Part shown: positions 1-64,000 of the stretch, one piece after another | Numbering within the stretch: position 1 is the first letter of the stretch | Layout of the letters: the number at the start of each line of letters is the position of its first letter | From: an uncultured Cytophagales bacterium | Lineage (GTDB): Bacteria > Bacteroidota > Bacteroidia > Cytophagales > Thermoflexibacteraceae | Length of the DNA stretch: 64,000 nucleotides | Assembly: GCA_938039675.1 (NCBI GenBank) | Contig: CALHUI010000014.1 | Coordinates: 62,001-126,000, forward strand | Direction of reading: 5' to 3' | Made by a program: the position numbers and the translations under genes | Notes under the pieces: model-generated | What the model was told of the DNA's origin: nothing | What the model saw: only the letters and a program-made list of their open reading frames with translations | Database searches by the model: none

Positions 1-3000
1 CACACGAGAAAGGTCACCAACTGTTACAGGCCCATCAAACCGGAAATTACCCCAAAAAGGTATAAATGAGTTGTTACCAATAATTACTGCTTTCTCAAAA
101 CGGTTGATATTGCTCCATGCAGCATCAGCAGGAGCAGCACGCGGGCCTCTAATAACCGTACCGACATCATTATTAGGATTGCCTTTTGTATTATTGCCAA
201 AATCTACTACTCCTTTGAAAATCAATTGTGTACTAAAATCATTCCATGTTTGGATGTATATTTGACGCTCTGGCGGAGCAGCAGGTGTATTGCTCAAACG
301 CAACTCACGGAAGTGAAAAGGAATTCCCCAACCATCTACTTGAAAATCGATATCTGTATGACGCCAACCTATCCCAATATTAGGAACTTCACGCGCCACA
401 TTGGCACTTCTTCCTAAGTTAATATCCACCCATAAACCTTCCGTATTAGCAGTACTATCATTATTAGCACCTGAGAAATACCAGTAGGACGCAGGAGAAG
501 GCGTATTGAATGTGAAGTTAACACCACGCAAGTCCATTGCCTGATTGTCCGGTACAGAGCCGGGCGTAATATTTCCACTACGCCCTTGTATTGTCCAATG
601 AGAATTGCCGCTTATAATTAGTTCACGCGGGGAGCTAAAGTTGATAGTAACGTAAGAACCTCCGTTGCTGCCAAAACGGTTAGTATTGAACCTGCCCACT
701 ACTAAATTCTGTCCGTTGGTATCGAATACGCCGCGCCGCAAATACACTGAACCATTATTAACAGGATTAGCCCCTGCATCTATGCGCGCACTAAAATTGT
801 CAATTAACCGCCAGCGGGTGTTATCGGCATTTCCATTAAATATCACTTCGCGGGGGAAGTTTGCTCCTCCGCTCCGAATTTCGTTCCAACCGTTGGCAGG
901 TGTTCTTCTTGCGCCTGTAAAAGTAAAGTTTAAACGATTAGTCGCAGTTTCGTTCTGAAAAGTAACCGCACCGGCTGGGCGATAACAATCAAATGCACCG
1001 GCTATGGTCAGCATACGTGTAGCACCACCTATGCTACGCAAAATCGGGTTAGCAGGTGTTACGTCGGTAACAGACCAGCGCATACCGGCTACAGCATAGT
1101 TACCATCCACATCTACCGTAGGATTAGTGGCAGAAAACGAAATATCGTGATGTCCAAAAACCACTGAATCGCTCACCGTCGGGATACATACGGCAGGAAT
1201 AAATTCGTCAGGCTCAAAAGACCAGTTGTTAGCATTGCTCCAAAGCGTATTAGTACCCGCTTGCGGTCCGCCTGCTACCCAATAGAGCGTACGGTTAGTT
1301 GAAGTACTATTATTTTTAAAGTCAATACCGCTATTGCCGCCGCCATCCGTGTAGGCATAAGCACGAATATTGTTGGTAATTGAGGATGCGTCAAGATTTG
1401 ACACATTCACGCGTACCCAGTTGCGATTAGGCGGAGCAGCCGTTAAGTTAAGCGTAGCACTGCCCGAACCTGTTCTGCTCAGTGTAATTAAGTTGTCGCA
1501 AGCTCCGGTAACCGTAAAATTAGCACTAATGTTAGCTGTTTTGCCACCGGCAAAAAGATATGTGATGCTGTTTCCCGGACCGGCAGCAGTAGTAAGGGTT
1601 ACGGCATCGTTATAGTCTGTGCTGCCACCGTTGGCAAAAGTTACGGCGAGCGTACCCGTAATACCTGTGCCTGTTACTGTTCCACCAAAATTAACCACGC
1701 CGCCATTTTTGTATTGAATGTTGCTGCCGCCGCCATTGTAGGTTACATCTCCATAGACGTCAACTTTTCCTGCATTGCTAAACGTTGCTTTGTTGTTGCT
1801 TCCTAAACTCAAATTACCGGAAAGCACCGCATTGGTAACAGTACCTCCAAAATTGATATTGGCATTATCGTGGAAAGTAGTATGCTGACCAATGGTAAAA
1901 GCACCGTTATTGTTCATGGTGAAAGTTGCATCCTTAGAGAAAATTACATCCCTTCCGATGGATACATTTTTCACATTGGCATTGGTAGTAAACGACACTG
2001 TATTGCCTACCAACACATCTTGGTCAATTTGCAAATTACCGACTTGCTGAAAGTTAAATGTGGTGTTATTGTCCGTAGTACTACTGGTAATATCACCCCA
2101 GAATCGTACATTCTGAACAGTGGCATTTACATTCAATGTTGAGTTATTTTGCAAACGGAAAGTTTCAACAGCTGTATCGCTGTCGCCAAAGTCTACATCA
2201 CCCGTATTGTTGCAAGTAAGGACACTATTTATACCAAAATTAACGTTGCCTGAGACAACAAAGTTACCGGTATTGTTTAAAGTAACTTGAGTATTTGCTC
2301 CTGCATTAAAATTGACACCTGATGTGAGTGCCATTGTTTTCACTTGAACAATATTACTATTGTTGTAATTGACAATTGCGCGGTTGTTGAATGATAAGTT
2401 GCTTATGTGAGAAACCGTAGTTACGCTATTCCCAAAAGTCAAATTATTAAAATTCGGTGAACTGGCACTAATCAAGGTGGTTGTACCATTAAATGATACT
2501 GAACCTGTATTATTATATTGCACAGTGCTGCCTGCAATTCCTCCAAAAGTAACATTACCCATATGCGTTACGTTAGTAACCGTACCGGCGAAAGTTAGCG
2601 TAGATGGTGGCGTAGTTGCTGTGGTGGCAGTCAATGTAGTGGTATTGCTAAAAACAACTGTACCTGAGTTCTGAAAAGACACCGTGTTACCATTGCCGAA
2701 AGAAACAGCACCTGTCAGAGAAATATTTCCTCCTTTGAAAGTAACGGCATTGAGATTGCCAACTGTAGTCGCTCCTGTTACGGCAGTCGTTGATTCAAAA
2801 TTTACACCTGCGCCTGCTACAGTAGATGCTGCTACGATAATGCTGCTATATGTGTAGTTAAACCCTGCCGTACTTTGAGAGAAATCCACGTTGCTGCCAA
2901 TATTCAAAGCCTCTATCTGGTGATTGCTAGCACCTTCTATGATAGCATGTTTCAAAGCAGCAGCCCCTGCAATGGTGATATTGCCATTGTTGCGGGCATT

Positions 3001-3744
3001 GGCACCCAATACAAGTCGGGTGGTTGTTCCTCCCGTTGTATTGCTGAAATTCAAAGTAGCATTTGCAAGGTTAATAGTACCGCTGCCCGACAAATCAAGG
3101 CTGGGCGGCGTATTAGAAGCGCCGGTAATATTAATAGTACTCGTACCCATATTGGCCGTGCCTACACTTATTATCTCAAAACGCTGGCAGGCGATATTCT
3201 GGTTAGCACTGGCAAAATCACCGCCTTGGTTCAAAACAAACGCTCCATAGGTGGTAAAGGCATCGGCAAGCGTAGCAGTTGAGCCGATACCTTTTGTCCA
3301 AAACACATTGCCGCCAAATGCTTGGCCTGCCATTGTAATCGTTTGCGGATTAGCCCCGGTAAATGTTACTGTTCCCGTACCGCTTACTGTCATGCTCGTA
3401 ATAAAAGTCAGATTGCCATGGATAGTAAGCGGATTGTTGATGGCAAACGTAGGAGAGTTGGTTGCCCCTGTCCAAATCATATGAGCACATGTAGCGGGTA
3501 AATCTACTTCAACGGTTAAACCTGTTGTCGTAAATGAATTGTTATCAAAAAACACGTTGTCTGCGGCTGTGGGCGGCGCAGCATGAGCAATAGCTCCCCC
3601 CGAAGTGGTGCGCCAATTGGCTGCATCGCTCCAATTGGCTGATGGAGTGCCCGGATGAACCCAGTAATAATCAGCAGCTGATATTTGATTTGCCAGAAAT
3701 GAGACAACAAATAACAGCATACTTGAAAGTGCTGTACTTTTCAT
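1..3744 (-). CDS. Giant secreted beta-repeat surface protein, partial (3' end outside window)
   Basis: The reading frame starts at ATG 3744 and stays open for 1248 codons to the left edge, so the C terminus is missing. The N terminus (MKSTALSSMLLFVVSFL, then ANQISAAD) is a typical signal peptide. Right after it comes DYYWVHPGTPSANWSDAANW, and a second copy of this Tyr-Trp-Val ... Trp-Ser-x-Ala-x-Asn-Trp module occurs near residue 820 (LYWVAGG ... WSNANNW). Between them lie hundreds of residues of Asn/Thr/Gly/Val-rich short beta-strand repeats (for example VTFGGIAGSTVQYNNTG), as in beta-helix adhesins. No catalytic domain is seen. By analogy with Bacteroidota proteins of this build it should be exported and fixed to the surface by a type IX secretion C-terminal domain, but that end is not visible. 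Function inferred as adhesin or surface-layer component only. Confidence 0.8.
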   Translation of the reverse strand, partial: MKSTALSSMLLFVVSFLANQISAADYYWVHPGTPSANWSDAANWRTTSGGAIAHAAPPTAADNVFFDNNSFTTTGLTVEVDLPATCAHMIWTGATNSPTFAINNPLTIHGNLTFITSMTVSGTGTVTFTGANPQTITMAGQAFGGNVFWTKGIGSTATLADAFTTYGAFVLNQGGDFASANQNIACQRFEIISVGTANMGTSTINITGASNTPPSLDLSGSGTINLANATLNFSNTTGGTTTRLVLGANARNNGNITIAGAAALKHAIIEGASNHQIEALNIGSNVDFSQSTAGFNYTYSSIIVAASTVAGAGVNFESTTAVTGATTVGNLNAVTFKGGNISLTGAVSFGNGNTVSFQNSGTVVFSNTTTLTATTATTPPSTLTFAGTVTNVTHMGNVTFGGIAGSTVQYNNTGSVSFNGTTTLISASSPNFNNLTFGNSVTTVSHISNLSFNNRAIVNYNNSNIVQVKTMALTSGVNFNAGANTQVTLNNTGNFVVSGNVNFGINSVLTCNNTGDVDFGDSDTAVETFRLQNNSTLNVNATVQNVRFWGDITSSTTDNNTTFNFQQVGNLQIDQDVLVGNTVSFTTNANVKNVSIGRDVIFSKDATFTMNNNGAFTIGQHTTFHDNANINFGGTVTNAVLSGNLSLGSNNKATFSNAGKVDVYGDVTYNGGGSNIQYKNGGVVNFGGTVTGTGITGTLAVTFANGGSTDYNDAVTLTTAAGPGNSITYLFAGGKTANISANFTVTGACDNLITLSRTGSGSATLNLTAAPPNRNWVRVNVSNLDASSITNNIRAYAYTDGGGNSGIDFKNNSTSTNRTLYWVAGGPQAGTNTLWSNANNWSFEPDEFIPAVCIPTVSDSVVFGHHDISFSATNPTVDVDGNYAVAGMRWSVTDVTPANPILRSIGGATRMLTIAGAFDCYRPAGAVTFQNETATNRLNFTFTGARRTPANGWNEIRSGGANFPREVIFNGNADNTRWRLIDNFSARIDAGANPVNNGSVYLRRGVFDTNGQNLVVGRFNTNRFGSNGGSYVTINFSSPRELIISGNSHWTIQGRSGNITPGSVPDNQAMDLRGVNFTFNTPSPASYWYFSGANNDSTANTEGLWVDINLGRSANVAREVPNIGIGWRHTDIDFQVDGWGIPFHFRELRLSNTPAAPPERQIYIQTWNDFSTQLIFKGVVDFGNNTKGNPNNDVGTVIRGPRAAPADAAWSNINRFEKAVIIGNNSFIPFWGNFRFDGPVTVGDLSRV

Positions 3745-4270
3745 AGTATAAGTAATAAATCGATAGCAAAGAGAATTAATTAAATTTAAGTGTGTTGCCT
3801 AAGGGGTCTTATCATACAATACTAACGTAAAAATATGCAACTAGATATAGCAAAATAAATGCATTATAAGTCATTTAAAAACATATGTAATTGAAAAATC
3901 AAAATTCTTATTCTTTTTAGAAAAAAATTGGTTTTACTAAAAAATCATACGCCTTATTAAACCCGTAAATAGCTCTTTAAAAGATGAAAAAGCATTATTT
4001 ATATTGTTAAATACGAGTAAAAAAGCATATAAACTACATATTAATAAAAAGCTTTGAAAATTTGTAATAATTGAAAGAAAGTACAGATTTTTACTTAAAA
4101 AGCACTTTTAAAGAGGTTTTATTACATAGTCCTATATTCCATGAAGGTGTTTACACCACCGATGAGCTGCAAAAACAAGCCTCTTTTTTATAACTAATTG
4201 ATTAGCAAAATAATAATTAGAACAACATCAAAACTGCCTAATCTTAAAACTTTACAATCAAATTCAGTAA
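3745..4270. other. AT-rich gene-free stretch
   Basis: About 530 bases between the surface-protein start and the gcvP terminator. It is strongly A/T-rich, full of short A and T runs, and has no open frame with recognisable protein similarity and no tRNA-like cloverleaf. It presumably holds the promoter of the leftward surface-protein gene, but I see no convincing TTTG/TAnnTTTG pair there. Confidence 0.5.
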
Positions 4271-4315
4271 TAAAAACAAAAAAATAACGTCGGTTGAGAA
4301 ATAACTCAACCGACG
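4271..4315 (-). terminator. Intrinsic terminator of gcvP
   Basis: Perfect 11-bp stem (4288-4298 with 4305-4315) and a 6-base loop. On the minus strand the stem is followed by a T-rich run (complement of 4271-4287), and it begins about 21 bases after the gcvP stop codon. Confidence 0.85.
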
Positions 4316-4336
4316 GCTTATTCTGTAAACGGTGGC

Positions 4337-7234
4337 TTATACCGTCTGCGTTTCATACATTTCAATAGGCAGGCAACTGCATACCAAGTTTCTGTCGCCA
4401 AAGGCATTGTCTATACGGCTGACTGACGGCCAGAATTTCGCCGTGCGGATATACGGCAGCGGATAGGCGGCTTTTTCACGCGAATAAGGCCTGTCCCAAC
4501 TGTCGGACATGATAACTTCCGCCGTATGCGGTGCGTGATGCAACACGTTGTTTGTGCGGTCGGCTTTGCCCGATTCTATTTCGGCAATCTCGGCGCGAAT
4601 GGCTATCATCGCATCACAGAAGCGGTCAAGTTCTTCCTGTGTTTCGCTTTCTGTCGGCTCTATCATCATCGTACCTGCCACAGGGAAAGATACCGTAGGA
4701 GCGTGGAAACCATAATCCATTAAGCGCTTGGCTATATCTTCCACTTCTACGCCTACCTGCTTAAACGGACGGCAGTCAATAATCATTTCATGTGCGCAGC
4801 GACCGTTTTTGCCCAGATACAAGACAGGATAGTGCTCTGCCAAACGGTCTTTGATATAGTTAGCATTCAGGATAGCAATTTCTGTTGAACGAGTGATGCC
4901 TTCTGCGCCCATCATGGCAATGTAGGCGTAGGATATTGCCAAAATGCTGGCACTTCCAAAAGGCGCGGCTGAAACTGCGGTAATGGCTTTCTCCCCACCT
5001 GTCTTTACCAATACATGACCGGGCAAGTAAGGCGCTAAGTGTTTTGACACACCAATAGGCCCCATGCCGGGACCGCCGCCGCCATGCGGAATACAGAATG
5101 TTTTATGGAGGTTCAGGTGGCAAACGTCGGCGCCAATGTTGGCAGGACTTGTCAGGCCTACCTGTGCGTTCATATTGGCACCATCCATGTAAACTTGCCC
5201 GCCATTGCGGTGGATAATATCGCAAATTTGCTTAATTTCTTCTTCAAATACACCGTGCGTAGAAGGATACGTAACCATCAGGCAGGCAAGTTCTTTGCTG
5301 TGTGCCGCTGCCTTTTCTTTCAAGTCTTCTACGTCAATGTTGCCGTTTTCATCACACTTCACCAGTACTACCTTCATACCGGCCATTACGGCGCTGGCAG
5401 GGTTTGTTCCATGTGCCGAAGTTGGAATAAGGGCCACATTGCGGTGATAGTCGCCCCTGTCGTGGTGATAAGCGCGAATAACCATCAGGCCGGTATATTC
5501 ACCCTGTGCACCCGAATTGGGCTGCAAAGAAACCGCATCAAAACCTGTTACCTCGCACAACCACTTTTCAAGGTCTTTAAAAATCTGCGCATAGCCCCGT
5601 GCTTGCTCGACGGGTGCAAAAGGATGTAGATTGCCCATTTCCGGCCATGTTATGGGTATCATTTCAGCCGTAGCGTTCAACTTCATGGTGCATGAACCCA
5701 GCGGAATCATAGAGTGAACCAGAGATAAATCCTTGTTTTCCAGCATTTTCAGGTAGCGCAACATCTCATGTTCCGAGTGGTGCGTATTAAACACCGGATG
5801 GGTCAGGTAAGGCGTATGGCGCAGCAATTCGGGCTTTATGGGCGAATACATTTCGTCTTGCTTGCTTTCAATGTCGTAAATATAGCTTAAATCGCGAGAG
5901 CCCGAGAAAATGCGAATTAGGTCGGCAACGTCCTCTATGGTAGTCGTCTCATTCAAGGAAATACCGATATGCGGCGGTGCTAAGTCGTACTGCAAATTGA
6001 TGTGTAGTTTTTCGGCAAACTCCCGAATGCTCTCCGTGAAGTCGGGAGTACTGGTAATTTGCAGCGTATCAAAAAACTGGTCATGCTTCACCTGAAAACC
6101 GATGGAACGAAGCGCATCGGCAAGCAGTACAGTCAGCCCATGAATACGGGTTGCAATTGCTTTCAGGCCTTCGGGTCCATGGTAAATAGCATAAGCTGCC
6201 GACATAACGGCCAGCAATACTTGCGCAGTACAAATATTGGAGGTGGCTTTTTCGCGGCGGATGTGCTGCTCGCGGGTTTGCAGTGCCATGCGGTAAGCAA
6301 CTTTACCGTTGGCATCTTTGGAAACCCCGATGATGCGTCCCGGAATCTGACGCTTATATTCTTCTTTTGTGGCAAAGAAGGCCGCATGAGGGCCGCCGTA
6401 GCCCATAGGTACGCCAAAGCGTTGGGCAGAGCCCACAACCACATCCGCACCCATTTCACCCGGGGATTTCAGCAGCGTGAGCGCCATTAAATCAGCTGCA
6501 ACGGCAACTTTCACATGCTGCTCGTGCAGGGCGGTGATAAAGTCGGTATAGTCTTCTACCTTGCCGTTTGCCCCCGGATATTGCAACAAAATCCCAAATA
6601 GCAGCGGGTCGGTAATATCGTAAGTAGAATGGTCGCCAATCACCAACTCAATACCCAGCGGATATGCACGGGTTTTCAACACATCAATGGTTTGCGGCAG
6701 GCAATTGTCGGACACAAAAAATTTATGTGCATTTTTCTTTTCTTTAGGGCGAACCGCATAAAGCAATGCCATGGCTTCTGCTGCCGCCGTAGCTTCATCC
6801 AGCAATGACGCATTGGCTATTTCCATGCCTGTCAGGTCAATCACCATGGTTTGGAAATTGAGCAGCATCTCCAAACGTCCCTGTGCAATTTCGGCCTGAT
6901 AGGGCGTATAAGCAGTGTACCATGCCGGATTTTCCAAAATATTCCGCAAAATCACATTGGGAGTGATGCAAGGATGATAGCCCAAACCGATAAAAGACTT
7001 GAAAATGCGATTTTTAGAGGCGATTTCTTTGAACGATGCCAAAAATTCCGCCTCGGTTTGCGGCTGCGGCAAATTTATTGCCTTACGGCTGCGAATACCT
7101 CCGGGGATGGTTTCATTTATCAAAACATCTACCGAAGATGCTTTAATCACACGCAGCATACTCTCGATTTGTGCCGCATCGGGCCCAATATGGCGACTAC
7201 TGAACGACTCTTTGTATTGTAAATTGATTTTCAT
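4337..7234 (-). CDS. gcvP: Glycine dehydrogenase (decarboxylating), P protein of the glycine cleavage system
   Basis: PLP enzyme that decarboxylates glycine and passes the aminomethyl group to lipoylated GcvH in the cytoplasm. The product is 965 residues, the normal length of the fused single-chain P protein (not the split GcvPA/GcvPB form). The PLP lysine is visible in [18 protein letters not shown] (about Lys711), and the N-terminal half carries the related non-catalytic domain (SSRHIG, then ATAAAEAM). The ATG at 7234 is the only sensible start. gcvH and gcvT are not next to it, so the system is dispersed. A possible -7 element (TAATTTTG on the minus strand) lies 25 bases upstream and a clear terminator follows. 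Identification is secure. Confidence 0.97.
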
Positions 7235-7258
7235 GAAAAGTGGTAAAAAAAGGCTTCA

Positions 7259-7266
7259 CAAAATTA
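7259..7266 (-). promoter_or_regulatory. Possible -7 promoter element of gcvP
   Basis: Reads TAATTTTG on the minus strand, an exact match to the Bacteroidota -7 consensus TAnnTTTG, 25 bases before the gcvP start. No TTTG is seen at the expected distance upstream, so support is partial. Confidence 0.35.
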
Positions 7267-7329
7267 CTTTGTATTTAATAATTTGCTATGAAGCACTTTT
7301 GTTTTACCCGCCCGATAAATGATGTGCAC

Positions 7330-7337
7330 TATTTTTG
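7330..7337 (+). promoter_or_regulatory. Possible -7 promoter element of the CHU_C-domain gene
   Basis: TATTTTTG matches TAnnTTTG exactly, but it lies only 16 bases before the ATG at 7354, and the nearest TTTG upstream (7298-7301) is 28 bases away, longer than usual. The short leader would be compatible with the alternative start at 7378. Confidence 0.35.
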
Positions 7338-7353
7338 CAAAAAGTAGCAAAAT

Positions 7354-9303
7354 ATGATAAGCAACCGCTTTTGCCGTATGCGTTACTTCCTGTCAATTAC
7401 GCCAAAAATCTGTCAGCATTTCTCATTAGTAACAGCCGCCTCATTAGGCTGCCTATGGTTATCTACAGTTGCTTTTGCGCAAACAGGTGTGCAGCCATGC
7501 TTCCGACTGCCTGCAACGGTTGTTTGTGCCCCTGCCACTGTTACACCAACCGACTGCTCAGGGGCGCCTCCCAATCTTGTGGTTTATGACTATGGCGATG
7601 GGCAACTGCGGCTCGATAAAAGCTTCACATTCACCCGTCCGGGTAAATATCTCATCAGGCAAGGACTAAATACACTTGGTTCGGGTGGCAATATTTCGCA
7701 ACCCATCGAACTGACCGTTATTGAACCGCGCAGCCCTACTTTCCGCATAAGTACTTGCAGCAATCGGAGCGTCAGCGTAGAAATTACCGATACGGTTTTC
7801 CCCGATTATGAAATTGAATGGGGCGATGGCGCAACAACCAACGCCAAAGGCGGCGATACAAAACAACACAATTACAACGCAGAAGGTAGTTTCAACATAA
7901 CCGTTAAAGGCATTACAGGGCAAAATATTGCTTGCGGAAGCGCTTCGCAACTCGTCAATGTGGTAACGCAAATACCCGCACCTACGCTCAGTGCCGTAAC
8001 CGTACTGCCCGATGGGCGCGCCCGCGTCAATTACACACTGCCGGCAGGGTTCAATTACAGGCTGCGGCAGGTTAATTCGGCAGACAACAGCGTGAAAACC
8101 TTTAATCTGGCAGCAGGCAGCACTTCCTTTACTTCTCCGGATATTACTTCGGCTTTTGACCGCTACATCTATTCCATAGAAGCCGTTAATCCCTGCATAC
8201 CTAATACACCGGTCAATTATTTTAACCTCTTGGGTACACATACGGTGCAGGTAACACCGCTGCGCGAACTGAACCGCATCAATTGGAGCGCACCGCCGCA
8301 TGTAGGCTTTACCTCTTATACTCTGTTCAAAAACGGCGTGAAGATTGGCGAGTGGACAGGACAGAACACCCTGCAATTTGAGGACCGCGACATCACCTGC
8401 GGCACGCAATATTGCTATCGCTTAGAAACCCGTTACTACAACGGCACAGCCTTGTCGGTATCGCAAGAGGTCTGCATTACTACCAGCCGCGACTCCAACC
8501 CCCAAAGGTTTACGGAAGCACTGGCTACGGTTACCAACGAACAAGTTTTGATTACTTGGCGGCAGCCAGAACGCACCCGTATAGCAAGCGTACTGTTGCG
8601 CAAAACAGCACCCGGTCAACCGACACAGCAAATCACCCTCAATCAAACCAGCCCGCCCTACATAGACAACAACGTGTTCACTACCGGCGATGCTTATTGT
8701 TACCAATTGTCTTATGTAGATAATTGCGGCAATCAAGCCCCTTGGACAGAGCCTTTCTGTACCACCGTTCTTAACGGAAAAATCAGCGGCGACAGCGTTT
8801 TATTCAACTGGCAGGAACTGCGCGGCTATGGCACGGTAAACTATATGATTGAACAGTTGGACGAAAACGACAGAACCGTTAATGTCTTTCACCCTAACTC
8901 ACGAACTTCCATGTTTTTGCCCGTCAGCAATTTCAGCGACCAAATGCTGCGTTTTCGCCTGATTGCATGGGTCAATGTGCAAGGGAGCGTTGTGGCATTA
9001 TACACCAATATTATACGGCTGCGCATTAATGCGACTCTCATCTATCCCACGGCCTTCAGCCCCAACAGCGACGGCCTGAACGATACATTCGGCGTAACTG
9101 CCCGATTTATAGACAAGTTTCATCTCCAAATTTTCAACCGCTGGGGAGAACTAATTTACTACTCCGAAAACCCCGACGAGCGATGGGACGGCACCTACAA
9201 AGGCGTTACAGTAGCCACCGGAATCTATGCCCTTGTAATTCAGGCAGAAGACAAAACCGGCAGTAAAATAGAGCAAAAAGCCATGCTGCTGATTACAAAA
9301 TAG
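7354..9303 (+). CDS. Secreted PKD-domain protein with gliding-motility-associated C-terminal (type IX sorting) domain
   Basis: 649 residues. The N terminus has a charged stretch and a hydrophobic core ending AFAQTG, a signal peptide; Met9 at 7378 (MRYFLSITPK) is an equally good start. Two PKD-like segments follow: one with VVYDYGDGQ near residue 75, the other with IEWGDGATTN near 155. The middle is fibronectin/Ig-like with paired cysteines (CGTQYCYRLE and DAYCYQLSY, both typical of this family). The last ~85 residues, from YPTAFSPNSDGLNDTF through FNRWGELIYYSENPDERWDG to the final lysine, are the CHU_C / TIGR04131 domain, a known type B signal for the type IX secretion system. It is therefore expected on the cell surface or outside the cell. 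Ligand unknown. The tonB gene follows but has its own promoter. Confidence 0.92.
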   Translation: MISNRFCRMRYFLSITPKICQHFSLVTAASLGCLWLSTVAFAQTGVQPCFRLPATVVCAPATVTPTDCSGAPPNLVVYDYGDGQLRLDKSFTFTRPGKYLIRQGLNTLGSGGNISQPIELTVIEPRSPTFRISTCSNRSVSVEITDTVFPDYEIEWGDGATTNAKGGDTKQHNYNAEGSFNITVKGITGQNIACGSASQLVNVVTQIPAPTLSAVTVLPDGRARVNYTLPAGFNYRLRQVNSADNSVKTFNLAAGSTSFTSPDITSAFDRYIYSIEAVNPCIPNTPVNYFNLLGTHTVQVTPLRELNRINWSAPPHVGFTSYTLFKNGVKIGEWTGQNTLQFEDRDITCGTQYCYRLETRYYNGTALSVSQEVCITTSRDSNPQRFTEALATVTNEQVLITWRQPERTRIASVLLRKTAPGQPTQQITLNQTSPPYIDNNVFTTGDAYCYQLSYVDNCGNQAPWTEPFCTTVLNGKISGDSVLFNWQELRGYGTVNYMIEQLDENDRTVNVFHPNSRTSMFLPVSNFSDQMLRFRLIAWVNVQGSVVALYTNIIRLRINATLIYPTAFSPNSDGLNDTFGVTARFIDKFHLQIFNRWGELIYYSENPDERWDGTYKGVTVATGIYALVIQAEDKTGSKIEQKAMLLITK

Positions 9304-9314
9304 TCCAAGAAAAA

Positions 9315-9346
9315 TTTGGAACTTCTTCAGCAGAACCTTAGTTTTG
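9315..9346 (+). promoter_or_regulatory. Promoter of tonB (TTTG-N20-TAGTTTTG)
   Basis: TTTG at 9315-9318 and TAGTTTTG at 9339-9346, 20 bases apart, match the Bacteroidota consensus TTTG ... TAnnTTTG in sequence and spacing. The start codon of tonB is 41 bases downstream. Confidence 0.7.
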
Positions 9347-9386
9347 GCATTGAAGGCTATTATTTACTGTTTAACACCGAAAAAAT

Positions 9387-10202
9387 ATGTCTGTAGCACT
9401 CATTATCGGAGTATCAATCGTCGCACTCATTGTGGGATTGATATTCTTGTTCAACAAAATCATGGACAATAACAGGCGGAAAATTATCACCTCTAATATT
9501 GTGCATGATGGCGTCACCAAGAAGTATGAAGATGTGGACATCCACAAATCTTACGCCGGCCCGATTTTTACCATCGGCATGGCTATCAGCCTTGGTATCA
9601 TTTTGACCGCTTTTGAGTGGAAAACCTACGATGAAGCCAAAGTTGCAAGCCTTGGTACATTGCAGGACGTAGCGGAAGAAGTAATGGAAATCCCTCCTAC
9701 CGAGCAAAAACCACCTCCACCCCCTAAAATTGTCGCCCCTGAAATCGTGGAAGTTCCTGATGAAGAGGACATCAAGCAGGATTTGGAAGTGGATTTGAAC
9801 GTAGAGGTGAACCAAAACACTGTTGTTCAAAAGCAAGAAGTAGTGAAAGTTGTTGAGGCGGTTCCCGTAAAAGAGGAGGAAGTAGAAGAGATTTTTACTA
9901 TTGTAGAAGAAGGTGCCGAGCCTATTGGCGGCATGGAAACCTTCCTTAAATATGTTAGTAAAAACCTGAAATACCCTGCACAAGCTCGTCGTATGGGTGT
10001 GGAAGGTAAAGTATTTGTGCAATTCGTTGTAGAAAAAGACGGCAGCATCACCGACGTTAAAGTCGTAAAAGGCATTGGCGCAGGTTGTGACGAAGAAGCC
10101 ATTCGTGTACTCGAAAATGCACCCAAATGGAAGCCTGGTAAGCAACGCGGTCGCCCTGTGAAGCAGCGTATCGTACTTCCGATTGTTTTCAAATTGGGAT
10201 AA
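9387..10202 (+). CDS. tonB: TonB-family energy transducer with an extra N-terminal membrane helix
   Basis: 271-residue inner-membrane protein that transmits the proton-motive force to outer-membrane TonB-dependent receptors. The C-terminal domain (about 185-271) is a standard TonB_C fold: YPAQARRMGVEGKVFVQFVV, then a DGSITDVKVVKG strand and PGKQRGRPVKQRIVLP. The middle has the proline run PTEQKPPPPPK and an acidic Val/Glu-rich linker that would cross the periplasm. There are two hydrophobic helices: residues 3-24 and residues 53-73, the second leading into FEWKTYDE, which is where the single helix of Bacteroidota TonB proteins normally lies. The first helix is thus additional. exbB/exbD are not adjacent. 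Promoter and terminator both look clear, so it is a single-gene unit. Confidence 0.93.
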   Translation: MSVALIIGVSIVALIVGLIFLFNKIMDNNRRKIITSNIVHDGVTKKYEDVDIHKSYAGPIFTIGMAISLGIILTAFEWKTYDEAKVASLGTLQDVAEEVMEIPPTEQKPPPPPKIVAPEIVEVPDEEDIKQDLEVDLNVEVNQNTVVQKQEVVKVVEAVPVKEEEVEEIFTIVEEGAEPIGGMETFLKYVSKNLKYPAQARRMGVEGKVFVQFVVEKDGSITDVKVVKGIGAGCDEEAIRVLENAPKWKPGKQRGRPVKQRIVLPIVFKLG

Positions 10203-10224
10203 TTTAAGCCTTCTTTCTTTATGC

Positions 10225-10260
10225 AAAGCGCCGATGAAACAATGACATCGGCGCTTTTTT
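10225..10260 (+). terminator. Intrinsic terminator of tonB
   Basis: Perfect 12-bp stem (10225-10236 with 10246-10257), 9-base loop, GC-rich centre and a T run, 22 bases after the tonB stop. Confidence 0.9.
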
Positions 10261-10294
10261 ATATTCTTGCTCTCCATGAAAATGAAACCACTGT

Positions 10295-11176
10295 ATGAAC
10301 AATCAACTCTTACTGACACCAAGAGGCCATTTCTTCGTTCGGGATACAAACGAACCTGATAAGCCTGTCGTTATACTGTTACACGGATGGCCGGAAACCT
10401 CTTACACTTGGGAAGCCCTGTTGCCTCAACTCAGCACCTTCCGTGTTATACGCCCCGACCTGCGCGGAATGGGCGAATCGGAGCGCACAATGGAACTTTC
10501 AGCTTACACCAAAGAAAACCTTGCACAGGATGTGCTTGCCATTGCGGATGCACTCAACGTTGGTAATTTTTTCCTCGCAGGACATGATTGGGGAGGCGTA
10601 ATAGCACAAGAAGTCGCACTGGCAGCCCCCAAACGTGTGGAAGTCCTTTGCTTAATGAATATCAACATCATCAACAATGCTATTGGCAACAATGCTGCCC
10701 GCGAGGCCATCAAGGAAAAAGGCATGACTTTTTACTGGTATCAATCCTTCATGCAGCAGCCCCAACTGCCCGAAGCCATGATTACGGGCAATGAAGAAAT
10801 CTGGCTGCGACACTTTTTGCGGCTGGTACATCGCCAACCTTTCCCCGAAGATGTGTTGCAGGAATATGTGCGTACTTTCAAAATATCGGGAACAGCTGCC
10901 ACAAGCTCGAACTACTACCGCACCATGTACGCCCACGACCTGCCGCGCTGGCAGCAACTCATGGAATCGCGCACGATTATTCCCGTGGACTGCCTCTACA
11001 TTCACGGCAGCCGCGATATTGTCATCATAGCCGACTACCTGAAAGGTGCAGAACAATGTTTTCAATCTTTTGAGTTGGTAAGTTTGGATGCCGGACACTT
11101 TATTCAGGCAGAAATGCCGTCAGAAGTCGGTATGCGCATGGCAGAATTTTTCCACAAACAATCATTTCCTCTCTAA
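10295..11176 (+). CDS. Alpha/beta hydrolase, epoxide-hydrolase-like
   Basis: 293 residues, cytoplasmic (no signal peptide). The HGW oxyanion motif (HGWPETSYTW, residues 30-39) is followed by an aspartate nucleophile in AGHDWGG (Asp98), which together with the charge-relay acid in GSRDIV and the histidine in DAGHFIQ is the layout of soluble epoxide hydrolases and haloalkane dehalogenases, not of serine esterases. Lid-region tyrosines (YWYQSF, SSNYYRTMY) fit an epoxide hydrolase. The substrate cannot be told from sequence. The next gene, a second alpha/beta hydrolase, starts 2 bases after the stop, so the two are co-transcribed. Confidence 0.85.
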   Translation: MNNQLLLTPRGHFFVRDTNEPDKPVVILLHGWPETSYTWEALLPQLSTFRVIRPDLRGMGESERTMELSAYTKENLAQDVLAIADALNVGNFFLAGHDWGGVIAQEVALAAPKRVEVLCLMNINIINNAIGNNAAREAIKEKGMTFYWYQSFMQQPQLPEAMITGNEEIWLRHFLRLVHRQPFPEDVLQEYVRTFKISGTAATSSNYYRTMYAHDLPRWQQLMESRTIIPVDCLYIHGSRDIVIIADYLKGAEQCFQSFELVSLDAGHFIQAEMPSEVGMRMAEFFHKQSFPL

Positions 11177-11178
11177 CA

Positions 11179-12141
11179 ATGAAAAGACTTCTGAAATGGC
11201 TTCTCCGTCTGATTGGCGGATTGGCAGTTCTTATCTTGCTGTTGCTGGTATGGTTTTGGAAAAACGATTTACCCAAAGAAACGCTGCGGCAAAAATATGC
11301 ACAGCCGCCTTCAGCCTTCGTTGAAGTACAGGGCATGGAAGTACATTACCGCTCCGAAGGGAATACGCAAGACACTACGCCCATTGTATTGTTGCATGGA
11401 ACGGGGGCAAGCCTGCACACATGGGATGGTTGGGCGGCATCGCTCACAGCCAATCGTCGGGTGGTGCGTTTAGACTTGCCGGCCTACGGGCTCACAGGGC
11501 CCCATCCCAAAGGCGATTATTCCGTAGCCGCCTATGTGTCTTTCCTCAATAATTTTTTAAATCAACTCCGCATTGATAAATGTATTTTGGGCGGTAATTC
11601 GCTTGGTGGGAGCATTGCATGGAATTATGCCTCGCAACACCCCAACCGCGTAGCTGCTTTGATTTTGGTAGATGCAGGCGGCTATCCGGCAAGCAAAACT
11701 ACCCGCAGAGAGTCGCCCGTAGCTTTCAGGCTGGCAACTGTGCCCGTAGTAAAAGACCTTCTCCGCTATGTACTGCCGCGTTCGATTGTTGAAAAAAGTG
11801 TAGCCAATGTTTATGGCGACCCTTCCTTAGTTACCAATGAGGTAATTGACCGCTATTATGAGCTGAGCTTGCACCCGGGAAACCGCCGCGCTTTTGTTGA
11901 TAGAATCGGCAGCATAAGCAAACCTACTGATACACTGTTAGTGAAAAAATTAAACATACCAACATTGATTATGTGGGGCGACTGCGATTTGCTGATTCCC
12001 GTTGAGTGCGCCTACAAGTTTCACCGCGATTTACCGAACAATACGCTTGTCATATTTAAAGGACTGGGGCATGTGCCTATGGAAGAAAACCCAAATTTGA
12101 CCGTTAAGGCTGTGCAAAAATTTCTGATGGAAATCAGATAA
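11179..12141 (+). CDS. Membrane-anchored alpha/beta hydrolase (serine type)
   Basis: 320 residues. Basic N terminus and one hydrophobic helix (about residues 10-27, then WKND) anchor the enzyme, with the catalytic domain probably in the periplasm. HGTGAS (73-78) forms the oxyanion hole; the nucleophile is Ser141 in GGNSLGGS; the acid is in WGDCDLLIP and the histidine in GLGHVPMEENP. This catalytic set is of the esterase/lipase or C-C hydrolase kind and differs from the Asp nucleophile of the gene just upstream (2-base gap). Substrate unknown. Confidence 0.82.
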   Translation: MKRLLKWLLRLIGGLAVLILLLLVWFWKNDLPKETLRQKYAQPPSAFVEVQGMEVHYRSEGNTQDTTPIVLLHGTGASLHTWDGWAASLTANRRVVRLDLPAYGLTGPHPKGDYSVAAYVSFLNNFLNQLRIDKCILGGNSLGGSIAWNYASQHPNRVAALILVDAGGYPASKTTRRESPVAFRLATVPVVKDLLRYVLPRSIVEKSVANVYGDPSLVTNEVIDRYYELSLHPGNRRAFVDRIGSISKPTDTLLVKKLNIPTLIMWGDCDLLIPVECAYKFHRDLPNNTLVIFKGLGHVPMEENPNLTVKAVQKFLMEIR

Positions 12142-12448
12142 ACAATTTACAGCGGATTTTTGAAATACAGATTCAGGCACATTAGGCGGATTTATGCGAA
12201 TTACCTGCCTCATCCACCAAAAGCCGTGTACTGATGTATCACTAAAAAAATAAACTGATAGTCCTTAGAAGCCGGTGAGGCTTAGATAATTTATATATGT
12301 ATGCCGCTTAAATTTTTGCATAATGCAATTAAGTCCGCCAATTTTCTACGTCAAATGCGCTGAATGCTTGCTGCTAACGATTATTTTTTGGCGTACTTCT
12401 CAATTGAGTCTTTGCGAATTTTGTAGTAGTACTAAACTGTTCATTTAC
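12142..12448. other. Gene-free stretch
   Basis: 307 bases between convergent genes (hydrolase rightward, accD leftward). Only a weak 5-bp hairpin around 12270-12285 is visible; no RNA gene or conserved protein frame recognised. Confidence 0.4.
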
Positions 12449-13288
12449 TTATTTCAGCATGTTGAAAAGCAGGGTCAGTTTGGTTTTGAGTTGCCTTCTG
12501 TCCACAATAAAATCAAGGAAGCCGTGCTCTAACAGGAATTCGGCTGTTTGAAAGCCTTTGGGAAGGTCTTTACCGATTGTTTCGCGAATGACACGCGGCC
12601 CTGCAAAGCCAATCAATGCTCCCGGCTCGGCAATATTAAAGTCGCCCAGCATGGCAAAAGACGCAGAAACCCCACCTGTGGTGGGGTCTGTCATCAGCGA
12701 CACATAAGGCACACCCGCCTCGTGCAACAAGGCAAGTTTGGCAGAGGTTTTTGCCATTTGCATCAACGAAAATCCCGCTTCCATCATGCGTGCACCGCCC
12801 GAGCGGGAGATGACCAGCAATGGCCACCTGTTTTCTAATGCCACATCAATTGCGCGAGCAATTTTTTCGCCTACCACCGAACCCATAGAGCCGCCAATGA
12901 ACTCAAAATCCATACAGGCAATAACAATATGGATACCGTTCATTTTGCCATAGGCAGAGCGGGCAGCATCGTTAAGGCCGGTTTTCGCACGGCTTTCCTG
13001 CAGACGTAAGAGGTAAGACTTGGTGTCGGAGAAATTGAGCGGGTCGCCCGCAATCAGTTCTGGAGCGATTTCAGTAAATTCATTTTTATCAAATAGTATT
13101 TCAAAATACTCACGCGAACCGATTTTAACATGATAACCGTCTTCGGGGCTGACATAACAGTTGTTTTTCAGCTCTTTCATGTGGATAATTTTACCCGTAG
13201 GTGTTTTAAACCACAAACCGTTGGGCGCATCTTTCTTTTCTGCCGTAGGGGTTGTTATGTTTTTTTCGGAACGTTTAAACCAACTCAT
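12449..13288 (-). CDS. accD: Acetyl-CoA carboxylase, carboxyltransferase subunit beta
   Basis: Beta half of the carboxyltransferase that makes malonyl-CoA for fatty-acid synthesis; pairs with AccA, which is not in the window. The start is the ATG at 13288 ([10 protein letters not shown]), preceded by a purine-rich GAGAAGAG; an upstream extension of the frame has no family similarity. Length 279 residues. The crotonase-fold core is intact ([51 protein letters not shown]). Odd point: the N-terminal four-cysteine zinc ribbon of well-studied AccD is absent; where CPxC and CPxC should be, the sequence reads TPTG and VSPED, leaving a single Cys44. A terminator-like hairpin lies between fbaB and this gene. 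Confidence 0.95.
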
Positions 13289-13334
13289 TTCTCTTCTCTG
13301 CTTGCTTTGTCTAAAAATTAAATGGGAATGGGAT

Positions 13335-13370
13335 AAAAAACCTGTGGAGATGAAGCGACATATCCACAAG
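13335..13370 (-). terminator. Terminator-like hairpin between fbaB and accD
   Basis: On the minus strand an 8-bp stem (13370-13363 with 13348-13341, one G-T pair), a 14-base loop and six Ts (complement of 13335-13340), 10 bases after the fbaB stop. accD would be reached only by read-through or from its own promoter. Confidence 0.7.
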
Positions 13371-13380
13371 CAAAACATTG

Positions 13381-14442
13381 TTAGGCAACAGTAATTTCAG
13401 GGGACAGATATACGTCCTGAACCGTATGCAACAGTTCCACACCTTCTGCAAACGGACGCTGGAAGGCTTTGCGACCTAAAATCAGCCCCATGCCGCCGGC
13501 GCGTTTGTTAATAACCGCCGTGCGTACGGATTCGGCCAAGTCGCTTGCGCCGGCCGACTCGCCGCCGGAGTTAATCAAACCTGCACGACCCATGAAGCAG
13601 TTCGCCACCTGATAACGACACAAGTCAATCGGATGGTCGGTGGTCAGCTCTGAGTACATTTTCGGATGCGATTTGCCGAAATTGAGTGCTTTAAAGCCGC
13701 CGTTATTCACAGGCAATTTTTGCTTGATGATGTCTGCCTGAATGGTAGCACCGATATGAGTAGCTTGCGAAGAAATGTCGGTAGCATTATGATAATCCAC
13801 CCCATCTTTTTTGAATGCATTATTGCGAGTGTAGCACCACAAAATGGTAGCCATGCCAAGTTCATGAGCCATCTCGAAGGCTTCTGCCACTTCCACTAAC
13901 TGACGGTTAGACTCTTCCGAGCCAAAGTAGATGGTAGCGCCGACTGCCACAGCACCCAGATTCCATGCCTCTTTTACGCTGCCGAACATAATTTGGTCAA
14001 ACTTGTTAGGGTAGGTCAGCAATTCATTGTGATTAATTTTTACAATGAATGGTATTTTGTGCGCATACTTGCGCGACATCATGCCCAATACGCCAAAGGT
14101 TGTAGCTACACCGTTGCAACCCGCTTCAATTGCCAAGCGAATAATGTTTTCGGGGTCAAAATAAATCGGGTTGGGGGCAAACGATGCACCGGCCGAATGC
14201 TCAATGCCTTGGTCTACTGGTAAGATGGACAGGTAGCCGGTATTTGCCAAGCGACCTGCGCCAAAAAGTTGCCCAAGGCTGCGCAAAACCTGCGGCGAAC
14301 GGTTTGACTGACCAAAAACCTTATGTACAAACTGCGGATTAGGAAGTTGCAGATATTCTTTACTGATAGTTTTGCTTTCGTGATTCAGCAATGAATCGGC
14401 TTCAGAGCCAAGCAGCGATACAAGTTTGTTGTAAGATGACAT
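13381..14442 (-). CDS. fbaB: Class I fructose-bisphosphate aldolase (DhnA/FbaB type)
   Basis: 353 residues. Metal-independent, Schiff-base aldolase that cleaves or forms fructose-1,6-bisphosphate in glycolysis/gluconeogenesis. The family pattern is clear: [18 protein letters not shown] near residue 75, [25 protein letters not shown], and a lysine-bearing strand [10 protein letters not shown] (about residue 240), which corresponds to the Schiff-base region of Fba[15 protein letters not shown] binds phosphate. The leftward neighbour accD is separated by 92 bases holding a terminator-like hairpin. A TAAATTTG element lies 27 bases upstream of the ATG. Confidence 0.94.
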
Positions 14443-14468
14443 AGTTGATAGTGGGTGATGAAACCGTG

Positions 14469-14476
14469 CAAATTTA
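14469..14476 (-). promoter_or_regulatory. Possible -7 promoter element of fbaB
   Basis: TAAATTTG on the minus strand matches TAnnTTTG; 26 bases before the fbaB start. No upstream TTTG at proper spacing was found. Confidence 0.4.
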
Positions 14477-14516
14477 TAATTATTTTACATATATCCCGAA
14501 ACTTTTGAACAAGCAT

Positions 14517-15869
14517 TCACATCAATATTTTGCCGACAGCATAGATAGTAGTCGGATTTATCTGTACAAAAAGCCATATCAGCTTGCGGCTGTCAAAGGC
14601 TCGGTTAGCACCCATATCGAGGATTACATAAGACCTGTCAAAAATTTTATTCAATTGGAAAAGTGCCTGTTTAATATCGCGATGATAGTAGCGGCGATGT
14701 GTTTCCAGAAAGTTATTGCCAATAACCGTTTTTATTTTTGAATGTCGTATCAAAGAGGGGTTGGCATAAATTATCTCAAAAGTTTTTGCCCGGATAATGG
14801 CAAAAAAATTTTCCGCATCATCAAAAAATGCACGGATTTGCCAATCGTTTTCTTTGTTCACCTGCACCTCGCTGATGGCCAGCCAAAATGCGGCGTTCTT
14901 GCCTGCAACGGGTGGTAAAGGTCTGTAATAACAAGCCAACGGCATCGGTTTACCATTGCGATGACTGAACATAATAAAATCCTTAACCTCCCGATTATCA
15001 AGCAGTTGTTGTTCGGTTGCTTTGTAGCGAAGCATCTGCGCTTCATAGGATATCCAACCTCTGTTTTGACGCGAGGCCATATTGAACTGTTCCATCGTAT
15101 AACCCAAAGCAGCAGTAAAGGTTGATGATACCCACTCCATAATGTAGTGCGTGCCGTGCATGTAACCTTTGCAGACAATAGTGGTCATAAAAACTTCCGT
15201 AATCTGATAGCGGGCTATCTCTTCGCTGAGTTTTTGCTGTATGCGGATATAGTCCGTTACATCCCTGATAATGCCTATACCGCCAACAATGTGCCCTTCT
15301 TCATCAAATAACGGACTGATATACAACTCGTTCCAATGATGTTCTTTGTCTGGATAAATATATGTTTTGGCCGGAAACGAAAAGGAATCTCCTGCCAGAA
15401 CGCGGTTTTTGTAAGAAGCATCGCACTCAATATCAATCAGATGAGATATTTTATCAAATATTTCGCTTGGCGTTTTGCCTATGCAAACATCCGCAGGAAC
15501 GCCGGTGATTTGCTCCATCTTAGGATTCCATAGGATGTATTGCAGTTGTCTGTTAAACGCAAATATTCCATCCTGATGGCTGCCAATCAGGCTGCCCGAT
15601 AGTAAATTTTTAATTACCGAATGGCTGCTTTTGCTGCTGCCGTAAGCAATTGACAAAGGTTTTTGCATATTATCGGGGCTTTCGGCTGCCTGAATTTGCA
15701 AACTTGCGTTTTGCTCTTGACGTAGTTTGGCCAATTTTTTTATTTTTTGCTGCAAGGCCGTATTTCTAACCCCGCGTTCGCCTTTTAAAACATGACGAAC
15801 CTGCCTTTTGGTGCATCCAACAATATTTGCTATCATTTCAATATCTGATGCAGTAAGTTCTATCTGCAT
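14517..15869 (-). CDS. PAS-domain regulator with N-terminal helix-turn-helix-like segment
   Basis: 450 residues, cytoplasmic, no membrane helix. Residues 5-50 (TASDIEMIANIVGCTKRQVR and a basic continuation) look like a short helix-turn-helix followed by a lysine-rich helix. A good PAS domain covers about 92-210 (GIFAFNRQLQYILWNPKMEQ, then ITGVPADVCIGKTPSEIF, with the PAC ending GIIRDVTDYI). Two weaker PAS-like segments follow (about 225-335 and 340-450). There is no histidine-kinase, GGDEF, or sigma-54 output domain, so it is best read as a one-component sensor-regulator; DNA binding is inference. A perfect 9+9 palindrome sits just before its start, and a small XRE regulator is divergently transcribed from the same intergenic region. 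Confidence 0.7.
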   Translation of the reverse strand: MQIELTASDIEMIANIVGCTKRQVRHVLKGERGVRNTALQQKIKKLAKLRQEQNASLQIQAAESPDNMQKPLSIAYGSSKSSHSVIKNLLSGSLIGSHQDGIFAFNRQLQYILWNPKMEQITGVPADVCIGKTPSEIFDKISHLIDIECDASYKNRVLAGDSFSFPAKTYIYPDKEHHWNELYISPLFDEEGHIVGGIGIIRDVTDYIRIQQKLSEEIARYQITEVFMTTIVCKGYMHGTHYIMEWVSSTFTAALGYTMEQFNMASRQNRGWISYEAQMLRYKATEQQLLDNREVKDFIMFSHRNGKPMPLACYYRPLPPVAGKNAAFWLAISEVQVNKENDWQIRAFFDDAENFFAIIRAKTFEIIYANPSLIRHSKIKTVIGNNFLETHRRYYHRDIKQALFQLNKIFDRSYVILDMGANRAFDSRKLIWLFVQINPTTIYAVGKILM

Positions 15870-15878
15870 AAGTAATTC

Positions 15879-15903
15879 ATTTGTTCCTTTTTAGGGAACA
15901 AAT
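15879..15903. promoter_or_regulatory. Palindromic operator candidate between the PAS regulator and the XRE gene
   Basis: ATTTGTTCC (15879-15887), 7 bases, GGAACAAAT (15895-15903): a perfect 9-bp inverted repeat beginning 9 bases upstream of the PAS-regulator ATG. It has no T run suited to a terminator and lies between divergent start codons, so an operator for one of the two flanking regulators is likelier. Confidence 0.5.
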
Positions 15904-16009
15904 TAAAAAATAAAAGGGATTTAGAAAAATTTTTGCTTAAAATTTTGCTCAAAATGTAAAATCCTCTAAACTTAGAAATAAAAATGACGTATCATAAATA
16001 CCTAAATCA

Positions 16010-16387
16010 ATGATTAATTTAGCAAACAACATCAAGTTCCTAAGAGACTTGAATAATTTGAGCCAATACGGCTTTGCCAAGTTGTTTAATCTGACAAGAG
16101 GTAAAGTTGCTTCTTACGAAGTCGGTACTGAACCTGCGCTGAAAACGCTGGTGGCAATGGCTAAACATTTCAACCTGACCTTGGATGAGTTGATTATGGC
16201 AGACCTGAGCACAATGGCTCCGCGCCCAAGCGAAGCGCAACTCGCTCAGGAAAGACTGGCAGAAGAAACCAAGTGGGAACGTGTTACAGCCGAACTTGAG
16301 TTGCTGCGCAAGGAAAATGCAGAACTCAAAAAAGATAAGGCGCATTTGCAGGCTTGGTTAGACCAAATTATGAAACGCGGTCTATAA
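16010..16387 (+). CDS. XRE-family helix-turn-helix regulator with C-terminal coiled coil
   Basis: 125 residues. Residues 4-60 form a Cro/CI-type HTH (NNIKFLRDLNNLSQYGFAKL, then NLTRGKVASYEVG and LVAMAKHFNLTLDELIM). Residues 75-118 are rich in heptad Leu/Glu/Lys (ELELLRKENAELKKDKAHLQ), a dimerising coiled coil. It is transcribed away from the PAS regulator, 140 bases apart with a palindrome between. Its last 6 bases overlap the end of the convergent helicase gene. Likely a small DNA-binding regulator; target unknown. Confidence 0.85.
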   Translation: MINLANNIKFLRDLNNLSQYGFAKLFNLTRGKVASYEVGTEPALKTLVAMAKHFNLTLDELIMADLSTMAPRPSEAQLAQERLAEETKWERVTAELELLRKENAELKKDKAHLQAWLDQIMKRGL

Positions 16388-18259
16388 CCACTCCCAAGCA
16401 CTTTTGTAATAAGATTTTTCAATTGTAAAGTCAATTAACGACTGGTAGTAGGGATGATAGCTCAAAGTTGCGCTGTCGCCAATGATTACCAGTCGTTTTT
16501 TTGCGCGGGTGATGGCTACATTGCTTCGCCTGAGGTCGTTTAAGAAGCCGATTTGCCCTTCGGTATTGGAGCGAACCAAACTGATGTAAATCACCTCGCG
16601 CTCCTGCCCCTGAAAACTGTCAATCGTATTGACTTCTATGTATGGATACACACTGCATTTATCGCGCAGTAGTTTCACCTGTGCCTGATACGGGCTGATA
16701 ACCGCTACCGGACGCCGTAATAATTCTTGCTCCCGTAAAATAATTTTCAACAGCAAATCGGCTTCGGCTTCATTGGATGTGCTGCCTGTGGCTTCATTGG
16801 TGTACTCCTCAAAACCGCAACCTGCTGTGTCTATAAAAGCAAGCGGAGGCAGTTGCGGGTCTAACCACTCGCTGCCAATGCTATCGGCTGCCTGCAACTC
16901 GTTGTAATAGAACCAGCGCGAAGGAAATGCCATAATATCGGGATGCATACGGTATTGAACGGTAAGCATAACGCTCATCCATTTCCCGTAGCGACCGTTC
17001 ATGCAGCGCTCCATTAGGCTGACAGCCAAGCCCTTACGTGCAGCCTCTTCCGATTTGACTACTGCGGGCAGTTGGCAATGGTCGCCCGCCATTACTACGC
17101 GGTCGGCTTTGGCAATTGCTATCCATGCGGCGGGTTCGAGTGCCTGTGCGGCTTCGTCTATAAAAACTGTTTTAAAATGGTATTGCCTCAGCGATGCGTG
17201 TGCAGCACCTGTAACCGTACTTACAATTGCCTGTGCGTTGGCAAATACGTCATTGACGATATAACCCTCTGTTTTATTGGCCAGTTGCAAATAATCTTTA
17301 GCTTCGGCACGCAGCAACTTGCGTTCTTCGTGGGCTTTCTGGTCAAAGTTGCGCTTAAATTTGCCTGCCTGTAAAAACAGTTGCATAGCCGTGCGTCGCC
17401 ATTGCAGCATCTGCTTATAGTCGGGGTGGCGTTCTATTTGCCCGTCGAGAGTAAGCGTCTGCAACTCCTCTCCTACCCTTGCAGGATTACCTACTCGCAC
17501 TACTCTCATGCCTTTATGTGCCAATTTTTCTGCCAACAAGTCAGCAGCAGCATTGTTGGGTGCTGTAACCAACACTCGTTTTTCATGGGCAACGGTTTGG
17601 TGAATAATTTCTATCAGAGTAGTAGTTTTACCCGTACCCGGCGGCCCGTGCACAATGGCCACATCCTGTGCCCGATGTACTAACGCAAGCGCATCTAACT
17701 GCCTTTGGTTGAGCGACTGCGGTGCCGTTATGTGTTCGTTGGTTGTGAACGAAGGCGCGCTGTTACCTGCCAATATTTCGCGCAGCTCTGCCAAGCGGTT
17801 GCCGCGAGCTTCAATCACTGCCTGCAAAGCCTTCGCCATTTCCTGATAAGTGGTTGCGTCGTACATCAGCGTCAGCCCCAGCGATGTTCCTTCTGCCCAT
17901 TCGGGAAGTTCCTCTTCGTCTAACACAATGGTCAGTTTATCCTGTGTGGCTTTGGTTACGACACCGCGTGTGCGTTCGGTGATTTTTCCGTTTTTCCAAA
18001 CGGCCAGTACTACTGCCGCATTGGGCTGAAATACCTGCGGCGCATCGGTGGCAGTTGTGCGGGCAACCTCCAACCGCAAGCGATTGCCCGTTGTTGTGTC
18101 GCTGCTCAGGATTTGCAGCGGATGCCATGTATAACCGCTTTTGCACTGTTCGCCCAGCGGCACTTCTCCTATGCGCTGCTTAAATAATTGCTCTTCTGCC
18201 CTTTGCTCTAAGCCAATGAGGGCAAGCATCTGCTGCAAATGTGCCAGAGATTCGGACAT
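16382..18259 (-). CDS. Superfamily 1 DNA/RNA helicase, UPF1/IGHMBP2-like
   Basis: 625 residues. Walker A HGPPGTGKTTTLIEII is near residue 205, Walker B-type VFIDEAAQALEPA near 365, followed by motif III (VMAGDHCQLPA), motif IV-like QYRMHPDIMAFPS, motif V (VNTIDSFQGQEREVIYIS) and motif VI (NVAITRAKKRLVIIGD). The N-terminal ~190 residues form the beta-barrel-like insertion of the Smubp2/UPF1 group (for example TRGVVTKATQDKLTIVLDE). Such proteins unwind DNA or RNA 5'-to-3' using ATP; the bacterial ones are poorly studied. It stands alone, its end overlapping the convergent XRE gene by 6 bases. Complete, no broken motif. Confidence 0.92.
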   Translation of the reverse strand: MSESLAHLQQMLALIGLEQRAEEQLFKQRIGEVPLGEQCKSGYTWHPLQILSSDTTTGNRLRLEVARTTATDAPQVFQPNAAVVLAVWKNGKITERTRGVVTKATQDKLTIVLDEEELPEWAEGTSLGLTLMYDATTYQEMAKALQAVIEARGNRLAELREILAGNSAPSFTTNEHITAPQSLNQRQLDALALVHRAQDVAIVHGPPGTGKTTTLIEIIHQTVAHEKRVLVTAPNNAAADLLAEKLAHKGMRVVRVGNPARVGEELQTLTLDGQIERHPDYKQMLQWRRTAMQLFLQAGKFKRNFDQKAHEERKLLRAEAKDYLQLANKTEGYIVNDVFANAQAIVSTVTGAAHASLRQYHFKTVFIDEAAQALEPAAWIAIAKADRVVMAGDHCQLPAVVKSEEAARKGLAVSLMERCMNGRYGKWMSVMLTVQYRMHPDIMAFPSRWFYYNELQAADSIGSEWLDPQLPPLAFIDTAGCGFEEYTNEATGSTSNEAEADLLLKIILREQELLRRPVAVISPYQAQVKLLRDKCSVYPYIEVNTIDSFQGQEREVIYISLVRSNTEGQIGFLNDLRRSNVAITRAKKRLVIIGDSATLSYHPYYQSLIDFTIEKSYYKSAWEWL

Positions 18260-18678
18260 ACAGGGTAGAAATATTGTGCAATTTTACGTTTAATTCGGAT
18301 GGAATTTAGTGCAAAATCATTTCCTGAGTTACCCATGCCTGATTGATTGTAATTAATCGGTAACTTTGTAGTAAACTAACCTAACGTATGAATGCCAACT
18401 CTTCTTGACATAAAGGCTTTATTTGCAAAGCTACTCAGGTGCTTTCCAGCATTTCCAAAAGCATCAAAGAATATCATTTAAGTAAGTAAGTAAGTGAGTG
18501 GTTTACTGCGTTCTTTTCTTTCGCTTATTAAACTGGCGGCAAGGACTTCGTCCGCTGACAGAGTTTTCTTACATGCCTTCCAGTGGGCGAAGCCCCCGTC
18601 AGCGGATTTAGATAAAACATTTTACATTGCTCACTTGCTTACGATATTAAATCAGAGCTCAACAAAAAGCTGTCAATA
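18260..18678. other. Intergenic stretch containing a small inverted-repeat element
   Basis: 419 bases between helicase and hisIE. A TAACTTTG at 18361-18368 matches the -7 consensus but has no well-spaced TTTG. Four tandem TAAG units (18479-18494) run into the left end of the inverted-repeat element described separately at 18486-18642. No protein-coding frame recognised. Confidence 0.5.
18486..18642. mobile_element. MITE-like or REP-like element with inverted termini
   Basis: The ends are imperfect inverted repeats: GTAAGTAAGTGAG (18486-18498) against the complement of CTCACTTGCTTAC (18630-18642), 12 of 13 matching. Inside, GTCCGCTGAC (18550-18559) pairs with GTCAGCGGA (18598-18606), and each inner side carries a mini-hairpin (GACTTCGTC; GGGCGAAGCCC). 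The 157-bp unit has no coding potential. This is the size and build of a non-autonomous miniature element or a REP pair; without a second copy in the window this is inference. Confidence 0.4.
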
Positions 18679-19293
18679 ATGAAATATTTCATGCCAACAC
18701 CACCACCCGATTTTGATAAAAGCAATGGCCTGCTGCCTGCAATTGTGCAAGATGCAGTAACAGGCAAAGTCCTGATGTTGGGCTATATGAACGCAGAAGC
18801 CTACCAAAAAACACTCTCCGAACGAGTTGTAACCTTTTTCAGCCGTTCCAAAAATCGTCTTTGGACAAAAGGCGAAACCTCAGGCCGTTTTTTACATGTT
18901 ACCGATGTGCTGATAGACTGCGACCGCGATACGGTGCTTGTCAAAGCACGTCCGCAGGGACCTACCTGCCACACCGGCGCAGACACCTGCTTTGACGAAG
19001 CCAACGAAAGCCATGTGCTGTTCCTTGAACATTTGAAGCAAACTATCCGCAGCCGCAAGAACGCTTCGCCCGAAACCTCCTATACGGCAAAACTTTTTGC
19101 CAAAGGAATTAACAAAATTGCACAGAAAGTAGGCGAAGAGGCAGTAGAGTTAGTCATTGAAGCAAAAGACGATAACAAAGAACTGTTTTTAGGAGAGGCT
19201 GCTGACCTGCTGTTCCACTATTTAGTCTTACTGGAAGCAAAATCCATTGATTTAAACGAGGTAATAGAGGTACTCCGCCGGAGACACAGGTAA
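18679..19293 (+). CDS. hisIE: Bifunctional phosphoribosyl-AMP cyclohydrolase / phosphoribosyl-ATP pyrophosphatase
   Basis: 204 residues; catalyses steps 2 and 3 of histidine biosynthesis. HisI part (1-115): QDAVTGKVLMLGYMNAEA, FFSRSKNRLWTKGETSG, then DCDRDTVLVKARPQGPTCH with the zinc-ligand cysteines (C in GPTCHTGADTC). HisE part (about 120-204): KGINKIAQKVGEEAVELVIE with the Glu-rich metal site and EAADLLFHYLVLL. The start at MKYFMPTPPPDFDKSN is close to the usual length. The other his genes are not here, so hisIE is separated from the his operon; a hairpin terminator follows. Confidence 0.95.
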   Translation: MKYFMPTPPPDFDKSNGLLPAIVQDAVTGKVLMLGYMNAEAYQKTLSERVVTFFSRSKNRLWTKGETSGRFLHVTDVLIDCDRDTVLVKARPQGPTCHTGADTCFDEANESHVLFLEHLKQTIRSRKNASPETSYTAKLFAKGINKIAQKVGEEAVELVIEAKDDNKELFLGEAADLLFHYLVLLEAKSIDLNEVIEVLRRRHR

Positions 19294-19324
19294 CATTTGT
19301 GCGTTTTCAGCGCAGTTATTGTCC

Positions 19325-19359
19325 GCCAATGAACAGACTCATTGGCAAACTTCTATTTT
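19325..19359 (+). terminator. Probable terminator of hisIE
   Basis: Perfect 8-bp stem GCCAATGA/TCATTGGC (19325-19332 with 19339-19346), 6-base loop, 32 bases after the hisIE stop; a T run begins 7 bases further on, so the fit is fair rather than ideal. Confidence 0.5.
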
Positions 19360-19469
19360 TTCAAACACAAAACTCTGAAAATCAAAAACTTACAAATCAT
19401 GGCATTTCATTGGTGCAAGCAGAGGTGTCAAGTTAATCATCGTATTTAAACTTAAACGTTGTTTCAGCA

Positions 19470-20045
19470 ATGAAAAAATCGTTCATTAAATTCGCCTTGG
19501 TTGCGTTGCCTTTTTTGCCGTAGAGCCTCCTTCGATGAAGGCACTCGAGAAGTTTGCTTACGACGCCTATGTGCCTCAGGGACAAAAAAATCCGTATGGC
19601 ATTTGAAAACAGCACAGGCAAAGCCATCAGCCTGCGAATCTATGACCAAAGCAATCGGTTGGTGTACTCCAAAAGCTGAACAACATTGATAAAATGCGTC
19701 GTAATTATATTTTCGCAGATGACCTTGCCAAGGGTGTTTATCACATGGGCTTGCGTGCAGGAGAATTTACTGGCAGCAGCAAGGCATGGTCTCCGGCAAA
19801 AATTCTCTGCCTATGTATCGCCTGAAATTACAGACGGGCTCATCAAAGCAGCTTATGAAGGTAATAACGAAGGTGTATATCTGAGCATTACAAACAAAAA
19901 CGGTGCAGTGATTTACTCCGAAAGAACTGGCATCCAAAGCAATTTTACCCGCCGCTATGACCTGAGCAAATTACCTAAAGGCAAATGCACCTTGCAGGTT
20001 TTACATGGTGAAAAGAACATTGAGCAGACGTACGAAGTAAAGTAA
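19470..20045 (+). pseudogene. Frameshifted small secreted protein with two related domains
   Basis: A signal-peptide-like start MKKSFIKFALVALPFLP at 19470 hits a stop; shifting frame gives AFFAVEPPSMKALEKFAYDA; another shift gives KIRMAFENSTGKAISLRIYD; another gives LNNIDKMRRNYIFADDLAKG; a last shift gives KFSAYVSPEITDGL and then GVYLSITNKNGAVIYSERTG ending YEVK* at 20045. At least four frame changes are needed. The two halves resemble each other (SLRIYDQSNRLVYSKS versus YLSITNKNGAVIYSERT; YIFADDLAKGVYHMGL versus YDLSKLPKGKCTLQVL), so the intact gene carried a duplicated beta domain behind a signal peptide, of a small exported-protein type common in Bacteroidota. Function unknown. Only the last ~70 codons are still an open frame. 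Confidence 0.75.
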
Positions 20046-20060
20046 TCGGCAGTTACGGGT

Positions 20061-20104
20061 AAAAAACAGCTGCTCGTTCCTCAACAGAAGAGCGGCTTTT
20101 GTAT
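20061..20104. terminator. Bidirectional terminator between convergent genes
   Basis: Eight-base-pair stem AGCTGCTC/GAGCGGCT (20068-20075 with 20090-20097, one G-T pair), preceded by a run of As (20061-20066) and followed by Ts (20097-20100), between the pseudogene end and the GH32 gene end. Confidence 0.65.
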
Positions 20105-20115
20105 TTCCACGATTG

Positions 20116-21687
20116 TTATTTCTTTATTTCGGGTTTCAGGTCGCGGAAAGAGGATGTTACTAATCTGGCCAATCCTTTGCCTTTTTGGGCAAATGCCACT
20201 ACGCCACGACTTTTTTCAGACGGAAAAACCACGTTGCTGATGGTATAACGCCCATCTTGGGCAAATACCTCTACGTTATTGCGGTCAAACAACACGCGCA
20301 GTTTAAGATTTTCGCCGTTTGTATCAATCGCTACACTGTCCAAAACAGTAAACTTCGGGCTAAACGATACATTGCCCGACTTGCTGCGGTCTAAATAGAG
20401 CATCTTACGGGCTGCATCGTAGCGAATCACCGTTTCTTCCGTATCAGTTTTGAAAATTTTAAAACCAAAAACTGCATCGTTAGCAAATTCAAAAGTGCCT
20501 TCAATATCGTAGAGGTCTCCGCCTTTGTCCTGATTACCAACGACTAACTCTCCTGCCCGTTGGAGTTCTATGTTTTCATAGCGTGTAGTAGATTTAGCCA
20601 TGTCATTGACCATTTCTACGGGTTGTTGCAGCAAACGGTAGCCTTCCGGTTCTTTGCGTAAATACAACATGCGCGGAATAGCCATTCCGTTGCGCCAAGG
20701 ATGCGTAGGCACTTGATTAGCATATGCCCAGTTGCTTATCCAACCCAGCAATACGCGGCGGTCGTTGGGTATATGGTTGAACGTAACAGCAGCAAAATAA
20801 TCGCGCCCGTAGTCTAAATACAGCGGCTTATTGGCAGGGTTGTCGTTCTTGAATCGCTTGCCGTCAAACTCACCGATGAAATATTGCACCCCCTGAAAGC
20901 CGGGATAAGGCCCTTCGGCAGAAATAAGCAGTACCCATTTTTGCTTGCCGGGTTCGTTTTCTACAGGTAAAGAGAACAAATCCGGGCATTCCCAAGGGAT
21001 GGCTACGTTCCCTTCCGGTCCGAACTCGCTCAGCAACTCCCAGTTTTTCAGGTTGGCAGAGCCGTAAAACTGCGTTTTATGTTCATTGGGCAGATTGACC
21101 GCCATAATCCATTTTTTACTTTCCTCGTGCCAAAAAACTTTAGGGTCGCGAAAGTCTTTTTTGCCTAAATCTATGACAGGGTTTTTGTCGTACTTTGTCC
21201 ATGTCCGCCCTTTGTCGGTGCTGTATGCCATGTGCTGCGTTTGCAGATACACATCGGGGTTTTTAGGGTCTAAAATGCGGTGAGCGGTATAAAATGCCAC
21301 AAAAGCATTTTCGCCAAATCCTGCAGTGTTGTTTTTATCTACAACGGCACTGCCGGAAAAAATCATGGCAGTATCCTCTGCAATGGCGATGGGCAGTTCT
21401 TCCCAATGCAGCAGGTCGTGGCTGACGGCATGCCCCCAGTGCATATGTCCCCATACTTTATCAAAAGGATTGTGCTGGAAGAAAAGATGAAATTCGCCGT
21501 TGTGGTACAACAGCCCATTGGGGTCGTTTGTCCAGAATTTCCGCGGTGTAAAATGGAATTGCGGACGCAAATGCGCCGTTGTACTGTCAGTAAGTTGGCT
21601 GTTTTGCTCCCCTTCTTTGGCGGCAGGATTGCAGGCAGCCACTGCTGCAAGGGTCAATAGGCCAAGCAAGTGTGATTTTATCTTCAT
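20116..21687 (-). CDS. Glycoside hydrolase family 32 lipoprotein (levanase/fructanase-type)
   Basis: 523 residues. Signal peptide with lipobox ending AAVAAC (Cys19), so membrane-anchored and probably periplasmic or surface-exposed. The GH32 catalytic set is visible: nucleophile Asp55 in FWTNDPNGLLY, FRDPKVFWH for the stabilising aspartate, and the acid/base glutamate in WECPDLFSLP. The five-bladed propeller is followed by the usual C-terminal beta-sandwich (about 390-523). It should hydrolyse beta-fructosides (levan, inulin or sucrose); which one cannot be told. It is the last gene of a three-gene operon: its ATG overlaps the stop of the haloperoxidase-like gene by 4 bases (ATGA). Confidence 0.93.
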   Translation of the reverse strand: MKIKSHLLGLLTLAAVAACNPAAKEGEQNSQLTDSTTAHLRPQFHFTPRKFWTNDPNGLLYHNGEFHLFFQHNPFDKVWGHMHWGHAVSHDLLHWEELPIAIAEDTAMIFSGSAVVDKNNTAGFGENAFVAFYTAHRILDPKNPDVYLQTQHMAYSTDKGRTWTKYDKNPVIDLGKKDFRDPKVFWHEESKKWIMAVNLPNEHKTQFYGSANLKNWELLSEFGPEGNVAIPWECPDLFSLPVENEPGKQKWVLLISAEGPYPGFQGVQYFIGEFDGKRFKNDNPANKPLYLDYGRDYFAAVTFNHIPNDRRVLLGWISNWAYANQVPTHPWRNGMAIPRMLYLRKEPEGYRLLQQPVEMVNDMAKSTTRYENIELQRAGELVVGNQDKGGDLYDIEGTFEFANDAVFGFKIFKTDTEETVIRYDAARKMLYLDRSKSGNVSFSPKFTVLDSVAIDTNGENLKLRVLFDRNNVEVFAQDGRYTISNVVFPSEKSRGVVAFAQKGKGLARLVTSSFRDLKPEIKK

Positions 21688-23069
21688 TGTGCAGTGGTTG
21701 AGTTAATTTTTGTGCGTAAAAGTACCCAATTGCCTACTTTTTTGCCTTGTTCGGCGCTTAGCTTGAGTGTGCTCCGGTAGTGAATCCCGCCGTACAGTCG
21801 GCTGATGGAACACTCCTCGGCGGCCTGCCTGAATGAGCTGAAACTTCTTACCGAACGGCCGTAGGGCACTTCCGTACTGTCATTGAAGGCAAAACTATCA
21901 CCGTAAAGGGCAGTCAGCACTTCGGCCACGGCAGAAGAAATTACGCTGTGCCCGCTGGTATATTCGGGGAAAGGAGGGGTTTGCAAAAACGGCTCCCATG
22001 TTTCGTCCATGTATTTGTTGATGACGGCAATAGGGCGCGGCATGTTGCTGTAAAATTTTTCTTCCCAGCAGGAAATAAAACCATCAAATAAAGCAATACT
22101 GACTATAGCGAAACATTGAGCAGTACGGGCAGCATCGGCATTAGTATTGCGGACTATTTGCGAAGTTAGCATCATCCAGTGCCCGCCGGGGGTCATTTTT
22201 TTAGAATTGAAAACCACGTGCCCTTTGTGGTGCGATACGAAAGGGTTATCATCCCAAAAAGATGCGATTTCCTGTTGTTCTTTGGTAAGTTGCCTGCTCA
22301 CATCAAACACATCCTGTACTTCTTTGAAGTAGGGGCTGTTTTTTTTGTTGGAATAAGGAATCGGGCGCGGCGGTTTGAACTGTGCGGCAGAGTCCAGCAC
22401 TAGCGTTGCAATGGTACACCAATAAGGCTCTAAGGCATCGGCATAATCGGGCGGCGTAGGATTCCACACATCCTCCCGAGGGGTTACATTGTATCGCTCA
22501 TAGCCCCGCGACTCTTTGTAGTTGTCTTTGGCAGCACGGGCAAGAATAGCTTTACCCACAGCCTCGCCAAACTCGGTTGCCTTTGCAATGGTTTCCTTGG
22601 GCATACCGCTTTTTTCTACGGCAGCCATCACTTCCTTTTCGCAGCCGTTGAGCGAATCGTGCGAAAAGGTAACATTTCTTGCCACCGTAAACATGGCTTT
22701 CAAACCTGCCAGTGCTGCCGCCTTACTGATGTCGGTTGAAGGAACGGGCATAGGGTCAAACCCGCGCAGACGAGCAGTAAGCGAAGGATATTTTGCCGTA
22801 TCTGCCCAACGGGTGGCTTCATAGGCTGCCAGTGAGGTGTAGGCATAAATCCGACTGGCAACTGGCGGCGAAAAGATGTCGTAAATAACTACATCGGTAA
22901 CTTCTTGCAAACCTTTGTGCAATAGCACGGGCGAATCGGCGGCAATAGATTGCATATTGCCAGCAGATGCCTCTTGCGTGCCTTTCTGCGTGCCGTTACA
23001 TGCTTGCAAACCTGCAAAAAGTCCCGACAGGCTGCACAGGAGCAAACAAAAACGAAGAGAAATTGTCAT
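21684..23069 (-). CDS. Vanadium-dependent haloperoxidase / PAP2-superfamily lipoprotein
   Basis: 461 residues from ATG 23069, chosen because it overlaps the previous stop as ATGA and begins the signal peptide MTISLRFCLLLCSLSG with lipobox GLQAC (Cys24). The C-terminal half carries the full vanadate/phosphate-binding set of the vanadium chloroperoxidase/PAP2 superfamily: Lys and Arg in EEKFYSNMPRPIAV, Ser-Gly-His in YTSGHSVISSAV, and Arg plus the catalytic His in SRLYGGIHYRST. Such proteins oxidise halides with peroxide or act as acid phosphatases; sequence alone does not decide. It is the middle gene of a CRTAC1 - haloperoxidase - GH32 operon with 4-base overlaps on both sides. Confidence 0.88.
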   Translation of the reverse strand: MTISLRFCLLLCSLSGLFAGLQACNGTQKGTQEASAGNMQSIAADSPVLLHKGLQEVTDVVIYDIFSPPVASRIYAYTSLAAYEATRWADTAKYPSLTARLRGFDPMPVPSTDISKAAALAGLKAMFTVARNVTFSHDSLNGCEKEVMAAVEKSGMPKETIAKATEFGEAVGKAILARAAKDNYKESRGYERYNVTPREDVWNPTPPDYADALEPYWCTIATLVLDSAAQFKPPRPIPYSNKKNSPYFKEVQDVFDVSRQLTKEQQEIASFWDDNPFVSHHKGHVVFNSKKMTPGGHWMMLTSQIVRNTNADAARTAQCFAIVSIALFDGFISCWEEKFYSNMPRPIAVINKYMDETWEPFLQTPPFPEYTSGHSVISSAVAEVLTALYGDSFAFNDSTEVPYGRSVRSFSSFRQAAEECSISRLYGGIHYRSTLKLSAEQGKKVGNWVLLRTKINSTTAQ

Positions 23070-26000
23070 TGTTTTTGCGGCAAAAAGTTGATTGTTTTCA
23101 CGGATGAACTTTGCCATATAGAGCGGCTGCTTTGTGAAAGAAACGATGAGCCGATGTACAATTCATGGCGACGGATTTTGCCATTAGCAAGTGTCAGCAA
23201 AGCCACATAAGCGCGGGCAGGCGGCAGTTCCTTGCGGCGATTGACGCGGCTGCGGAAGGTGAGCAGGGTATTGCGGTTGCGGCTTACCACATACAGCGGC
23301 TGACCGTTTGCCCCGCTGATTTGTACCAATGCCTTCGCATCTTGGGGAGCAAACCAGCCGCTCTGTGCTAAATTGGCGGCTTCAAATTCCCCGTTGCCTT
23401 TACCTTTCAGCAGTAAGCCGTAAAAAGCATCCTGTCTGCCTGTCATTACCTCAGTGCCGTAATCATTGCCCACAAGTAAAACATCCAAATTGCCGTCATC
23501 GTCCACGTCGTCGGCTAATAAGCCGAAAACAGGGCTGTACTGGGCTTCCAACGGCAGTTGCCGAATTTCAAACTGCCCATTGCCTTTATTTTCAACATAG
23601 GCCGATGCCAAAAAGTTGGCCATATGTACGGTTGCCATTTTCAGCGTATCTGCACCCAACGACTCGGCCATGCCTGCCGAAGCAAAGGCTTTGTAGCTGG
23701 TAAATCGGGCTTTGATAGAAATCATTTGTTTCATCATGTCATCTCGGCCAAAAAACGGAAACTCGCGAAGCACGCCGGCATCGTCGGGGAAATAGGCAGT
23801 CGGTATGGCATCGTAGCTGCCGTTTTTGTCAAAATCGGCGGAGTAGAGCCGCACGGGTCGTTCTGCAGTAGGACGAAACAGGTTGTTCAGTCCAAAATTA
23901 CCTGCAATGTAATCAATATCGCCGTCGTTGTCAAAGTCAGCGCCTGTAAGGCTGTTCCACCAGCCTGTGAGTTGGTCTAAACCGTTGCCTCTTTGGCGGG
24001 TCAGTTTGCCCTTGTCGTTGCGAAACAACGTCAGCGGCATCCACTCGCCTGCCAGCAGCAGGTCATGGTCGCCGTCATTGTCAGAATCTGTCCACAGTGC
24101 ATCGCAAATCATGCCTATGTCTATCAGCTCAGGGGCTGTTTGGGCGGTAACATCGGTGAATTTTACCGTACCGATTTGCGTGTCGTTGCGAAGCAGAAAA
24201 CTGCTCACCGATTTGGGATAAAACTGCGGGCAGTTGCGTCCGCCAATAAACAAGTCAAGGTCGCCGTCTTGGTCAAAATCGGCAGCCTTCACGCATGATT
24301 TGCTGACCAGCAATTTGGGGATGGCCTGTAGCTGCAAAATAAACCTGCCTTTTTCGTTCAGATAGAATCGGTCTTGGTAAGCACCTGTTCCCTGCGGTTG
24401 CTCATTGCTGCCGCTGGCGATGTATAGGTCATCGTCGCCGTCGCTGTCGGCATCAAAAAAGAGTACACCCATATCTTCGTGGATTTTGGCGCTACTGTCC
24501 GCATCGGCAATCAGGTCTTGCATCTCAAATTTGCCGTCGGGCTTTTGTATAAAAAATCGTCCTTTGCGCTGATTGCTTCCGCCAATGAAAAGGTCTTCCA
24601 ACCCGTCGCCGTTTGCATCGGTAACTGCCAGTGCGGGGCCGTATTGCGACAACTTGTGCGGCAATAGTTTTTGCAAATTGAAGTCCACATAATCCAGTTC
24701 ATCGTGGCGGTATTGGATGGTCTCATCGCCGCTGAGAGCCTGAAACAAGGGCTGTTCAGCTGCTGTATCGGCAGGTGCAATTGGTGCACCTGCTTTGGCA
24801 TATTCTGCCACAATTACTTGATTAGCAGATACATCTTTCAAAGTTTGGGTTTTGCCATCCGGCCAGGTGATGCGCACCTCATCCACCTTTTGCACAGCTC
24901 CCAAGCCGAAGTGAGCCACATTTTCCATGGTGGAAAGATAGCCGCGATACAGGCTGTTTTCGTGTATTTGCTTTTCGCCGTTGCCATAGCGCAACTCAAC
25001 AATGGTTCCTACACCCATCGGATTTTTATCCGACCCTTTAAAGCGGATGCGGAGATAATTGCGGTCGGTGCGTTTCTGCTCGGTCAGGTTATTGCGGTAC
25101 ACATGCGCAGAATCGTCAATATTATTGACAATATAATCCAAATCGCCGTCGTTGTCCAAATCGGCGTAGGCGGCACCGTTAGAAAAGCTCGGCTGCTCTA
25201 TCCCCCACGCTTCCATCACTTTTTCAAATAAGCCGTTGCCTTTATTGCGAAAAGCATAGTTTTTCAGCTTCACGCGCGGAATTTCTTCCAGCAACATTTC
25301 TTTAGGCGCATAAATAGCCATTGCGGCGCGGTAAGCGGCAAAGTCGCGGTCGGTGATGTCTTTCGGGAAACCGTTGGTAACTATCAGGTCGCGGAGACCG
25401 TCGCCATCAAAATCTGCCACCAAGGGTGTCCAACTCCAATCGGTTTCCGCAATGCCCGCCAGCATGGAGATATCGGAGAAAACGGGCAGAGAGATTCCCG
25501 GCCTGTTGCCACGATTGAGTTGCAGTGTATTGCGCACAAACTGGTACTGATACCCAAACTGGTCGTTGTTGATGTAGTGATAGTAATTGGCGGGCGCAAG
25601 CATCTGCTTTTTGCGGCGGTTGTCTTCGGGCAGCATATCCAGCGCAATAATATCGGCAAGACCGTCATTGTTTATATCGGCTACATCATTGCCCATGGCC
25701 GAGTAGCAGGTGTGCATGAACATTTCGGGTGCATGGTCGGTAAACGTGCCATTGCGGTTGTTGATGTAAAAAATGTCGTTGGTCAAGTAGTCATTGGTGA
25801 TGTAAATATCCTTCCAGCCGTCGCGGTTGATGTCGCAAATATTGATGCCTAAGCCAAAACCCTCAATGGTAATGCCTGCCTGTTTAGAAACATCGGTGAA
25901 GCGGGCATGGCCAAGCGCACTGTCGTAGTCGTTGCGATAAAGCCGGTCGGTAATTACGGCGCTGCCGTCGGTAATTTTTTTGCGGTACTTGTTGGGGTAA

Positions 26001-26596
26001 GCGGTTTGCGACATCTCATTGACCAGAATATATAGGTCTAAATCGCCGTCGTTGTCATAGTCAAAAAAGGCGGCGTTGGTGGTGTGTGTGGTGTCGGCAA
26101 TGCCATATTCGGCAGCCATTTCCCTAAAAACGGGTACACCATTTTTAATTCCTTGATTTACAAACAGTTGATTGGCTCTTTTAACAGGTTCGGGGTGTGC
26201 GGTTGCACATACGTACAAATCGGTCCATCCATCGGTGTTGATATCTACCACAGCCACTCCCGATGACCAGCAGTCGGCTGCCGTTACACCTGCGCGGTCG
26301 GTGATGTCTTCAAACTGCCATCCGCCTTTATTCAGGTATAACTGATTGGCGACCATGTTGCCCGTAAAGTACACGTCCTGTAAGCCGTCGTTGTTGAAAT
26401 CGGCAATGGCAACACCACCCCCGTTGTAAATGTATTCAAAGTCCAAGATATTCATAGTGTCGGTTTCCGTAATTCGGTTGGAAAAACGGATGCCCGAATC
26501 TCCCGCAGGAATAGCCGTAAACTGTTTGTTGTAGTGGTTGCAAGCCGTCAATACTGTAAGAACCACATAAGCTGACCATCTGTAAATCGGGTTCAT
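23066..26596 (-). CDS. CRTAC1-family FG-GAP/VCBS repeat lipoprotein with ASPIC/UnbV domain
   Basis: 1176 residues from ATG 26596 (MNPIYRWSAYVVLTVLTACN; lipobox LTAC, Cys19). A seven-bladed beta-propeller is formed by many FG-GAP/VCBS repeats with calcium-binding loops of the type DFNNDGLQDVYFTGN, DINTDGWTDLYVC, DYDNDGDLDLYILVN and DANGDGLEDLFIGG, spread over about residues 50-500 and 640-1130. An ASPIC/UnbV domain lies between (about 520-590: GVGTIVELRYGNGEKQIHEN, VRITWPDGKTQTL). Such proteins are exported calcium-stabilised surface propellers without known catalytic function. It is first in the operon; its stop TGA overlaps the ATG of the haloperoxidase-like gene. Confidence 0.92.
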   Translation of the reverse strand: MNPIYRWSAYVVLTVLTACNHYNKQFTAIPAGDSGIRFSNRITETDTMNILDFEYIYNGGGVAIADFNNDGLQDVYFTGNMVANQLYLNKGGWQFEDITDRAGVTAADCWSSGVAVVDINTDGWTDLYVCATAHPEPVKRANQLFVNQGIKNGVPVFREMAAEYGIADTTHTTNAAFFDYDNDGDLDLYILVNEMSQTAYPNKYRKKITDGSAVITDRLYRNDYDSALGHARFTDVSKQAGITIEGFGLGINICDINRDGWKDIYITNDYLTNDIFYINNRNGTFTDHAPEMFMHTCYSAMGNDVADINNDGLADIIALDMLPEDNRRKKQMLAPANYYHYINNDQFGYQYQFVRNTLQLNRGNRPGISLPVFSDISMLAGIAETDWSWTPLVADFDGDGLRDLIVTNGFPKDITDRDFAAYRAAMAIYAPKEMLLEEIPRVKLKNYAFRNKGNGLFEKVMEAWGIEQPSFSNGAAYADLDNDGDLDYIVNNIDDSAHVYRNNLTEQKRTDRNYLRIRFKGSDKNPMGVGTIVELRYGNGEKQIHENSLYRGYLSTMENVAHFGLGAVQKVDEVRITWPDGKTQTLKDVSANQVIVAEYAKAGAPIAPADTAAEQPLFQALSGDETIQYRHDELDYVDFNLQKLLPHKLSQYGPALAVTDANGDGLEDLFIGGSNQRKGRFFIQKPDGKFEMQDLIADADSSAKIHEDMGVLFFDADSDGDDDLYIASGSNEQPQGTGAYQDRFYLNEKGRFILQLQAIPKLLVSKSCVKAADFDQDGDLDLFIGGRNCPQFYPKSVSSFLLRNDTQIGTVKFTDVTAQTAPELIDIGMICDALWTDSDNDGDHDLLLAGEWMPLTLFRNDKGKLTRQRGNGLDQLTGWWNSLTGADFDNDGDIDYIAGNFGLNNLFRPTAERPVRLYSADFDKNGSYDAIPTAYFPDDAGVLREFPFFGRDDMMKQMISIKARFTSYKAFASAGMAESLGADTLKMATVHMANFLASAYVENKGNGQFEIRQLPLEAQYSPVFGLLADDVDDDGNLDVLLVGNDYGTEVMTGRQDAFYGLLLKGKGNGEFEAANLAQSGWFAPQDAKALVQISGANGQPLYVVSRNRNTLLTFRSRVNRRKELPPARAYVALLTLANGKIRRHELYIGSSFLSQSSRSIWQSSSVKTINFLPQKQ

Positions 26597-26754
26597 AGGC
26601 AATCAAGTTTCTTCATTTAGCAGTAAAATAGAAAAATTTTTGCCATCCGCAACAAATTGCTACATCACCCGGCACGGCAGATTTGTTTACAAAAACACCT
26701 AAAATTACACAAAAAAAACCGTAATTAACAGTCGTATTGAAATGTTACACGCAA

Positions 26755-29700
26755 ATGAAAACACTACATTACTACCTTAGGCTGCTGCTGATGATGATGA
26801 TAGCCAGTAACAGCCTGAACGTTTGGGCACAACGCAGCAACCGTTCAGCAGAAGCGGCAACAACGGTCGCTAACAACTCACTGCCTGAAAAATTTGTTTA
26901 CTGGCGCAGTATTGGCCCCTTCCGTGGTGGGCGCTCTTGTGCTGTAACAGGCGTAAATGGCCAGCCAAATTTGTTTTACATGGGTGCTACCGGCGGCGGC
27001 GTATGGAAAACCACTGACGGCGGCAACAGTTGGACAAACATTTCCGACGGATTTTTTGGGGGCTCTATCGGTGCAATTGCAGTGGCAGAATCTGACCCGA
27101 ACGTGATTTATGTAGGCGGCGGCGAAAAAACTGTGCGCGGTAACGTATCTCATGGATATGGTATGTGGAAAAGTATGGACGCAGGCAAAACCTGGCAGTC
27201 CATCGGCTTGGAAGACAGCCGCCACATCGGGCGCATCCGCGTGCATCCTAAAAACCCCGATTTGGTGTATGTGGCAGTAATGGGGCACTTGTTCGGACCG
27301 CATGAACAGCGCGGTGTTTACCGCAGCAAAGACGGCGGCAAAACGTGGGAACGCATCCTGTTTGCCAACAATCAGGCGGGCGCAGTGGACTTAATTTTAG
27401 ACCCTAACAACCCGCGCATTATGTATGCCTCCACTTGGCGCGTTATCCGCACGCCTTACAGCATGGAAAGCGGCGGCGAAGGTTCGGCACTTTGGAAAAG
27501 TACCGACGGCGGCGATACGTGGAAAAATATTTCGGGCAACAAAGGCCTACCCAAAGGCACACTGGGCATTATTGGTGTTACGGTTTCTCCGAAAAACTCC
27601 AACCGCGTATGGGCTATTATAGAAGCTAATGAAGGCGGCGTTTTCCGCTCCGATGACGGCGGCGAAACATGGATGAAAACCAATGAAGACCGTGCCTTGC
27701 GCCAACGCGCATGGTACTATACGCGCATTTATGCCGACACACAAAACGAAGACATGGTCTATGTCCTAAACGTTAGCTATCACCGCAGCAAAGACGGCGG
27801 GCGAACCTTCCAAGCATTCAACGCTCCTCACGGCGACCACCACGACCTCTGGATTTCATCTGTCAATAACCAAAGCATGATTATTGGCGATGACGGCGGC
27901 GCACAAGTCAGCCAAGACGGCGGCACGAACTGGACAACCTACCACAACCAGCCAACCGCGCAATTTTACCGCGTAACGACCGATAATCATTTCCCGTATC
28001 GCATCTACGTTGCCCAGCAGGACAATTCTACCTTGCGCATTGCGCATCGCAGTTTTTCCAACGGCGGCATCACCGAAAAAGACTGGGAAGAAACCGCAGG
28101 CGGTGAAAGCGGACACATTGCTGTTAATCCGCAAAATAACGACATCGTATTCGGCGGCTCCTACGGCGGCTTCTTAGAGCGATTAGACCACAGTACGGGC
28201 GAATCGCGCAATGTAAACATTTATCCCGAAAACCCGATGGGCAGCGGCGCAGAAGGCATGAAATACCGCTTCCAGTGGAACTTCCCGATTTTCTACTCTC
28301 CGCATGACCCCAATACACTCTATGCAGCGGGCAATCACCTGTTCAAAACCACCAACGAAGGCCAAAGTTGGCAGATAATTAGCCCCGATTTGACGCGCAA
28401 CGTAGCCGACCGCATGAAGGCATCAGGCGGGCCTATCACCAAAGACAACACAGGCGTAGAATACTACTGCACCATTTTTGCCGCCTGTGAGTCGCCATAC
28501 GAAAAAGACCTGCTCTGGGCAGGCAGCGACGACGGCCTAATCCATATCAGCCGCGACGGTGGCAAAAACTGGGAAAACGTAACACCCCCCGCCTCCATCA
28601 TGCCCGAATGGATGATGATTAACAGCATAGAGCCGCATCCTTTCGTTAAAGGAGGCGCTTATGTGGCAGGCACGCGCTATAAAATGGACGATTTCCAGCC
28701 CTACCTGTTCGTAACTACTGACTACGGCAAAACCTGGCGAAAAATCACCAACGGTATCAAAAAAGACCACTTCACCCGCGTGCTGCGTGCCGACCCCGTA
28801 CGTAAAGGATTGCTCTTTGCCGGAACGGAAAGCGGCATGTACATTTCTTTTGACGACGGCGCAAATTGGCAAAGTCTGCAATTCAACCTGCCTATTGTAC
28901 CCATCACCGACCTGACCATCAAAGACGGCGACCTGATTGCCGCTACGCAAGGCCGCAGCCTCTGGCTCATTGACGACCTAACACCACTCCGCAACTGGCA
29001 ACCTGCCACTGCCCAAAAAGCGTTTGAGTTGTACCAGCCGCGCCCTGCCTACCGCATAGGAGGAGGCAACGCTTACAGAAATCCTAAACTACACGGCGAA
29101 AACCTCAACAGTGGCGTTATGGTACAGTTTTTCCTGAAAAATGCACCCGATTCGGCCAATGTGGTAACGCTGGAATTTATGGACAAAGACCAAAAACTGA
29201 TTAAGCGCTATGCAAGCAATGCCAAAGAACGCCGCGAGCAATTAGAAGCGCAAGCAGGCGGCAACCGTTTCTTTTGGAACATGCGCTACCCCGATGCCGA
29301 AGGTTTTGATGGGCTGATTTTGTGGGGTGGTGGCTTGCAAGGGCCGCCGGCTGTTCCCGGCAACTACTTTGTCAAACTGAAAGTCGGTAAAGATTCTGCC
29401 GTGCAGGCGTTTGAAATCAGCAAAGACCCGCGCTCTAAGGCTACGCAAGAAGATTTGCAGGCACAGTTTACTTTCCTTACCGAAGTGCGCGACAAACTAA
29501 CCGAAACGCACAAAGCCATCAAAAACATCCGCGCCATGCGCGAGCAACTCAATGCCTACACCAAACGCTTAGACAAAACCAAAGACAAAGATTTGCTTGA
29601 CCAAATCGGCCACACACAGAAGCAAATGACCGAAATAGAGGAAGCGCTTTATCAAACCAAAAACCGCAGCGGACAAGACCCACTCAACTTCCCGATTCGC

Positions 29701-29904
29701 CTCAATAACAAACTGAGCGACTTGGCGGGGGTAGTAGGTTCGGGCAACTTCCGCCCTACCGACCAAGCAGTAGCGGTTAAAAATGACATCACAGCCAAAA
29801 TTGATGCGGAACTGGTAAAACTGAAAGCCATTTTCAGCAATGAGTTACCTAAGCTCAATGAGGCTATCAAAGCGAAAAATCTGGATGCCATTGTGCTGCC
29901 CTAA
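26755..29904 (+). CDS. Exported sortilin/VPS10-like BNR (Asp-box) propeller protein
   Basis: 1049 residues from ATG 26755, after which the signal peptide (MKTLHYYLRLLLMMMIASNS, ending VWAQ) begins; a TTG 18 bases earlier is less likely. About eleven Asp-box motifs are present (KTTDGGNSWT, KSMDAGKTWQ, RSKDGGKTWE, KSTDGGDTWK, RSDDGGETWM and so on to ISFDDGANWQ), forming one or two beta-propellers over residues 40-740. The WRSIGPFRGGRSCAVTG start is typical of a large Bacteroidota family annotated as glycosyl hydrolase or VPS10 domain protein, mostly without proven activity. The C-terminal ~300 residues have an Ig-like part and a Lys/Glu-rich helical part. Predicted periplasmic or secreted; function unknown. 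Confidence 0.9.
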   Translation: MKTLHYYLRLLLMMMIASNSLNVWAQRSNRSAEAATTVANNSLPEKFVYWRSIGPFRGGRSCAVTGVNGQPNLFYMGATGGGVWKTTDGGNSWTNISDGFFGGSIGAIAVAESDPNVIYVGGGEKTVRGNVSHGYGMWKSMDAGKTWQSIGLEDSRHIGRIRVHPKNPDLVYVAVMGHLFGPHEQRGVYRSKDGGKTWERILFANNQAGAVDLILDPNNPRIMYASTWRVIRTPYSMESGGEGSALWKSTDGGDTWKNISGNKGLPKGTLGIIGVTVSPKNSNRVWAIIEANEGGVFRSDDGGETWMKTNEDRALRQRAWYYTRIYADTQNEDMVYVLNVSYHRSKDGGRTFQAFNAPHGDHHDLWISSVNNQSMIIGDDGGAQVSQDGGTNWTTYHNQPTAQFYRVTTDNHFPYRIYVAQQDNSTLRIAHRSFSNGGITEKDWEETAGGESGHIAVNPQNNDIVFGGSYGGFLERLDHSTGESRNVNIYPENPMGSGAEGMKYRFQWNFPIFYSPHDPNTLYAAGNHLFKTTNEGQSWQIISPDLTRNVADRMKASGGPITKDNTGVEYYCTIFAACESPYEKDLLWAGSDDGLIHISRDGGKNWENVTPPASIMPEWMMINSIEPHPFVKGGAYVAGTRYKMDDFQPYLFVTTDYGKTWRKITNGIKKDHFTRVLRADPVRKGLLFAGTESGMYISFDDGANWQSLQFNLPIVPITDLTIKDGDLIAATQGRSLWLIDDLTPLRNWQPATAQKAFELYQPRPAYRIGGGNAYRNPKLHGENLNSGVMVQFFLKNAPDSANVVTLEFMDKDQKLIKRYASNAKERREQLEAQAGGNRFFWNMRYPDAEGFDGLILWGGGLQGPPAVPGNYFVKLKVGKDSAVQAFEISKDPRSKATQEDLQAQFTFLTEVRDKLTETHKAIKNIRAMREQLNAYTKRLDKTKDKDLLDQIGHTQKQMTEIEEALYQTKNRSGQDPLNFPIRLNNKLSDLAGVVGSGNFRPTDQAVAVKNDITAKIDAELVKLKAIFSNELPKLNEAIKAKNLDAIVLP

Positions 29905-29920
29905 CCGATAAGCAGACAAA

Positions 29921-29965
29921 AATCAACCCCCTGACAGTTTTCAAAGCCTGTCAGGGGGGTTATGG
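29921..29965. terminator. Strong hairpin between convergent genes
   Basis: Perfect 11-bp stem CCCCCTGACAG/CTGTCAGGGGG (29927-29937 with 29948-29958). A T-rich tail follows on the minus strand (complement of 29917-29926), so it serves best as terminator of the leftward regulator gene, and may also stop rightward transcription. Confidence 0.7.
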
Positions 29966-29982
29966 CCATTCATCATTTTTAT

Positions 29983-31137
29983 TTACACGTACTTCCGCAC
30001 ATCATCTGCCGTAATTTCTGTGCCGCTCATAATCACCAAGCGTTCAATCACATTGCGCAATTCGCGGATATTGCCCGTCCATTCGTAATTTTTAAGCATT
30101 TCCATCGCTTCAGGGGTGATGGTCTTTTTGGCTGCACCGTAGTCATCGGCAATGTCTTGCAAAAAGTAATCTGCCAGTAATGGAATATCCTCCTTGCGGT
30201 CTTTCAGCGGTGGCACATGAATCACAATTACGCTAAGGCGATGGTACAAGTCTTCACGGAAACGCCCCTGTTTAATTTCCTCTTTCAAATCTTTGTTGGT
30301 AGCTGCCAGCACGCGCACGTTCACTTTGATTTCCTTGTCGCCGCCGACACGGGATATTTTGTTTTCCTGCAAAGCGCGCAGCACTTTTGCCTGTGCCGAA
30401 AGGCTCATATCGCCGATTTCGTCGAGGAACAGCGTGCCGCCGTTGGCCAATTCAAACTTGCCGATGCGTTGCTTCACGGCAGAAGTAAAAGAGCCTTTTT
30501 CGTGGCCAAACAACTCACTTTCAATTAGTTCTGAGGGAATAGCGGCACAGTTTACCTCTATCAGCGGGCCTTTGGCGCGGTTGCTGAGGGCATGTATGGC
30601 CTTTGCAACCAATTCTTTGCCCGAACCGTTGGAGCCTGTAATCAGTACGCGGGCATCGGTAGGTGCCACTTTGGCAATCATCTCTTTCACATGGCGCAAC
30701 GCCTCCGACTCCCCAATCATCCGGCTGCCCTTGTTAATAATTTTTTTGCGCAACACGCGGGTCTCCTCTACCAGTGAAGATTTATCCAACGCATTGCGAA
30801 GCGTTACCAGCAGACGGTTCAAGTCGGGTGGTTTGGAAATAAAATCGTACGCACCTTTTTTGGTAGCCTCTACGGCAGTTTCAATAGAGCCATGTGCCGA
30901 AATCATAATGAATTGTGTATTCTTGCCCAGTTCCATTGCTTTTTCCAGCACCTCAATACCGTCCATTTTAGGCATTTTTATATCGCAAAGGCAGATGTCA
31001 AAATCTTGGGCTTTTAGCTTTTCTAATCCTTCTTCGCCGTCTTTGGCTTCATCCACCTCATATTTTTCATATTCCAAAATCTCCCGCAGCGAATAGCGGA
31101 TACTTTTTTCATCGTCAATAATCAGAACCTTTGGCAT
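29983..31137 (-). CDS. Receiver-AAA+ (NtrC-like) response regulator lacking a Fis-type DNA-binding domain
   Basis: 384 residues from ATG 31137 (MPKVLIIDDEKSIRYSL), where the receiver domain begins; an ATG at 31170 would add 11 residues. Receiver about 1-120 with phospho-acceptor Asp in CDIKMPKMDG and switch lysine in FISKPPD. AAA+ domain about 140-375: Walker A ITGSNGSGKELVAKAI, Walker B GGTLFLDEIGDM, arginine finger region FREDLYHRLSV. The sigma-54-contact loop, normally GAFTGA, reads GSFTSA, and the protein ends at ITADDVRKYV right after the AAA+ lid without the usual C-terminal helix-turn-helix. Such Bacteroidota proteins exist, but how they choose targets is unclear. The partner kinase is not adjacent. 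Confidence 0.9.
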   Translation of the reverse strand: MPKVLIIDDEKSIRYSLREILEYEKYEVDEAKDGEEGLEKLKAQDFDICLCDIKMPKMDGIEVLEKAMELGKNTQFIMISAHGSIETAVEATKKGAYDFISKPPDLNRLLVTLRNALDKSSLVEETRVLRKKIINKGSRMIGESEALRHVKEMIAKVAPTDARVLITGSNGSGKELVAKAIHALSNRAKGPLIEVNCAAIPSELIESELFGHEKGSFTSAVKQRIGKFELANGGTLFLDEIGDMSLSAQAKVLRALQENKISRVGGDKEIKVNVRVLAATNKDLKEEIKQGRFREDLYHRLSVIVIHVPPLKDRKEDIPLLADYFLQDIADDYGAAKKTITPEAMEMLKNYEWTGNIRELRNVIERLVIMSGTEITADDVRKYV

Positions 31138-31228
31138 ATTGGGGTGGTTGTTAGAGTGTACTTGCGGCATTTAAACAGAAATTTGCGGCAATTTTATGAA
31201 TTTTGCAAACAAGCAACTCTTTGTTCTT

Positions 31229-31759
31229 ATGGAAATAACAAGCCCTTCAAACGATATTATCATCAACCGCGTAGCCAACAGCGGCCTGATTACCATAGAT
31301 TTAGAAGATTTTTACCACCCGGGAGAACGCATTGTGTACGACCTGAAACAAAATCTGTTTCAGGAGCTGTTGCTGCGCGAAAAAGACTTCCGTGAGTTCC
31401 TGAAAACACACGACTGGACACAATATGCAGGCAAAAATGTAGCCGTAACCTGTACGGCAGATGCCATTGTACCCTCGTGGGCTTACATGCTGCTGGCAGT
31501 ACACTTGACACCACATGCGCACATGGTGGTTTTTGGAACACTTGATGACTTAGAAGATGCGCTTTTTCGCGATGCACTGGCAGCCATCAACCCCAAAGAC
31601 TACCGCGATGCCAGAGTGGTGGTAAAAGGATGCAGCAAATATTCCGTGCCGCTTTCCGCTTATGTAGAAATCAGTCGCAAGTTGCAGCCCGTTGTTGCCT
31701 CATTGATGTACGGCGAACCATGCAGCACCGTGCCCATCTATAAGCGCAAGAAATCGTAA
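31229..31759 (+). CDS. DUF2480 family protein
   Basis: 176 residues from ATG 31229 (MEITSPSNDIIINRVANSGL), which fits the family start; an in-frame ATG at 31196 would add 11 residues. The pattern IDLEDFYHPGERIVYDL near the N terminus and GEPCSTVPIYKRKKS at the C terminus mark DUF2480, a Bacteroidota family of unknown function. No signal peptide or membrane helix; cytoplasmic. Divergent from the receiver-AAA+ regulator. I can assign no function. Confidence 0.8.
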   Translation: MEITSPSNDIIINRVANSGLITIDLEDFYHPGERIVYDLKQNLFQELLLREKDFREFLKTHDWTQYAGKNVAVTCTADAIVPSWAYMLLAVHLTPHAHMVVFGTLDDLEDALFRDALAAINPKDYRDARVVVKGCSKYSVPLSAYVEISRKLQPVVASLMYGEPCSTVPIYKRKKS

Positions 31760-32166
31760 AGTAAACGCATCAAAGCGCTCTATCCGAAATGCCAATTTTT
31801 GGGCTCGCTTATTTCCCTCAGAATTTTCAGCCAAGCCGATGTCTCTATAATGAGCAGCGAACCTTTTTTCAGCCTTACCTACTTTGCAGAGCTTGTTGCA
31901 TTGCCACACCGATTGCAGCACCTCAAATCCTAATACCTGACTGTAAAAATTAACTATTTGTGCCGAATTTTTGACCGTCAGTTGAAGTATCACACTGCCT
32001 GCAACAGACGCGGGCGCATTGCAACAAATGCTTTTTCCTGCCCTATTGCTGTCAAAAAAAGTTAAAAACACGGAATAAGTGCGCTGATTGATGGCTTCAT
32101 TGTTCTACATACTTTATGTATATGCAGCAATGTAGTAGATTTACCCTCAAATCAATCCTTCACACC
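31760..32166. other. Gene-poor stretch with one doubtful leftward frame
   Basis: 407 bases between DUF2480 and DUF2911. A minus-strand frame (32071-31700, GTG start, 123 codons) runs through it and into the end of the DUF2480 gene. Its product (for example QIVNFYSQVLGFEVLQSVWQ) has no signal peptide or motif I recognise and uses a non-ATG start; it may be chance or a decayed repeat. No RNA gene seen. Confidence 0.4.
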
Positions 32167-32673
32167 ATGAAAAACACAGTTGTTTTTTTCTTTTTATGCC
32201 TGCTGATGAGCTTTGCTGCTCAGGCACAAGACAAGCAACCTGCAAGCCCTGCGGCTTCGGTTTCTGAAAAGATTGGCGATGTGGTCGTTACGATAAATTA
32301 TTCTCAGCCCTCTGTAAAAGGTCGCAAAATTTGGGGCGGACTTGTTCCCTACGGGCAAGTGTGGCGCACAGGAGCCAACAAGGCAACAACCTTTGAAGTA
32401 AGCGAAGATGTTACCATTGAAGGTAAAAAATTAACTAAAGGTAAGTATGCACTGTTTACTATTCCCGGCGAAAATGAGTGGACAATCATTTTCAACAGCA
32501 AACACGACCAGTGGGGTGCTTACGACTACAAAGAAGCAGAAGATGTACTGCGCGTACAAGTAAAACCTGCCCCTGCCGATGAGCATTTTGAGGCCATGAC
32601 TTTTGACATTAATAAAGATGGCATTGTCAGCCTGTTGTGGGAAAAAATGCGGGTAAGTTTTCAGGTAAAATAA
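32167..32673 (+). CDS. DUF2911 exported protein
   Basis: 168 residues from ATG 32167, where a clean signal peptide begins (MKNTVVFFFLCLLMSFAAQA, cleaved before QDKQ). The body is a DUF2911 domain: VVTINYSQPSVKGRKIWGGL, VPYGQVWRTGANKATTFEVS, then KGKYALFTIPGENEWTIIFN and a C-terminal beta-sheet. The family is common and periplasmic or secreted in Bacteroidota; function unknown. Stand-alone gene followed by a hairpin terminator. Confidence 0.9.
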   Translation: MKNTVVFFFLCLLMSFAAQAQDKQPASPAASVSEKIGDVVVTINYSQPSVKGRKIWGGLVPYGQVWRTGANKATTFEVSEDVTIEGKKLTKGKYALFTIPGENEWTIIFNSKHDQWGAYDYKEAEDVLRVQVKPAPADEHFEAMTFDINKDGIVSLLWEKMRVSFQVK

Positions 32674-32694
32674 GCCTTTGTCGGTTGTTTCAAG

Positions 32695-32735
32695 ACGGGC
32701 ACTGCCGATATTTTGCGGTGTCCGTTTTAATTTTC
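32695..32735 (+). terminator. Terminator of the DUF2911 gene
   Basis: Eleven-base-pair stem with two G-T pairs (32695-32705 with 32715-32725), 9-base loop, then TTTTAATTTT, 21 bases after the stop codon. Its tail overlaps the 3' end of the convergent pseudogene. Confidence 0.7.
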
Positions 32736-34442
32736 AAGGGAGTTGGTTGCATCCACAATTTTATGGATAATACCATCCAATTCTTTTGCCGTAATGTTAA
32801 GATAATTGACATATTGCCTTTTGTCTTCTTCTGTCTGATTGGGGTAGTTGTTCAGCAAGTTGCACAGTCCCAAAATATTAGCCACCGGACGGCGCAAATT
32901 GTGCGACTGTTGCCAAGCGATATCTTGCAGGATTTTGTTCTGTTGCAGAATACTATCCTGATATTTTTTCTGAGCGGTTACATCCTGTAAAATTACAACA
33001 ATAAATCGCCGGTTATTAGAAGTAAAAGAGTTCAGGCTTGCATCAATTGTGATTTCTCTACTGTCTTTGGTGAGTGCGGCTAAAAACCTGCCCATACGGA
33101 TAGGTTTCCCCCCTTCTTCCATATACCTTCTTTGCAACTGATTGTGGCCGCTCCTGAACCTTTCGGGAATCAGAAAATCAACAGCTCTACCCAGCACTTC
33201 ATCTGCTGCATAGCCGAAAACTTTTTCAAATTCGCTGTTTACGTATTGAATCATTCCCTCTTTATTGGTAATCAGCAATGGATGAGGAATAGTCTCAATA
33301 ATTTTTTGCAGTTGCTGGCGCCTTTCTTCCAAATTTTGCTCCCTTTCTTTCTGCAAGGTTATGTCTTGTACATTATATGCAATGCCTATGACATGCCGTT
33401 GCTCATCATGAACAGGTAAAAAAGAAAATCGCCAACATTTAGCCCCGTCTGTGCGTTCTAGCACAATACTTTCGCCTTGCAATACGCGCAGATAAACCGA
33501 TTTAAATTCATCTCTGTATTGGGGCAACACAAATCTAACGAATAATCACCTACTTGAGGGACTTTACCAAAAACCTCTTGGGCAACTTGCTGCGCTACCC
33601 GATTGCTATAACGAATCTTTAATTGAGTATCAATAAAGGCACTTGCTTCGGTGGTGCTGTTATAAATTGCCTGCAACATATGCTCTTGCTGCTCCAACTG
33701 ACGGATGTTTTTCTTTTCCTACGTAATATCCCTGAAAAATACGCTTAAACCTTCGGCAGAAGGATAAACAATGGCACTGAACCACTTGTCCAAATCGGGG
33801 TGGTAATCTTCAAACGTAGTACTGATACCGCTTTGTATGGCTTTGCGAAACTGTGGCGGGATAATTGTAATCAGGGGTATCGGGAAACAAATCCCACAAG
33901 CACTTACCCAATAACTTTTCGCGCGGCATGCCCAAGATTTTCTCGGCTACTTTGTTGATGCGTGTAAAGCACCATTGATTATCTAACTGGTAAAATCCGT
34001 CCTTGATTTGCTCAATAATAGTATCTATTTTTTGTGCAAATGTTTCAGTTTGCCGGCTTGCTCTTTCGGTTTCGGTAATGTCATAGCCTAAACAGAGGAT
34101 GCCTACGGGCACATTGTCTTTGTTTCTAAAAACAGAAAACTCACACGGAATCCGATGAAAATCGGTCTGCGAAGTATCGGGCTTGCGCAAATCTACCTTG
34201 ACAATTTTTTCGGGATTAGCCAAGCATTGCTCTACGGCTTGGCTGTAAATGGCATAATCTTCGGGATAAATAACAATAAGAGCAGATTTGCCAATAAAAT
34301 TTTCCGTAATAAACGAAAAACGCTTTTTGAAAACCTCGTTCACAAAAATATATTTACCCTCTAAGTCGATAGTAACCAAAAAGTAAGTCTCTGAACTTTT
34401 TAAACAGTGTGGCAACAGTGCGGCTATATTATCCTTACTCAT
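32727..34442 (-). pseudogene. Decayed multi-PAS sensor with histidine-kinase dimerisation segment
   Basis: Starts at ATG 34442 (MSKDNIAALLPHCLKSSETY) and encodes a first PAS unit and a second begun at CFTRINKVAEKILGMP. Near 33855-33860 an extra base breaks the frame (the other frame continues PQFRKAIQSGISTTFEDYHP and FRDIT), a TAG at 33721-33719 interrupts that frame between FRDIT and EKKNI, a third PAS unit follows, and around 33530 another shift is needed to continue LPQYRDEFKSVYLRV. The last frame (to 32727) has two further PAS units and ends with QQSHNLRRPVANILGLCNLL, a His-containing dimerisation helix typical of Bacteroidota PAS kinases, stopping before any ATPase domain. Three independent lesions make function unlikely. 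Originally a cytoplasmic multi-PAS sensor. Confidence 0.85.
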
Positions 34443-34510
34443 GAGACCCAAAAGTTAAATAAGTTGTATAAGGGTTGATGGATTCAATACCAAATGTACC
34501 TATTTTCAGC

Positions 34511-34560
34511 AAAAAGACACAACAGGCAATCGCATTTTGTCTTGCTAAGACTGCCTGTTG
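34511..34560 (-). terminator. Terminator of the arginine-deiminase-like gene
   Basis: Nine-base-pair stem CAACAGGCA/TGCCTGTTG (34520-34528 with 34552-34560) with a second small hairpin (TCTT/AAGA) in the loop; on the minus strand it is followed by GTCTTTTT. It is about 165 bases after the stop. Confidence 0.6.
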
Positions 34561-34726
34561 TAATGGTTGAATTAGTGAGTGAGCAGATTTTAAATACAAA
34601 GCGCGTTGCACGAGCCGTGCACTGTGGCAGATAACACGAATAAACGCCGATTCAGTTATTTTTACAACCTAATCTGCATAAAATCGCGTCATTTGCGCTT
34701 AAAAAAACGCCAAAAATCTTATTTAT

Positions 34727-36166
34727 TTATATCACACTGTCGCGCAGCAGCGGCATACTCATACAGTGCGAACCGCCACGAGCACGGGAAAGTTCGGCAG
34801 AAGGCAGCATAATCAGCGTGTCGGTGATGGTTTCGGGCGAAAGTATGCCGCTTTCAAATTGTTGCAACAAGTCCGCAGCCTTGATGATGTGGAAACCGTG
34901 CTTGGCGAAGGCTTCGGCAGTTTTGTCGTTGCGGTCGTAGCCAATAACAACACCGTCTTTCAGAGCCAGCAAGTTGCAGGAGTCTGTCCACTGCTCGCGC
35001 AGGCTGTACGGAAACTCATAATCGCCCGAATAGATAAATTGCGTAGGCTCGGTAGCGTGCAAATCGTTGCGGCTGATGTCGTCCAGCAGGTCTTCCATGT
35101 TATCGAACTCATGCGAATTCGTATCGCCGTTTACAAACTGTACAATTTTTAACTTGTTTTCATCGCCCTTTTTGTAAAACTTTTCCAACAAATCCTTTTC
35201 TTCCAAATTTCGCTTGGAAAATTTGCCGTACAACACCCACATATTGCGTTTTACCTGCGTAAATACTGTATCAATGTGCATGAAATCGCGCTTGGCAGGT
35301 ATTCGAATAACGGTAACTTTCTGCAACACATTGCGGCTGAACAGCGCCTGAATAATTTTATTAACAGCGTGCACGCTTGTCCGCTCGCTGATGCCGACCA
35401 GCAAATGGTTCGGGGCAACCATCATAATATCGCCGCCTTCCAGCGTAACCTGACGATTTTCGCGCTCTACACCGTCTAAGAGAAAAAACTGCTCATCATC
35501 AGGGATTTCAATAATGTTTTTGCGGATGCTTTCAAATGCCGGATGGTAGTAAAACACATAGCGGGCAATGAATGACTCGCGGCGGCGGGCTTCTTTGGCC
35601 GGACGGTTCAGCAAAATATGATTATTAATGGTAATGCCGATATCGCGCGTGAAGATAAAATTGGGAACAGGTGCAAAAATCATTTTTTCGTTGGGCAACG
35701 CGCCCGAAATGATGGTTTTTGCCAACAATCGCGGCTCTAATTGCAGCAATTCGCTTTGCAAGGCGAAAGAACACCGTTCTAGCGCTGCAACAGAAGCCAC
35801 CAGCTCGCGGCGGATATCCGCATCCGCCAAAATATCGCCCAGCAGGTATTCAATATCCATCACCTTGTCAGAGGCATGAAAATGCGGGTCGTCGGGTTTA
35901 TAAAATGCACGATTTTTACGCGGGTCGTCAATTTCAGCCAACTTGCCGCGTATCTTTTCGGGGTCTAAAAAATACAATAGCGTTTTCACGTAATAGTCGT
36001 ACTCGTCGCGGCGCATGGTTTTCAGGTGAACGATGTCTTCAAAAAGCCAATCCTGTGCTTTTGAAGGGACGACCTTTGCCAGCCCACTGTCGGGGCTGTG
36101 GATAATGAGTCGGCGGAGTGTGCCGATTTCAGAGTTTACATGAACCATAAAATCAAAAATCTTCAT
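34727..36166 (-). CDS. Arginine-deiminase-like amidinotransferase-superfamily enzyme
   Basis: 479 residues from ATG 36166 (MKIFDFMVHVNSEIG); an upstream GTG is less likely. The fold of the guanidine-modifying superfamily is clear: VNSEIGTLRRLIIHSPD at the N terminus, PVPNFIFTRDIGI, the substrate-binding EGGDIMMV, the catalytic histidine strand RDFMHIDTVFT, and the catalytic cysteine in RARGGSHCMSMPL (about Cys468). Arginine deiminases hydrolyse arginine to citrulline and ammonia. This protein is some 70 residues longer than typical ArcA, with extra helices after residue 60 and an insert near 330-390. arcB and arcC are not adjacent, so the classical ADI pathway is not implied. Divergent from gdh. 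Confidence 0.85.
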   Translation of the reverse strand: MKIFDFMVHVNSEIGTLRRLIIHSPDSGLAKVVPSKAQDWLFEDIVHLKTMRRDEYDYYVKTLLYFLDPEKIRGKLAEIDDPRKNRAFYKPDDPHFHASDKVMDIEYLLGDILADADIRRELVASVAALERCSFALQSELLQLEPRLLAKTIISGALPNEKMIFAPVPNFIFTRDIGITINNHILLNRPAKEARRRESFIARYVFYYHPAFESIRKNIIEIPDDEQFFLLDGVERENRQVTLEGGDIMMVAPNHLLVGISERTSVHAVNKIIQALFSRNVLQKVTVIRIPAKRDFMHIDTVFTQVKRNMWVLYGKFSKRNLEEKDLLEKFYKKGDENKLKIVQFVNGDTNSHEFDNMEDLLDDISRNDLHATEPTQFIYSGDYEFPYSLREQWTDSCNLLALKDGVVIGYDRNDKTAEAFAKHGFHIIKAADLLQQFESGILSPETITDTLIMLPSAELSRARGGSHCMSMPLLRDSVI

Positions 36167-36177
36167 TTCAGCGGCAA

Positions 36178-36212
36178 TTTGGCAAATCACAACTAATATT
36201 TCTACATTTGCC
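36178..36212 (+). promoter_or_regulatory. Promoter of the glutamate dehydrogenase gene with overlapping inverted repeat
   Basis: TTTG (36178-36181), 21 bases, TACATTTG (36203-36210): matches the Bacteroidota promoter consensus and spacing, 31 bases before the ATG. GGCAAAT (36181-36187) and ATTTGCC (36206-36212) form a perfect 7-bp inverted repeat across both elements, a possible operator. Confidence 0.7.
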
Positions 36213-36241
36213 GCACCAATTCCAATAAATCAACAGTTGTT

Positions 36242-37528
36242 ATGGCTAATCAATCGCAGTACATAGAGCCTGCACCGATTAAGGACAAAGAGAATCCGTT
36301 TGAATCCATGATGTCTCGCTTCAACGATGCGGCCGATATTCTTGGGTTAGATGATGAAACGTATGAGGTTTTGAAACGTCCGCACCGGCAGGTAATAGTT
36401 TCATTACCTATAACGATGGACAACGGCAAAATAAAAGTTTTTGAAGGCTACCGCGTAATTCACTCTAACATTCTTGGCCCTGCCAAAGGCGGTATCCGTT
36501 ATGACATGGGCGTAAACTTAGACGAGGTAAAAGCCCTTGCCGCATGGATGACTTGGAAATGCGCCGTTGTGGATATTCCTTACGGCGGCGGTAAAGGCGG
36601 TATCGTCTGCGACCCGCGCAACATGTCGGCCGGTGAACTGGAACGCCTCACCCGTGCCTATACTTCTGCATTGGTAGATGTTTTCGGCCCTGATAAAGAC
36701 ATTCCTGCACCGGATATGGGCACAAGCGAGCGCGAAATGGCTTGGCTGATGGACGAATACTCAAAGGCACAGGGCAGAACAGAACCTGCCGTGGTAACAG
36801 GCAAGCCGCTTGTGTTAGGAGGGTCGTTGGGTCGAGCCGCAGCTACCGGTCGGGGTGTAATGGTAACAGCACTTGCCGCCATGGAAAAACTGAAACTGAA
36901 CCCTGCCAAATCTACCTGTGCTGTGCAAGGCTTTGGCAACGTGGGTTCTCATGCGGCTATTCTGATGGAAGAGCGTGGGCTGAAAATCTGCGGCATCAGC
37001 GACCATACAGCCGCCTATTGGAACGATACGGGCATTGATATTCAAAAAGCCATTGAGTATAAAAACAAAAACAACGGCATTCTGCAAGGCTTTGACGGCG
37101 GCGACCTGATTACTAACGCCGAGTTGTTGGAAGCAAAAGTGGATGTACTGATTCCTGCTGCTAAGGAAGACGTTATTACACAAAGTAATGCGGCAAAAAT
37201 TCGCGCTAAACTAATCGTAGAGGGTGCTAACGGACCAACCTCAGCCAAAGCAGACAGCACCCTGTACAACAACGAAGTTTCCGTTGTGCCCGATATTTTA
37301 GCTAATGCCGGCGGTGTAACGGTTTCTTACTTTGAATGGGTACAAAACCGCATCGGTTATAAATGGCCGCTTGACCGCATCAACCGCCGTACTGACCGTG
37401 CAATGAAAGATGCCTTTGAGCGCGTTTACAAAACCGCACAGAAGCACAATATTTCGCTGCGTTTGGCAGCTTACGTGGTGGCTATTGCCAAAGTAGCCGA
37501 AACTTACAAATACCGCGGCGGCTATTAA
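36242..37528 (+). CDS. gdhA: Glutamate dehydrogenase (Glu/Leu/Phe/Val dehydrogenase family)
   Basis: 428 residues, cytoplasmic. Converts glutamate to 2-oxoglutarate and ammonia or the reverse. The substrate domain shows GPAKGGIRYDMGV and the catalytic lysine motif PYGGGKGGIVCDP near residue 120; DIPAPDMGTSEREMAW follows; the Rossmann domain has AVQGFGNVGSHAA near 225, and the C terminus ends KYRGGY. The 420-residue hexameric type fits best with NAD-linked catabolic enzymes; coenzyme choice is inferred, not proven. It has a good promoter, a strong terminator, and is divergent from the arginine-deiminase-like gene, which could link arginine and glutamate nitrogen use. Confidence 0.95.
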   Translation: MANQSQYIEPAPIKDKENPFESMMSRFNDAADILGLDDETYEVLKRPHRQVIVSLPITMDNGKIKVFEGYRVIHSNILGPAKGGIRYDMGVNLDEVKALAAWMTWKCAVVDIPYGGGKGGIVCDPRNMSAGELERLTRAYTSALVDVFGPDKDIPAPDMGTSEREMAWLMDEYSKAQGRTEPAVVTGKPLVLGGSLGRAAATGRGVMVTALAAMEKLKLNPAKSTCAVQGFGNVGSHAAILMEERGLKICGISDHTAAYWNDTGIDIQKAIEYKNKNNGILQGFDGGDLITNAELLEAKVDVLIPAAKEDVITQSNAAKIRAKLIVEGANGPTSAKADSTLYNNEVSVVPDILANAGGVTVSYFEWVQNRIGYKWPLDRINRRTDRAMKDAFERVYKTAQKHNISLRLAAYVVAIAKVAETYKYRGGY

Positions 37529-37568
37529 TATGCTGTGCAATAGTAATACAGCCTTTTGCAGGCTGGTT

Positions 37569-37606
37569 AAAAACCCTAAAAGCCTGAAAACTTTTAGGGT
37601 TTTTTT
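37569..37606 (+). terminator. Intrinsic terminator of gdhA
   Basis: Perfect 13-14-bp stem (37569-37582 with 37591-37604), loop of 8, ending in a long T run, 40 bases after the stop. Confidence 0.9.
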
Positions 37607-37629
37607 CGCTCATCAGATATGCTCAACCC

Positions 37630-38325
37630 TTGTTGCCCAAAGCATTGAAAAAAATATTGCTCATAGAAGACGACTTTACGCTCAGCAGAAACATTAAGGA
37701 AGCCCTTACCGATGCCGATTGGCACGTAGAGGTAGCCTATCAGGGGGCTATTGCCGAAAAACTGCTGCAAAGGGAAGTTTACGACTGTATCATATTAGAC
37801 ATCAACCTACCCGATAAAAACGGCTACGACATCTGCCGGAACTTTCGGTGTTACAACCAGTCCACCCCCGTGCTGATGCTGACCGCCTTCGGCGAATTGG
37901 AAGACAAAGTGCAAGGCTTTGAATGCGGCGCCGATGACTACTTAACCAAACCGTTTTACATTCGAGAACTACTCTTGCGGATACAATCGCTGTTGAAACG
38001 CAGTGAAAAAACATCAACGGTTAGCCAAACATTGGCAGCAGGCGATATTTTCATTGACCTTTTGGCAAAAACAGTAAGCAGGCAAGGCACAACCATAGAG
38101 CTCACCCCGCGCGAATTTCAGATATTGGTTAAATTGGCTGAAAATCGAGGTGAAGTTCTTTCTAAAAAAGAACTGATTGAAGCAATTTGGGGGTACGCCG
38201 TAGATGTAAACACCAATACAGTGGAAGTCTATATCAACTTTTTGCGCAATAAAATTGACAAACCCTTTGGCAAAAACTCCATCCGCACCAAACCCGGCTA
38301 CGGCTACTATTTAGACACCCAATGA
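37630..38325 (+). CDS. OmpR-family response regulator of the metal-efflux operon
   Basis: About 231 residues. No ATG is available in frame: the start is TTG at 37630 or TTG at 37645, the latter giving the family-typical KKILLIEDDF beginning. Receiver domain with phospho-acceptor in CIILDINLPDKNG and switch lysine in DYLTKPFYI; C-terminal winged helix (about 135-231) with ELTPREFQILVKLAENRGEV and NTVEVYINFLRNKID, ending IRTKPGYGYYL. Binds DNA and likely controls the efflux genes that follow. The sensor kinase starts inside its stop codon (ATGA overlap). The rare start codon suggests low expression. Confidence 0.93.
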   Translation: MLPKALKKILLIEDDFTLSRNIKEALTDADWHVEVAYQGAIAEKLLQREVYDCIILDINLPDKNGYDICRNFRCYNQSTPVLMLTAFGELEDKVQGFECGADDYLTKPFYIRELLLRIQSLLKRSEKTSTVSQTLAAGDIFIDLLAKTVSRQGTTIELTPREFQILVKLAENRGEVLSKKELIEAIWGYAVDVNTNTVEVYINFLRNKIDKPFGKNSIRTKPGYGYYLDTQ

Positions 38326-39683
38326 GCATCCGCAACAAAATACAGTTGTATGTCTCCTCTTCGGTTACCATACTTACCGGGGCAGTGCTGTTTTTTATCT
38401 ATCAACTTTTTGCCAACTATCGCGAAGAAGAGTTTCAGCAGCGACAAAAGGAACGAATAACCACTACCTTGCGCTTTATCACCGAAATAGAAAAAGCCGA
38501 CAACGAACTCATTGAAACATTAGACCAACTGAGCATTCACCAATTTTACGATGAAAAGCTACTGATTTTCAATAAGAACAAAGAACTGATTTACACCAGC
38601 ATTGACGATACACCCATTCCGTACCCGGAAAGAATCTTGCAACAACTTTCTGCCCAAAAAACATGGGTAGAACAAAAAGACGGCAAATACGATGTCATCG
38701 GCATCTACATTGAAAAAGACAAAAAAGCCTATTATGGCATCAGCAAAGCCTACGACCAGTTCGGTTACTCAAAGCTCAACTACCTGCGCAATGTGTTGAT
38801 AAGTGCTTTTTTTGTCATTATTGCCGTTCTGTTAGCAACAACCTATTGGATTGCCCGCAGCATTACGCGCCCGCTGACTGCCATTACCCAACAGGTCGCC
38901 GCTTATTCCATTGGTCAGTCGGCACCTGAACAATCTTCTCCGCCGGGCAACGACGAAATCGCCATTTTGGCAAATAAGTTTGCACTTTTGATGCAACGCA
39001 CCAATGAGGCTTTTTTGTTTCAAAAGCACTTCATTCACCATCTTTCTCACGAATTAAAAACGCCTATCAGCATTTTGGTTTCCAATTTTGAGCGGATGGA
39101 AAAAGAAACCTCTCCCGAAATCCTGTGCGCCATGCTACAAGAGCAAAAAGAAAATACTAAGGTTTTGAGTGAAATCATAGATGCGTTGCTGGCTATCTCC
39201 AAATCTGAAGCAGGGAACAGCTTACCTTCGGTGGAAACCTTGCGCATTGATGAGTTGCTTTTTGATATTGCCGAAGAAGTAAAACCCATGTTTTCAAAGT
39301 TTTTGATGTCTGTAAATTATGCCCCCGACAGCGAAAAAGTTTTGTCTGTTCGAGGAAGCAAACCATTGTTGAGTATCGTTTTTCGCAACTTGCTATACAA
39401 TGCGGCACAGTACAGCCCCGAACAAAAAGTAGGCGTAGAAATTGCTGCTGAAAGCAACCACCTTTCCCTCATCTTTCGCAATCAGGGGGCTGTAATTGCT
39501 GCTAACGAACAACCTTTTTTATTTCGGCATTTTTTTAGAGGTGCTAACAGTCGCGGGAAACGCGGCTTAGGATTAGGCCTGGTATTGGCACACAAAATCA
39601 TCACGCTGCACGGCGGCACTATCAGCTATCGGATAGATAAGGCAGGCATGAATACATTTCAACTGCTCTTGCCTTTAAGCTAA
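38322..39683 (+). CDS. Membrane sensor histidine kinase of the metal-efflux operon
   Basis: 453 residues. Two membrane helices (about residues 12-32 and 160-182) enclose a periplasmic sensing region; a HAMP domain follows (SITRPLTAITQQVAA). Dimerisation/phosphoacceptor motif HHLSHELKTPISIL with His243; ATPase domain with N-box RNLLYNAAQYSP and glycine-rich GLGLGLVLAHKI. Organisation matches CusS/CzcS-type kinases, but the ligand-binding part (IYTSIDDTPIPYPERI region) does not show an obvious metal site to me. It overlaps the response-regulator stop by 4 bases, and the TolC-like gene follows after about 50 bases. Confidence 0.92.
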   Translation: MSIRNKIQLYVSSSVTILTGAVLFFIYQLFANYREEEFQQRQKERITTTLRFITEIEKADNELIETLDQLSIHQFYDEKLLIFNKNKELIYTSIDDTPIPYPERILQQLSAQKTWVEQKDGKYDVIGIYIEKDKKAYYGISKAYDQFGYSKLNYLRNVLISAFFVIIAVLLATTYWIARSITRPLTAITQQVAAYSIGQSAPEQSSPPGNDEIAILANKFALLMQRTNEAFLFQKHFIHHLSHELKTPISILVSNFERMEKETSPEILCAMLQEQKENTKVLSEIIDALLAISKSEAGNSLPSVETLRIDELLFDIAEEVKPMFSKFLMSVNYAPDSEKVLSVRGSKPLLSIVFRNLLYNAAQYSPEQKVGVEIAAESNHLSLIFRNQGAVIAANEQPFLFRHFFRGANSRGKRGLGLGLVLAHKIITLHGGTISYRIDKAGMNTFQLLLPLS

Positions 39684-39735
39684 ACTTTAACGGCTTTAAG
39701 GTGTTTTTAAGATTTTTTGAATGTGTTTTGTAGGC

Positions 39736-40995
39736 ATGAAGCACATTGGAAGGTTCATTTTTTTGCTTGTAGTCGGCGGCTTGTCTGTTCACTATACCTA
39801 TGCTGCGGATACGCTTCGGGTTAGCCTTCGACAAGCTGACAGCATCTTTCAAGCGCGCAGCTATTACCTGTTGGCAGCTGCCCTCAACGTAGAAGCGCAG
39901 CGGGCGCAGTTGTTGCAGGCAAGCCTCTACCCCAACCCCGTGTTCACGGCAGACCTCAATGCCTTTAATCCCGAACGCCGCCAATGGGCAGATATAGGTT
40001 CGCAGGGGCAAAAAGTTTTTCAAATAGAACAACTCATTTTGTTAGGCGGCAAGAAAAGAGCCGAAATACAACTGGCACGCACCAACGCCCTGATTGCGGA
40101 AACCGAACTGCAACGGCTGAGCCGCGAACTGAAATTTCGGCTACATACGCAACTTTTTGTCTCCGGGCAACAGCGAATACTCCTTGCCAAATACAATAGC
40201 CAAGTGGCACTATTAGATACTCTGCTGAACACCTACGGCGAACAGGCAGCCAAAGGCAACATCCCACTCAAAGAGGTAGTGCGCCTCAAAAGCGCCTATT
40301 TGAAATTGGGCAACGACCGTGCAGCCCTCTATCAGGATTTTTACGAAACGCAAGCGCAGTTGCAAACCCTGCTGCAAACCGATAAAATCATTCGGTTTGA
40401 GTTTGCCGAAAGCGAAATTACGGGCTACATCAAAGATGTTACCTTGCACCAACTCCAACAAGAAGCACTCAACTCCCGCCCCGATTGGCTGATGATGCAA
40501 CAACAAAAAACTTTTGCCGAACAATACCTGACGTATCAGCAAAAATTAGCCGTTCCAAATGTCAATTTATTTGCCAATTATGACCAACGTGGCGGCGCTT
40601 TTAACGACCAACTCAATTGGGGGCTGAACATAGAACTCCCATTATTCAATCGTAATCAGGGCAATATTCGCAGCGCCCGCTACAAGTTGCAGGAAACCGA
40701 ACAACTAATAAAAGCCTTTGAAAATGAGATGATAAGCCGCTTACAAACAACTTATAACAGCTATCAGCAAGCCATATCGGAATACAACAGAGCTTCGCGC
40801 CTCTACAATGCTGACTTTGAAATCATTCTACAAGGCATGACCAATAACTTCCGCAAGCGGAACGTATCCATTATCGAGTTTATTGATTTTTTTGAGTCGT
40901 ACAACGATGCGCTTTCCGAACTGATGCGCACCAAAATCCAATTAGTAACCTCTGCCGAACAGCTCAATCTCCTTACCGGAAAAGACATTTATTGA
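39736..40995 (+). CDS. TolC/CzcC-like outer-membrane efflux protein
   Basis: 419 residues from ATG 39736 (MKHIGRFIFLLVVGGLSVHY, cleaved after TYAA); an ATG 15 bases earlier is possible. Two repeats of an outer-membrane efflux (OEP) helical domain: long amphipathic helices with Gln/Ala/Leu such as LNVEAQRAQLLQASLYPNPV in each half, and the second copy around LNWGLNIELPLFNRNQGNIR. Forms the trimeric outer-membrane duct of the RND system. First of three pump genes; the adaptor starts one base after its stop. Confidence 0.92.
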   Translation: MKHIGRFIFLLVVGGLSVHYTYAADTLRVSLRQADSIFQARSYYLLAAALNVEAQRAQLLQASLYPNPVFTADLNAFNPERRQWADIGSQGQKVFQIEQLILLGGKKRAEIQLARTNALIAETELQRLSRELKFRLHTQLFVSGQQRILLAKYNSQVALLDTLLNTYGEQAAKGNIPLKEVVRLKSAYLKLGNDRAALYQDFYETQAQLQTLLQTDKIIRFEFAESEITGYIKDVTLHQLQQEALNSRPDWLMMQQQKTFAEQYLTYQQKLAVPNVNLFANYDQRGGAFNDQLNWGLNIELPLFNRNQGNIRSARYKLQETEQLIKAFENEMISRLQTTYNSYQQAISEYNRASRLYNADFEIILQGMTNNFRKRNVSIIEFIDFFESYNDALSELMRTKIQLVTSAEQLNLLTGKDIY

Positions 40996-40996
40996 T

Positions 40997-42094
40997 ATGC
41001 AACGTCCTTTTTTTGTCTCTGCCATTAGCCTGCTGCTCATTGTGGCAGCCATAGTAGCAGGTTGCACAAACAACCCTCCTGCCGAAGCGGAACAAATCGC
41101 TTTTTCAATGAGCGATACGATGCTCAAAAAAGTAACTTTTCAGAAAGCCGATAGCAGCGAAGTAAAAAACGAAATGCGCTTTTTTGGCAAAATAGCTGCC
41201 GACAACAACAAACTTGCGCAAGTATATCCGATTGTGAGCGGCGTGGTAAAATCCATTGCCGTAGAACTGGGCGACTACGTACAGCAAGGACAAATACTGG
41301 CAAGTATAGAAAGCGGCGAAGTGGCTGAATTTCAAAAAGAAATGCTCAATGCGCTTAGTGAAGTGGCTATTGCCGAAAAAAATTTAACAGTTGCCCGCGA
41401 CCTGTTTGCAGGCAAATTGAATTCGGAAAAAGACGTAGCCGTTGCCGAAAAAGAATTGGAAAAAGCCAAAGCCGAACTTACGCGGATTACGGAAGTCTAT
41501 AAAATTTACAGCCTCAAAAATGGCTCTATTTACAACATTACCGCCCCTATCAGCGGATTCATTGTGAGCAAAAAAATCAACCAAAACGAACAAATCCGCT
41601 CCGATATTTCCGAACCGCTGTTTTCTATTGCTGAAATTAACGAAGTATGGGCACTTGCCAACATCACCGAAAGTGACATTGCCAAAGTGCAGGTAGGCTA
41701 TGAAGCTGATGTAAGAACGCTTGCTTTCCCCGACTCCGTTTATTGCGGCAAAATTGACAAAATATTTAATGCCATAGACCCGGCAACTAAATCCATGAGA
41801 GTGCGAGTGCGCATCCCAAACAAAAATTTTATGCTCAAACCCGAAATGAATTGCACCGTATCGATTCGCTTTTCGGAAAAGAAAAAAATGCTTAGCGTAC
41901 CCTCCGATGCAGTCATCTTTGATAAAAACAAGTATTGGGTGATGGTATTTAAAGACCGCTACAACATAGAAACACGTCAAGTAGAAATATACAGGCAACT
42001 GCCCAACATTACCTATCTGTCAGCAGGGCTGAATGCCGGCGAAAACGTGATTGTTAAAAATGCGCTGCTGGTTTACGATGCCCTGAACGACTAA
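40997..42094 (+). CDS. RND efflux periplasmic adaptor (CusB/CzcB-like) lipoprotein
   Basis: 365 residues. Signal peptide with lipobox IVAGC (Cys22). The four adaptor segments are in order: beta-barrel/lipoyl strand QVYPIVSGVVKSIAVELGDY with VQQGQILASIES, a coiled-coil hairpin (ALSEVAIAEKNLTVARDLFA and KELEKAKAELTRITEVYK), second lipoyl half ITAPISGFIVSKKINQNEQI, and beta-barrel with VWALANITESDIAKV. The signature of the heavy-metal branch, CusB/CzcB-like, fits best; a methionine-rich metal site is not evident. Joins the RND pump to the TolC-like duct across the periplasm. One base after the previous stop, 34 bases before the pump gene. Confidence 0.92.
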   Translation: MQRPFFVSAISLLLIVAAIVAGCTNNPPAEAEQIAFSMSDTMLKKVTFQKADSSEVKNEMRFFGKIAADNNKLAQVYPIVSGVVKSIAVELGDYVQQGQILASIESGEVAEFQKEMLNALSEVAIAEKNLTVARDLFAGKLNSEKDVAVAEKELEKAKAELTRITEVYKIYSLKNGSIYNITAPISGFIVSKKINQNEQIRSDISEPLFSIAEINEVWALANITESDIAKVQVGYEADVRTLAFPDSVYCGKIDKIFNAIDPATKSMRVRVRIPNKNFMLKPEMNCTVSIRFSEKKKMLSVPSDAVIFDKNKYWVMVFKDRYNIETRQVEIYRQLPNITYLSAGLNAGENVIVKNALLVYDALND

Positions 42095-42128
42095 ACCAAG
42101 TACCTTATACATTTCCTCGATAACAACC

Positions 42129-45100
42129 ATGAACGCTATTGTAAAAAATATCATCATTTTTTCACTCAAAAATCGACTGTTTACCTTTATCTGGGTAGTG
42201 CTGCTCTTTATCGCCGGTATTATCAGTTTTGTCAAAATACCCATAGAAGCATTTCCCGATGTTACCAATACACAAATTATTATTGTAACCGAATGGCGCG
42301 GGCGCAGCGCCGAAGAAGTTGAACGCTTTGTAACCACACCCATTGAAATTGCTTTAAACAGTGTGCAGCGAAAAACCAGCGTACGCAGCATCACTATGTT
42401 CGGTTTAAGCGTTATCAAAGTCATTTTTGATGACGATGTGGAAGATTTTTTTGCCCGCCAACAGGTAAATAACCAACTGTTCAACGTGCAACTGCCCGAC
42501 GGCGTAGAGCCGGAAGTACAACCGCCTTACGGACCTACCGGTGAAATTTTCCGCTACATTCTGCAAAGCCCCCAGCGCGACTCCCGCGAACTGCTCACAC
42601 TGCAAAACTGGACGATAGACCGCGAGCTGCGCAGCGTACCGGGCGTAGCTGATGTAGTTGCTTTCGGCGGACAGGAAAAAATTTACGAAATAACCATTGA
42701 CCCAGTCAAACTGCAACGCTACGACCTGACCCCGTTAGAACTTTACGAAGCCGTCAGCAAAGCTAACCTCAACGTAGGGGGCGATGTGATTGAGAAAAAT
42801 GGACAAGCCTATGTAGTGCGCGGCATTGGGCTTTTAGACAGCCGACGCGATATTGAAAACACCATTGTAGATATTTTTAACGATAACCCGCTACTGGTAA
42901 AAGACGTGGCAACCGTGCAAGAAACAAGCGCACCACGCGTAGGGCAAGCAGGTTTCAACGACCAAAACGATATTGTAGAAGGCATTGTCGTTATGCGGAA
43001 AGGTGAAAACCCAAGTACTGTATTGGAACGGGTCAAAACCAAAATTGAGGAACTCAATACCCAAATTTTGCCCTCCGATGTCAAAATAGTAACTTTTTAT
43101 GACCGCAATAATCTGATACAATACTGCACTATAACCGTTATGCACAATTTAGTGGAAGGTATCGTGCTGGTTACGGTCGTTGTATTTTTGTTTATGGCAG
43201 ACTGGCGCACTACCGCTATTGTTGCCCTTGTCATTCCGCTGTCGCTTTTGTTTGCATTTTTTATGCTCCAACTCAAAGGCATGAGCGCCAACCTCATTTC
43301 GCTGGGTGCCATTGACTTTGGTATCATCATAGACGGGGCAGTGGTGATGGTGGAAGGCATTTTCGTTGCCCTTGACCACAAAGCCCATCAAGTAGGGATG
43401 CAACGCTTTAACCGCCTTGCCAAGCTGGGACTGATTAAAAATACGGGCATCCAAATGGGCAAAGCCATTTTCTTCTCCAAGCTGATTATTATTTCGGCAT
43501 TACTGCCTATTTTTTCGTTTGAAAAAGTAGAAGGCAAAATGTTTTCGCCGCTTGCATGGACTTTGGGGTTTGCCCTGCTGGGTGCGCTCATATTTACGCT
43601 GACCTTAGTACCTGTGCTTGCCTCGTTTTTGTTAAGGCAAAACGTTCGGGAAAAAGAGTATTTTTTTACCCGTTGGATTAACTATTCCGTTGAACGAGCT
43701 TTTCGCTTCACGTTTAGCAACAAACCCCTTACACTTAGCTTGGCAGCCGTCAGTTTTTCGCTGACCGTGCTTTCCACACGATGGCTGGGCACAGAGTTTT
43801 TACCCCAACTCAACGAAGGTGCACTTTGGGTAACAGCCGAACTCCCCATGAGCATGTCTTTAACCGAAAGTGTGGCACTCACTAACGAACTGCGTCAAAA
43901 ATTGCGCACCTTCCCCGAAGTAAAAGACGTGTTGTCGCAAACTGGACGCAGCAACGACGGCACCGACCCCAACGGCTTCTATTTTGTTCAATTTCAGGTA
44001 GATTTGATTCCCAAAGACCGTTGGCGAGAAGGCATCACCACCGACGACATTATCGCCGAAATGGACGCACAACTGTCTCTTTATCAAGGTATTCTCTACA
44101 ACTACTCTCAGCCGATTATTGACAATGTGGCAGAGGCTGCCGCCGGTATTAAAGCTGCCAATGCCATTAAAATTTACGGCAACAGTTTAGAGCAGTTAGA
44201 CGAACTGGCTAATTTGGTGATGGATAAAATCAAAGACATACCGGGCATTAAAGATGTCGGTATTTTGCGCAATATCGGCCAACCCGAAATGAGCGTCATT
44301 CTTGATGAGGAAAAAATGGCCATGTACGGCGTTACCAAAGCCGATGCACAAACCGTTATTGAGATGGCTGTCGGGGGCAAAACTGCCACAGTCAAATATG
44401 AAGGCGAACGCAAGTTTGACATCCGCATTCGTTACCGAAAAGATTTCCGCAACAACGAAAACGACATTATGATGCTCATGATACCTACTATCACGGGCAA
44501 CAAAATACCCTTAAAGGAAATAGCAAGTATCAAAAAAGTTACAGGGCCTGCATTCATTTATCGAGATAATACTAAACGCTTTATTGGTGTTAAGTTCTCT
44601 GTCCGTGAACGCGACTTGGGAAGCACCATCGCCGAAGCACGCGAAAAAGTACAAGAGATAGAACTACCCACGGGCTATCGCATCAGTTGGACGGGGGAGT
44701 TTGAAAATCAGGTGCGTGCTACTCAACGTTTAGGTCAGGTTACGCCTGCCAGCCTTTTACTGATTTTCCTGCTGCTATTCGTCATGTTTGGCAATGTAAG
44801 AGATGCAGCTTTTGTACTGATTAATGTGCCTTTTGCCCTTATTGGTGGCATTTTGGCACTGCACCTAACAGGCATCAATTTCGGAATTTCCGCAGGGGTT
44901 GGCTTTATTGCTCTTTTCGGTATTTGCGTGCAAAATGGCGTTATCCTGATTTCCGAATTTCAAAAGCAACACAAAGTCCTAAAAAATGCTGCGGAGGCAA
45001 TTTTACAATCGGTCAGAGTCAGAACGCGCCCTGTTGTGATGACTGCGCTCATGGCGGCTATCGGGCTCTTACCCGCCGCTATCAGCACGGGCATCGGTTC

Positions 45101-45227
45101 GGAAAGCCAAAAGCCGTTAGCCATTGTCATTATCGGCGGCTTGGTTACGGCTACGCTTTTTACCCTACTGGTTTTCCCTATTATCTATCATCCTGTACTG
45201 AAACGCCACGACAAAAGAATGGCATAA
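42129..45227 (+). CDS. RND efflux pump of the heavy-metal (CzcA/CusA) type
   Basis: 1032 residues, 12 predicted membrane helices in the usual two halves, each followed by a large periplasmic loop. N terminus MNAIVKNIIIFSLKNRLFTF, then IPIEAFPDVTNTQIIIVTEW, typical of CzcA/CusA. The transmembrane-4 proton-relay motif of the metal-type family is present as DFGIIIDGAVVMVEG, with both aspartates and the glutamate. The pump exports metal ions, possibly Co/Zn/Cd, Ni, or Cu/Ag; the class of metal cannot be read reliably from the sequence. Complete. It closes the operon (regulator, kinase, duct, adaptor, pump) and ends 23 bases from the giant convergent gene. Confidence 0.95.
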   Translation: MNAIVKNIIIFSLKNRLFTFIWVVLLFIAGIISFVKIPIEAFPDVTNTQIIIVTEWRGRSAEEVERFVTTPIEIALNSVQRKTSVRSITMFGLSVIKVIFDDDVEDFFARQQVNNQLFNVQLPDGVEPEVQPPYGPTGEIFRYILQSPQRDSRELLTLQNWTIDRELRSVPGVADVVAFGGQEKIYEITIDPVKLQRYDLTPLELYEAVSKANLNVGGDVIEKNGQAYVVRGIGLLDSRRDIENTIVDIFNDNPLLVKDVATVQETSAPRVGQAGFNDQNDIVEGIVVMRKGENPSTVLERVKTKIEELNTQILPSDVKIVTFYDRNNLIQYCTITVMHNLVEGIVLVTVVVFLFMADWRTTAIVALVIPLSLLFAFFMLQLKGMSANLISLGAIDFGIIIDGAVVMVEGIFVALDHKAHQVGMQRFNRLAKLGLIKNTGIQMGKAIFFSKLIIISALLPIFSFEKVEGKMFSPLAWTLGFALLGALIFTLTLVPVLASFLLRQNVREKEYFFTRWINYSVERAFRFTFSNKPLTLSLAAVSFSLTVLSTRWLGTEFLPQLNEGALWVTAELPMSMSLTESVALTNELRQKLRTFPEVKDVLSQTGRSNDGTDPNGFYFVQFQVDLIPKDRWREGITTDDIIAEMDAQLSLYQGILYNYSQPIIDNVAEAAAGIKAANAIKIYGNSLEQLDELANLVMDKIKDIPGIKDVGILRNIGQPEMSVILDEEKMAMYGVTKADAQTVIEMAVGGKTATVKYEGERKFDIRIRYRKDFRNNENDIMMLMIPTITGNKIPLKEIASIKKVTGPAFIYRDNTKRFIGVKFSVRERDLGSTIAEAREKVQEIELPTGYRISWTGEFENQVRATQRLGQVTPASLLLIFLLLFVMFGNVRDAAFVLINVPFALIGGILALHLTGINFGISAGVGFIALFGICVQNGVILISEFQKQHKVLKNAAEAILQSVRVRTRPVVMTALMAAIGLLPAAISTGIGSESQKPLAIVIIGGLVTATLFTLLVFPIIYHPVLKRHDKRMA

Positions 45228-45250
45228 AGTGAATGGTACAAGGCAAGAGC

Positions 45251-48200
45251 TTACTGCGCCCCAACTACTACTTTCAACTGTTGGCGTTTGATGTTGCCGT
45301 CCAAGTCAAAGAGTTCAATCATGAGCAAATAAGGACCAATGCGGGCTTTTGCGCCGTTGTCGGTTGTGCCGTCCCACGAAAGGAACATGCCCGGTGCTAC
45401 GGTTTGTTGATTGAGCAGGGTGCGCATCGGTCTGCCCGCCGTATCAAAAACCTTGATAGTAGCCACTCCGCCTGTTGCCGCACAGTCCAAATGCAAGAGC
45501 ATAAAATCCTGAAAGCCGTCGCCATCAGGGGTAAACACCTGATTTTCAATGCGGAAACAATCTTTCAGCGTGCTTAGTGCGCTTTGCCGTTCCGATTGAG
45601 AGTTCAGGTAAGTAGGCGTACCGAAAAACGGTGCGGCAGCTGAAAACCAATTGTTGTGGTCTTGCGTAGGCGCGTTGAATGAAATTCGCTCTAAGGATAC
45701 ACCCTCTTTGCGCTCCAAGAGTGGAAAATGCCAACGTTCTTCATAGTCTAACCTGTCCATCATCACACCTTGCGGGGTGAGCAAGCGCACCGAACCGTCA
45801 CGGTCGTTGAAAGAAGGTAGGTTTACCGTTTGCACCAAAGAGTCAATCGTGCGGCTGTATTGCTGTTTCAACTTAGATAAATCGGGTGTCAGCACCAAGT
45901 AGCTCTGCGGCTGCATGATGCGCATCTCCGTTGTGATGACGCGATTAGTGGTTGCGTTGGCAATCACCCAATTTTGCAGGTTAATGAACTTGTCGGACTT
46001 GTTGTAAATTTCTACAAAGTCCACCCCGTTGGGCGGCGGATTGAAGAGTATTTCGTTGATAATCAGGTCGCCTAAGGCTGCCTCTTGCGGCACAACAAAC
46101 GGAGCAACGGGCGAATTGAACAGTGTATTGCCCGCACAATCGCGCAGGTTGCGGATTTGCAGGGCAGCCCGTTCGCCCGGGGCAAGCACTTGCGGCAAGG
46201 TGAGTACCACCTCATCGGGCTGTGCATAGCGGAAAGTAATCGCACTGATAATCAGCGAATTATTAAGCAGATAAACTGCCTGTACGGCTGCCAAACTGTC
46301 AATGGCTTCGCTGAAAACCACGCGCACGGTGCGACCGTCCGCTGTTTCTACACGCTGAATCTGCGGCGGTTGGCTGTCGGTCAGAGTGCTGCGGATGCTG
46401 TTTGGGGCAGCAGGCGTACCCCCCGACGGATGTTCGGAAGCCTCCCAGTTCGCACTCCCCGCACAAGGGTTGTTTGTGTCGCGCATTTCCAAGCTCCAAC
46501 CGCCGTCGCGTTTTTGTGCATCGCTTATCCAAGTGGCGCGGTAGGCAACCTGATGCAAGAGCAAGCCTTGTGCATTGCGCAATTGTATCACGTCGGAAGT
46601 GTTGCTCAATGCTGCCCAGCGGTTCGGGGCAACTACGCGGTCTTCGGGCAAAAAGGCACGGAAAGCCGCCGCCGAACTGCTCGGGCATACCATCATGTAG
46701 CTTTGCGGCAGGATGTTCATATCGGGCAGCACGCCCGTTGTGCCATTGGCATTGCTCAAACGCAAGCCGTTGATGCTCAATACTTTATTGCTTGCATTAA
46801 AAATTTCCACATATTCCGATTCGGGCAAACCCACAACGGGCGAAGGGTCGGGCATGAGTTCGGTTATCAACAGCTCAAACTTTTGCGGCGTTGCGCCCAA
46901 ACCGAAGTTAAAGCCTGCCTGCACAATCGCATTGCCGGAACAGTCGCGCACATGGCGGATGGTGAGGCGATTCAGTGCGCCGCGCTCCATAGGGCGAAAC
47001 AGTTGCAGTATGACGGTTTGCTCGTTCAAAACCTGCACAGAATCCGTAAGCAAGCCGTTGGTAAACAGGTAGTTAGCTCGCGACAACAGACTTGCGCTGT
47101 CCATCGGCTCGTTGAAGGTGATGCGCAACAACCGTTCGTTGAGCATGCGTACTTCCTGCACTTGCGGTGGCGTTTGGTCGGGGTTCGGGCGGCGCACGCT
47201 GTTTGTGCTGCCGGGCGTACCGCCTCTTTCATCAACGGATGACGCCCAATTGCTCGCTTGTTGGCAAGGTTGGTCGGTGTCAATCATTTCTAAGCTCCAA
47301 CCTCCGTCGCGTTTGGCTGACTCGTGCCAACCGACTTGATAGTTGATGCCGTGAATCAGGTTGCCTAAATGCCTGATTTCCAGCAATTCGCCACTGTTAG
47401 AAAGGGCAGGAAAATTGGCAACACCCACCACCCGCGCCGAAGGAACGGCGGCGGCAATCTGCGCGGCGGCACTCGTATTTGCCAATACGATATAGCCGCG
47501 GGCGGCAATGACTATCGGCGGCAAGCGCAAACTGAAATTGCTCTCGGGCTTGGTGAAAGACACGCCCGCTAAGCTAATGAGCGCATCGGTATTGTTGTAA
47601 AGCTCAATGTACTCACGGTCAGGCAGTTGAACGGGCGGCGAAGGGTCAGACATGATTTCCGTGATGAGCAACTCGTGGCGAACAGGCGCACGACCGATGC
47701 CGAAAGTCGTTCGCAAACTGCTCGCGCTCAGCAGGTTGCCTGCACAATCGCGCAAATTTTCCGAAAGGATGACTTGGTACAAACGTCCCGCTTGCGGGGA
47801 TTCCGCCAAAGTCAGTCGCACGGTGCGGTTGTTTTGCAGTTCCAAACTGCGAATTGCAATGGCAGGTTCTATGCGATAATGAGCAAGCACAGCCAGCGCG
47901 GTGCTGTCCATTGTTTCGCTGAAAGTCAGCGTCAAGTTGCTGCCTGTTAATTGTACGTTTACAAGTTCGGGCGATGTGCGGTCGGGATTGGAAGCTGCCA
48001 CCGAATTGGGCTGCCCGGGCGTTCCTCCGCTCGGATGCACCGATGCCGTCCAGTTTTCCGATTCGCTGCAAAGGTTTTCGGTATCAATCATTTCTAAGCT
48101 CCAACCGCCATTTCGCTTCACGGGGTCGGTGTACCAATCTGCCCGATAGTTGACTTCGTGCAGCACTAACCCGTTGACGGACAGCGCCAAACGTTCGCCC

Positions 48201-51200
48201 GTATTGCTGAGCGAAGGAAAACTCGTAACGCCAATTACGCGCTGCGGCTCGGGGCGATGTAACAGGAAACTGTCCACTCGTGAAGTGGCACACAGTACGG
48301 CATATTGCCTCGGCGACAAGAACACATTCGGCAGACGGACGGTTGCATTGTCATCGCTCAATTGTACATTTTGAAGAGCGATGAGGTCATCGGAATTGTT
48401 GTAAATCTCAATAAATTCCGCCAACGGCAAGCCTACTTTGGGCGTTTCATCTGCCAAAATTTCAGTGATGAGCAACTCGCCGCGACGGGGATTGCGCCCG
48501 ATGCCTAAGTTTTGAGCAAAAGGAATCAACAGATTGCCCGCACAGTCGCGCAAGTTATTGATTTGCAGGCGATAAGTCAGTGCAGGGTTCAGCGGCTGCG
48601 CCAACAGCAAACGCACCTGACGGCGGTTTACAACCTGTATCTCGCGGATTTGCGCGCCTTGCGTAAGCGTGTAGGAAGCCGTTTGACGGATGGTTTCCGC
48701 CGAAATCAGTTCGGAAAACTGCACTTCAATTTCGCGCTCGTTGCGCGGCGTTGCCGATGTTACACGGGGCGGCGTGTTGTCTTGCACCGTGCCGCGTACC
48801 GAATTGGGCTGCCCGGGCGTGCCTCCGCTCGGATGCACCGAAGCCCGCCAATTTTGTTCCTCGGCGCAAAAGTTGGTCAGGTCAATCATTTCCAAGCTCC
48901 AACCGCTGCGTTGCTTGTCCGCATCGCCGTACCAAGCCGAAGAGTAGCGCACCGCGTCAATTTCAAAGCCTGCCGTATCGGTCAGGGAAAGTTGTGCGCC
49001 GCCGTCGGCTAAAACGGGAAAGCTCGTAACACCTACGCCGCGACTGCCGAAATTGGCGGCGCGGGTCGTGCTTGTCAGCACCAGCGATTCATTCGGCGCG
49101 ATGCTGCGGCTTGGCAGCGGGAATAGGCGCGTTTCATAGCCTAACTGAATGGTATTCAGGCGGATAAGGTCGCCCGTGAGGTTGGTAATTTCTATGTATT
49201 CGCCGCGATTGACCGTAATCGGGCTGCCCGCAGGCGGAACAGGGTTCGCCATGATTTCGCTGATGCGCAAATCGCGGGGGCGCACTCTTCTGCCAATGCC
49301 AATGCGTGTCGTATCGGGCGCAACATTGCCGATGCAGTCTGCTATGTTGTTGATAATCAACAGATATTGTTTTGCGCTGTCCAAAGGTGTCGAGAGGCGC
49401 AGGCGCACATTCAAAGTATCGGAAGGGGTAGCCGTTTGGATGTTTGGCGCACCTTCGCCCGAAAGGCGATAGTTGGCAGTGCGGGATAAAATCGTGCGGC
49501 TCACAGGCTCACTCATGCGGATTTGCAGCGTTTGCGCATCGGCAACCGTGAAAGAGGCAATGCGCGGCGGGGTCTTGTCGGGATGGTTGCCAAACAGTGA
49601 ATTTTGCTCGCCGGGCGTGCCGCCGCGTTCGTCGGTTGAGGCATACCAATTGTTGGCAGCCTCGCAGCTATTTTCCTGTAAATCAATGCGTTCTAACGTC
49701 CAGCCGCCGTTGCGTTTCACCGCATCGCGATACCATGTATCGCTGTAACGCAGCGAATCAATCACATTGTCGTCCATGTCCAACAGGCGAATGCTTTCGC
49801 CCGAATTAGTCAGCGCACGCCACGAACTTAACCCAATGACGCGCCCGAAGGGCTCAAAAGATGCAACCGCATTGGCAGGGCAAAGGATGATGTACTCGCC
49901 CGGCGCAATGATGCCTTCGCCTAATGCTGTCGCATCCGACTCATCGGCGAACTTGATGCCCAGCAGGTCAAAAGGCGTAGAGGAAGCGTTATAAATTTCT
50001 ATAAATTCGCTTTCAGGCAGTGCCACAACGGGCGTAGGGTCTGCCATAATTTCGTTGATAATCAACTCGTTGGGGCGCGGTTGCGGTGGTCGGCGGAAGG
50101 TCAGCGTAGCGGCAGGCATAGTATTGCGCAAAACATCCTGCACATTTTGCACCGTCAGCGTGTAGCTGATACCGTCTTGCAAGCGGCTGCTCAACCTAAG
50201 TTCTACCTGTGCACCACGCAGTACGGCACTTGTCGGTCTGCCGATGCCGCTCGAAATATTGTAATGGTTCAAGGCTTCGGCAGTGGCGCGGTCTAAGGCT
50301 TTATTGAAAACAACCAAAATGCGGTCGGGGGCAAGCACGCGCACGGCAGTAGCCTGCGGCGGTCGGCGGTCTAAACTGAACTCATGCACCGACTGCGGCA
50401 CATAGCGGCGACAAGCCGCCTCAAATCCACCCAGCGTAACGGTATAGTTCTGATTTTCAATGAAATCATCGGCAAAAAACAGCGTTACAACGGCAGGATT
50501 TTGCGTACTGCGCACGGCAGAAACAGGCTTCCGATTTATATCGCCGTTGAGGAAATAGTTGTTTTCATCCTGTACCGCAGCGGCAGGCATTTCTTCAGAA
50601 AATACAATTTCTAACAACTTGGAAGTACGCGGAAAAACCTGTGTAACGTAGGTTTTGAAAGTCAGGTTTTGAGCGGTAGGCTGCATGGTGTTGCCGTTCA
50701 AATCTGCCACATTGCGCACAGTCAGCGTATAGCTTTGCCCCTGCACCATCGGGTTGGGGTAGGTCAGCCGCACAATTTCGGGGGAAACCACCTGCACCGT
50801 AGGCACACCGCTGATGCCCGCAAGCGCATAACTACTTGCCAATGAAGCAGTTGCCACCTGTACGGGTTCGGTAAATCGCACCTCAATTTGGCGACTGTTG
50901 AGAATAAAGGCTTCGCCGACTTTGGGGGCAACGGTGTTAAAGGTGCGCGATTGAACCGTTACCCGATTACCGCCCAAATCGGCTATGTTACTGATTTGCA
51001 GGCTGAAATTCTTATCATCGGGCAATGGTGCGGCGGTTGTCAAGTAAGCTATCGTCGGGTTTACGGGGCAAATCGCTGCCGATGCAAGGCTAATTACCTG
51101 ACTATCTGTTGTATTGGTTAATTCAAAATTTGCCGGAACGATGCTTGTTGCGTCTAAGGCTTCGCTGAATTGCAATTTTAAAACGGTTGATGAGCAATGC

Positions 51201-52840
51201 AAAAGTTGCTGCCATTCGGGCGCGTCAGGGTCGTAGCGAACGGCTATATTGTTGGTACTCATTGTATTGCCTGTCAAATCGCGCACACCTGCGATGCGCA
51301 ACGTCAGCGGCATATTGGCAGGTACAGGTTGGACAAAAGTGATGACCACAATGTGGGTATTAACAGGGTCGCGCTCTGCCCGTAACGGAAAACCGATGCC
51401 GTTGCTCAAAGAATAGTTATTGACCAATTGCGCCGTAATCGGCTCTACGGGTTCGGAAAAAGTAATTTCAATTTGTGTAGCCGAAAGAAACCGCCAGCCG
51501 GTTAGGTCATTGACCGTCGGGGCGCGGGTGTCGCGCTGAAAGATGATGCTTGCACTGCTCATTGCATTGCCCCAAAGGTCGCGCACGCCGTTGATTATCA
51601 GCGTCTGATTGCTGTTTTCGGGAAAGTTGGTATTAAAGAGCAAATGTACTAACGCAAGATTGGCAGCATCGCGGACGGCTGCCCGCGGCGGATTGCCGTT
51701 CCAAGAGTAATTGGCTAAGATGGTGGCACTTGTCTGTTCTACGGGTTCATCAAAGAGCACATCCAGTGACTGCGGCGCAACTACGGTCGCCCGCAGCACT
51801 TTGGGAGCTAAATTATCGGTGAAGGTAAAGGTAAAGTCGGGGATACTTGCCGATACGTTGCCGTAAATATCAGTGAGGTTTTGGCTTTGCAGCGTGTAGG
51901 TGTCGCCTGCCGCAAAGTCAAACGGGAAACTCACATACACGGAAAATTCGTCTTCGGCGGGCAGTACCTGCGTAGCCGCCACGCCCCCGATGGAAAACAC
52001 AGCCGACTGCCGCAGCGCGCCGATGTCCATCAATTCATTGAACCGCACCCGAATCTGGCGAATGTTTGAGCCATTGACGACGGTTACTGTTGTAGGAACG
52101 CCATCTGCATACGTCTGAATCGCCAAGTTATCTACCTGAAACATGGCATTGCGTCCTGCCGCACTGTATCGGTGATGAAAGCCGAAAAATTGCGTGGCGG
52201 TGTGGGTCTCGTCGGTTGCACTGCCTTGGTAAATATCATTGACAAAAACCAACCAACGCCCGCCCACCAAGCGAATCACCCGCACCCGAATCGGTTGCGG
52301 AAGCGTGCTTAGGTTGGTCAGCGTGCCACCCGATATATTCAAATTGCTATTTGCAGATATTCCGCTTCGCCACAACTCAATGTTATCCAACAGGCGCAGG
52401 TGATAGCCGTTGAGTGCGCCGTCTATATCAGCCGCATTACTCACCAAAAACACGCGCCCGTGGTTGTCGGCATTGACGTTGGTGGTATTCCAAGCCACAC
52501 CATTGTACCAAAAATCAAAACGCCACTCTAAAGGCTGGGCATTGAGGTTGCCTATGTTGAGCGGCGTTTGTGCATAAATGCGGCGTGTACCCGTACCCGT
52601 AGTCAGACCGTTTGCCCGCAGTACACGGTTGCTGCCCGAAAGTATCGGTGTTGTGAAAAACGGCGGCATTCCCGTAACAGGGTTTACCGTAACCGTTGTC
52701 CACACGGGGGCAGGGTTGCCCGATGTATAGCCGTCAAAATTATCGCTGAAAGGAATTTGAGCATAAGCTGCTGCGGACAGAGCAGTCATTATTACCACAA
52801 CCAACCAAAGGGATTTTTTCAGGATAGCAGTTAGTACCAT
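45251..52840 (-). CDS. Giant secreted protein with lamin-tail and Ig-like repeats
   Basis: 2529 residues from ATG 52840, which starts the signal peptide MVLTAILKKSLWLVVVIMTA, cleaved after AAYA; the frame upstream lacks signal features. Residues 30-260 resemble a concanavalin/LamG-like domain (FSDNFDGYTSGNPAPVWTT). Then come about eight SbsA-type Ig-like domains of 90-100 residues (ITFSEPVEPITAQLVNNYSL and VVFNKALDRATAEALNHYNI). From about residue 980, six lamin-tail domains (ELLITEIMSDPSPPVQLP, then YIELYNN) alternate with Ig-like domains. The C-terminal ~105 residues (VFTPDGDGFQDFMLLH to KVVVGAQ) resemble FlgD-like/gliding-motility C-terminal regions and probably form the sorting signal. 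Expected on the surface; likely adhesive or structural, no enzyme motif. Confidence 0.92.
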   Translation of the reverse strand: MVLTAILKKSLWLVVVIMTALSAAAYAQIPFSDNFDGYTSGNPAPVWTTVTVNPVTGMPPFFTTPILSGSNRVLRANGLTTGTGTRRIYAQTPLNIGNLNAQPLEWRFDFWYNGVAWNTTNVNADNHGRVFLVSNAADIDGALNGYHLRLLDNIELWRSGISANSNLNISGGTLTNLSTLPQPIRVRVIRLVGGRWLVFVNDIYQGSATDETHTATQFFGFHHRYSAAGRNAMFQVDNLAIQTYADGVPTTVTVVNGSNIRQIRVRFNELMDIGALRQSAVFSIGGVAATQVLPAEDEFSVYVSFPFDFAAGDTYTLQSQNLTDIYGNVSASIPDFTFTFTDNLAPKVLRATVVAPQSLDVLFDEPVEQTSATILANYSWNGNPPRAAVRDAANLALVHLLFNTNFPENSNQTLIINGVRDLWGNAMSSASIIFQRDTRAPTVNDLTGWRFLSATQIEITFSEPVEPITAQLVNNYSLSNGIGFPLRAERDPVNTHIVVITFVQPVPANMPLTLRIAGVRDLTGNTMSTNNIAVRYDPDAPEWQQLLHCSSTVLKLQFSEALDATSIVPANFELTNTTDSQVISLASAAICPVNPTIAYLTTAAPLPDDKNFSLQISNIADLGGNRVTVQSRTFNTVAPKVGEAFILNSRQIEVRFTEPVQVATASLASSYALAGISGVPTVQVVSPEIVRLTYPNPMVQGQSYTLTVRNVADLNGNTMQPTAQNLTFKTYVTQVFPRTSKLLEIVFSEEMPAAAVQDENNYFLNGDINRKPVSAVRSTQNPAVVTLFFADDFIENQNYTVTLGGFEAACRRYVPQSVHEFSLDRRPPQATAVRVLAPDRILVVFNKALDRATAEALNHYNISSGIGRPTSAVLRGAQVELRLSSRLQDGISYTLTVQNVQDVLRNTMPAATLTFRRPPQPRPNELIINEIMADPTPVVALPESEFIEIYNASSTPFDLLGIKFADESDATALGEGIIAPGEYIILCPANAVASFEPFGRVIGLSSWRALTNSGESIRLLDMDDNVIDSLRYSDTWYRDAVKRNGGWTLERIDLQENSCEAANNWYASTDERGGTPGEQNSLFGNHPDKTPPRIASFTVADAQTLQIRMSEPVSRTILSRTANYRLSGEGAPNIQTATPSDTLNVRLRLSTPLDSAKQYLLIINNIADCIGNVAPDTTRIGIGRRVRPRDLRISEIMANPVPPAGSPITVNRGEYIEITNLTGDLIRLNTIQLGYETRLFPLPSRSIAPNESLVLTSTTRAANFGSRGVGVTSFPVLADGGAQLSLTDTAGFEIDAVRYSSAWYGDADKQRSGWSLEMIDLTNFCAEEQNWRASVHPSGGTPGQPNSVRGTVQDNTPPRVTSATPRNEREIEVQFSELISAETIRQTASYTLTQGAQIREIQVVNRRQVRLLLAQPLNPALTYRLQINNLRDCAGNLLIPFAQNLGIGRNPRRGELLITEILADETPKVGLPLAEFIEIYNNSDDLIALQNVQLSDDNATVRLPNVFLSPRQYAVLCATSRVDSFLLHRPEPQRVIGVTSFPSLSNTGERLALSVNGLVLHEVNYRADWYTDPVKRNGGWSLEMIDTENLCSESENWTASVHPSGGTPGQPNSVAASNPDRTSPELVNVQLTGSNLTLTFSETMDSTALAVLAHYRIEPAIAIRSLELQNNRTVRLTLAESPQAGRLYQVILSENLRDCAGNLLSASSLRTTFGIGRAPVRHELLITEIMSDPSPPVQLPDREYIELYNNTDALISLAGVSFTKPESNFSLRLPPIVIAARGYIVLANTSAAAQIAAAVPSARVVGVANFPALSNSGELLEIRHLGNLIHGINYQVGWHESAKRDGGWSLEMIDTDQPCQQASNWASSVDERGGTPGSTNSVRRPNPDQTPPQVQEVRMLNERLLRITFNEPMDSASLLSRANYLFTNGLLTDSVQVLNEQTVILQLFRPMERGALNRLTIRHVRDCSGNAIVQAGFNFGLGATPQKFELLITELMPDPSPVVGLPESEYVEIFNASNKVLSINGLRLSNANGTTGVLPDMNILPQSYMMVCPSSSAAAFRAFLPEDRVVAPNRWAALSNTSDVIQLRNAQGLLLHQVAYRATWISDAQKRDGGWSLEMRDTNNPCAGSANWEASEHPSGGTPAAPNSIRSTLTDSQPPQIQRVETADGRTVRVVFSEAIDSLAAVQAVYLLNNSLIISAITFRYAQPDEVVLTLPQVLAPGERAALQIRNLRDCAGNTLFNSPVAPFVVPQEAALGDLIINEILFNPPPNGVDFVEIYNKSDKFINLQNWVIANATTNRVITTEMRIMQPQSYLVLTPDLSKLKQQYSRTIDSLVQTVNLPSFNDRDGSVRLLTPQGVMMDRLDYEERWHFPLLERKEGVSLERISFNAPTQDHNNWFSAAAPFFGTPTYLNSQSERQSALSTLKDCFRIENQVFTPDGDGFQDFMLLHLDCAATGGVATIKVFDTAGRPMRTLLNQQTVAPGMFLSWDGTTDNGAKARIGPYLLMIELFDLDGNIKRQQLKVVVGAQ
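46491..49704 (-). repeat. ~801-bp in-frame tandem modules inside the lamin-tail gene
   Basis: The 10-mer aagctccaac recurs at 46491, 47292, 48096 and 48894, with the variant aacgtccagc at 49695; spacings are 801, 804, 798 and 801 bases, all multiples of 3. Around 48001 and 48799 about 43 bases are identical except one. Each module encodes a ~267-residue unit of one lamin-tail domain plus one Ig-like domain. Evidence of duplication and divergence in phase. Confidence 0.8.
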
Positions 52841-52912
52841 GTTAATTGAATTGAGACTCAAAAATACGCTATTGGGCGCAAACCGGCAATCCAAAAGCGA
52901 GTCTTGATTGTT

Positions 52913-52920
52913 TATCTTTG
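52913..52920 (+). promoter_or_regulatory. Possible -7 element of the AAA-ATPase/nuclease gene
   Basis: TATCTTTG matches TAnnTTTG, 20 bases before the ATG at 52941, but no TTTG at the usual distance upstream is seen. Confidence 0.35.
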
Positions 52921-52940
52921 TAAAGAAGCCTTCCCGAGCC

Positions 52941-54464
52941 ATGCAACAACTGCAACCGCTTTCTACCGGACAACAGGAATTTTCCGTTATCAGAACACAA
53001 GGGATGACCTATGTGAATAAAACCGCATTCATCCTGCGCATCTTGCAAACCATGCAGTCTTTCTTCTTCCTTTCCCGTGCCCGAAGGCTCGGCAAGTCGT
53101 TGTTTATCAACACGTTGAAGGAACTTTTCTTGGGCAAAAAAGAACTTTTTGAGGGGCTGTACATCTACGATAAAATCCAATGGGAAACCTACCCCGTCCT
53201 GCATTTTGATTTCAACAACATAGATTTCAAAAATAAAGGACTCGGGCAGGCAATATACGACCGCTTGACAGCCATTGCAGCAAGCTACGGCATTGAACTT
53301 CAAGAAAAAACCATCGGCAGCATGTTCGCCGAACTGATGGCAACCCTGCACGAAAAAACGGGCAAACAGGTAGTCATTCTCATTGACGAATACGACAAAC
53401 CCACCACCGACGTGCTGGAAGTAGGCAACAACGCCAAAGCACACGAACACCGAAACATCCTGCGCAGCTTTTACGGAGTGGTCAAAGGCTCTTCGGCGCA
53501 TATTCGCCTGTTTTTCATGACCGGTATTTCGCGCTTTTCCAAACTCTCGCTGTTATCTGACCTGAACAACCTGACCGACCTGACCTACTTTTCCGACTTC
53601 CACAACATCTGCGGCTATACGCAAGAGGAACTTGAAACCAACTTTACCCCGCATCTGCAACACGTTGCCGATTATCAGGGTGTTTCTTTGGAAGAATTGT
53701 TGCAACAGGTCAAACGATGGTACAACGGCTACTCGTGGAACGGCAAGGCAAGGGTTTACAACCCTTATTCCGTGTTGCGTTTTTTGGATGCCAAAGAGTT
53801 TCGCAACTACTGGTTCGACAGTGGCACGCCCAAGTTTTTGATTGAAATACTCAAAAGCCGCATGGTGTACGATATTTCCGAAACGCAGGTAACCATGGCG
53901 GAAGCCGATAATTTCGACATCGACAATTTGAGTCCGGAAACCCTGCTCTTCCAAACGGGCTACCTGACCGTTAAGGAAATTGACGAATTCAGGATTTACA
54001 CGCTTGCTTACCCCAACTTGGAAGTGGAAGAATCCATGACGCAGTACATTCCGGCGGCTTATGCAGGCAATAACAAGACTTCGCTGGCTTATGAAATTGT
54101 CATAGTCGCAGAAAAAAACGACATAGAAGAACTCATTCAAACGATTAACACGCCGTTTGCCGCCATTCCGTACCAATTGCTTGACCAACACCGCGAACGG
54201 TATTTTCATGCCATCATTTTCCTTGCCTTCAAACTGTGCGGGTTTTACATCCAATCCGAAATCAGCATGGCGGCGGGGTGCATTGACGCGGTGATGCACT
54301 ACGAAAACCGCATCTACGTGTTTGAGTTCAAGCTCAACGATTCGGCAGAAAATGCCCTGCAACAGATTCGCCAAAAGGGCTGTTACAACGCTTATCGGAA
54401 TGAGGGCAAAGAAATTTACCTGCTCGGAATCGGCTTTGACGGGCAAACAAAATGGAACAAATAG
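52941..54464 (+). CDS. AAA-ATPase-like / PD-(D/E)XK nuclease domain protein
   Basis: 507 residues from ATG 52941 (MQQLQPLSTGQQEFSVIRTQ); earlier TTG in the same frame is unlikely. Typical of the AAA-ATPase_like (PF09820) plus PDDEXK_9 (PF08011) architecture: phosphate-binding loop SRARRLGKSLFINTL near residue 55, Walker B VVILIDEYDKPTTD near 150, FFMTGISRFSKLSLLSDLNN, CGYTQEELETNF and WYNGYSWNG in the linker, then a C-terminal nuclease-like domain with the Glu-x-Lys core in YVFEFKLNDSAENALQQI. Members are abundant in Bacteroidota, in variable copy number, and of unproven role. The next gene, an ATP-dependent DNA ligase, begins 6 bases after the stop, so the two are very probably co-transcribed. 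Confidence 0.85.
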   Translation: MQQLQPLSTGQQEFSVIRTQGMTYVNKTAFILRILQTMQSFFFLSRARRLGKSLFINTLKELFLGKKELFEGLYIYDKIQWETYPVLHFDFNNIDFKNKGLGQAIYDRLTAIAASYGIELQEKTIGSMFAELMATLHEKTGKQVVILIDEYDKPTTDVLEVGNNAKAHEHRNILRSFYGVVKGSSAHIRLFFMTGISRFSKLSLLSDLNNLTDLTYFSDFHNICGYTQEELETNFTPHLQHVADYQGVSLEELLQQVKRWYNGYSWNGKARVYNPYSVLRFLDAKEFRNYWFDSGTPKFLIEILKSRMVYDISETQVTMAEADNFDIDNLSPETLLFQTGYLTVKEIDEFRIYTLAYPNLEVEESMTQYIPAAYAGNNKTSLAYEIVIVAEKNDIEELIQTINTPFAAIPYQLLDQHRERYFHAIIFLAFKLCGFYIQSEISMAAGCIDAVMHYENRIYVFEFKLNDSAENALQQIRQKGCYNAYRNEGKEIYLLGIGFDGQTKWNK

Positions 54465-54470
54465 GATGAC

Positions 54471-56060
54471 ATGAAAGCCTTCGCCGAACTTTTTGCTGAA
54501 TTGGACACCACCAACAAGACCAACGCTAAGTTAGATATTTTGAAAAAATATTTGGCAGAAGCACCTGATGAAGATAAACTTTGGTTGTTGGCATTGTTTG
54601 GCGGCAAGCGTCCGCGCAGGCAGGTAACGACCACGCAATTGCGCCAATGGGCGGCAGAGGCGGCAGGCATTCCCGATTGGCTGTTTGAGGAAAGCTACCA
54701 CATCACGGGCGACTTGGCGGAAACCCTTTCGCTGATTCTTCCCCCGCCCGTAAGAACTCACAATCAGACACTTAGCCAATGGATTGACTTTCTGCAATCC
54801 TTAGGCGAACCGGATGAGGAAAGCAAAAAAGCCAACTTGATGGAAGCCTTTGAACAGCTTTCCGAACGGGAACGCTTTGTGTTCATCAAATTGATGACGG
54901 GCGGTTTTCGCATCGGTATTTCGCAGCAACTCATCACCCGCGCCGTTGCCGAAGTCTGCCAATTGGACAAGGCAGAGGTAGCCCACCGCCTCGCGGGCGA
55001 CTGGCATCCGCAGCAAACAACGTTCCGCCAACTGATTTTTGGCGAAAATATTACCGAAGCCGCTTCTAAACCCTATCCTTTTTGTTTGGCGCATCCGCTG
55101 GATGAAGAAAAAATCGGCGAATTGGGCGTACCCGACGAATGGCTGGCAGAGTGGAAATGGGACGGCATCCGCGGGCAACTCATTGTGCGTCAAGGTCAAA
55201 TTTTCATCTGGACGCGGGGCGAAGAACTTGTTACCGACAAATACCCCGAACTTATGCCGCTCGCCGCCATGCCCGTTTCCTGCGTACTGGACGGCGAACT
55301 GATGGCATGGCAGAACGATGCCCCCCTGCCCTTTGCCGAACTGCAAAGGCGCATCGGCAGAAAAACCATCAGCAAAAAACTGCTCTTGGAAGTGCCCATT
55401 GTGTTTATAGCTTACGACCTGTTGGAATACGAAGGCAGCGACATCCGCAACCGACCGCTGGCAGAACGGCGGCAACTGTTGGAACAACTCATTGCACAAA
55501 GCGCACATCCCGCATTGCACATTTCGCCGACCGTCGGTTTTCAATCGTGGGACGAGTTGGCAGCTATACGCCAAACCGCCCGCGAATATGCCACCGAAGG
55601 GTTGATGCTGAAAAAATTGTCAAGCACCTACCAAACGGGGCGCGTACGCGGGCATTGGTGGAAATGGAAAGTGCAGCCGCTCAGCATTGACGGCGTGTTG
55701 ATTTACGCCCAAAAAGGACACGGCAGGCGTGCCACACTTTACACCGATTATACCTTCGGCGTTTGGGACGGCGATAAACTCGTTACTTTTGCCAAAGCCT
55801 ATTCAGGTTTGACCGACCAAGAAATCGCCCAAGTGGATGCCTTCATCAAAAAAAACACTCTGGAAAAGTTCGGTCCGGTGCGAACCGTTAAGCCCGAACT
55901 TGTATTTGAAATCGGATTTGAGGGCATTCAGCCTTCTAACCGCCACAAGAGCGGCGTAGCCTTGCGTTTTCCGCGTATTTTGCGCTGGCGCACCGACAAA
56001 AAGCCCGAAGATGCCAACACGCTGGCAGATTTGCAGGCACTGGCGGCTGCGTTTAAGTAA
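54471..56060 (+). CDS. ATP-dependent DNA ligase
   Basis: 529 residues. The adenylation lysine is Lys229 in EWKWDGIRGQL (motif I, KxDG), followed by the other nucleotidyltransferase motifs: WTRGEELVTDKYPEL, VLDGELMAW (motif III), IVFIAYDLLEYEGSD, EGLMLKKLSSTYQTGRVRG (motif IV/V) and WWKWKVQPLSIDGVLIYAQ (motif V/VI). An N-terminal helical domain (about 1-190) and a C-terminal OB-fold (about 420-529) make it a full-length enzyme like the archaeal/bacterial LigB group. It joins nicked DNA using ATP; the essential bacterial ligase is NAD-dependent LigA, so this is an accessory repair enzyme. Lhr-helicase and metallophosphoesterase genes that often accompany such ligases are absent here. Confidence 0.93.
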   Translation: MKAFAELFAELDTTNKTNAKLDILKKYLAEAPDEDKLWLLALFGGKRPRRQVTTTQLRQWAAEAAGIPDWLFEESYHITGDLAETLSLILPPPVRTHNQTLSQWIDFLQSLGEPDEESKKANLMEAFEQLSERERFVFIKLMTGGFRIGISQQLITRAVAEVCQLDKAEVAHRLAGDWHPQQTTFRQLIFGENITEAASKPYPFCLAHPLDEEKIGELGVPDEWLAEWKWDGIRGQLIVRQGQIFIWTRGEELVTDKYPELMPLAAMPVSCVLDGELMAWQNDAPLPFAELQRRIGRKTISKKLLLEVPIVFIAYDLLEYEGSDIRNRPLAERRQLLEQLIAQSAHPALHISPTVGFQSWDELAAIRQTAREYATEGLMLKKLSSTYQTGRVRGHWWKWKVQPLSIDGVLIYAQKGHGRRATLYTDYTFGVWDGDKLVTFAKAYSGLTDQEIAQVDAFIKKNTLEKFGPVRTVKPELVFEIGFEGIQPSNRHKSGVALRFPRILRWRTDKKPEDANTLADLQALAAAFK

Positions 56061-56097
56061 TGAAATACAAGCACACGAACACAGGCAGATACACGCA

Positions 56098-56130
56098 AAC
56101 CCGACAGGTTTTAGAAACCTTCTGGGTTTT
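56098..56130 (+). terminator. Probable terminator of the DNA ligase gene
   Basis: AACCC ... AGGTTT pairing with AAACCT ... GGGTT (56098-56111 with 56115-56128, three unpaired bases inside), then TTTT, 38 bases after the stop. Confidence 0.55.
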
Positions 56131-56260
56131 AAATAGCTGTTTTTCAATAATTTACCAAACATTTTTCACAAACAACTTGCGCTTTCGTACAACACGGGAT
56201 GTACGCGGAGTACAAATAACAAAATCGGCGTTTATCTGCTGACATCCTCGTGCTTGTCAA

Positions 56261-56767
56261 TCACCCTTGCCCTTCTTGTTCGGCAAACTGCACAATTTCC
56301 ATGCGTTGGATGGTATCGCCTGCGCACAGGCGGCTCATCACAGTGCCGCCTGCCGTAATTTTGGCAAAGGCGGGGCACGAACCTTCCAAATAGGCAGCAT
56401 TGCGCCTGCTCAAACAGATAAAAAATTGAGAACCAATCAGATGCGGGGCAGTGTGCGGCATGGCAAGTACGCCGTCATCCAGCGGAATATTGCAGGACTC
56501 TTGGCTGATATGCCCAATGCCCGGGGCTGTTCCCATGCCGTTGTTATAGGGGCAACCTGCCTGTATGAGTACTTCGGGAATATGCCGAAAAAATTGCAAA
56601 CCGTTGTAAAACTCACTCTGCACCAAGCGTATAAAATGTGCTGTTGTAACAGGCATGTCATCGGTTAGCAAATCGGCTTCCATCATCCCTTTGGAGGTAT
56701 AAATACGCACAACGGTGCGCATTGTGCCGCTGCCGCCTGATTCTTCTTTTTTGAACAGTCCGAACAT
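56261..56767 (-). CDS. Cyclophilin-type peptidyl-prolyl isomerase
   Basis: 168 residues, no signal peptide, so cytoplasmic. Shows the cyclophilin core: DDMPVTTAHFIRLVQSEFYN, GLQFFRHIPEVLIQAGCP (the catalytic arginine in FFRHI is kept), GIGHISQES, LAMPHTAPHLIGSQFFICLS and GTVMSRLCAGDTIQRMEIV. Several normally conserved residues near the active site differ: the usual QGGD is QAGC, and the tryptophan after the C-terminal phenylalanine is not seen, so activity may be low. Should catalyse proline cis-trans isomerisation. Stand-alone. Confidence 0.85.
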   Translation of the reverse strand: MFGLFKKEESGGSGTMRTVVRIYTSKGMMEADLLTDDMPVTTAHFIRLVQSEFYNGLQFFRHIPEVLIQAGCPYNNGMGTAPGIGHISQESCNIPLDDGVLAMPHTAPHLIGSQFFICLSRRNAAYLEGSCPAFAKITAGGTVMSRLCAGDTIQRMEIVQFAEQEGQG

Positions 56768-56932
56768 AGGTCTTGCAAAATTTTATCGGATGAATGGTAA
56801 AACTCTCACTCTGTATATTAGGATTTGCGAACCCTTTGTTATGCAGTATGCAAATTTGAACATATAATCTCAACTTTTCGGACAGGCTTTTCGGGCGACC
56901 GCCGTAATTTTGCCGCCCAATCGCGATTTATC

Positions 56933-57823
56933 ATGCTGTTTTTGCTGCTTTCCGCGCTGTGTTCTGCTGCTTTAATGCTGGTTTTCAAGGCTTTTGAAAA
57001 ATGGGGCGTAAACGTTTGGCAGGGCGTTACCTTTAACTACATTGTTTGCGTACTGACGGGCAGTCTTGTGTTTATGACGCAATTCGGAGAGCCTGCCGCA
57101 GTTTTGAGCGGCTCTTGGCATTGGCTTTACCCTTCGGGGATTTTGGGCGCACTTTTTTTTACAGGCTTCTCATTATCAGGCTTTTCTACGCAAAAAGCAG
57201 GCGTAACCGTTACCACGCTGGCAGCCAAAATGTCATTGATTGTACCCGTTCTTTTCAACGTGCTGTTTGTGCCGGGCAATCAACTTACGCCTTTGGCATA
57301 TACAGGCATCGCACTGACGTTTCCTGCCTTATGGCTGGCAAGTGCCAAAAAAGAAGAGGCGCACTCAAAAAATTTACAATCGACAGGTATAGCAGCCGTT
57401 ATATTGCCTGTACTGGTTTTCATAGCGGGCGGAGTTGTAGATACAACCATCAATTGGTCTAACGGAGGGCTGCAAGGCGAAGCACAACAGGCAATGTTTT
57501 CTATTGCCTCTTTTGGCGCGGCAGCTGTATCCGGGCTTATCGTGCTGATTTTCAGAGTCATAAAAACGAGTGAGCGCATTCATTGGCGCAATGTATTCGG
57601 CGGAATTGCGCTGGGCGTGCCCAACTATTTTTCTATTTACCTGCTTTTGCAGGCACTTTCAGCCTTTGACAACAACGGCGCATGGTTATTTCCTCTCTAC
57701 AACATCCTTATCATCCTGACAGCCTCTGCCGCCTCTGTCTGGCTGTTTGGCGAAAAACTGACACGCACGAACCTCATTGGAATGGCATTGGCAATGCTTG
57801 CACTGACATTACTGGCAGCGTGA
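56933..57823 (+). CDS. EamA/DMT-superfamily membrane transporter
   Basis: 296 residues from ATG 56933 (MLFLLLSALCSAALMLVFKA); the in-frame sequence before it is not membrane-like. About ten hydrophobic helices in two halves, as in the drug/metabolite transporter superfamily: VTFNYIVCVLTGSLVF, TVTTLAAKMSLIVPVLFNVL near the end of the first half, and AWLFPLYNILIILTASAASV with LFGEKLTRTNLIGMALAMLA in the second half. Substrate unknown. Located directly upstream of groES-groEL but with a 166-base gap holding regulatory-looking repeats. Confidence 0.85.
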   Translation: MLFLLLSALCSAALMLVFKAFEKWGVNVWQGVTFNYIVCVLTGSLVFMTQFGEPAAVLSGSWHWLYPSGILGALFFTGFSLSGFSTQKAGVTVTTLAAKMSLIVPVLFNVLFVPGNQLTPLAYTGIALTFPALWLASAKKEEAHSKNLQSTGIAAVILPVLVFIAGGVVDTTINWSNGGLQGEAQQAMFSIASFGAAAVSGLIVLIFRVIKTSERIHWRNVFGGIALGVPNYFSIYLLLQALSAFDNNGAWLFPLYNILIILTASAASVWLFGEKLTRTNLIGMALAMLALTLLAA

Positions 57824-57885
57824 AACGAAATCTGTCAGGCAAAAGTTTCCTAAAACTGCAAAAATGTCAGGTTTTTGACCTAAAA

Positions 57886-57979
57886 ATTTGAGTGGCATTA
57901 AAACTGATAAATATGAGCATGGATAGCAAGTTCGACAAAGGCTATCCGACCGTTATTTCGTTTTTGTTATCACTCAAAT
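57886..57979 (+). promoter_or_regulatory. groES upstream region with nested inverted repeats and weak promoter
   Basis: ATTTGAGTG (57886-57894) and CACTCAAAT (57971-57979) form a perfect 9-bp inverted repeat; nested inside are GGATAGC (57921-57927) and GCTATCC (57941-57947). TTTG (57887-57890) followed after 17 bases by TAAATATG (57908-57915) is a one-mismatch promoter. The right arm ends 10 bases before the groES ATG. Not the CIRCE element (TTAGCACTC-N9-GAGTGCTAA). Confidence 0.4.
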
Positions 57980-57989
57980 ATCTAAAACT

Positions 57990-58268
57990 ATGGCAGAAAT
58001 TAAAATCAGACCTCTGGCAGACCGCGTGCTGGTAGAGCCTGCACCGGCAGAAGAGAAAACCGCTTCGGGTATCATCATCCCTGACACTGCAAAAGAGAAG
58101 CCTCAGCGCGGCTCTGTAGTGGCAGTAGGTACAGGCAAGAAAGATGAGCCAATGACCGTAAAAGTTGGTGATTCTGTATTGTACGGAAAATATGCCGGCA
58201 CCGAAATCACCGTGGACGGCAAAGAGTACCTCATCATGCGTGAGTCTGATATTTTTGCAATCCTCTAA
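57990..58268 (+). CDS. groES: Co-chaperonin GroES (Cpn10)
   Basis: 92 residues. Caps the GroEL chamber during ATP-driven protein folding in the cytoplasm. Typical pattern [20 protein letters not shown] at the start, the mobile loop [15 protein letters not shown] that touches GroEL, and [20 protein letters not shown] near the end. 65 bases upstream of groEL, the usual operon order. Confidence 0.97.
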
Positions 58269-58312
58269 TCTTTAAACAACAGTTTTTCAATTTCATTGAA
58301 GTTGAACCTTAA

Positions 58313-59965
<1,653 letters not shown>

Positions 59966-59992
59966 GCCGTAAAAGCAACAATAAATAATAAC

Positions 59993-60024
59993 AAAAAGCC
60001 ATCCTGTTTTGGGGTGGCTTTTTT
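59993..60024. terminator. Terminator after groEL
   Basis: Stem AAAAAGCCA/TGGCTTTTT (59993-60001 with 60015-60023) extended by C-G pairs, loop TGTTTT region, T run at the 3' end; also T-rich on the minus strand, so it can serve the convergent gltX, whose stop is about 110 bases away. Confidence 0.85.
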
Positions 60025-60133
60025 ATTTGCAATTGCCAAAGTGACAAACAGTTTTGCGCGCTTCAATACTTTGGCAGTTGCACAGCTATTCCATTGAAAA
60101 TCAACAATTTTTGGAATGGCGGGAGAAAATATG

Positions 60134-61663
60134 TCAGACCAATGCTTTCACGGCTGTTTCTATGCGGCGAATGGTTTCTTCTCGCCCGCAAATAGCGAGT
60201 ATCTCCATTAGGTCGGGGCCGCCACCGCTGCCTGTCATTGCCAGCCGCAGCGCAGGCATTACAGGCCCGGGCTTCATACCCAATTGCGCCAGCAGGTCAT
60301 TCAGAGCAGTTTTAACAGCTGTTGGAGTAAACGCTCCTTGCCAGCCTTTCAGCAACTCTGCAAAAGCAGTGAGTGCTTTTGCCGCATCGGCAGTCCATTT
60401 TTTAGCAACAGTTTCCGCATCGTAGGCAACGGGTGCCTCGAAGAAAAAGCGCCCTGCACTTACCAACTCATGGATAAAAGTAATGCGTTCCTTCATCGCT
60501 CGGGCTACCAACACAGCTTTTTCATTGGAGCATATAAGCCCTTGTTTGTCGAGCTCTTGCAATAAAAATCCTGCCAGTTGCTCATCACTCATCGCTTTGA
60601 TGTATTGCTGATTGTACCACTTGGCTTTGTTGATATCGAACTTGGCACCGGACTTATTCACGCGTTCCAGCGAGAAGGCAGCGATGAGTTCTTCCATGCT
60701 GAATATTTCTTGTTCTGTACCCGGATTCCAGCCCAAAAGTGCAAGAAAGTTTACCAATGCCTCGGGTAGGTAGCCGTCTTCGCGGAAACCTCGCGAGCTT
60801 TCGCCTGTTTCGGGGTTATTCCATTGCAACGGGAATACGGCAAAACCGTGCTTGTCGCCATCGCGTTTGCTGAGCTTGCCTTCACCTTCGGGTTTGAGCA
60901 GCAGCGGCAGATGCGCAAATTGGGGCATGGTACTTTCCCAACCGAAAGCGCGGTAAAGCAGCACGTGCAACGGTGCAGAGGGCAACCACTCTTCGCCGCG
61001 AATGACGTGCGAAATCTCCATCAGGTGGTCATCTACTACGTTGGCCAAATGGTAAGTCGGCATACCGTCCGATTTCATCAACACTTTATCATCTATCGTG
61101 CTGGATTGCACAACCACGTGCCCGCGAATAAGGTCTGTAAAGCGAATCTCTTCTTTTAAAGGCACTTTCAGGCGAATTACGTAAGGTTCGCCCGATGCAA
61201 TGCGCCGACGGACTTCATCGGCTGGAAGCGTAAGAGAGTTCTTCATCTGCATACGCATCACACTATTGTACTGAAAATCAACCTTCTCAGCCTTGAGGCG
61301 TTTGCGCATGGCTTCCAACTCTTCGGGGGTGTCAAAAGCATAATAGGCATTTCCGGTGTTGAGTAACTGCTGTGCATATTGCATGTACAGTGCTTTGCGC
61401 TCGCTCTGCCGATAAGGCGCATAAGCGCCGCCGTGCCAGGGGCTTTCGTCTAACTGAATGCCGCACCACTCCAACGAACGAAGGATGTAATCTTCCGCAC
61501 CGGGAACAAAACGGGTTTGGTCGGTATCTTCTATCCGCAAAATCATCGTGCCGCCTGTGTGGCGTGCCAGCAGATAGTTATAAAGAGCAGTGCGTACACC
61601 GCCAATATGCAAAGGCCCCGTCGGACTGGGGGCAAAACGGACTCTTACCGGACGGTCTGTCAT
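60134..61663 (-). CDS. gltX: Glutamyl-tRNA synthetase
   Basis: 509 residues from ATG 61663 (MTDRPVRVRFAPSPTG). Class I synthetase that charges tRNA-Glu. The HIGH motif lies in SPTGPLHIGGVRTALYN (position ~16), IEDTDQTRF follows, and the KMSKS motif appears as KLSKRDGDK (about residue 250). C-terminal helical anticodon-binding domain. An upstream TTG could add a few residues but is less likely. Stand-alone, convergent with groEL. Confidence 0.97.
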   Translation of the reverse strand: MTDRPVRVRFAPSPTGPLHIGGVRTALYNYLLARHTGGTMILRIEDTDQTRFVPGAEDYILRSLEWCGIQLDESPWHGGAYAPYRQSERKALYMQYAQQLLNTGNAYYAFDTPEELEAMRKRLKAEKVDFQYNSVMRMQMKNSLTLPADEVRRRIASGEPYVIRLKVPLKEEIRFTDLIRGHVVVQSSTIDDKVLMKSDGMPTYHLANVVDDHLMEISHVIRGEEWLPSAPLHVLLYRAFGWESTMPQFAHLPLLLKPEGEGKLSKRDGDKHGFAVFPLQWNNPETGESSRGFREDGYLPEALVNFLALLGWNPGTEQEIFSMEELIAAFSLERVNKSGAKFDINKAKWYNQQYIKAMSDEQLAGFLLQELDKQGLICSNEKAVLVARAMKERITFIHELVSAGRFFFEAPVAYDAETVAKKWTADAAKALTAFAELLKGWQGAFTPTAVKTALNDLLAQLGMKPGPVMPALRLAMTGSGGGPDLMEILAICGREETIRRIETAVKALV

Positions 61664-61710
61664 AGGATGAACCAATCAAAGTTGAGGGGCAAATTTAGGG
61701 CGAAAAGTTG

Positions 61711-62056
61711 TTATATGTTGAGTCTTCGTCTGCATGCCGTTATTTCCCAAAGACCAGTCATTTGTCTGTTTTCAATGCAAAAAGCCTCATCGTACAGATT
61801 TACCGTCGGGCATATGTGGTAACAACACATCACCAACCTTCGGCAATAGTGGCACATTTGAATGAGGTAATGCCCTTGCGACCATCATTTGCACAACGGC
61901 AGGCATTTTATTGGTTTTGACATGGACAAAAAGTCGCTCAGCACTGCCTTCCAGCGCAATCATATGCGCAATATTGCGCTGCATCTGTTCTTTGTAAATC
62001 AGTGGCGAGGGGCTTTCTAATGCGGAGGTATTCACTATTTCAAACCACTGGGGCAT
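61711..62056 (-). pseudogene. Remnant of a D-threonine-aldolase/alanine-racemase-like enzyme
   Basis: The first ~70 codons (from ATG 62056) read WFEIVNTSALESPSPLIYKE and LFVHVKTNKMPAVVQMMVAR, the conserved N terminus of D-TA-family PLP enzymes, including the PLP lysine stretch HVKTNKM. At AGGGCATT one G is missing: the other frame goes on ITSFKCATIAE, the next family motif. Then the sequence jumps to VGDVLLP and, after one more shift, to HICPTVNLYDEAF, the conserved C-terminal metal-binding segment, ending at TAA 61713-61711. About 250 codons of the barrel are gone. The remnant cannot be functional. The intact enzyme would use PLP and a divalent metal to cleave D-3-hydroxyamino acids or deaminate D-serine. 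Confidence 0.8.
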
Positions 62057-62248
62057 AAATGAGTCAGTTTTATTGACACGGCAACAGATTCATGCAGGTT
62101 TCCGCGCTTGTAATTGGTTGCAGCGCCGAAAATAGTCCTTGTGAGATGATTCCATTTTTTAAAGTCTTAAGCCGCTTAATCTTTACAAATAGAATTGCGA
62201 CTATGTAACTGAATTTTGCAAATCTGCAAAAAATTATTGGCTATGGTC

Positions 62249-63745
62249 CTACTCCACCGCCTTTGTCCAGTTCATAGTACGCTTGACAGCCTCTTGCCAG
62301 CCGATATAGCGTTTGTCGGCTTCGTAGCTGTTGAGTTGCGGGCGGAAATTTCGTTCTACTTTCCACAGGGCAGCGATTTGTTCTTTCGTCCACAGGTCGA
62401 TGCCGATACCTGCCAGAAAGGCTGCGCCACGAGCTGCACTTTCAATAACATCGGGGCGCTGCACTTCTACACTCAGCACATCTGCCTGAAACTGCATGAG
62501 CAAGTTATTGGCAGAAGCGCCGCCGTCCACTCGGAGAGCTTTCAGCGAAACTTTGTCGTCTTTGGTCATAGCGTCCAACACATCGCGGGTCTGATAGGCC
62601 AGCGATTCCAGTGTGGCACGCACAATGTGCGATTTGGTTGTGCCGCGGGTCAGTCCGAAAATGGCACCGCGTGCATACATATCCCAGTAGGGCGTACCTA
62701 AGCCTGCAAAGGCCGGCACTACATACACGCCGTCGGAATGAGGGACTTTGGCTGCAAAGTATTCAGAATCAGCGGCTTCATCAAGCAGTTTGAGGCCGTC
62801 GCGCAGCCATTGGATGGCCGCACCCGCTATGAAAATGCTGCCTTCCAGTGCGTATTCTACCTGATTATCAATGCCCCATGCAATGGTGGTAATTAGCCCG
62901 TGTTTTGATTTGACCGGTTGCTTGCCTGTATTTTTTAGTAGGAAGCAGCCTGTTCCGTAGGTGTTTTTTGCCATGCCGGGCTGGAAACAAGCATGACCGA
63001 AAAGCGCTGCCTGCTGGTCGCCTGCCACGCCCGTAATCGGTATTTCGGCACCGTCAAACAGCGATTTGTCAGTTGTGTCAAAGCTGCCTGCCGATGGGCG
63101 AACCTCAGGCAGCATCGCACGGGGAATATTCAAATGGTCTAACAGGGTTTGGTCCCAATCTAAGCTGCGGATGTTGTATAACATTGTGCGCGAAGCATTG
63201 GAGTAGTCGGTGGCATGTACCCAGCCCTTGGTCAAGTTCCAGATAAGCCAAGTGTCTATGGTGCCGAAAAGAATTTCTCCTGCTTCTGCTTTTTGCCTGA
63301 GTTCGGGGTAGGTATCCAGAATCCAAGCGAGTTTGGTGGCAGAAAAATATGCATCGGCAACCAATCCGGTGTTTTCGCGGATATAAGACTCTATGCCTTC
63401 GTTTTTGAGGCGGTCGCAAAGTTCTGCGGTGCGGCGGTCTTGCCAAACGATGGCGTTGTAAACAGGCTCTCCGGTTGTCTTATTCCACACAACGGTGGTT
63501 TCGCGCTGGTTAGTGATGCCAATGGCGCTGATGTCGGAAAATTGCAGCATTGACTGTTGCACTGCGTCTTTCATGGTCTGCAACTGCGTGTTCCAGATTT
63601 CAATGGGGTCGTGTTCTACCCATCCGGGGCGAGGGTAAATCTGGCGGAACTCTTTCTGTCCGATGCCAATCATGCGCCCGTTTTCATCAAAAATGATGCT
63701 TCGGCAACTGGTTGTACCTTGGTCAATGCTGAGGACATACTTCAT
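62249..63745 (-). CDS. glpK: Glycerol kinase
   Basis: 498 residues, normal length. Phosphorylates glycerol to glycerol-3-phosphate using ATP in the cytoplasm. FGGY-kinase motifs: [20 protein letters not shown] at the start, [31 protein letters not shown], the glycerol-binding [39 protein letters not shown] and the C-terminal [20 protein letters not shown]. The gene upstream ends one base before its ATG (stop at 63747), so the two belong to one operon. glpF and glpD are not visible in the window. Confidence 0.97.
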
Positions 63746-63746
63746 A

Positions 63747-64000
63747 TTACAAGCGGCGAATCATTTCTTTTTTGTCCAGAACGATACTCCACATACCGAT
63801 AAATTTGCCTTGGTGGTGTATCGGAGAGGTGTACAGCAACTGTTTGTTGTCTAATTTCTGAATATTTTCCGCAATTGCAATATTTTGCTGCACATTGTAG
63901 TTGTATGCCTCCCAAATTTCTTGCGCCTTTGGATGCAGGTCGGGCGTTTGGCGGCAGACAAAGCGGTACTCTACCACTACTTTGTTAGTTAGAGTACCGT
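63747..64000 (-). CDS. Protein of unknown function upstream of glpK, partial (5' end outside window)
   Basis: The frame is open to the right edge; 83 C-terminal residues are visible, ending [19 protein letters not shown]. Earlier residues include [18 protein letters not shown] and [19 protein letters not shown]. There is no motif I recognise. The end resembles the last strand and helix of a sensory (Cache/PAS-like) domain, but this is a guess. It ends one base before glpK, suggesting a shared transcript. Confidence 0.55.

Follow-up and report, generated by a model that had tools for sequence, protein, structure and literature searches.

The window, by which we mean the whole stretch of 64,000 nucleotides that was analyzed, contains an operon of three overlapping genes that encode an FG-GAP/ASPIC protein, a vanadium haloperoxidase (VHPO), and a GH32 glycoside hydrolase. 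The three protein families are all known ones. What is new is the order of the genes, a recent variant found in one genus only. The reading that we favor, tentatively and with somewhat less than even confidence, is that the operon is a genus-specific version of a module that is widespread in Bacteroidota and pairs a CRTAC1-like protein with a VHPO of the iodoperoxidase type, often within operons for the uptake of small glycosides, and that a GH32 enzyme was recruited to it for the use of sucrose or fructo-oligosaccharides at the cell envelope.

The open reading frames and the raw sequence bear out the original prediction of three minus-strand genes joined by two stop/start overlaps, and the features of the locus are as follows.

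26596-23066, minus strand: FG-GAP/ASPIC gene (open reading frame list and raw sequence)
23069-21684, minus strand: VHPO gene (open reading frame list and raw sequence)
21687-20116, minus strand: GH32 gene (open reading frame list and raw sequence)
23069-23066, minus strand: ATGA, in which the start codon of VHPO overlaps the TGA stop of FG-GAP
21687-21684, minus strand: ATGA, in which the start codon of GH32 overlaps the TGA stop of VHPO
20061-20097, minus strand: candidate weak terminator hairpin and T-run after GH32 (fold of -15.3 kcal/mol over 20050-20112, z -1.56)
26597-26736, between the operon and a BNR/sortilin-like gene: divergent intergenic region of 140 bp, from the gene layout; presumed promoter region of the operon

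The mechanically called reading frames start slightly upstream for two of the genes, at 26602 (TTG) for FG-GAP and at 23117 (ATG) for VHPO; the ATG codons at 26596 and 23069 give clean leader peptides. Read by eye, the leaders end in lipobox-like cysteines (LTAC-N for FG-GAP, LQAC-N for VHPO, and VAAC-N for GH32), and all three are lipoprotein-like, as had been proposed, with a Gln at position -2 of the VHPO leader that is atypical for a lipobox. The hairpin at 20061-20097 is a possible weak terminator of the operon. The terminator scan did not report it, and no convincing Bacteroidota-type promoter match was found in 26597-26736; both the promoter and the terminator scans performed at chance level. 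The gene divergent from the operon (26737-29904, plus strand) encodes a BNR/sortilin-like secreted protein of 1055 aa. On the other side of the operon, several short reading frames at 19466-20045 (plus strand) have an unbroken counterpart in a congener, G002 (L037:8131-8742, 203 aa, Por_Secre_tail type), and the gene appears to have been broken by frameshifts or sequencing error.

Taken by themselves, ATGA overlaps are common in bacterial operons, and the weight of those described here comes from their conservation between congeneric species. Four species were compared, that of the window (G000) and three others (G001, G002, and G003). The GH32 gene adjoins the VHPO gene in three of the four, and the full trio is present in G000 and G002. 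The VHPO-GH32 overlap is conserved in G000, G002, and G003, and the FG-GAP-VHPO overlap in G000, G002, and G001. In G003, the coupled VHPO-GH32 pair shares its contig with the FG-GAP orthologue (82%), which lies ~43 kb away and has kept its place next to the BNR/sortilin-like gene, as it has in G002; the trio is therefore not indispensable. In G001, FG-GAP and VHPO remain coupled and GH32 is found on contig C44, beside a purine-synthesis gene and a TonB receptor. The GH32 tree shows the genus as monophyletic, with G001 basal and a branching that follows the species order, which argues for vertical inheritance and for a move of GH32 to its place behind VHPO after G001 had split off; less simply, the gene may have moved away from VHPO in G001. 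The same tree does not support acquisition of GH32 from elsewhere. On this view, the single, vertically inherited GH32 gene reached its place directly behind VHPO in the ancestor that G000, G002, and G003 share.

Well beyond the genus, CRTAC1-type and haloperoxidase genes are often neighbors, as the original prediction supposed. Of 80 named VHPO relatives that were fetched, 71 had at least 3 kb of upstream sequence and were counted. FG-GAP lies upstream of VHPO on the same strand in 48 of these loci, within 400 bp in 37, and never on the opposite strand; SusC/SusD lie upstream in 28. A class-level sample has FG-GAP adjoining VHPO at 17 of 29 loci. GH32 occurs at just one of the 71 named loci, that of a congener, and in a class-wide sample of 22 GH32 loci, none had VHPO or FG-GAP within 1.5 kb. 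In order-mates, GH32 stands in MFS-fructokinase-SusC-SusD-GH32 loci or alone. The coupling to a fructan-cleaving GH32 had been called fixed; among the genera examined, it is seen only in that of the window, whose basal species has the gene on another contig, and elsewhere GH32 is normally unlinked while CRTAC1-like-VHPO pairs are widespread on their own. The trio as a phylum-wide unit was rejected on the strength of the 80 named loci, 40 genome stretches, and the 22 class GH32 loci.

GH32 and VIPO-type VHPO genes co-occur at the level of the genome. Among 59 order-level genomes, 19 have both, 3 have GH32 only, 2 have VHPO only, and 35 have neither (p = 2e-10); the corresponding counts in 197 class-level genomes are 11, 9, 24, and 153 (p = 7e-5), and the association persists after stratification by SusD count (CMH p = 3e-4). 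The co-occurrence is partly explained by SusD richness and was rejected as proof of joint function, being confounded with PUL richness and based on statistics that ignore phylogeny.

The carbohydrate genes that surround VHPO across Bacteroidota were surveyed at 112 non-redundant loci, with surrounding genes identified by similarity to Pfam-scanned representatives. GH65 lies on the VHPO strand at 22 of these, accompanied in the survey by GlpK (7), GlpF (6), GlpD (6), DUF3179 (6), ROK (5), an MFS porter (4), GH37 trehalase (2), and GH116 (1); GH32 is on that strand at 2 loci, both from the window's genus. None of these genes was found on the opposite strand at the 112 loci. In the 19 GH32-centered control loci, GH65 and Glp genes are absent and ROK occurs once. 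Judging by 59 whole genomes (260 Mb, ~23 GH65 genes), ~0.18 GH65 genes would be expected in 112 loci versus the 22 observed, a comparison that ignores phylogeny and includes several loci from one genus. A carbohydrate link of the haloperoxidase, as originally suggested, is thus plausible in general, since glycosidase and sugar or glycerol genes occur far above chance; a specific tie to fructan gained no support.

Clusters of the type FG-GAP/ASPIC-GH65-VHPO-MFS-GlpF-GlpK-GlpD-DUF3179-ROK, all on one strand, were observed in several Cytophagales and other Bacteroidota. Those of the GH65-VHPO-Glp type are located as follows.

L102 (Cyclobacteriaceae), 7889-17561: FGGAP-...-GH65-VHPO-GlpF-GlpK-GlpD-DUF3179-ROK
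L138, 7886-18049: FGGAP-...-GH65-VHPO-MFS-GlpF-GlpK-GlpD-DUF3179
L124, 7813-14470: cluster of this type
L105 (Chryseosolibacter), 7764-14390: FGGAP-FGGAP-GH65-VHPO-trehalase-GlpK
L083, 6783-19303: cluster of this type
L043, minus strand: cluster of this type

A further locus, L154, reads VHPO-trehalase-SSF symporter-GlpK-GlpD. The order SusC-SusD-FGGAP-VHPO recurs at many loci (Mucilaginibacter, Rhodocytophaga, Chitinophagaceae), and at several from Spirosoma, Larkinella, and Pontibacter it is extended to SusC-SusD-FGGAP-VHPO-...-GH65. The GH65 of the clusters reaches 1133 bits as a kojibiose hydrolase equivalog, against a cut-off of 800, and is nearest to FjGH65A (7fe3), an alpha-1,2-glucosidase (PMC8626586). 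Such loci look as if they serve glucosides whose breakdown yields glucose and, at some of them, glycerol as well, so that 2-O-alpha-glucosylglycerol or kojibiosyl-glycerol would be a fitting substrate. The FG-GAP and VHPO proteins of both the SusC-SusD-CRTAC1-like-VHPO and the FG-GAP-GH65-VHPO-GlpF-GlpK-GlpD operons are homologous to those of the window, where GH32 is present and SusC/D, GH65, and Glp genes are missing. On the favored reading, GH32 would fill the glycosidase slot that is held elsewhere by GH65, trehalase, or GH116, with the SusC/SusD part absent.

Other arrangements were also seen around VHPO. In Mucilaginibacter operons, FG-GAP proteins of ~500 aa with a CxxCH haem-c-like motif (by eye) are encoded directly downstream of VHPO (15 in the cluster; L113:11319-12869, L117, L125, L128, and others). 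At L132, L143, L153, and L158, VHPO overlaps a truncated-haemoglobin-like gene by a stop/start junction, with an FAD amine-oxidase-like gene adjoining, and the VHPO/truncated-haemoglobin-like arrangement is conserved in several Cytophagaceae genomes (identities by eye).

We consider it possible, if somewhat doubtful, that the gene order is an accident, in which a small genome has been rearranged, GH32 hitchhikes behind VHPO simply to be expressed, and the two enzymes have no joint function. The confinement of the VHPO-GH32 link to one genus fits such an accident, as does the slot behind VHPO elsewhere, which by eye also holds unrelated genes, among them those for a methyltransferase, for ABC transporters, and for proteins resembling truncated haemoglobin. 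The parts of the larger clusters are, moreover, scattered in the window genome: it has a second VHPO, which groups with the GH65-linked clade, one GH65 that is 74% identical to the cluster type, and dispersed ASPIC paralogues and ROK kinases. FG-GAP, GH65, and the second VHPO occur singly, as dispersal and re-joining predict. However, the ATGA coupling persists across 76-93% VHPO identity in three species, and the recurrence of glycosidase and sugar or glycerol genes around VHPO far above chance also argues against coincidence.

VHPO genes within operons that look designed for small-sugar uptake are a habit of Bacteroidota that is much wider than the trio and apparently undescribed; we found no literature description of SusC/D-CRTAC1-GH65-VHPO-Glp operons, or of VHPO with FG-GAP/ASPIC, SusC/D, or GH65, in a search that covered subscription journals thinly. 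This habit permits a broader proposal, which we hold only loosely. The iodoperoxidase-type VHPOs of Bacteroidota might not serve mainly in defense or halogenation. They might instead work, together with a CRTAC1-like propeller, in SusC/D-linked operons that take up small glycosides such as kojibiosides or glucosylglycerol, trehalose, and sucrose, the GH32 trio being the sucrose version.

The VHPO of the window (461 aa; Pfam PAP2, 1.7e-9) aligns over residues 47-452 with ZgVIPO1, the Zobellia galactanivorans iodoperoxidase (4cit; phmmer E 4.5e-114). Residues K338, R345, S372-G373-H374, R424, and H430, the vanadate-binding positions of the superfamily, are invariant in 7 homologues. The protein thereby combines full-length similarity with the seven vanadate-binding/catalytic residues of the iodoperoxidase type. 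It shares the K...RP, SGH, and SR....H motifs with ZgVIPO1 (PDB 4cit/4usz) and differs in being coupled to GH32 and a CRTAC1-like gene and in that its halide activity is predicted from homology. Since the vanadate-site residues are common to haloperoxidases and PAP2 acid phosphatases, the sequence is no proof of halide oxidation. The enzyme could physiologically be an exported phosphatase that removes phosphate from phosphorylated glycerol or sugars, or from the head groups of glycolipids, with the neighboring glycosidase and importer genes consuming the product. The PAP2 fold itself is common to phosphatases, and the presence of GlpF/GlpK/GlpD, kojibiose-hydrolase-type GH65, and trehalase beside the enzyme in several genera fits the release of glycerol and glucosides. 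We nevertheless regard this as unlikely, given the full-length similarity to ZgVIPO1, which is described as an iodoperoxidase, and the fact that sucrose use by GH32 needs no phosphatase.

The GH32 protein (523 aa), the only GH32 in the 3.28-Mb window genome, is of the exo-beta-fructosidase type. Both its N-terminal propeller (Glyco_hydro_32N, PF00251, 2.7e-92, 310 bits) and its C-terminal sandwich (32C, PF08244, 6.5e-29, 101 bits) score over the curated cut-off, and the catalytic motifs of the family are present as WTNDPNG (NDPNG at 54), RDP (180), and WEC (232). Its closest relatives are exo-inulinases (8i12, E 2.4e-122; 1y4w, E 2.2e-104). It shares both domains and the catalytic motifs with these exo-inulinases/levanases, but it is without PUL partners and sits behind VHPO. 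The MFS-fructokinase-SusC-SusD-GH32 fructan locus of Bacteroidota, found in order-mates, likewise has the GH32 enzyme in common with the window, whereas the window lacks the transporter, kinase, and SusC/D and has VHPO and FG-GAP instead. Indeed, the reading frames at 12-36 kb of the window include no SusC/SusD-sized pair, as originally noted, and therefore not the adjacent SusC/SusD of a PUL; nor do the neighbors of the trio include the fructokinase or fructose porter of a fructan utilization locus. A search of the genus for close relatives of the PUL-type fructokinase found none (best E 5e-5, in G000); a sugar porter is present (44% identity), on another contig than the trio, as are two ROK kinases. 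From its sequence, the GH32 protein could be specific for sucrose or for fructan alike, which counts against a dedicated-fructan reading. A surface complex devoted to fructan use or to modification of a fructan-like matrix, as first envisaged, is very improbable: the exo-inulinase similarity and the lipoprotein-like leaders would suit it, but the locus is without the SusC/SusD or fructokinase of ordinary fructan loci and the coupling is absent outside the genus. Nor did any observation point to a fructan-like matrix.

The FG-GAP protein (1176 aa) has two beta-propellers of the FG-GAP kind, and its ASPIC/UnbV domain spans ~528-595 (Pfam FG-GAP_3, 4e-63; UnbV_ASPIC, 1.2e-23). Its AlphaFold2 model has a mean pLDDT of 89.1 and a pTM of 0.89, and by far the best fold match in the PDB is murine CRTAC1 (9etn, E 9e-28, TM 0.72 over the target). 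The protein thus has the FG-GAP repeats, ASPIC domain, and fold of the CRTAC1-like group. Murine CRTAC1 has the same fold as the propeller and ASPIC half of the window protein, which, unlike it, is about twice as long, has a second propeller, and is a bacterial lipoprotein-like protein.

From these identities we infer how the trio may work. The CRTAC1-like double-propeller protein would be made together with VHPO and located at the surface or in the periplasm, where its fold suggests a Ca-binding scaffold or ligand binder. GH32, at the cell envelope, would cleave sucrose or short fructo-oligosaccharides and so supply a sugar porter with fructose and glucose. VHPO, by homology, would carry out the peroxide-driven oxidation of iodide or bromide, either to dispose of peroxide or to make a mild biocide. 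We saw no source of peroxide at the locus itself; peroxide might come as a by-product of local sugar or glycerol oxidation or from phototrophic neighbors. Arenibacter C-21, which has PAP2/iodoperoxidase homologues, offers a precedent for sugar-dependent peroxide and a haloperoxidase working together, as glucose-dependent peroxide and haloperoxidase have been proposed for its iodine uptake (PMC5064120).

These substrates may also bear on the habitat. Trehalose is a cyanobacterial solute. Sucrose and glucosylglycerol are described as such in two papers (PMC6753628, PMC10873239). Use of sucrose, trehalose, and glucosylglycerol would, as a hypothesis, suit mat-dwelling bacteria. Beyond the trio, the wider pattern of VHPO genes in sugar and glycerol operons, with a CRTAC1-like partner and a GH65 of the kojibiose-hydrolase type, suggests substrates on which the VHPO family of Bacteroidota could be tested, and it offers a bacterial setting in which to ask what CRTAC1-type proteins do.
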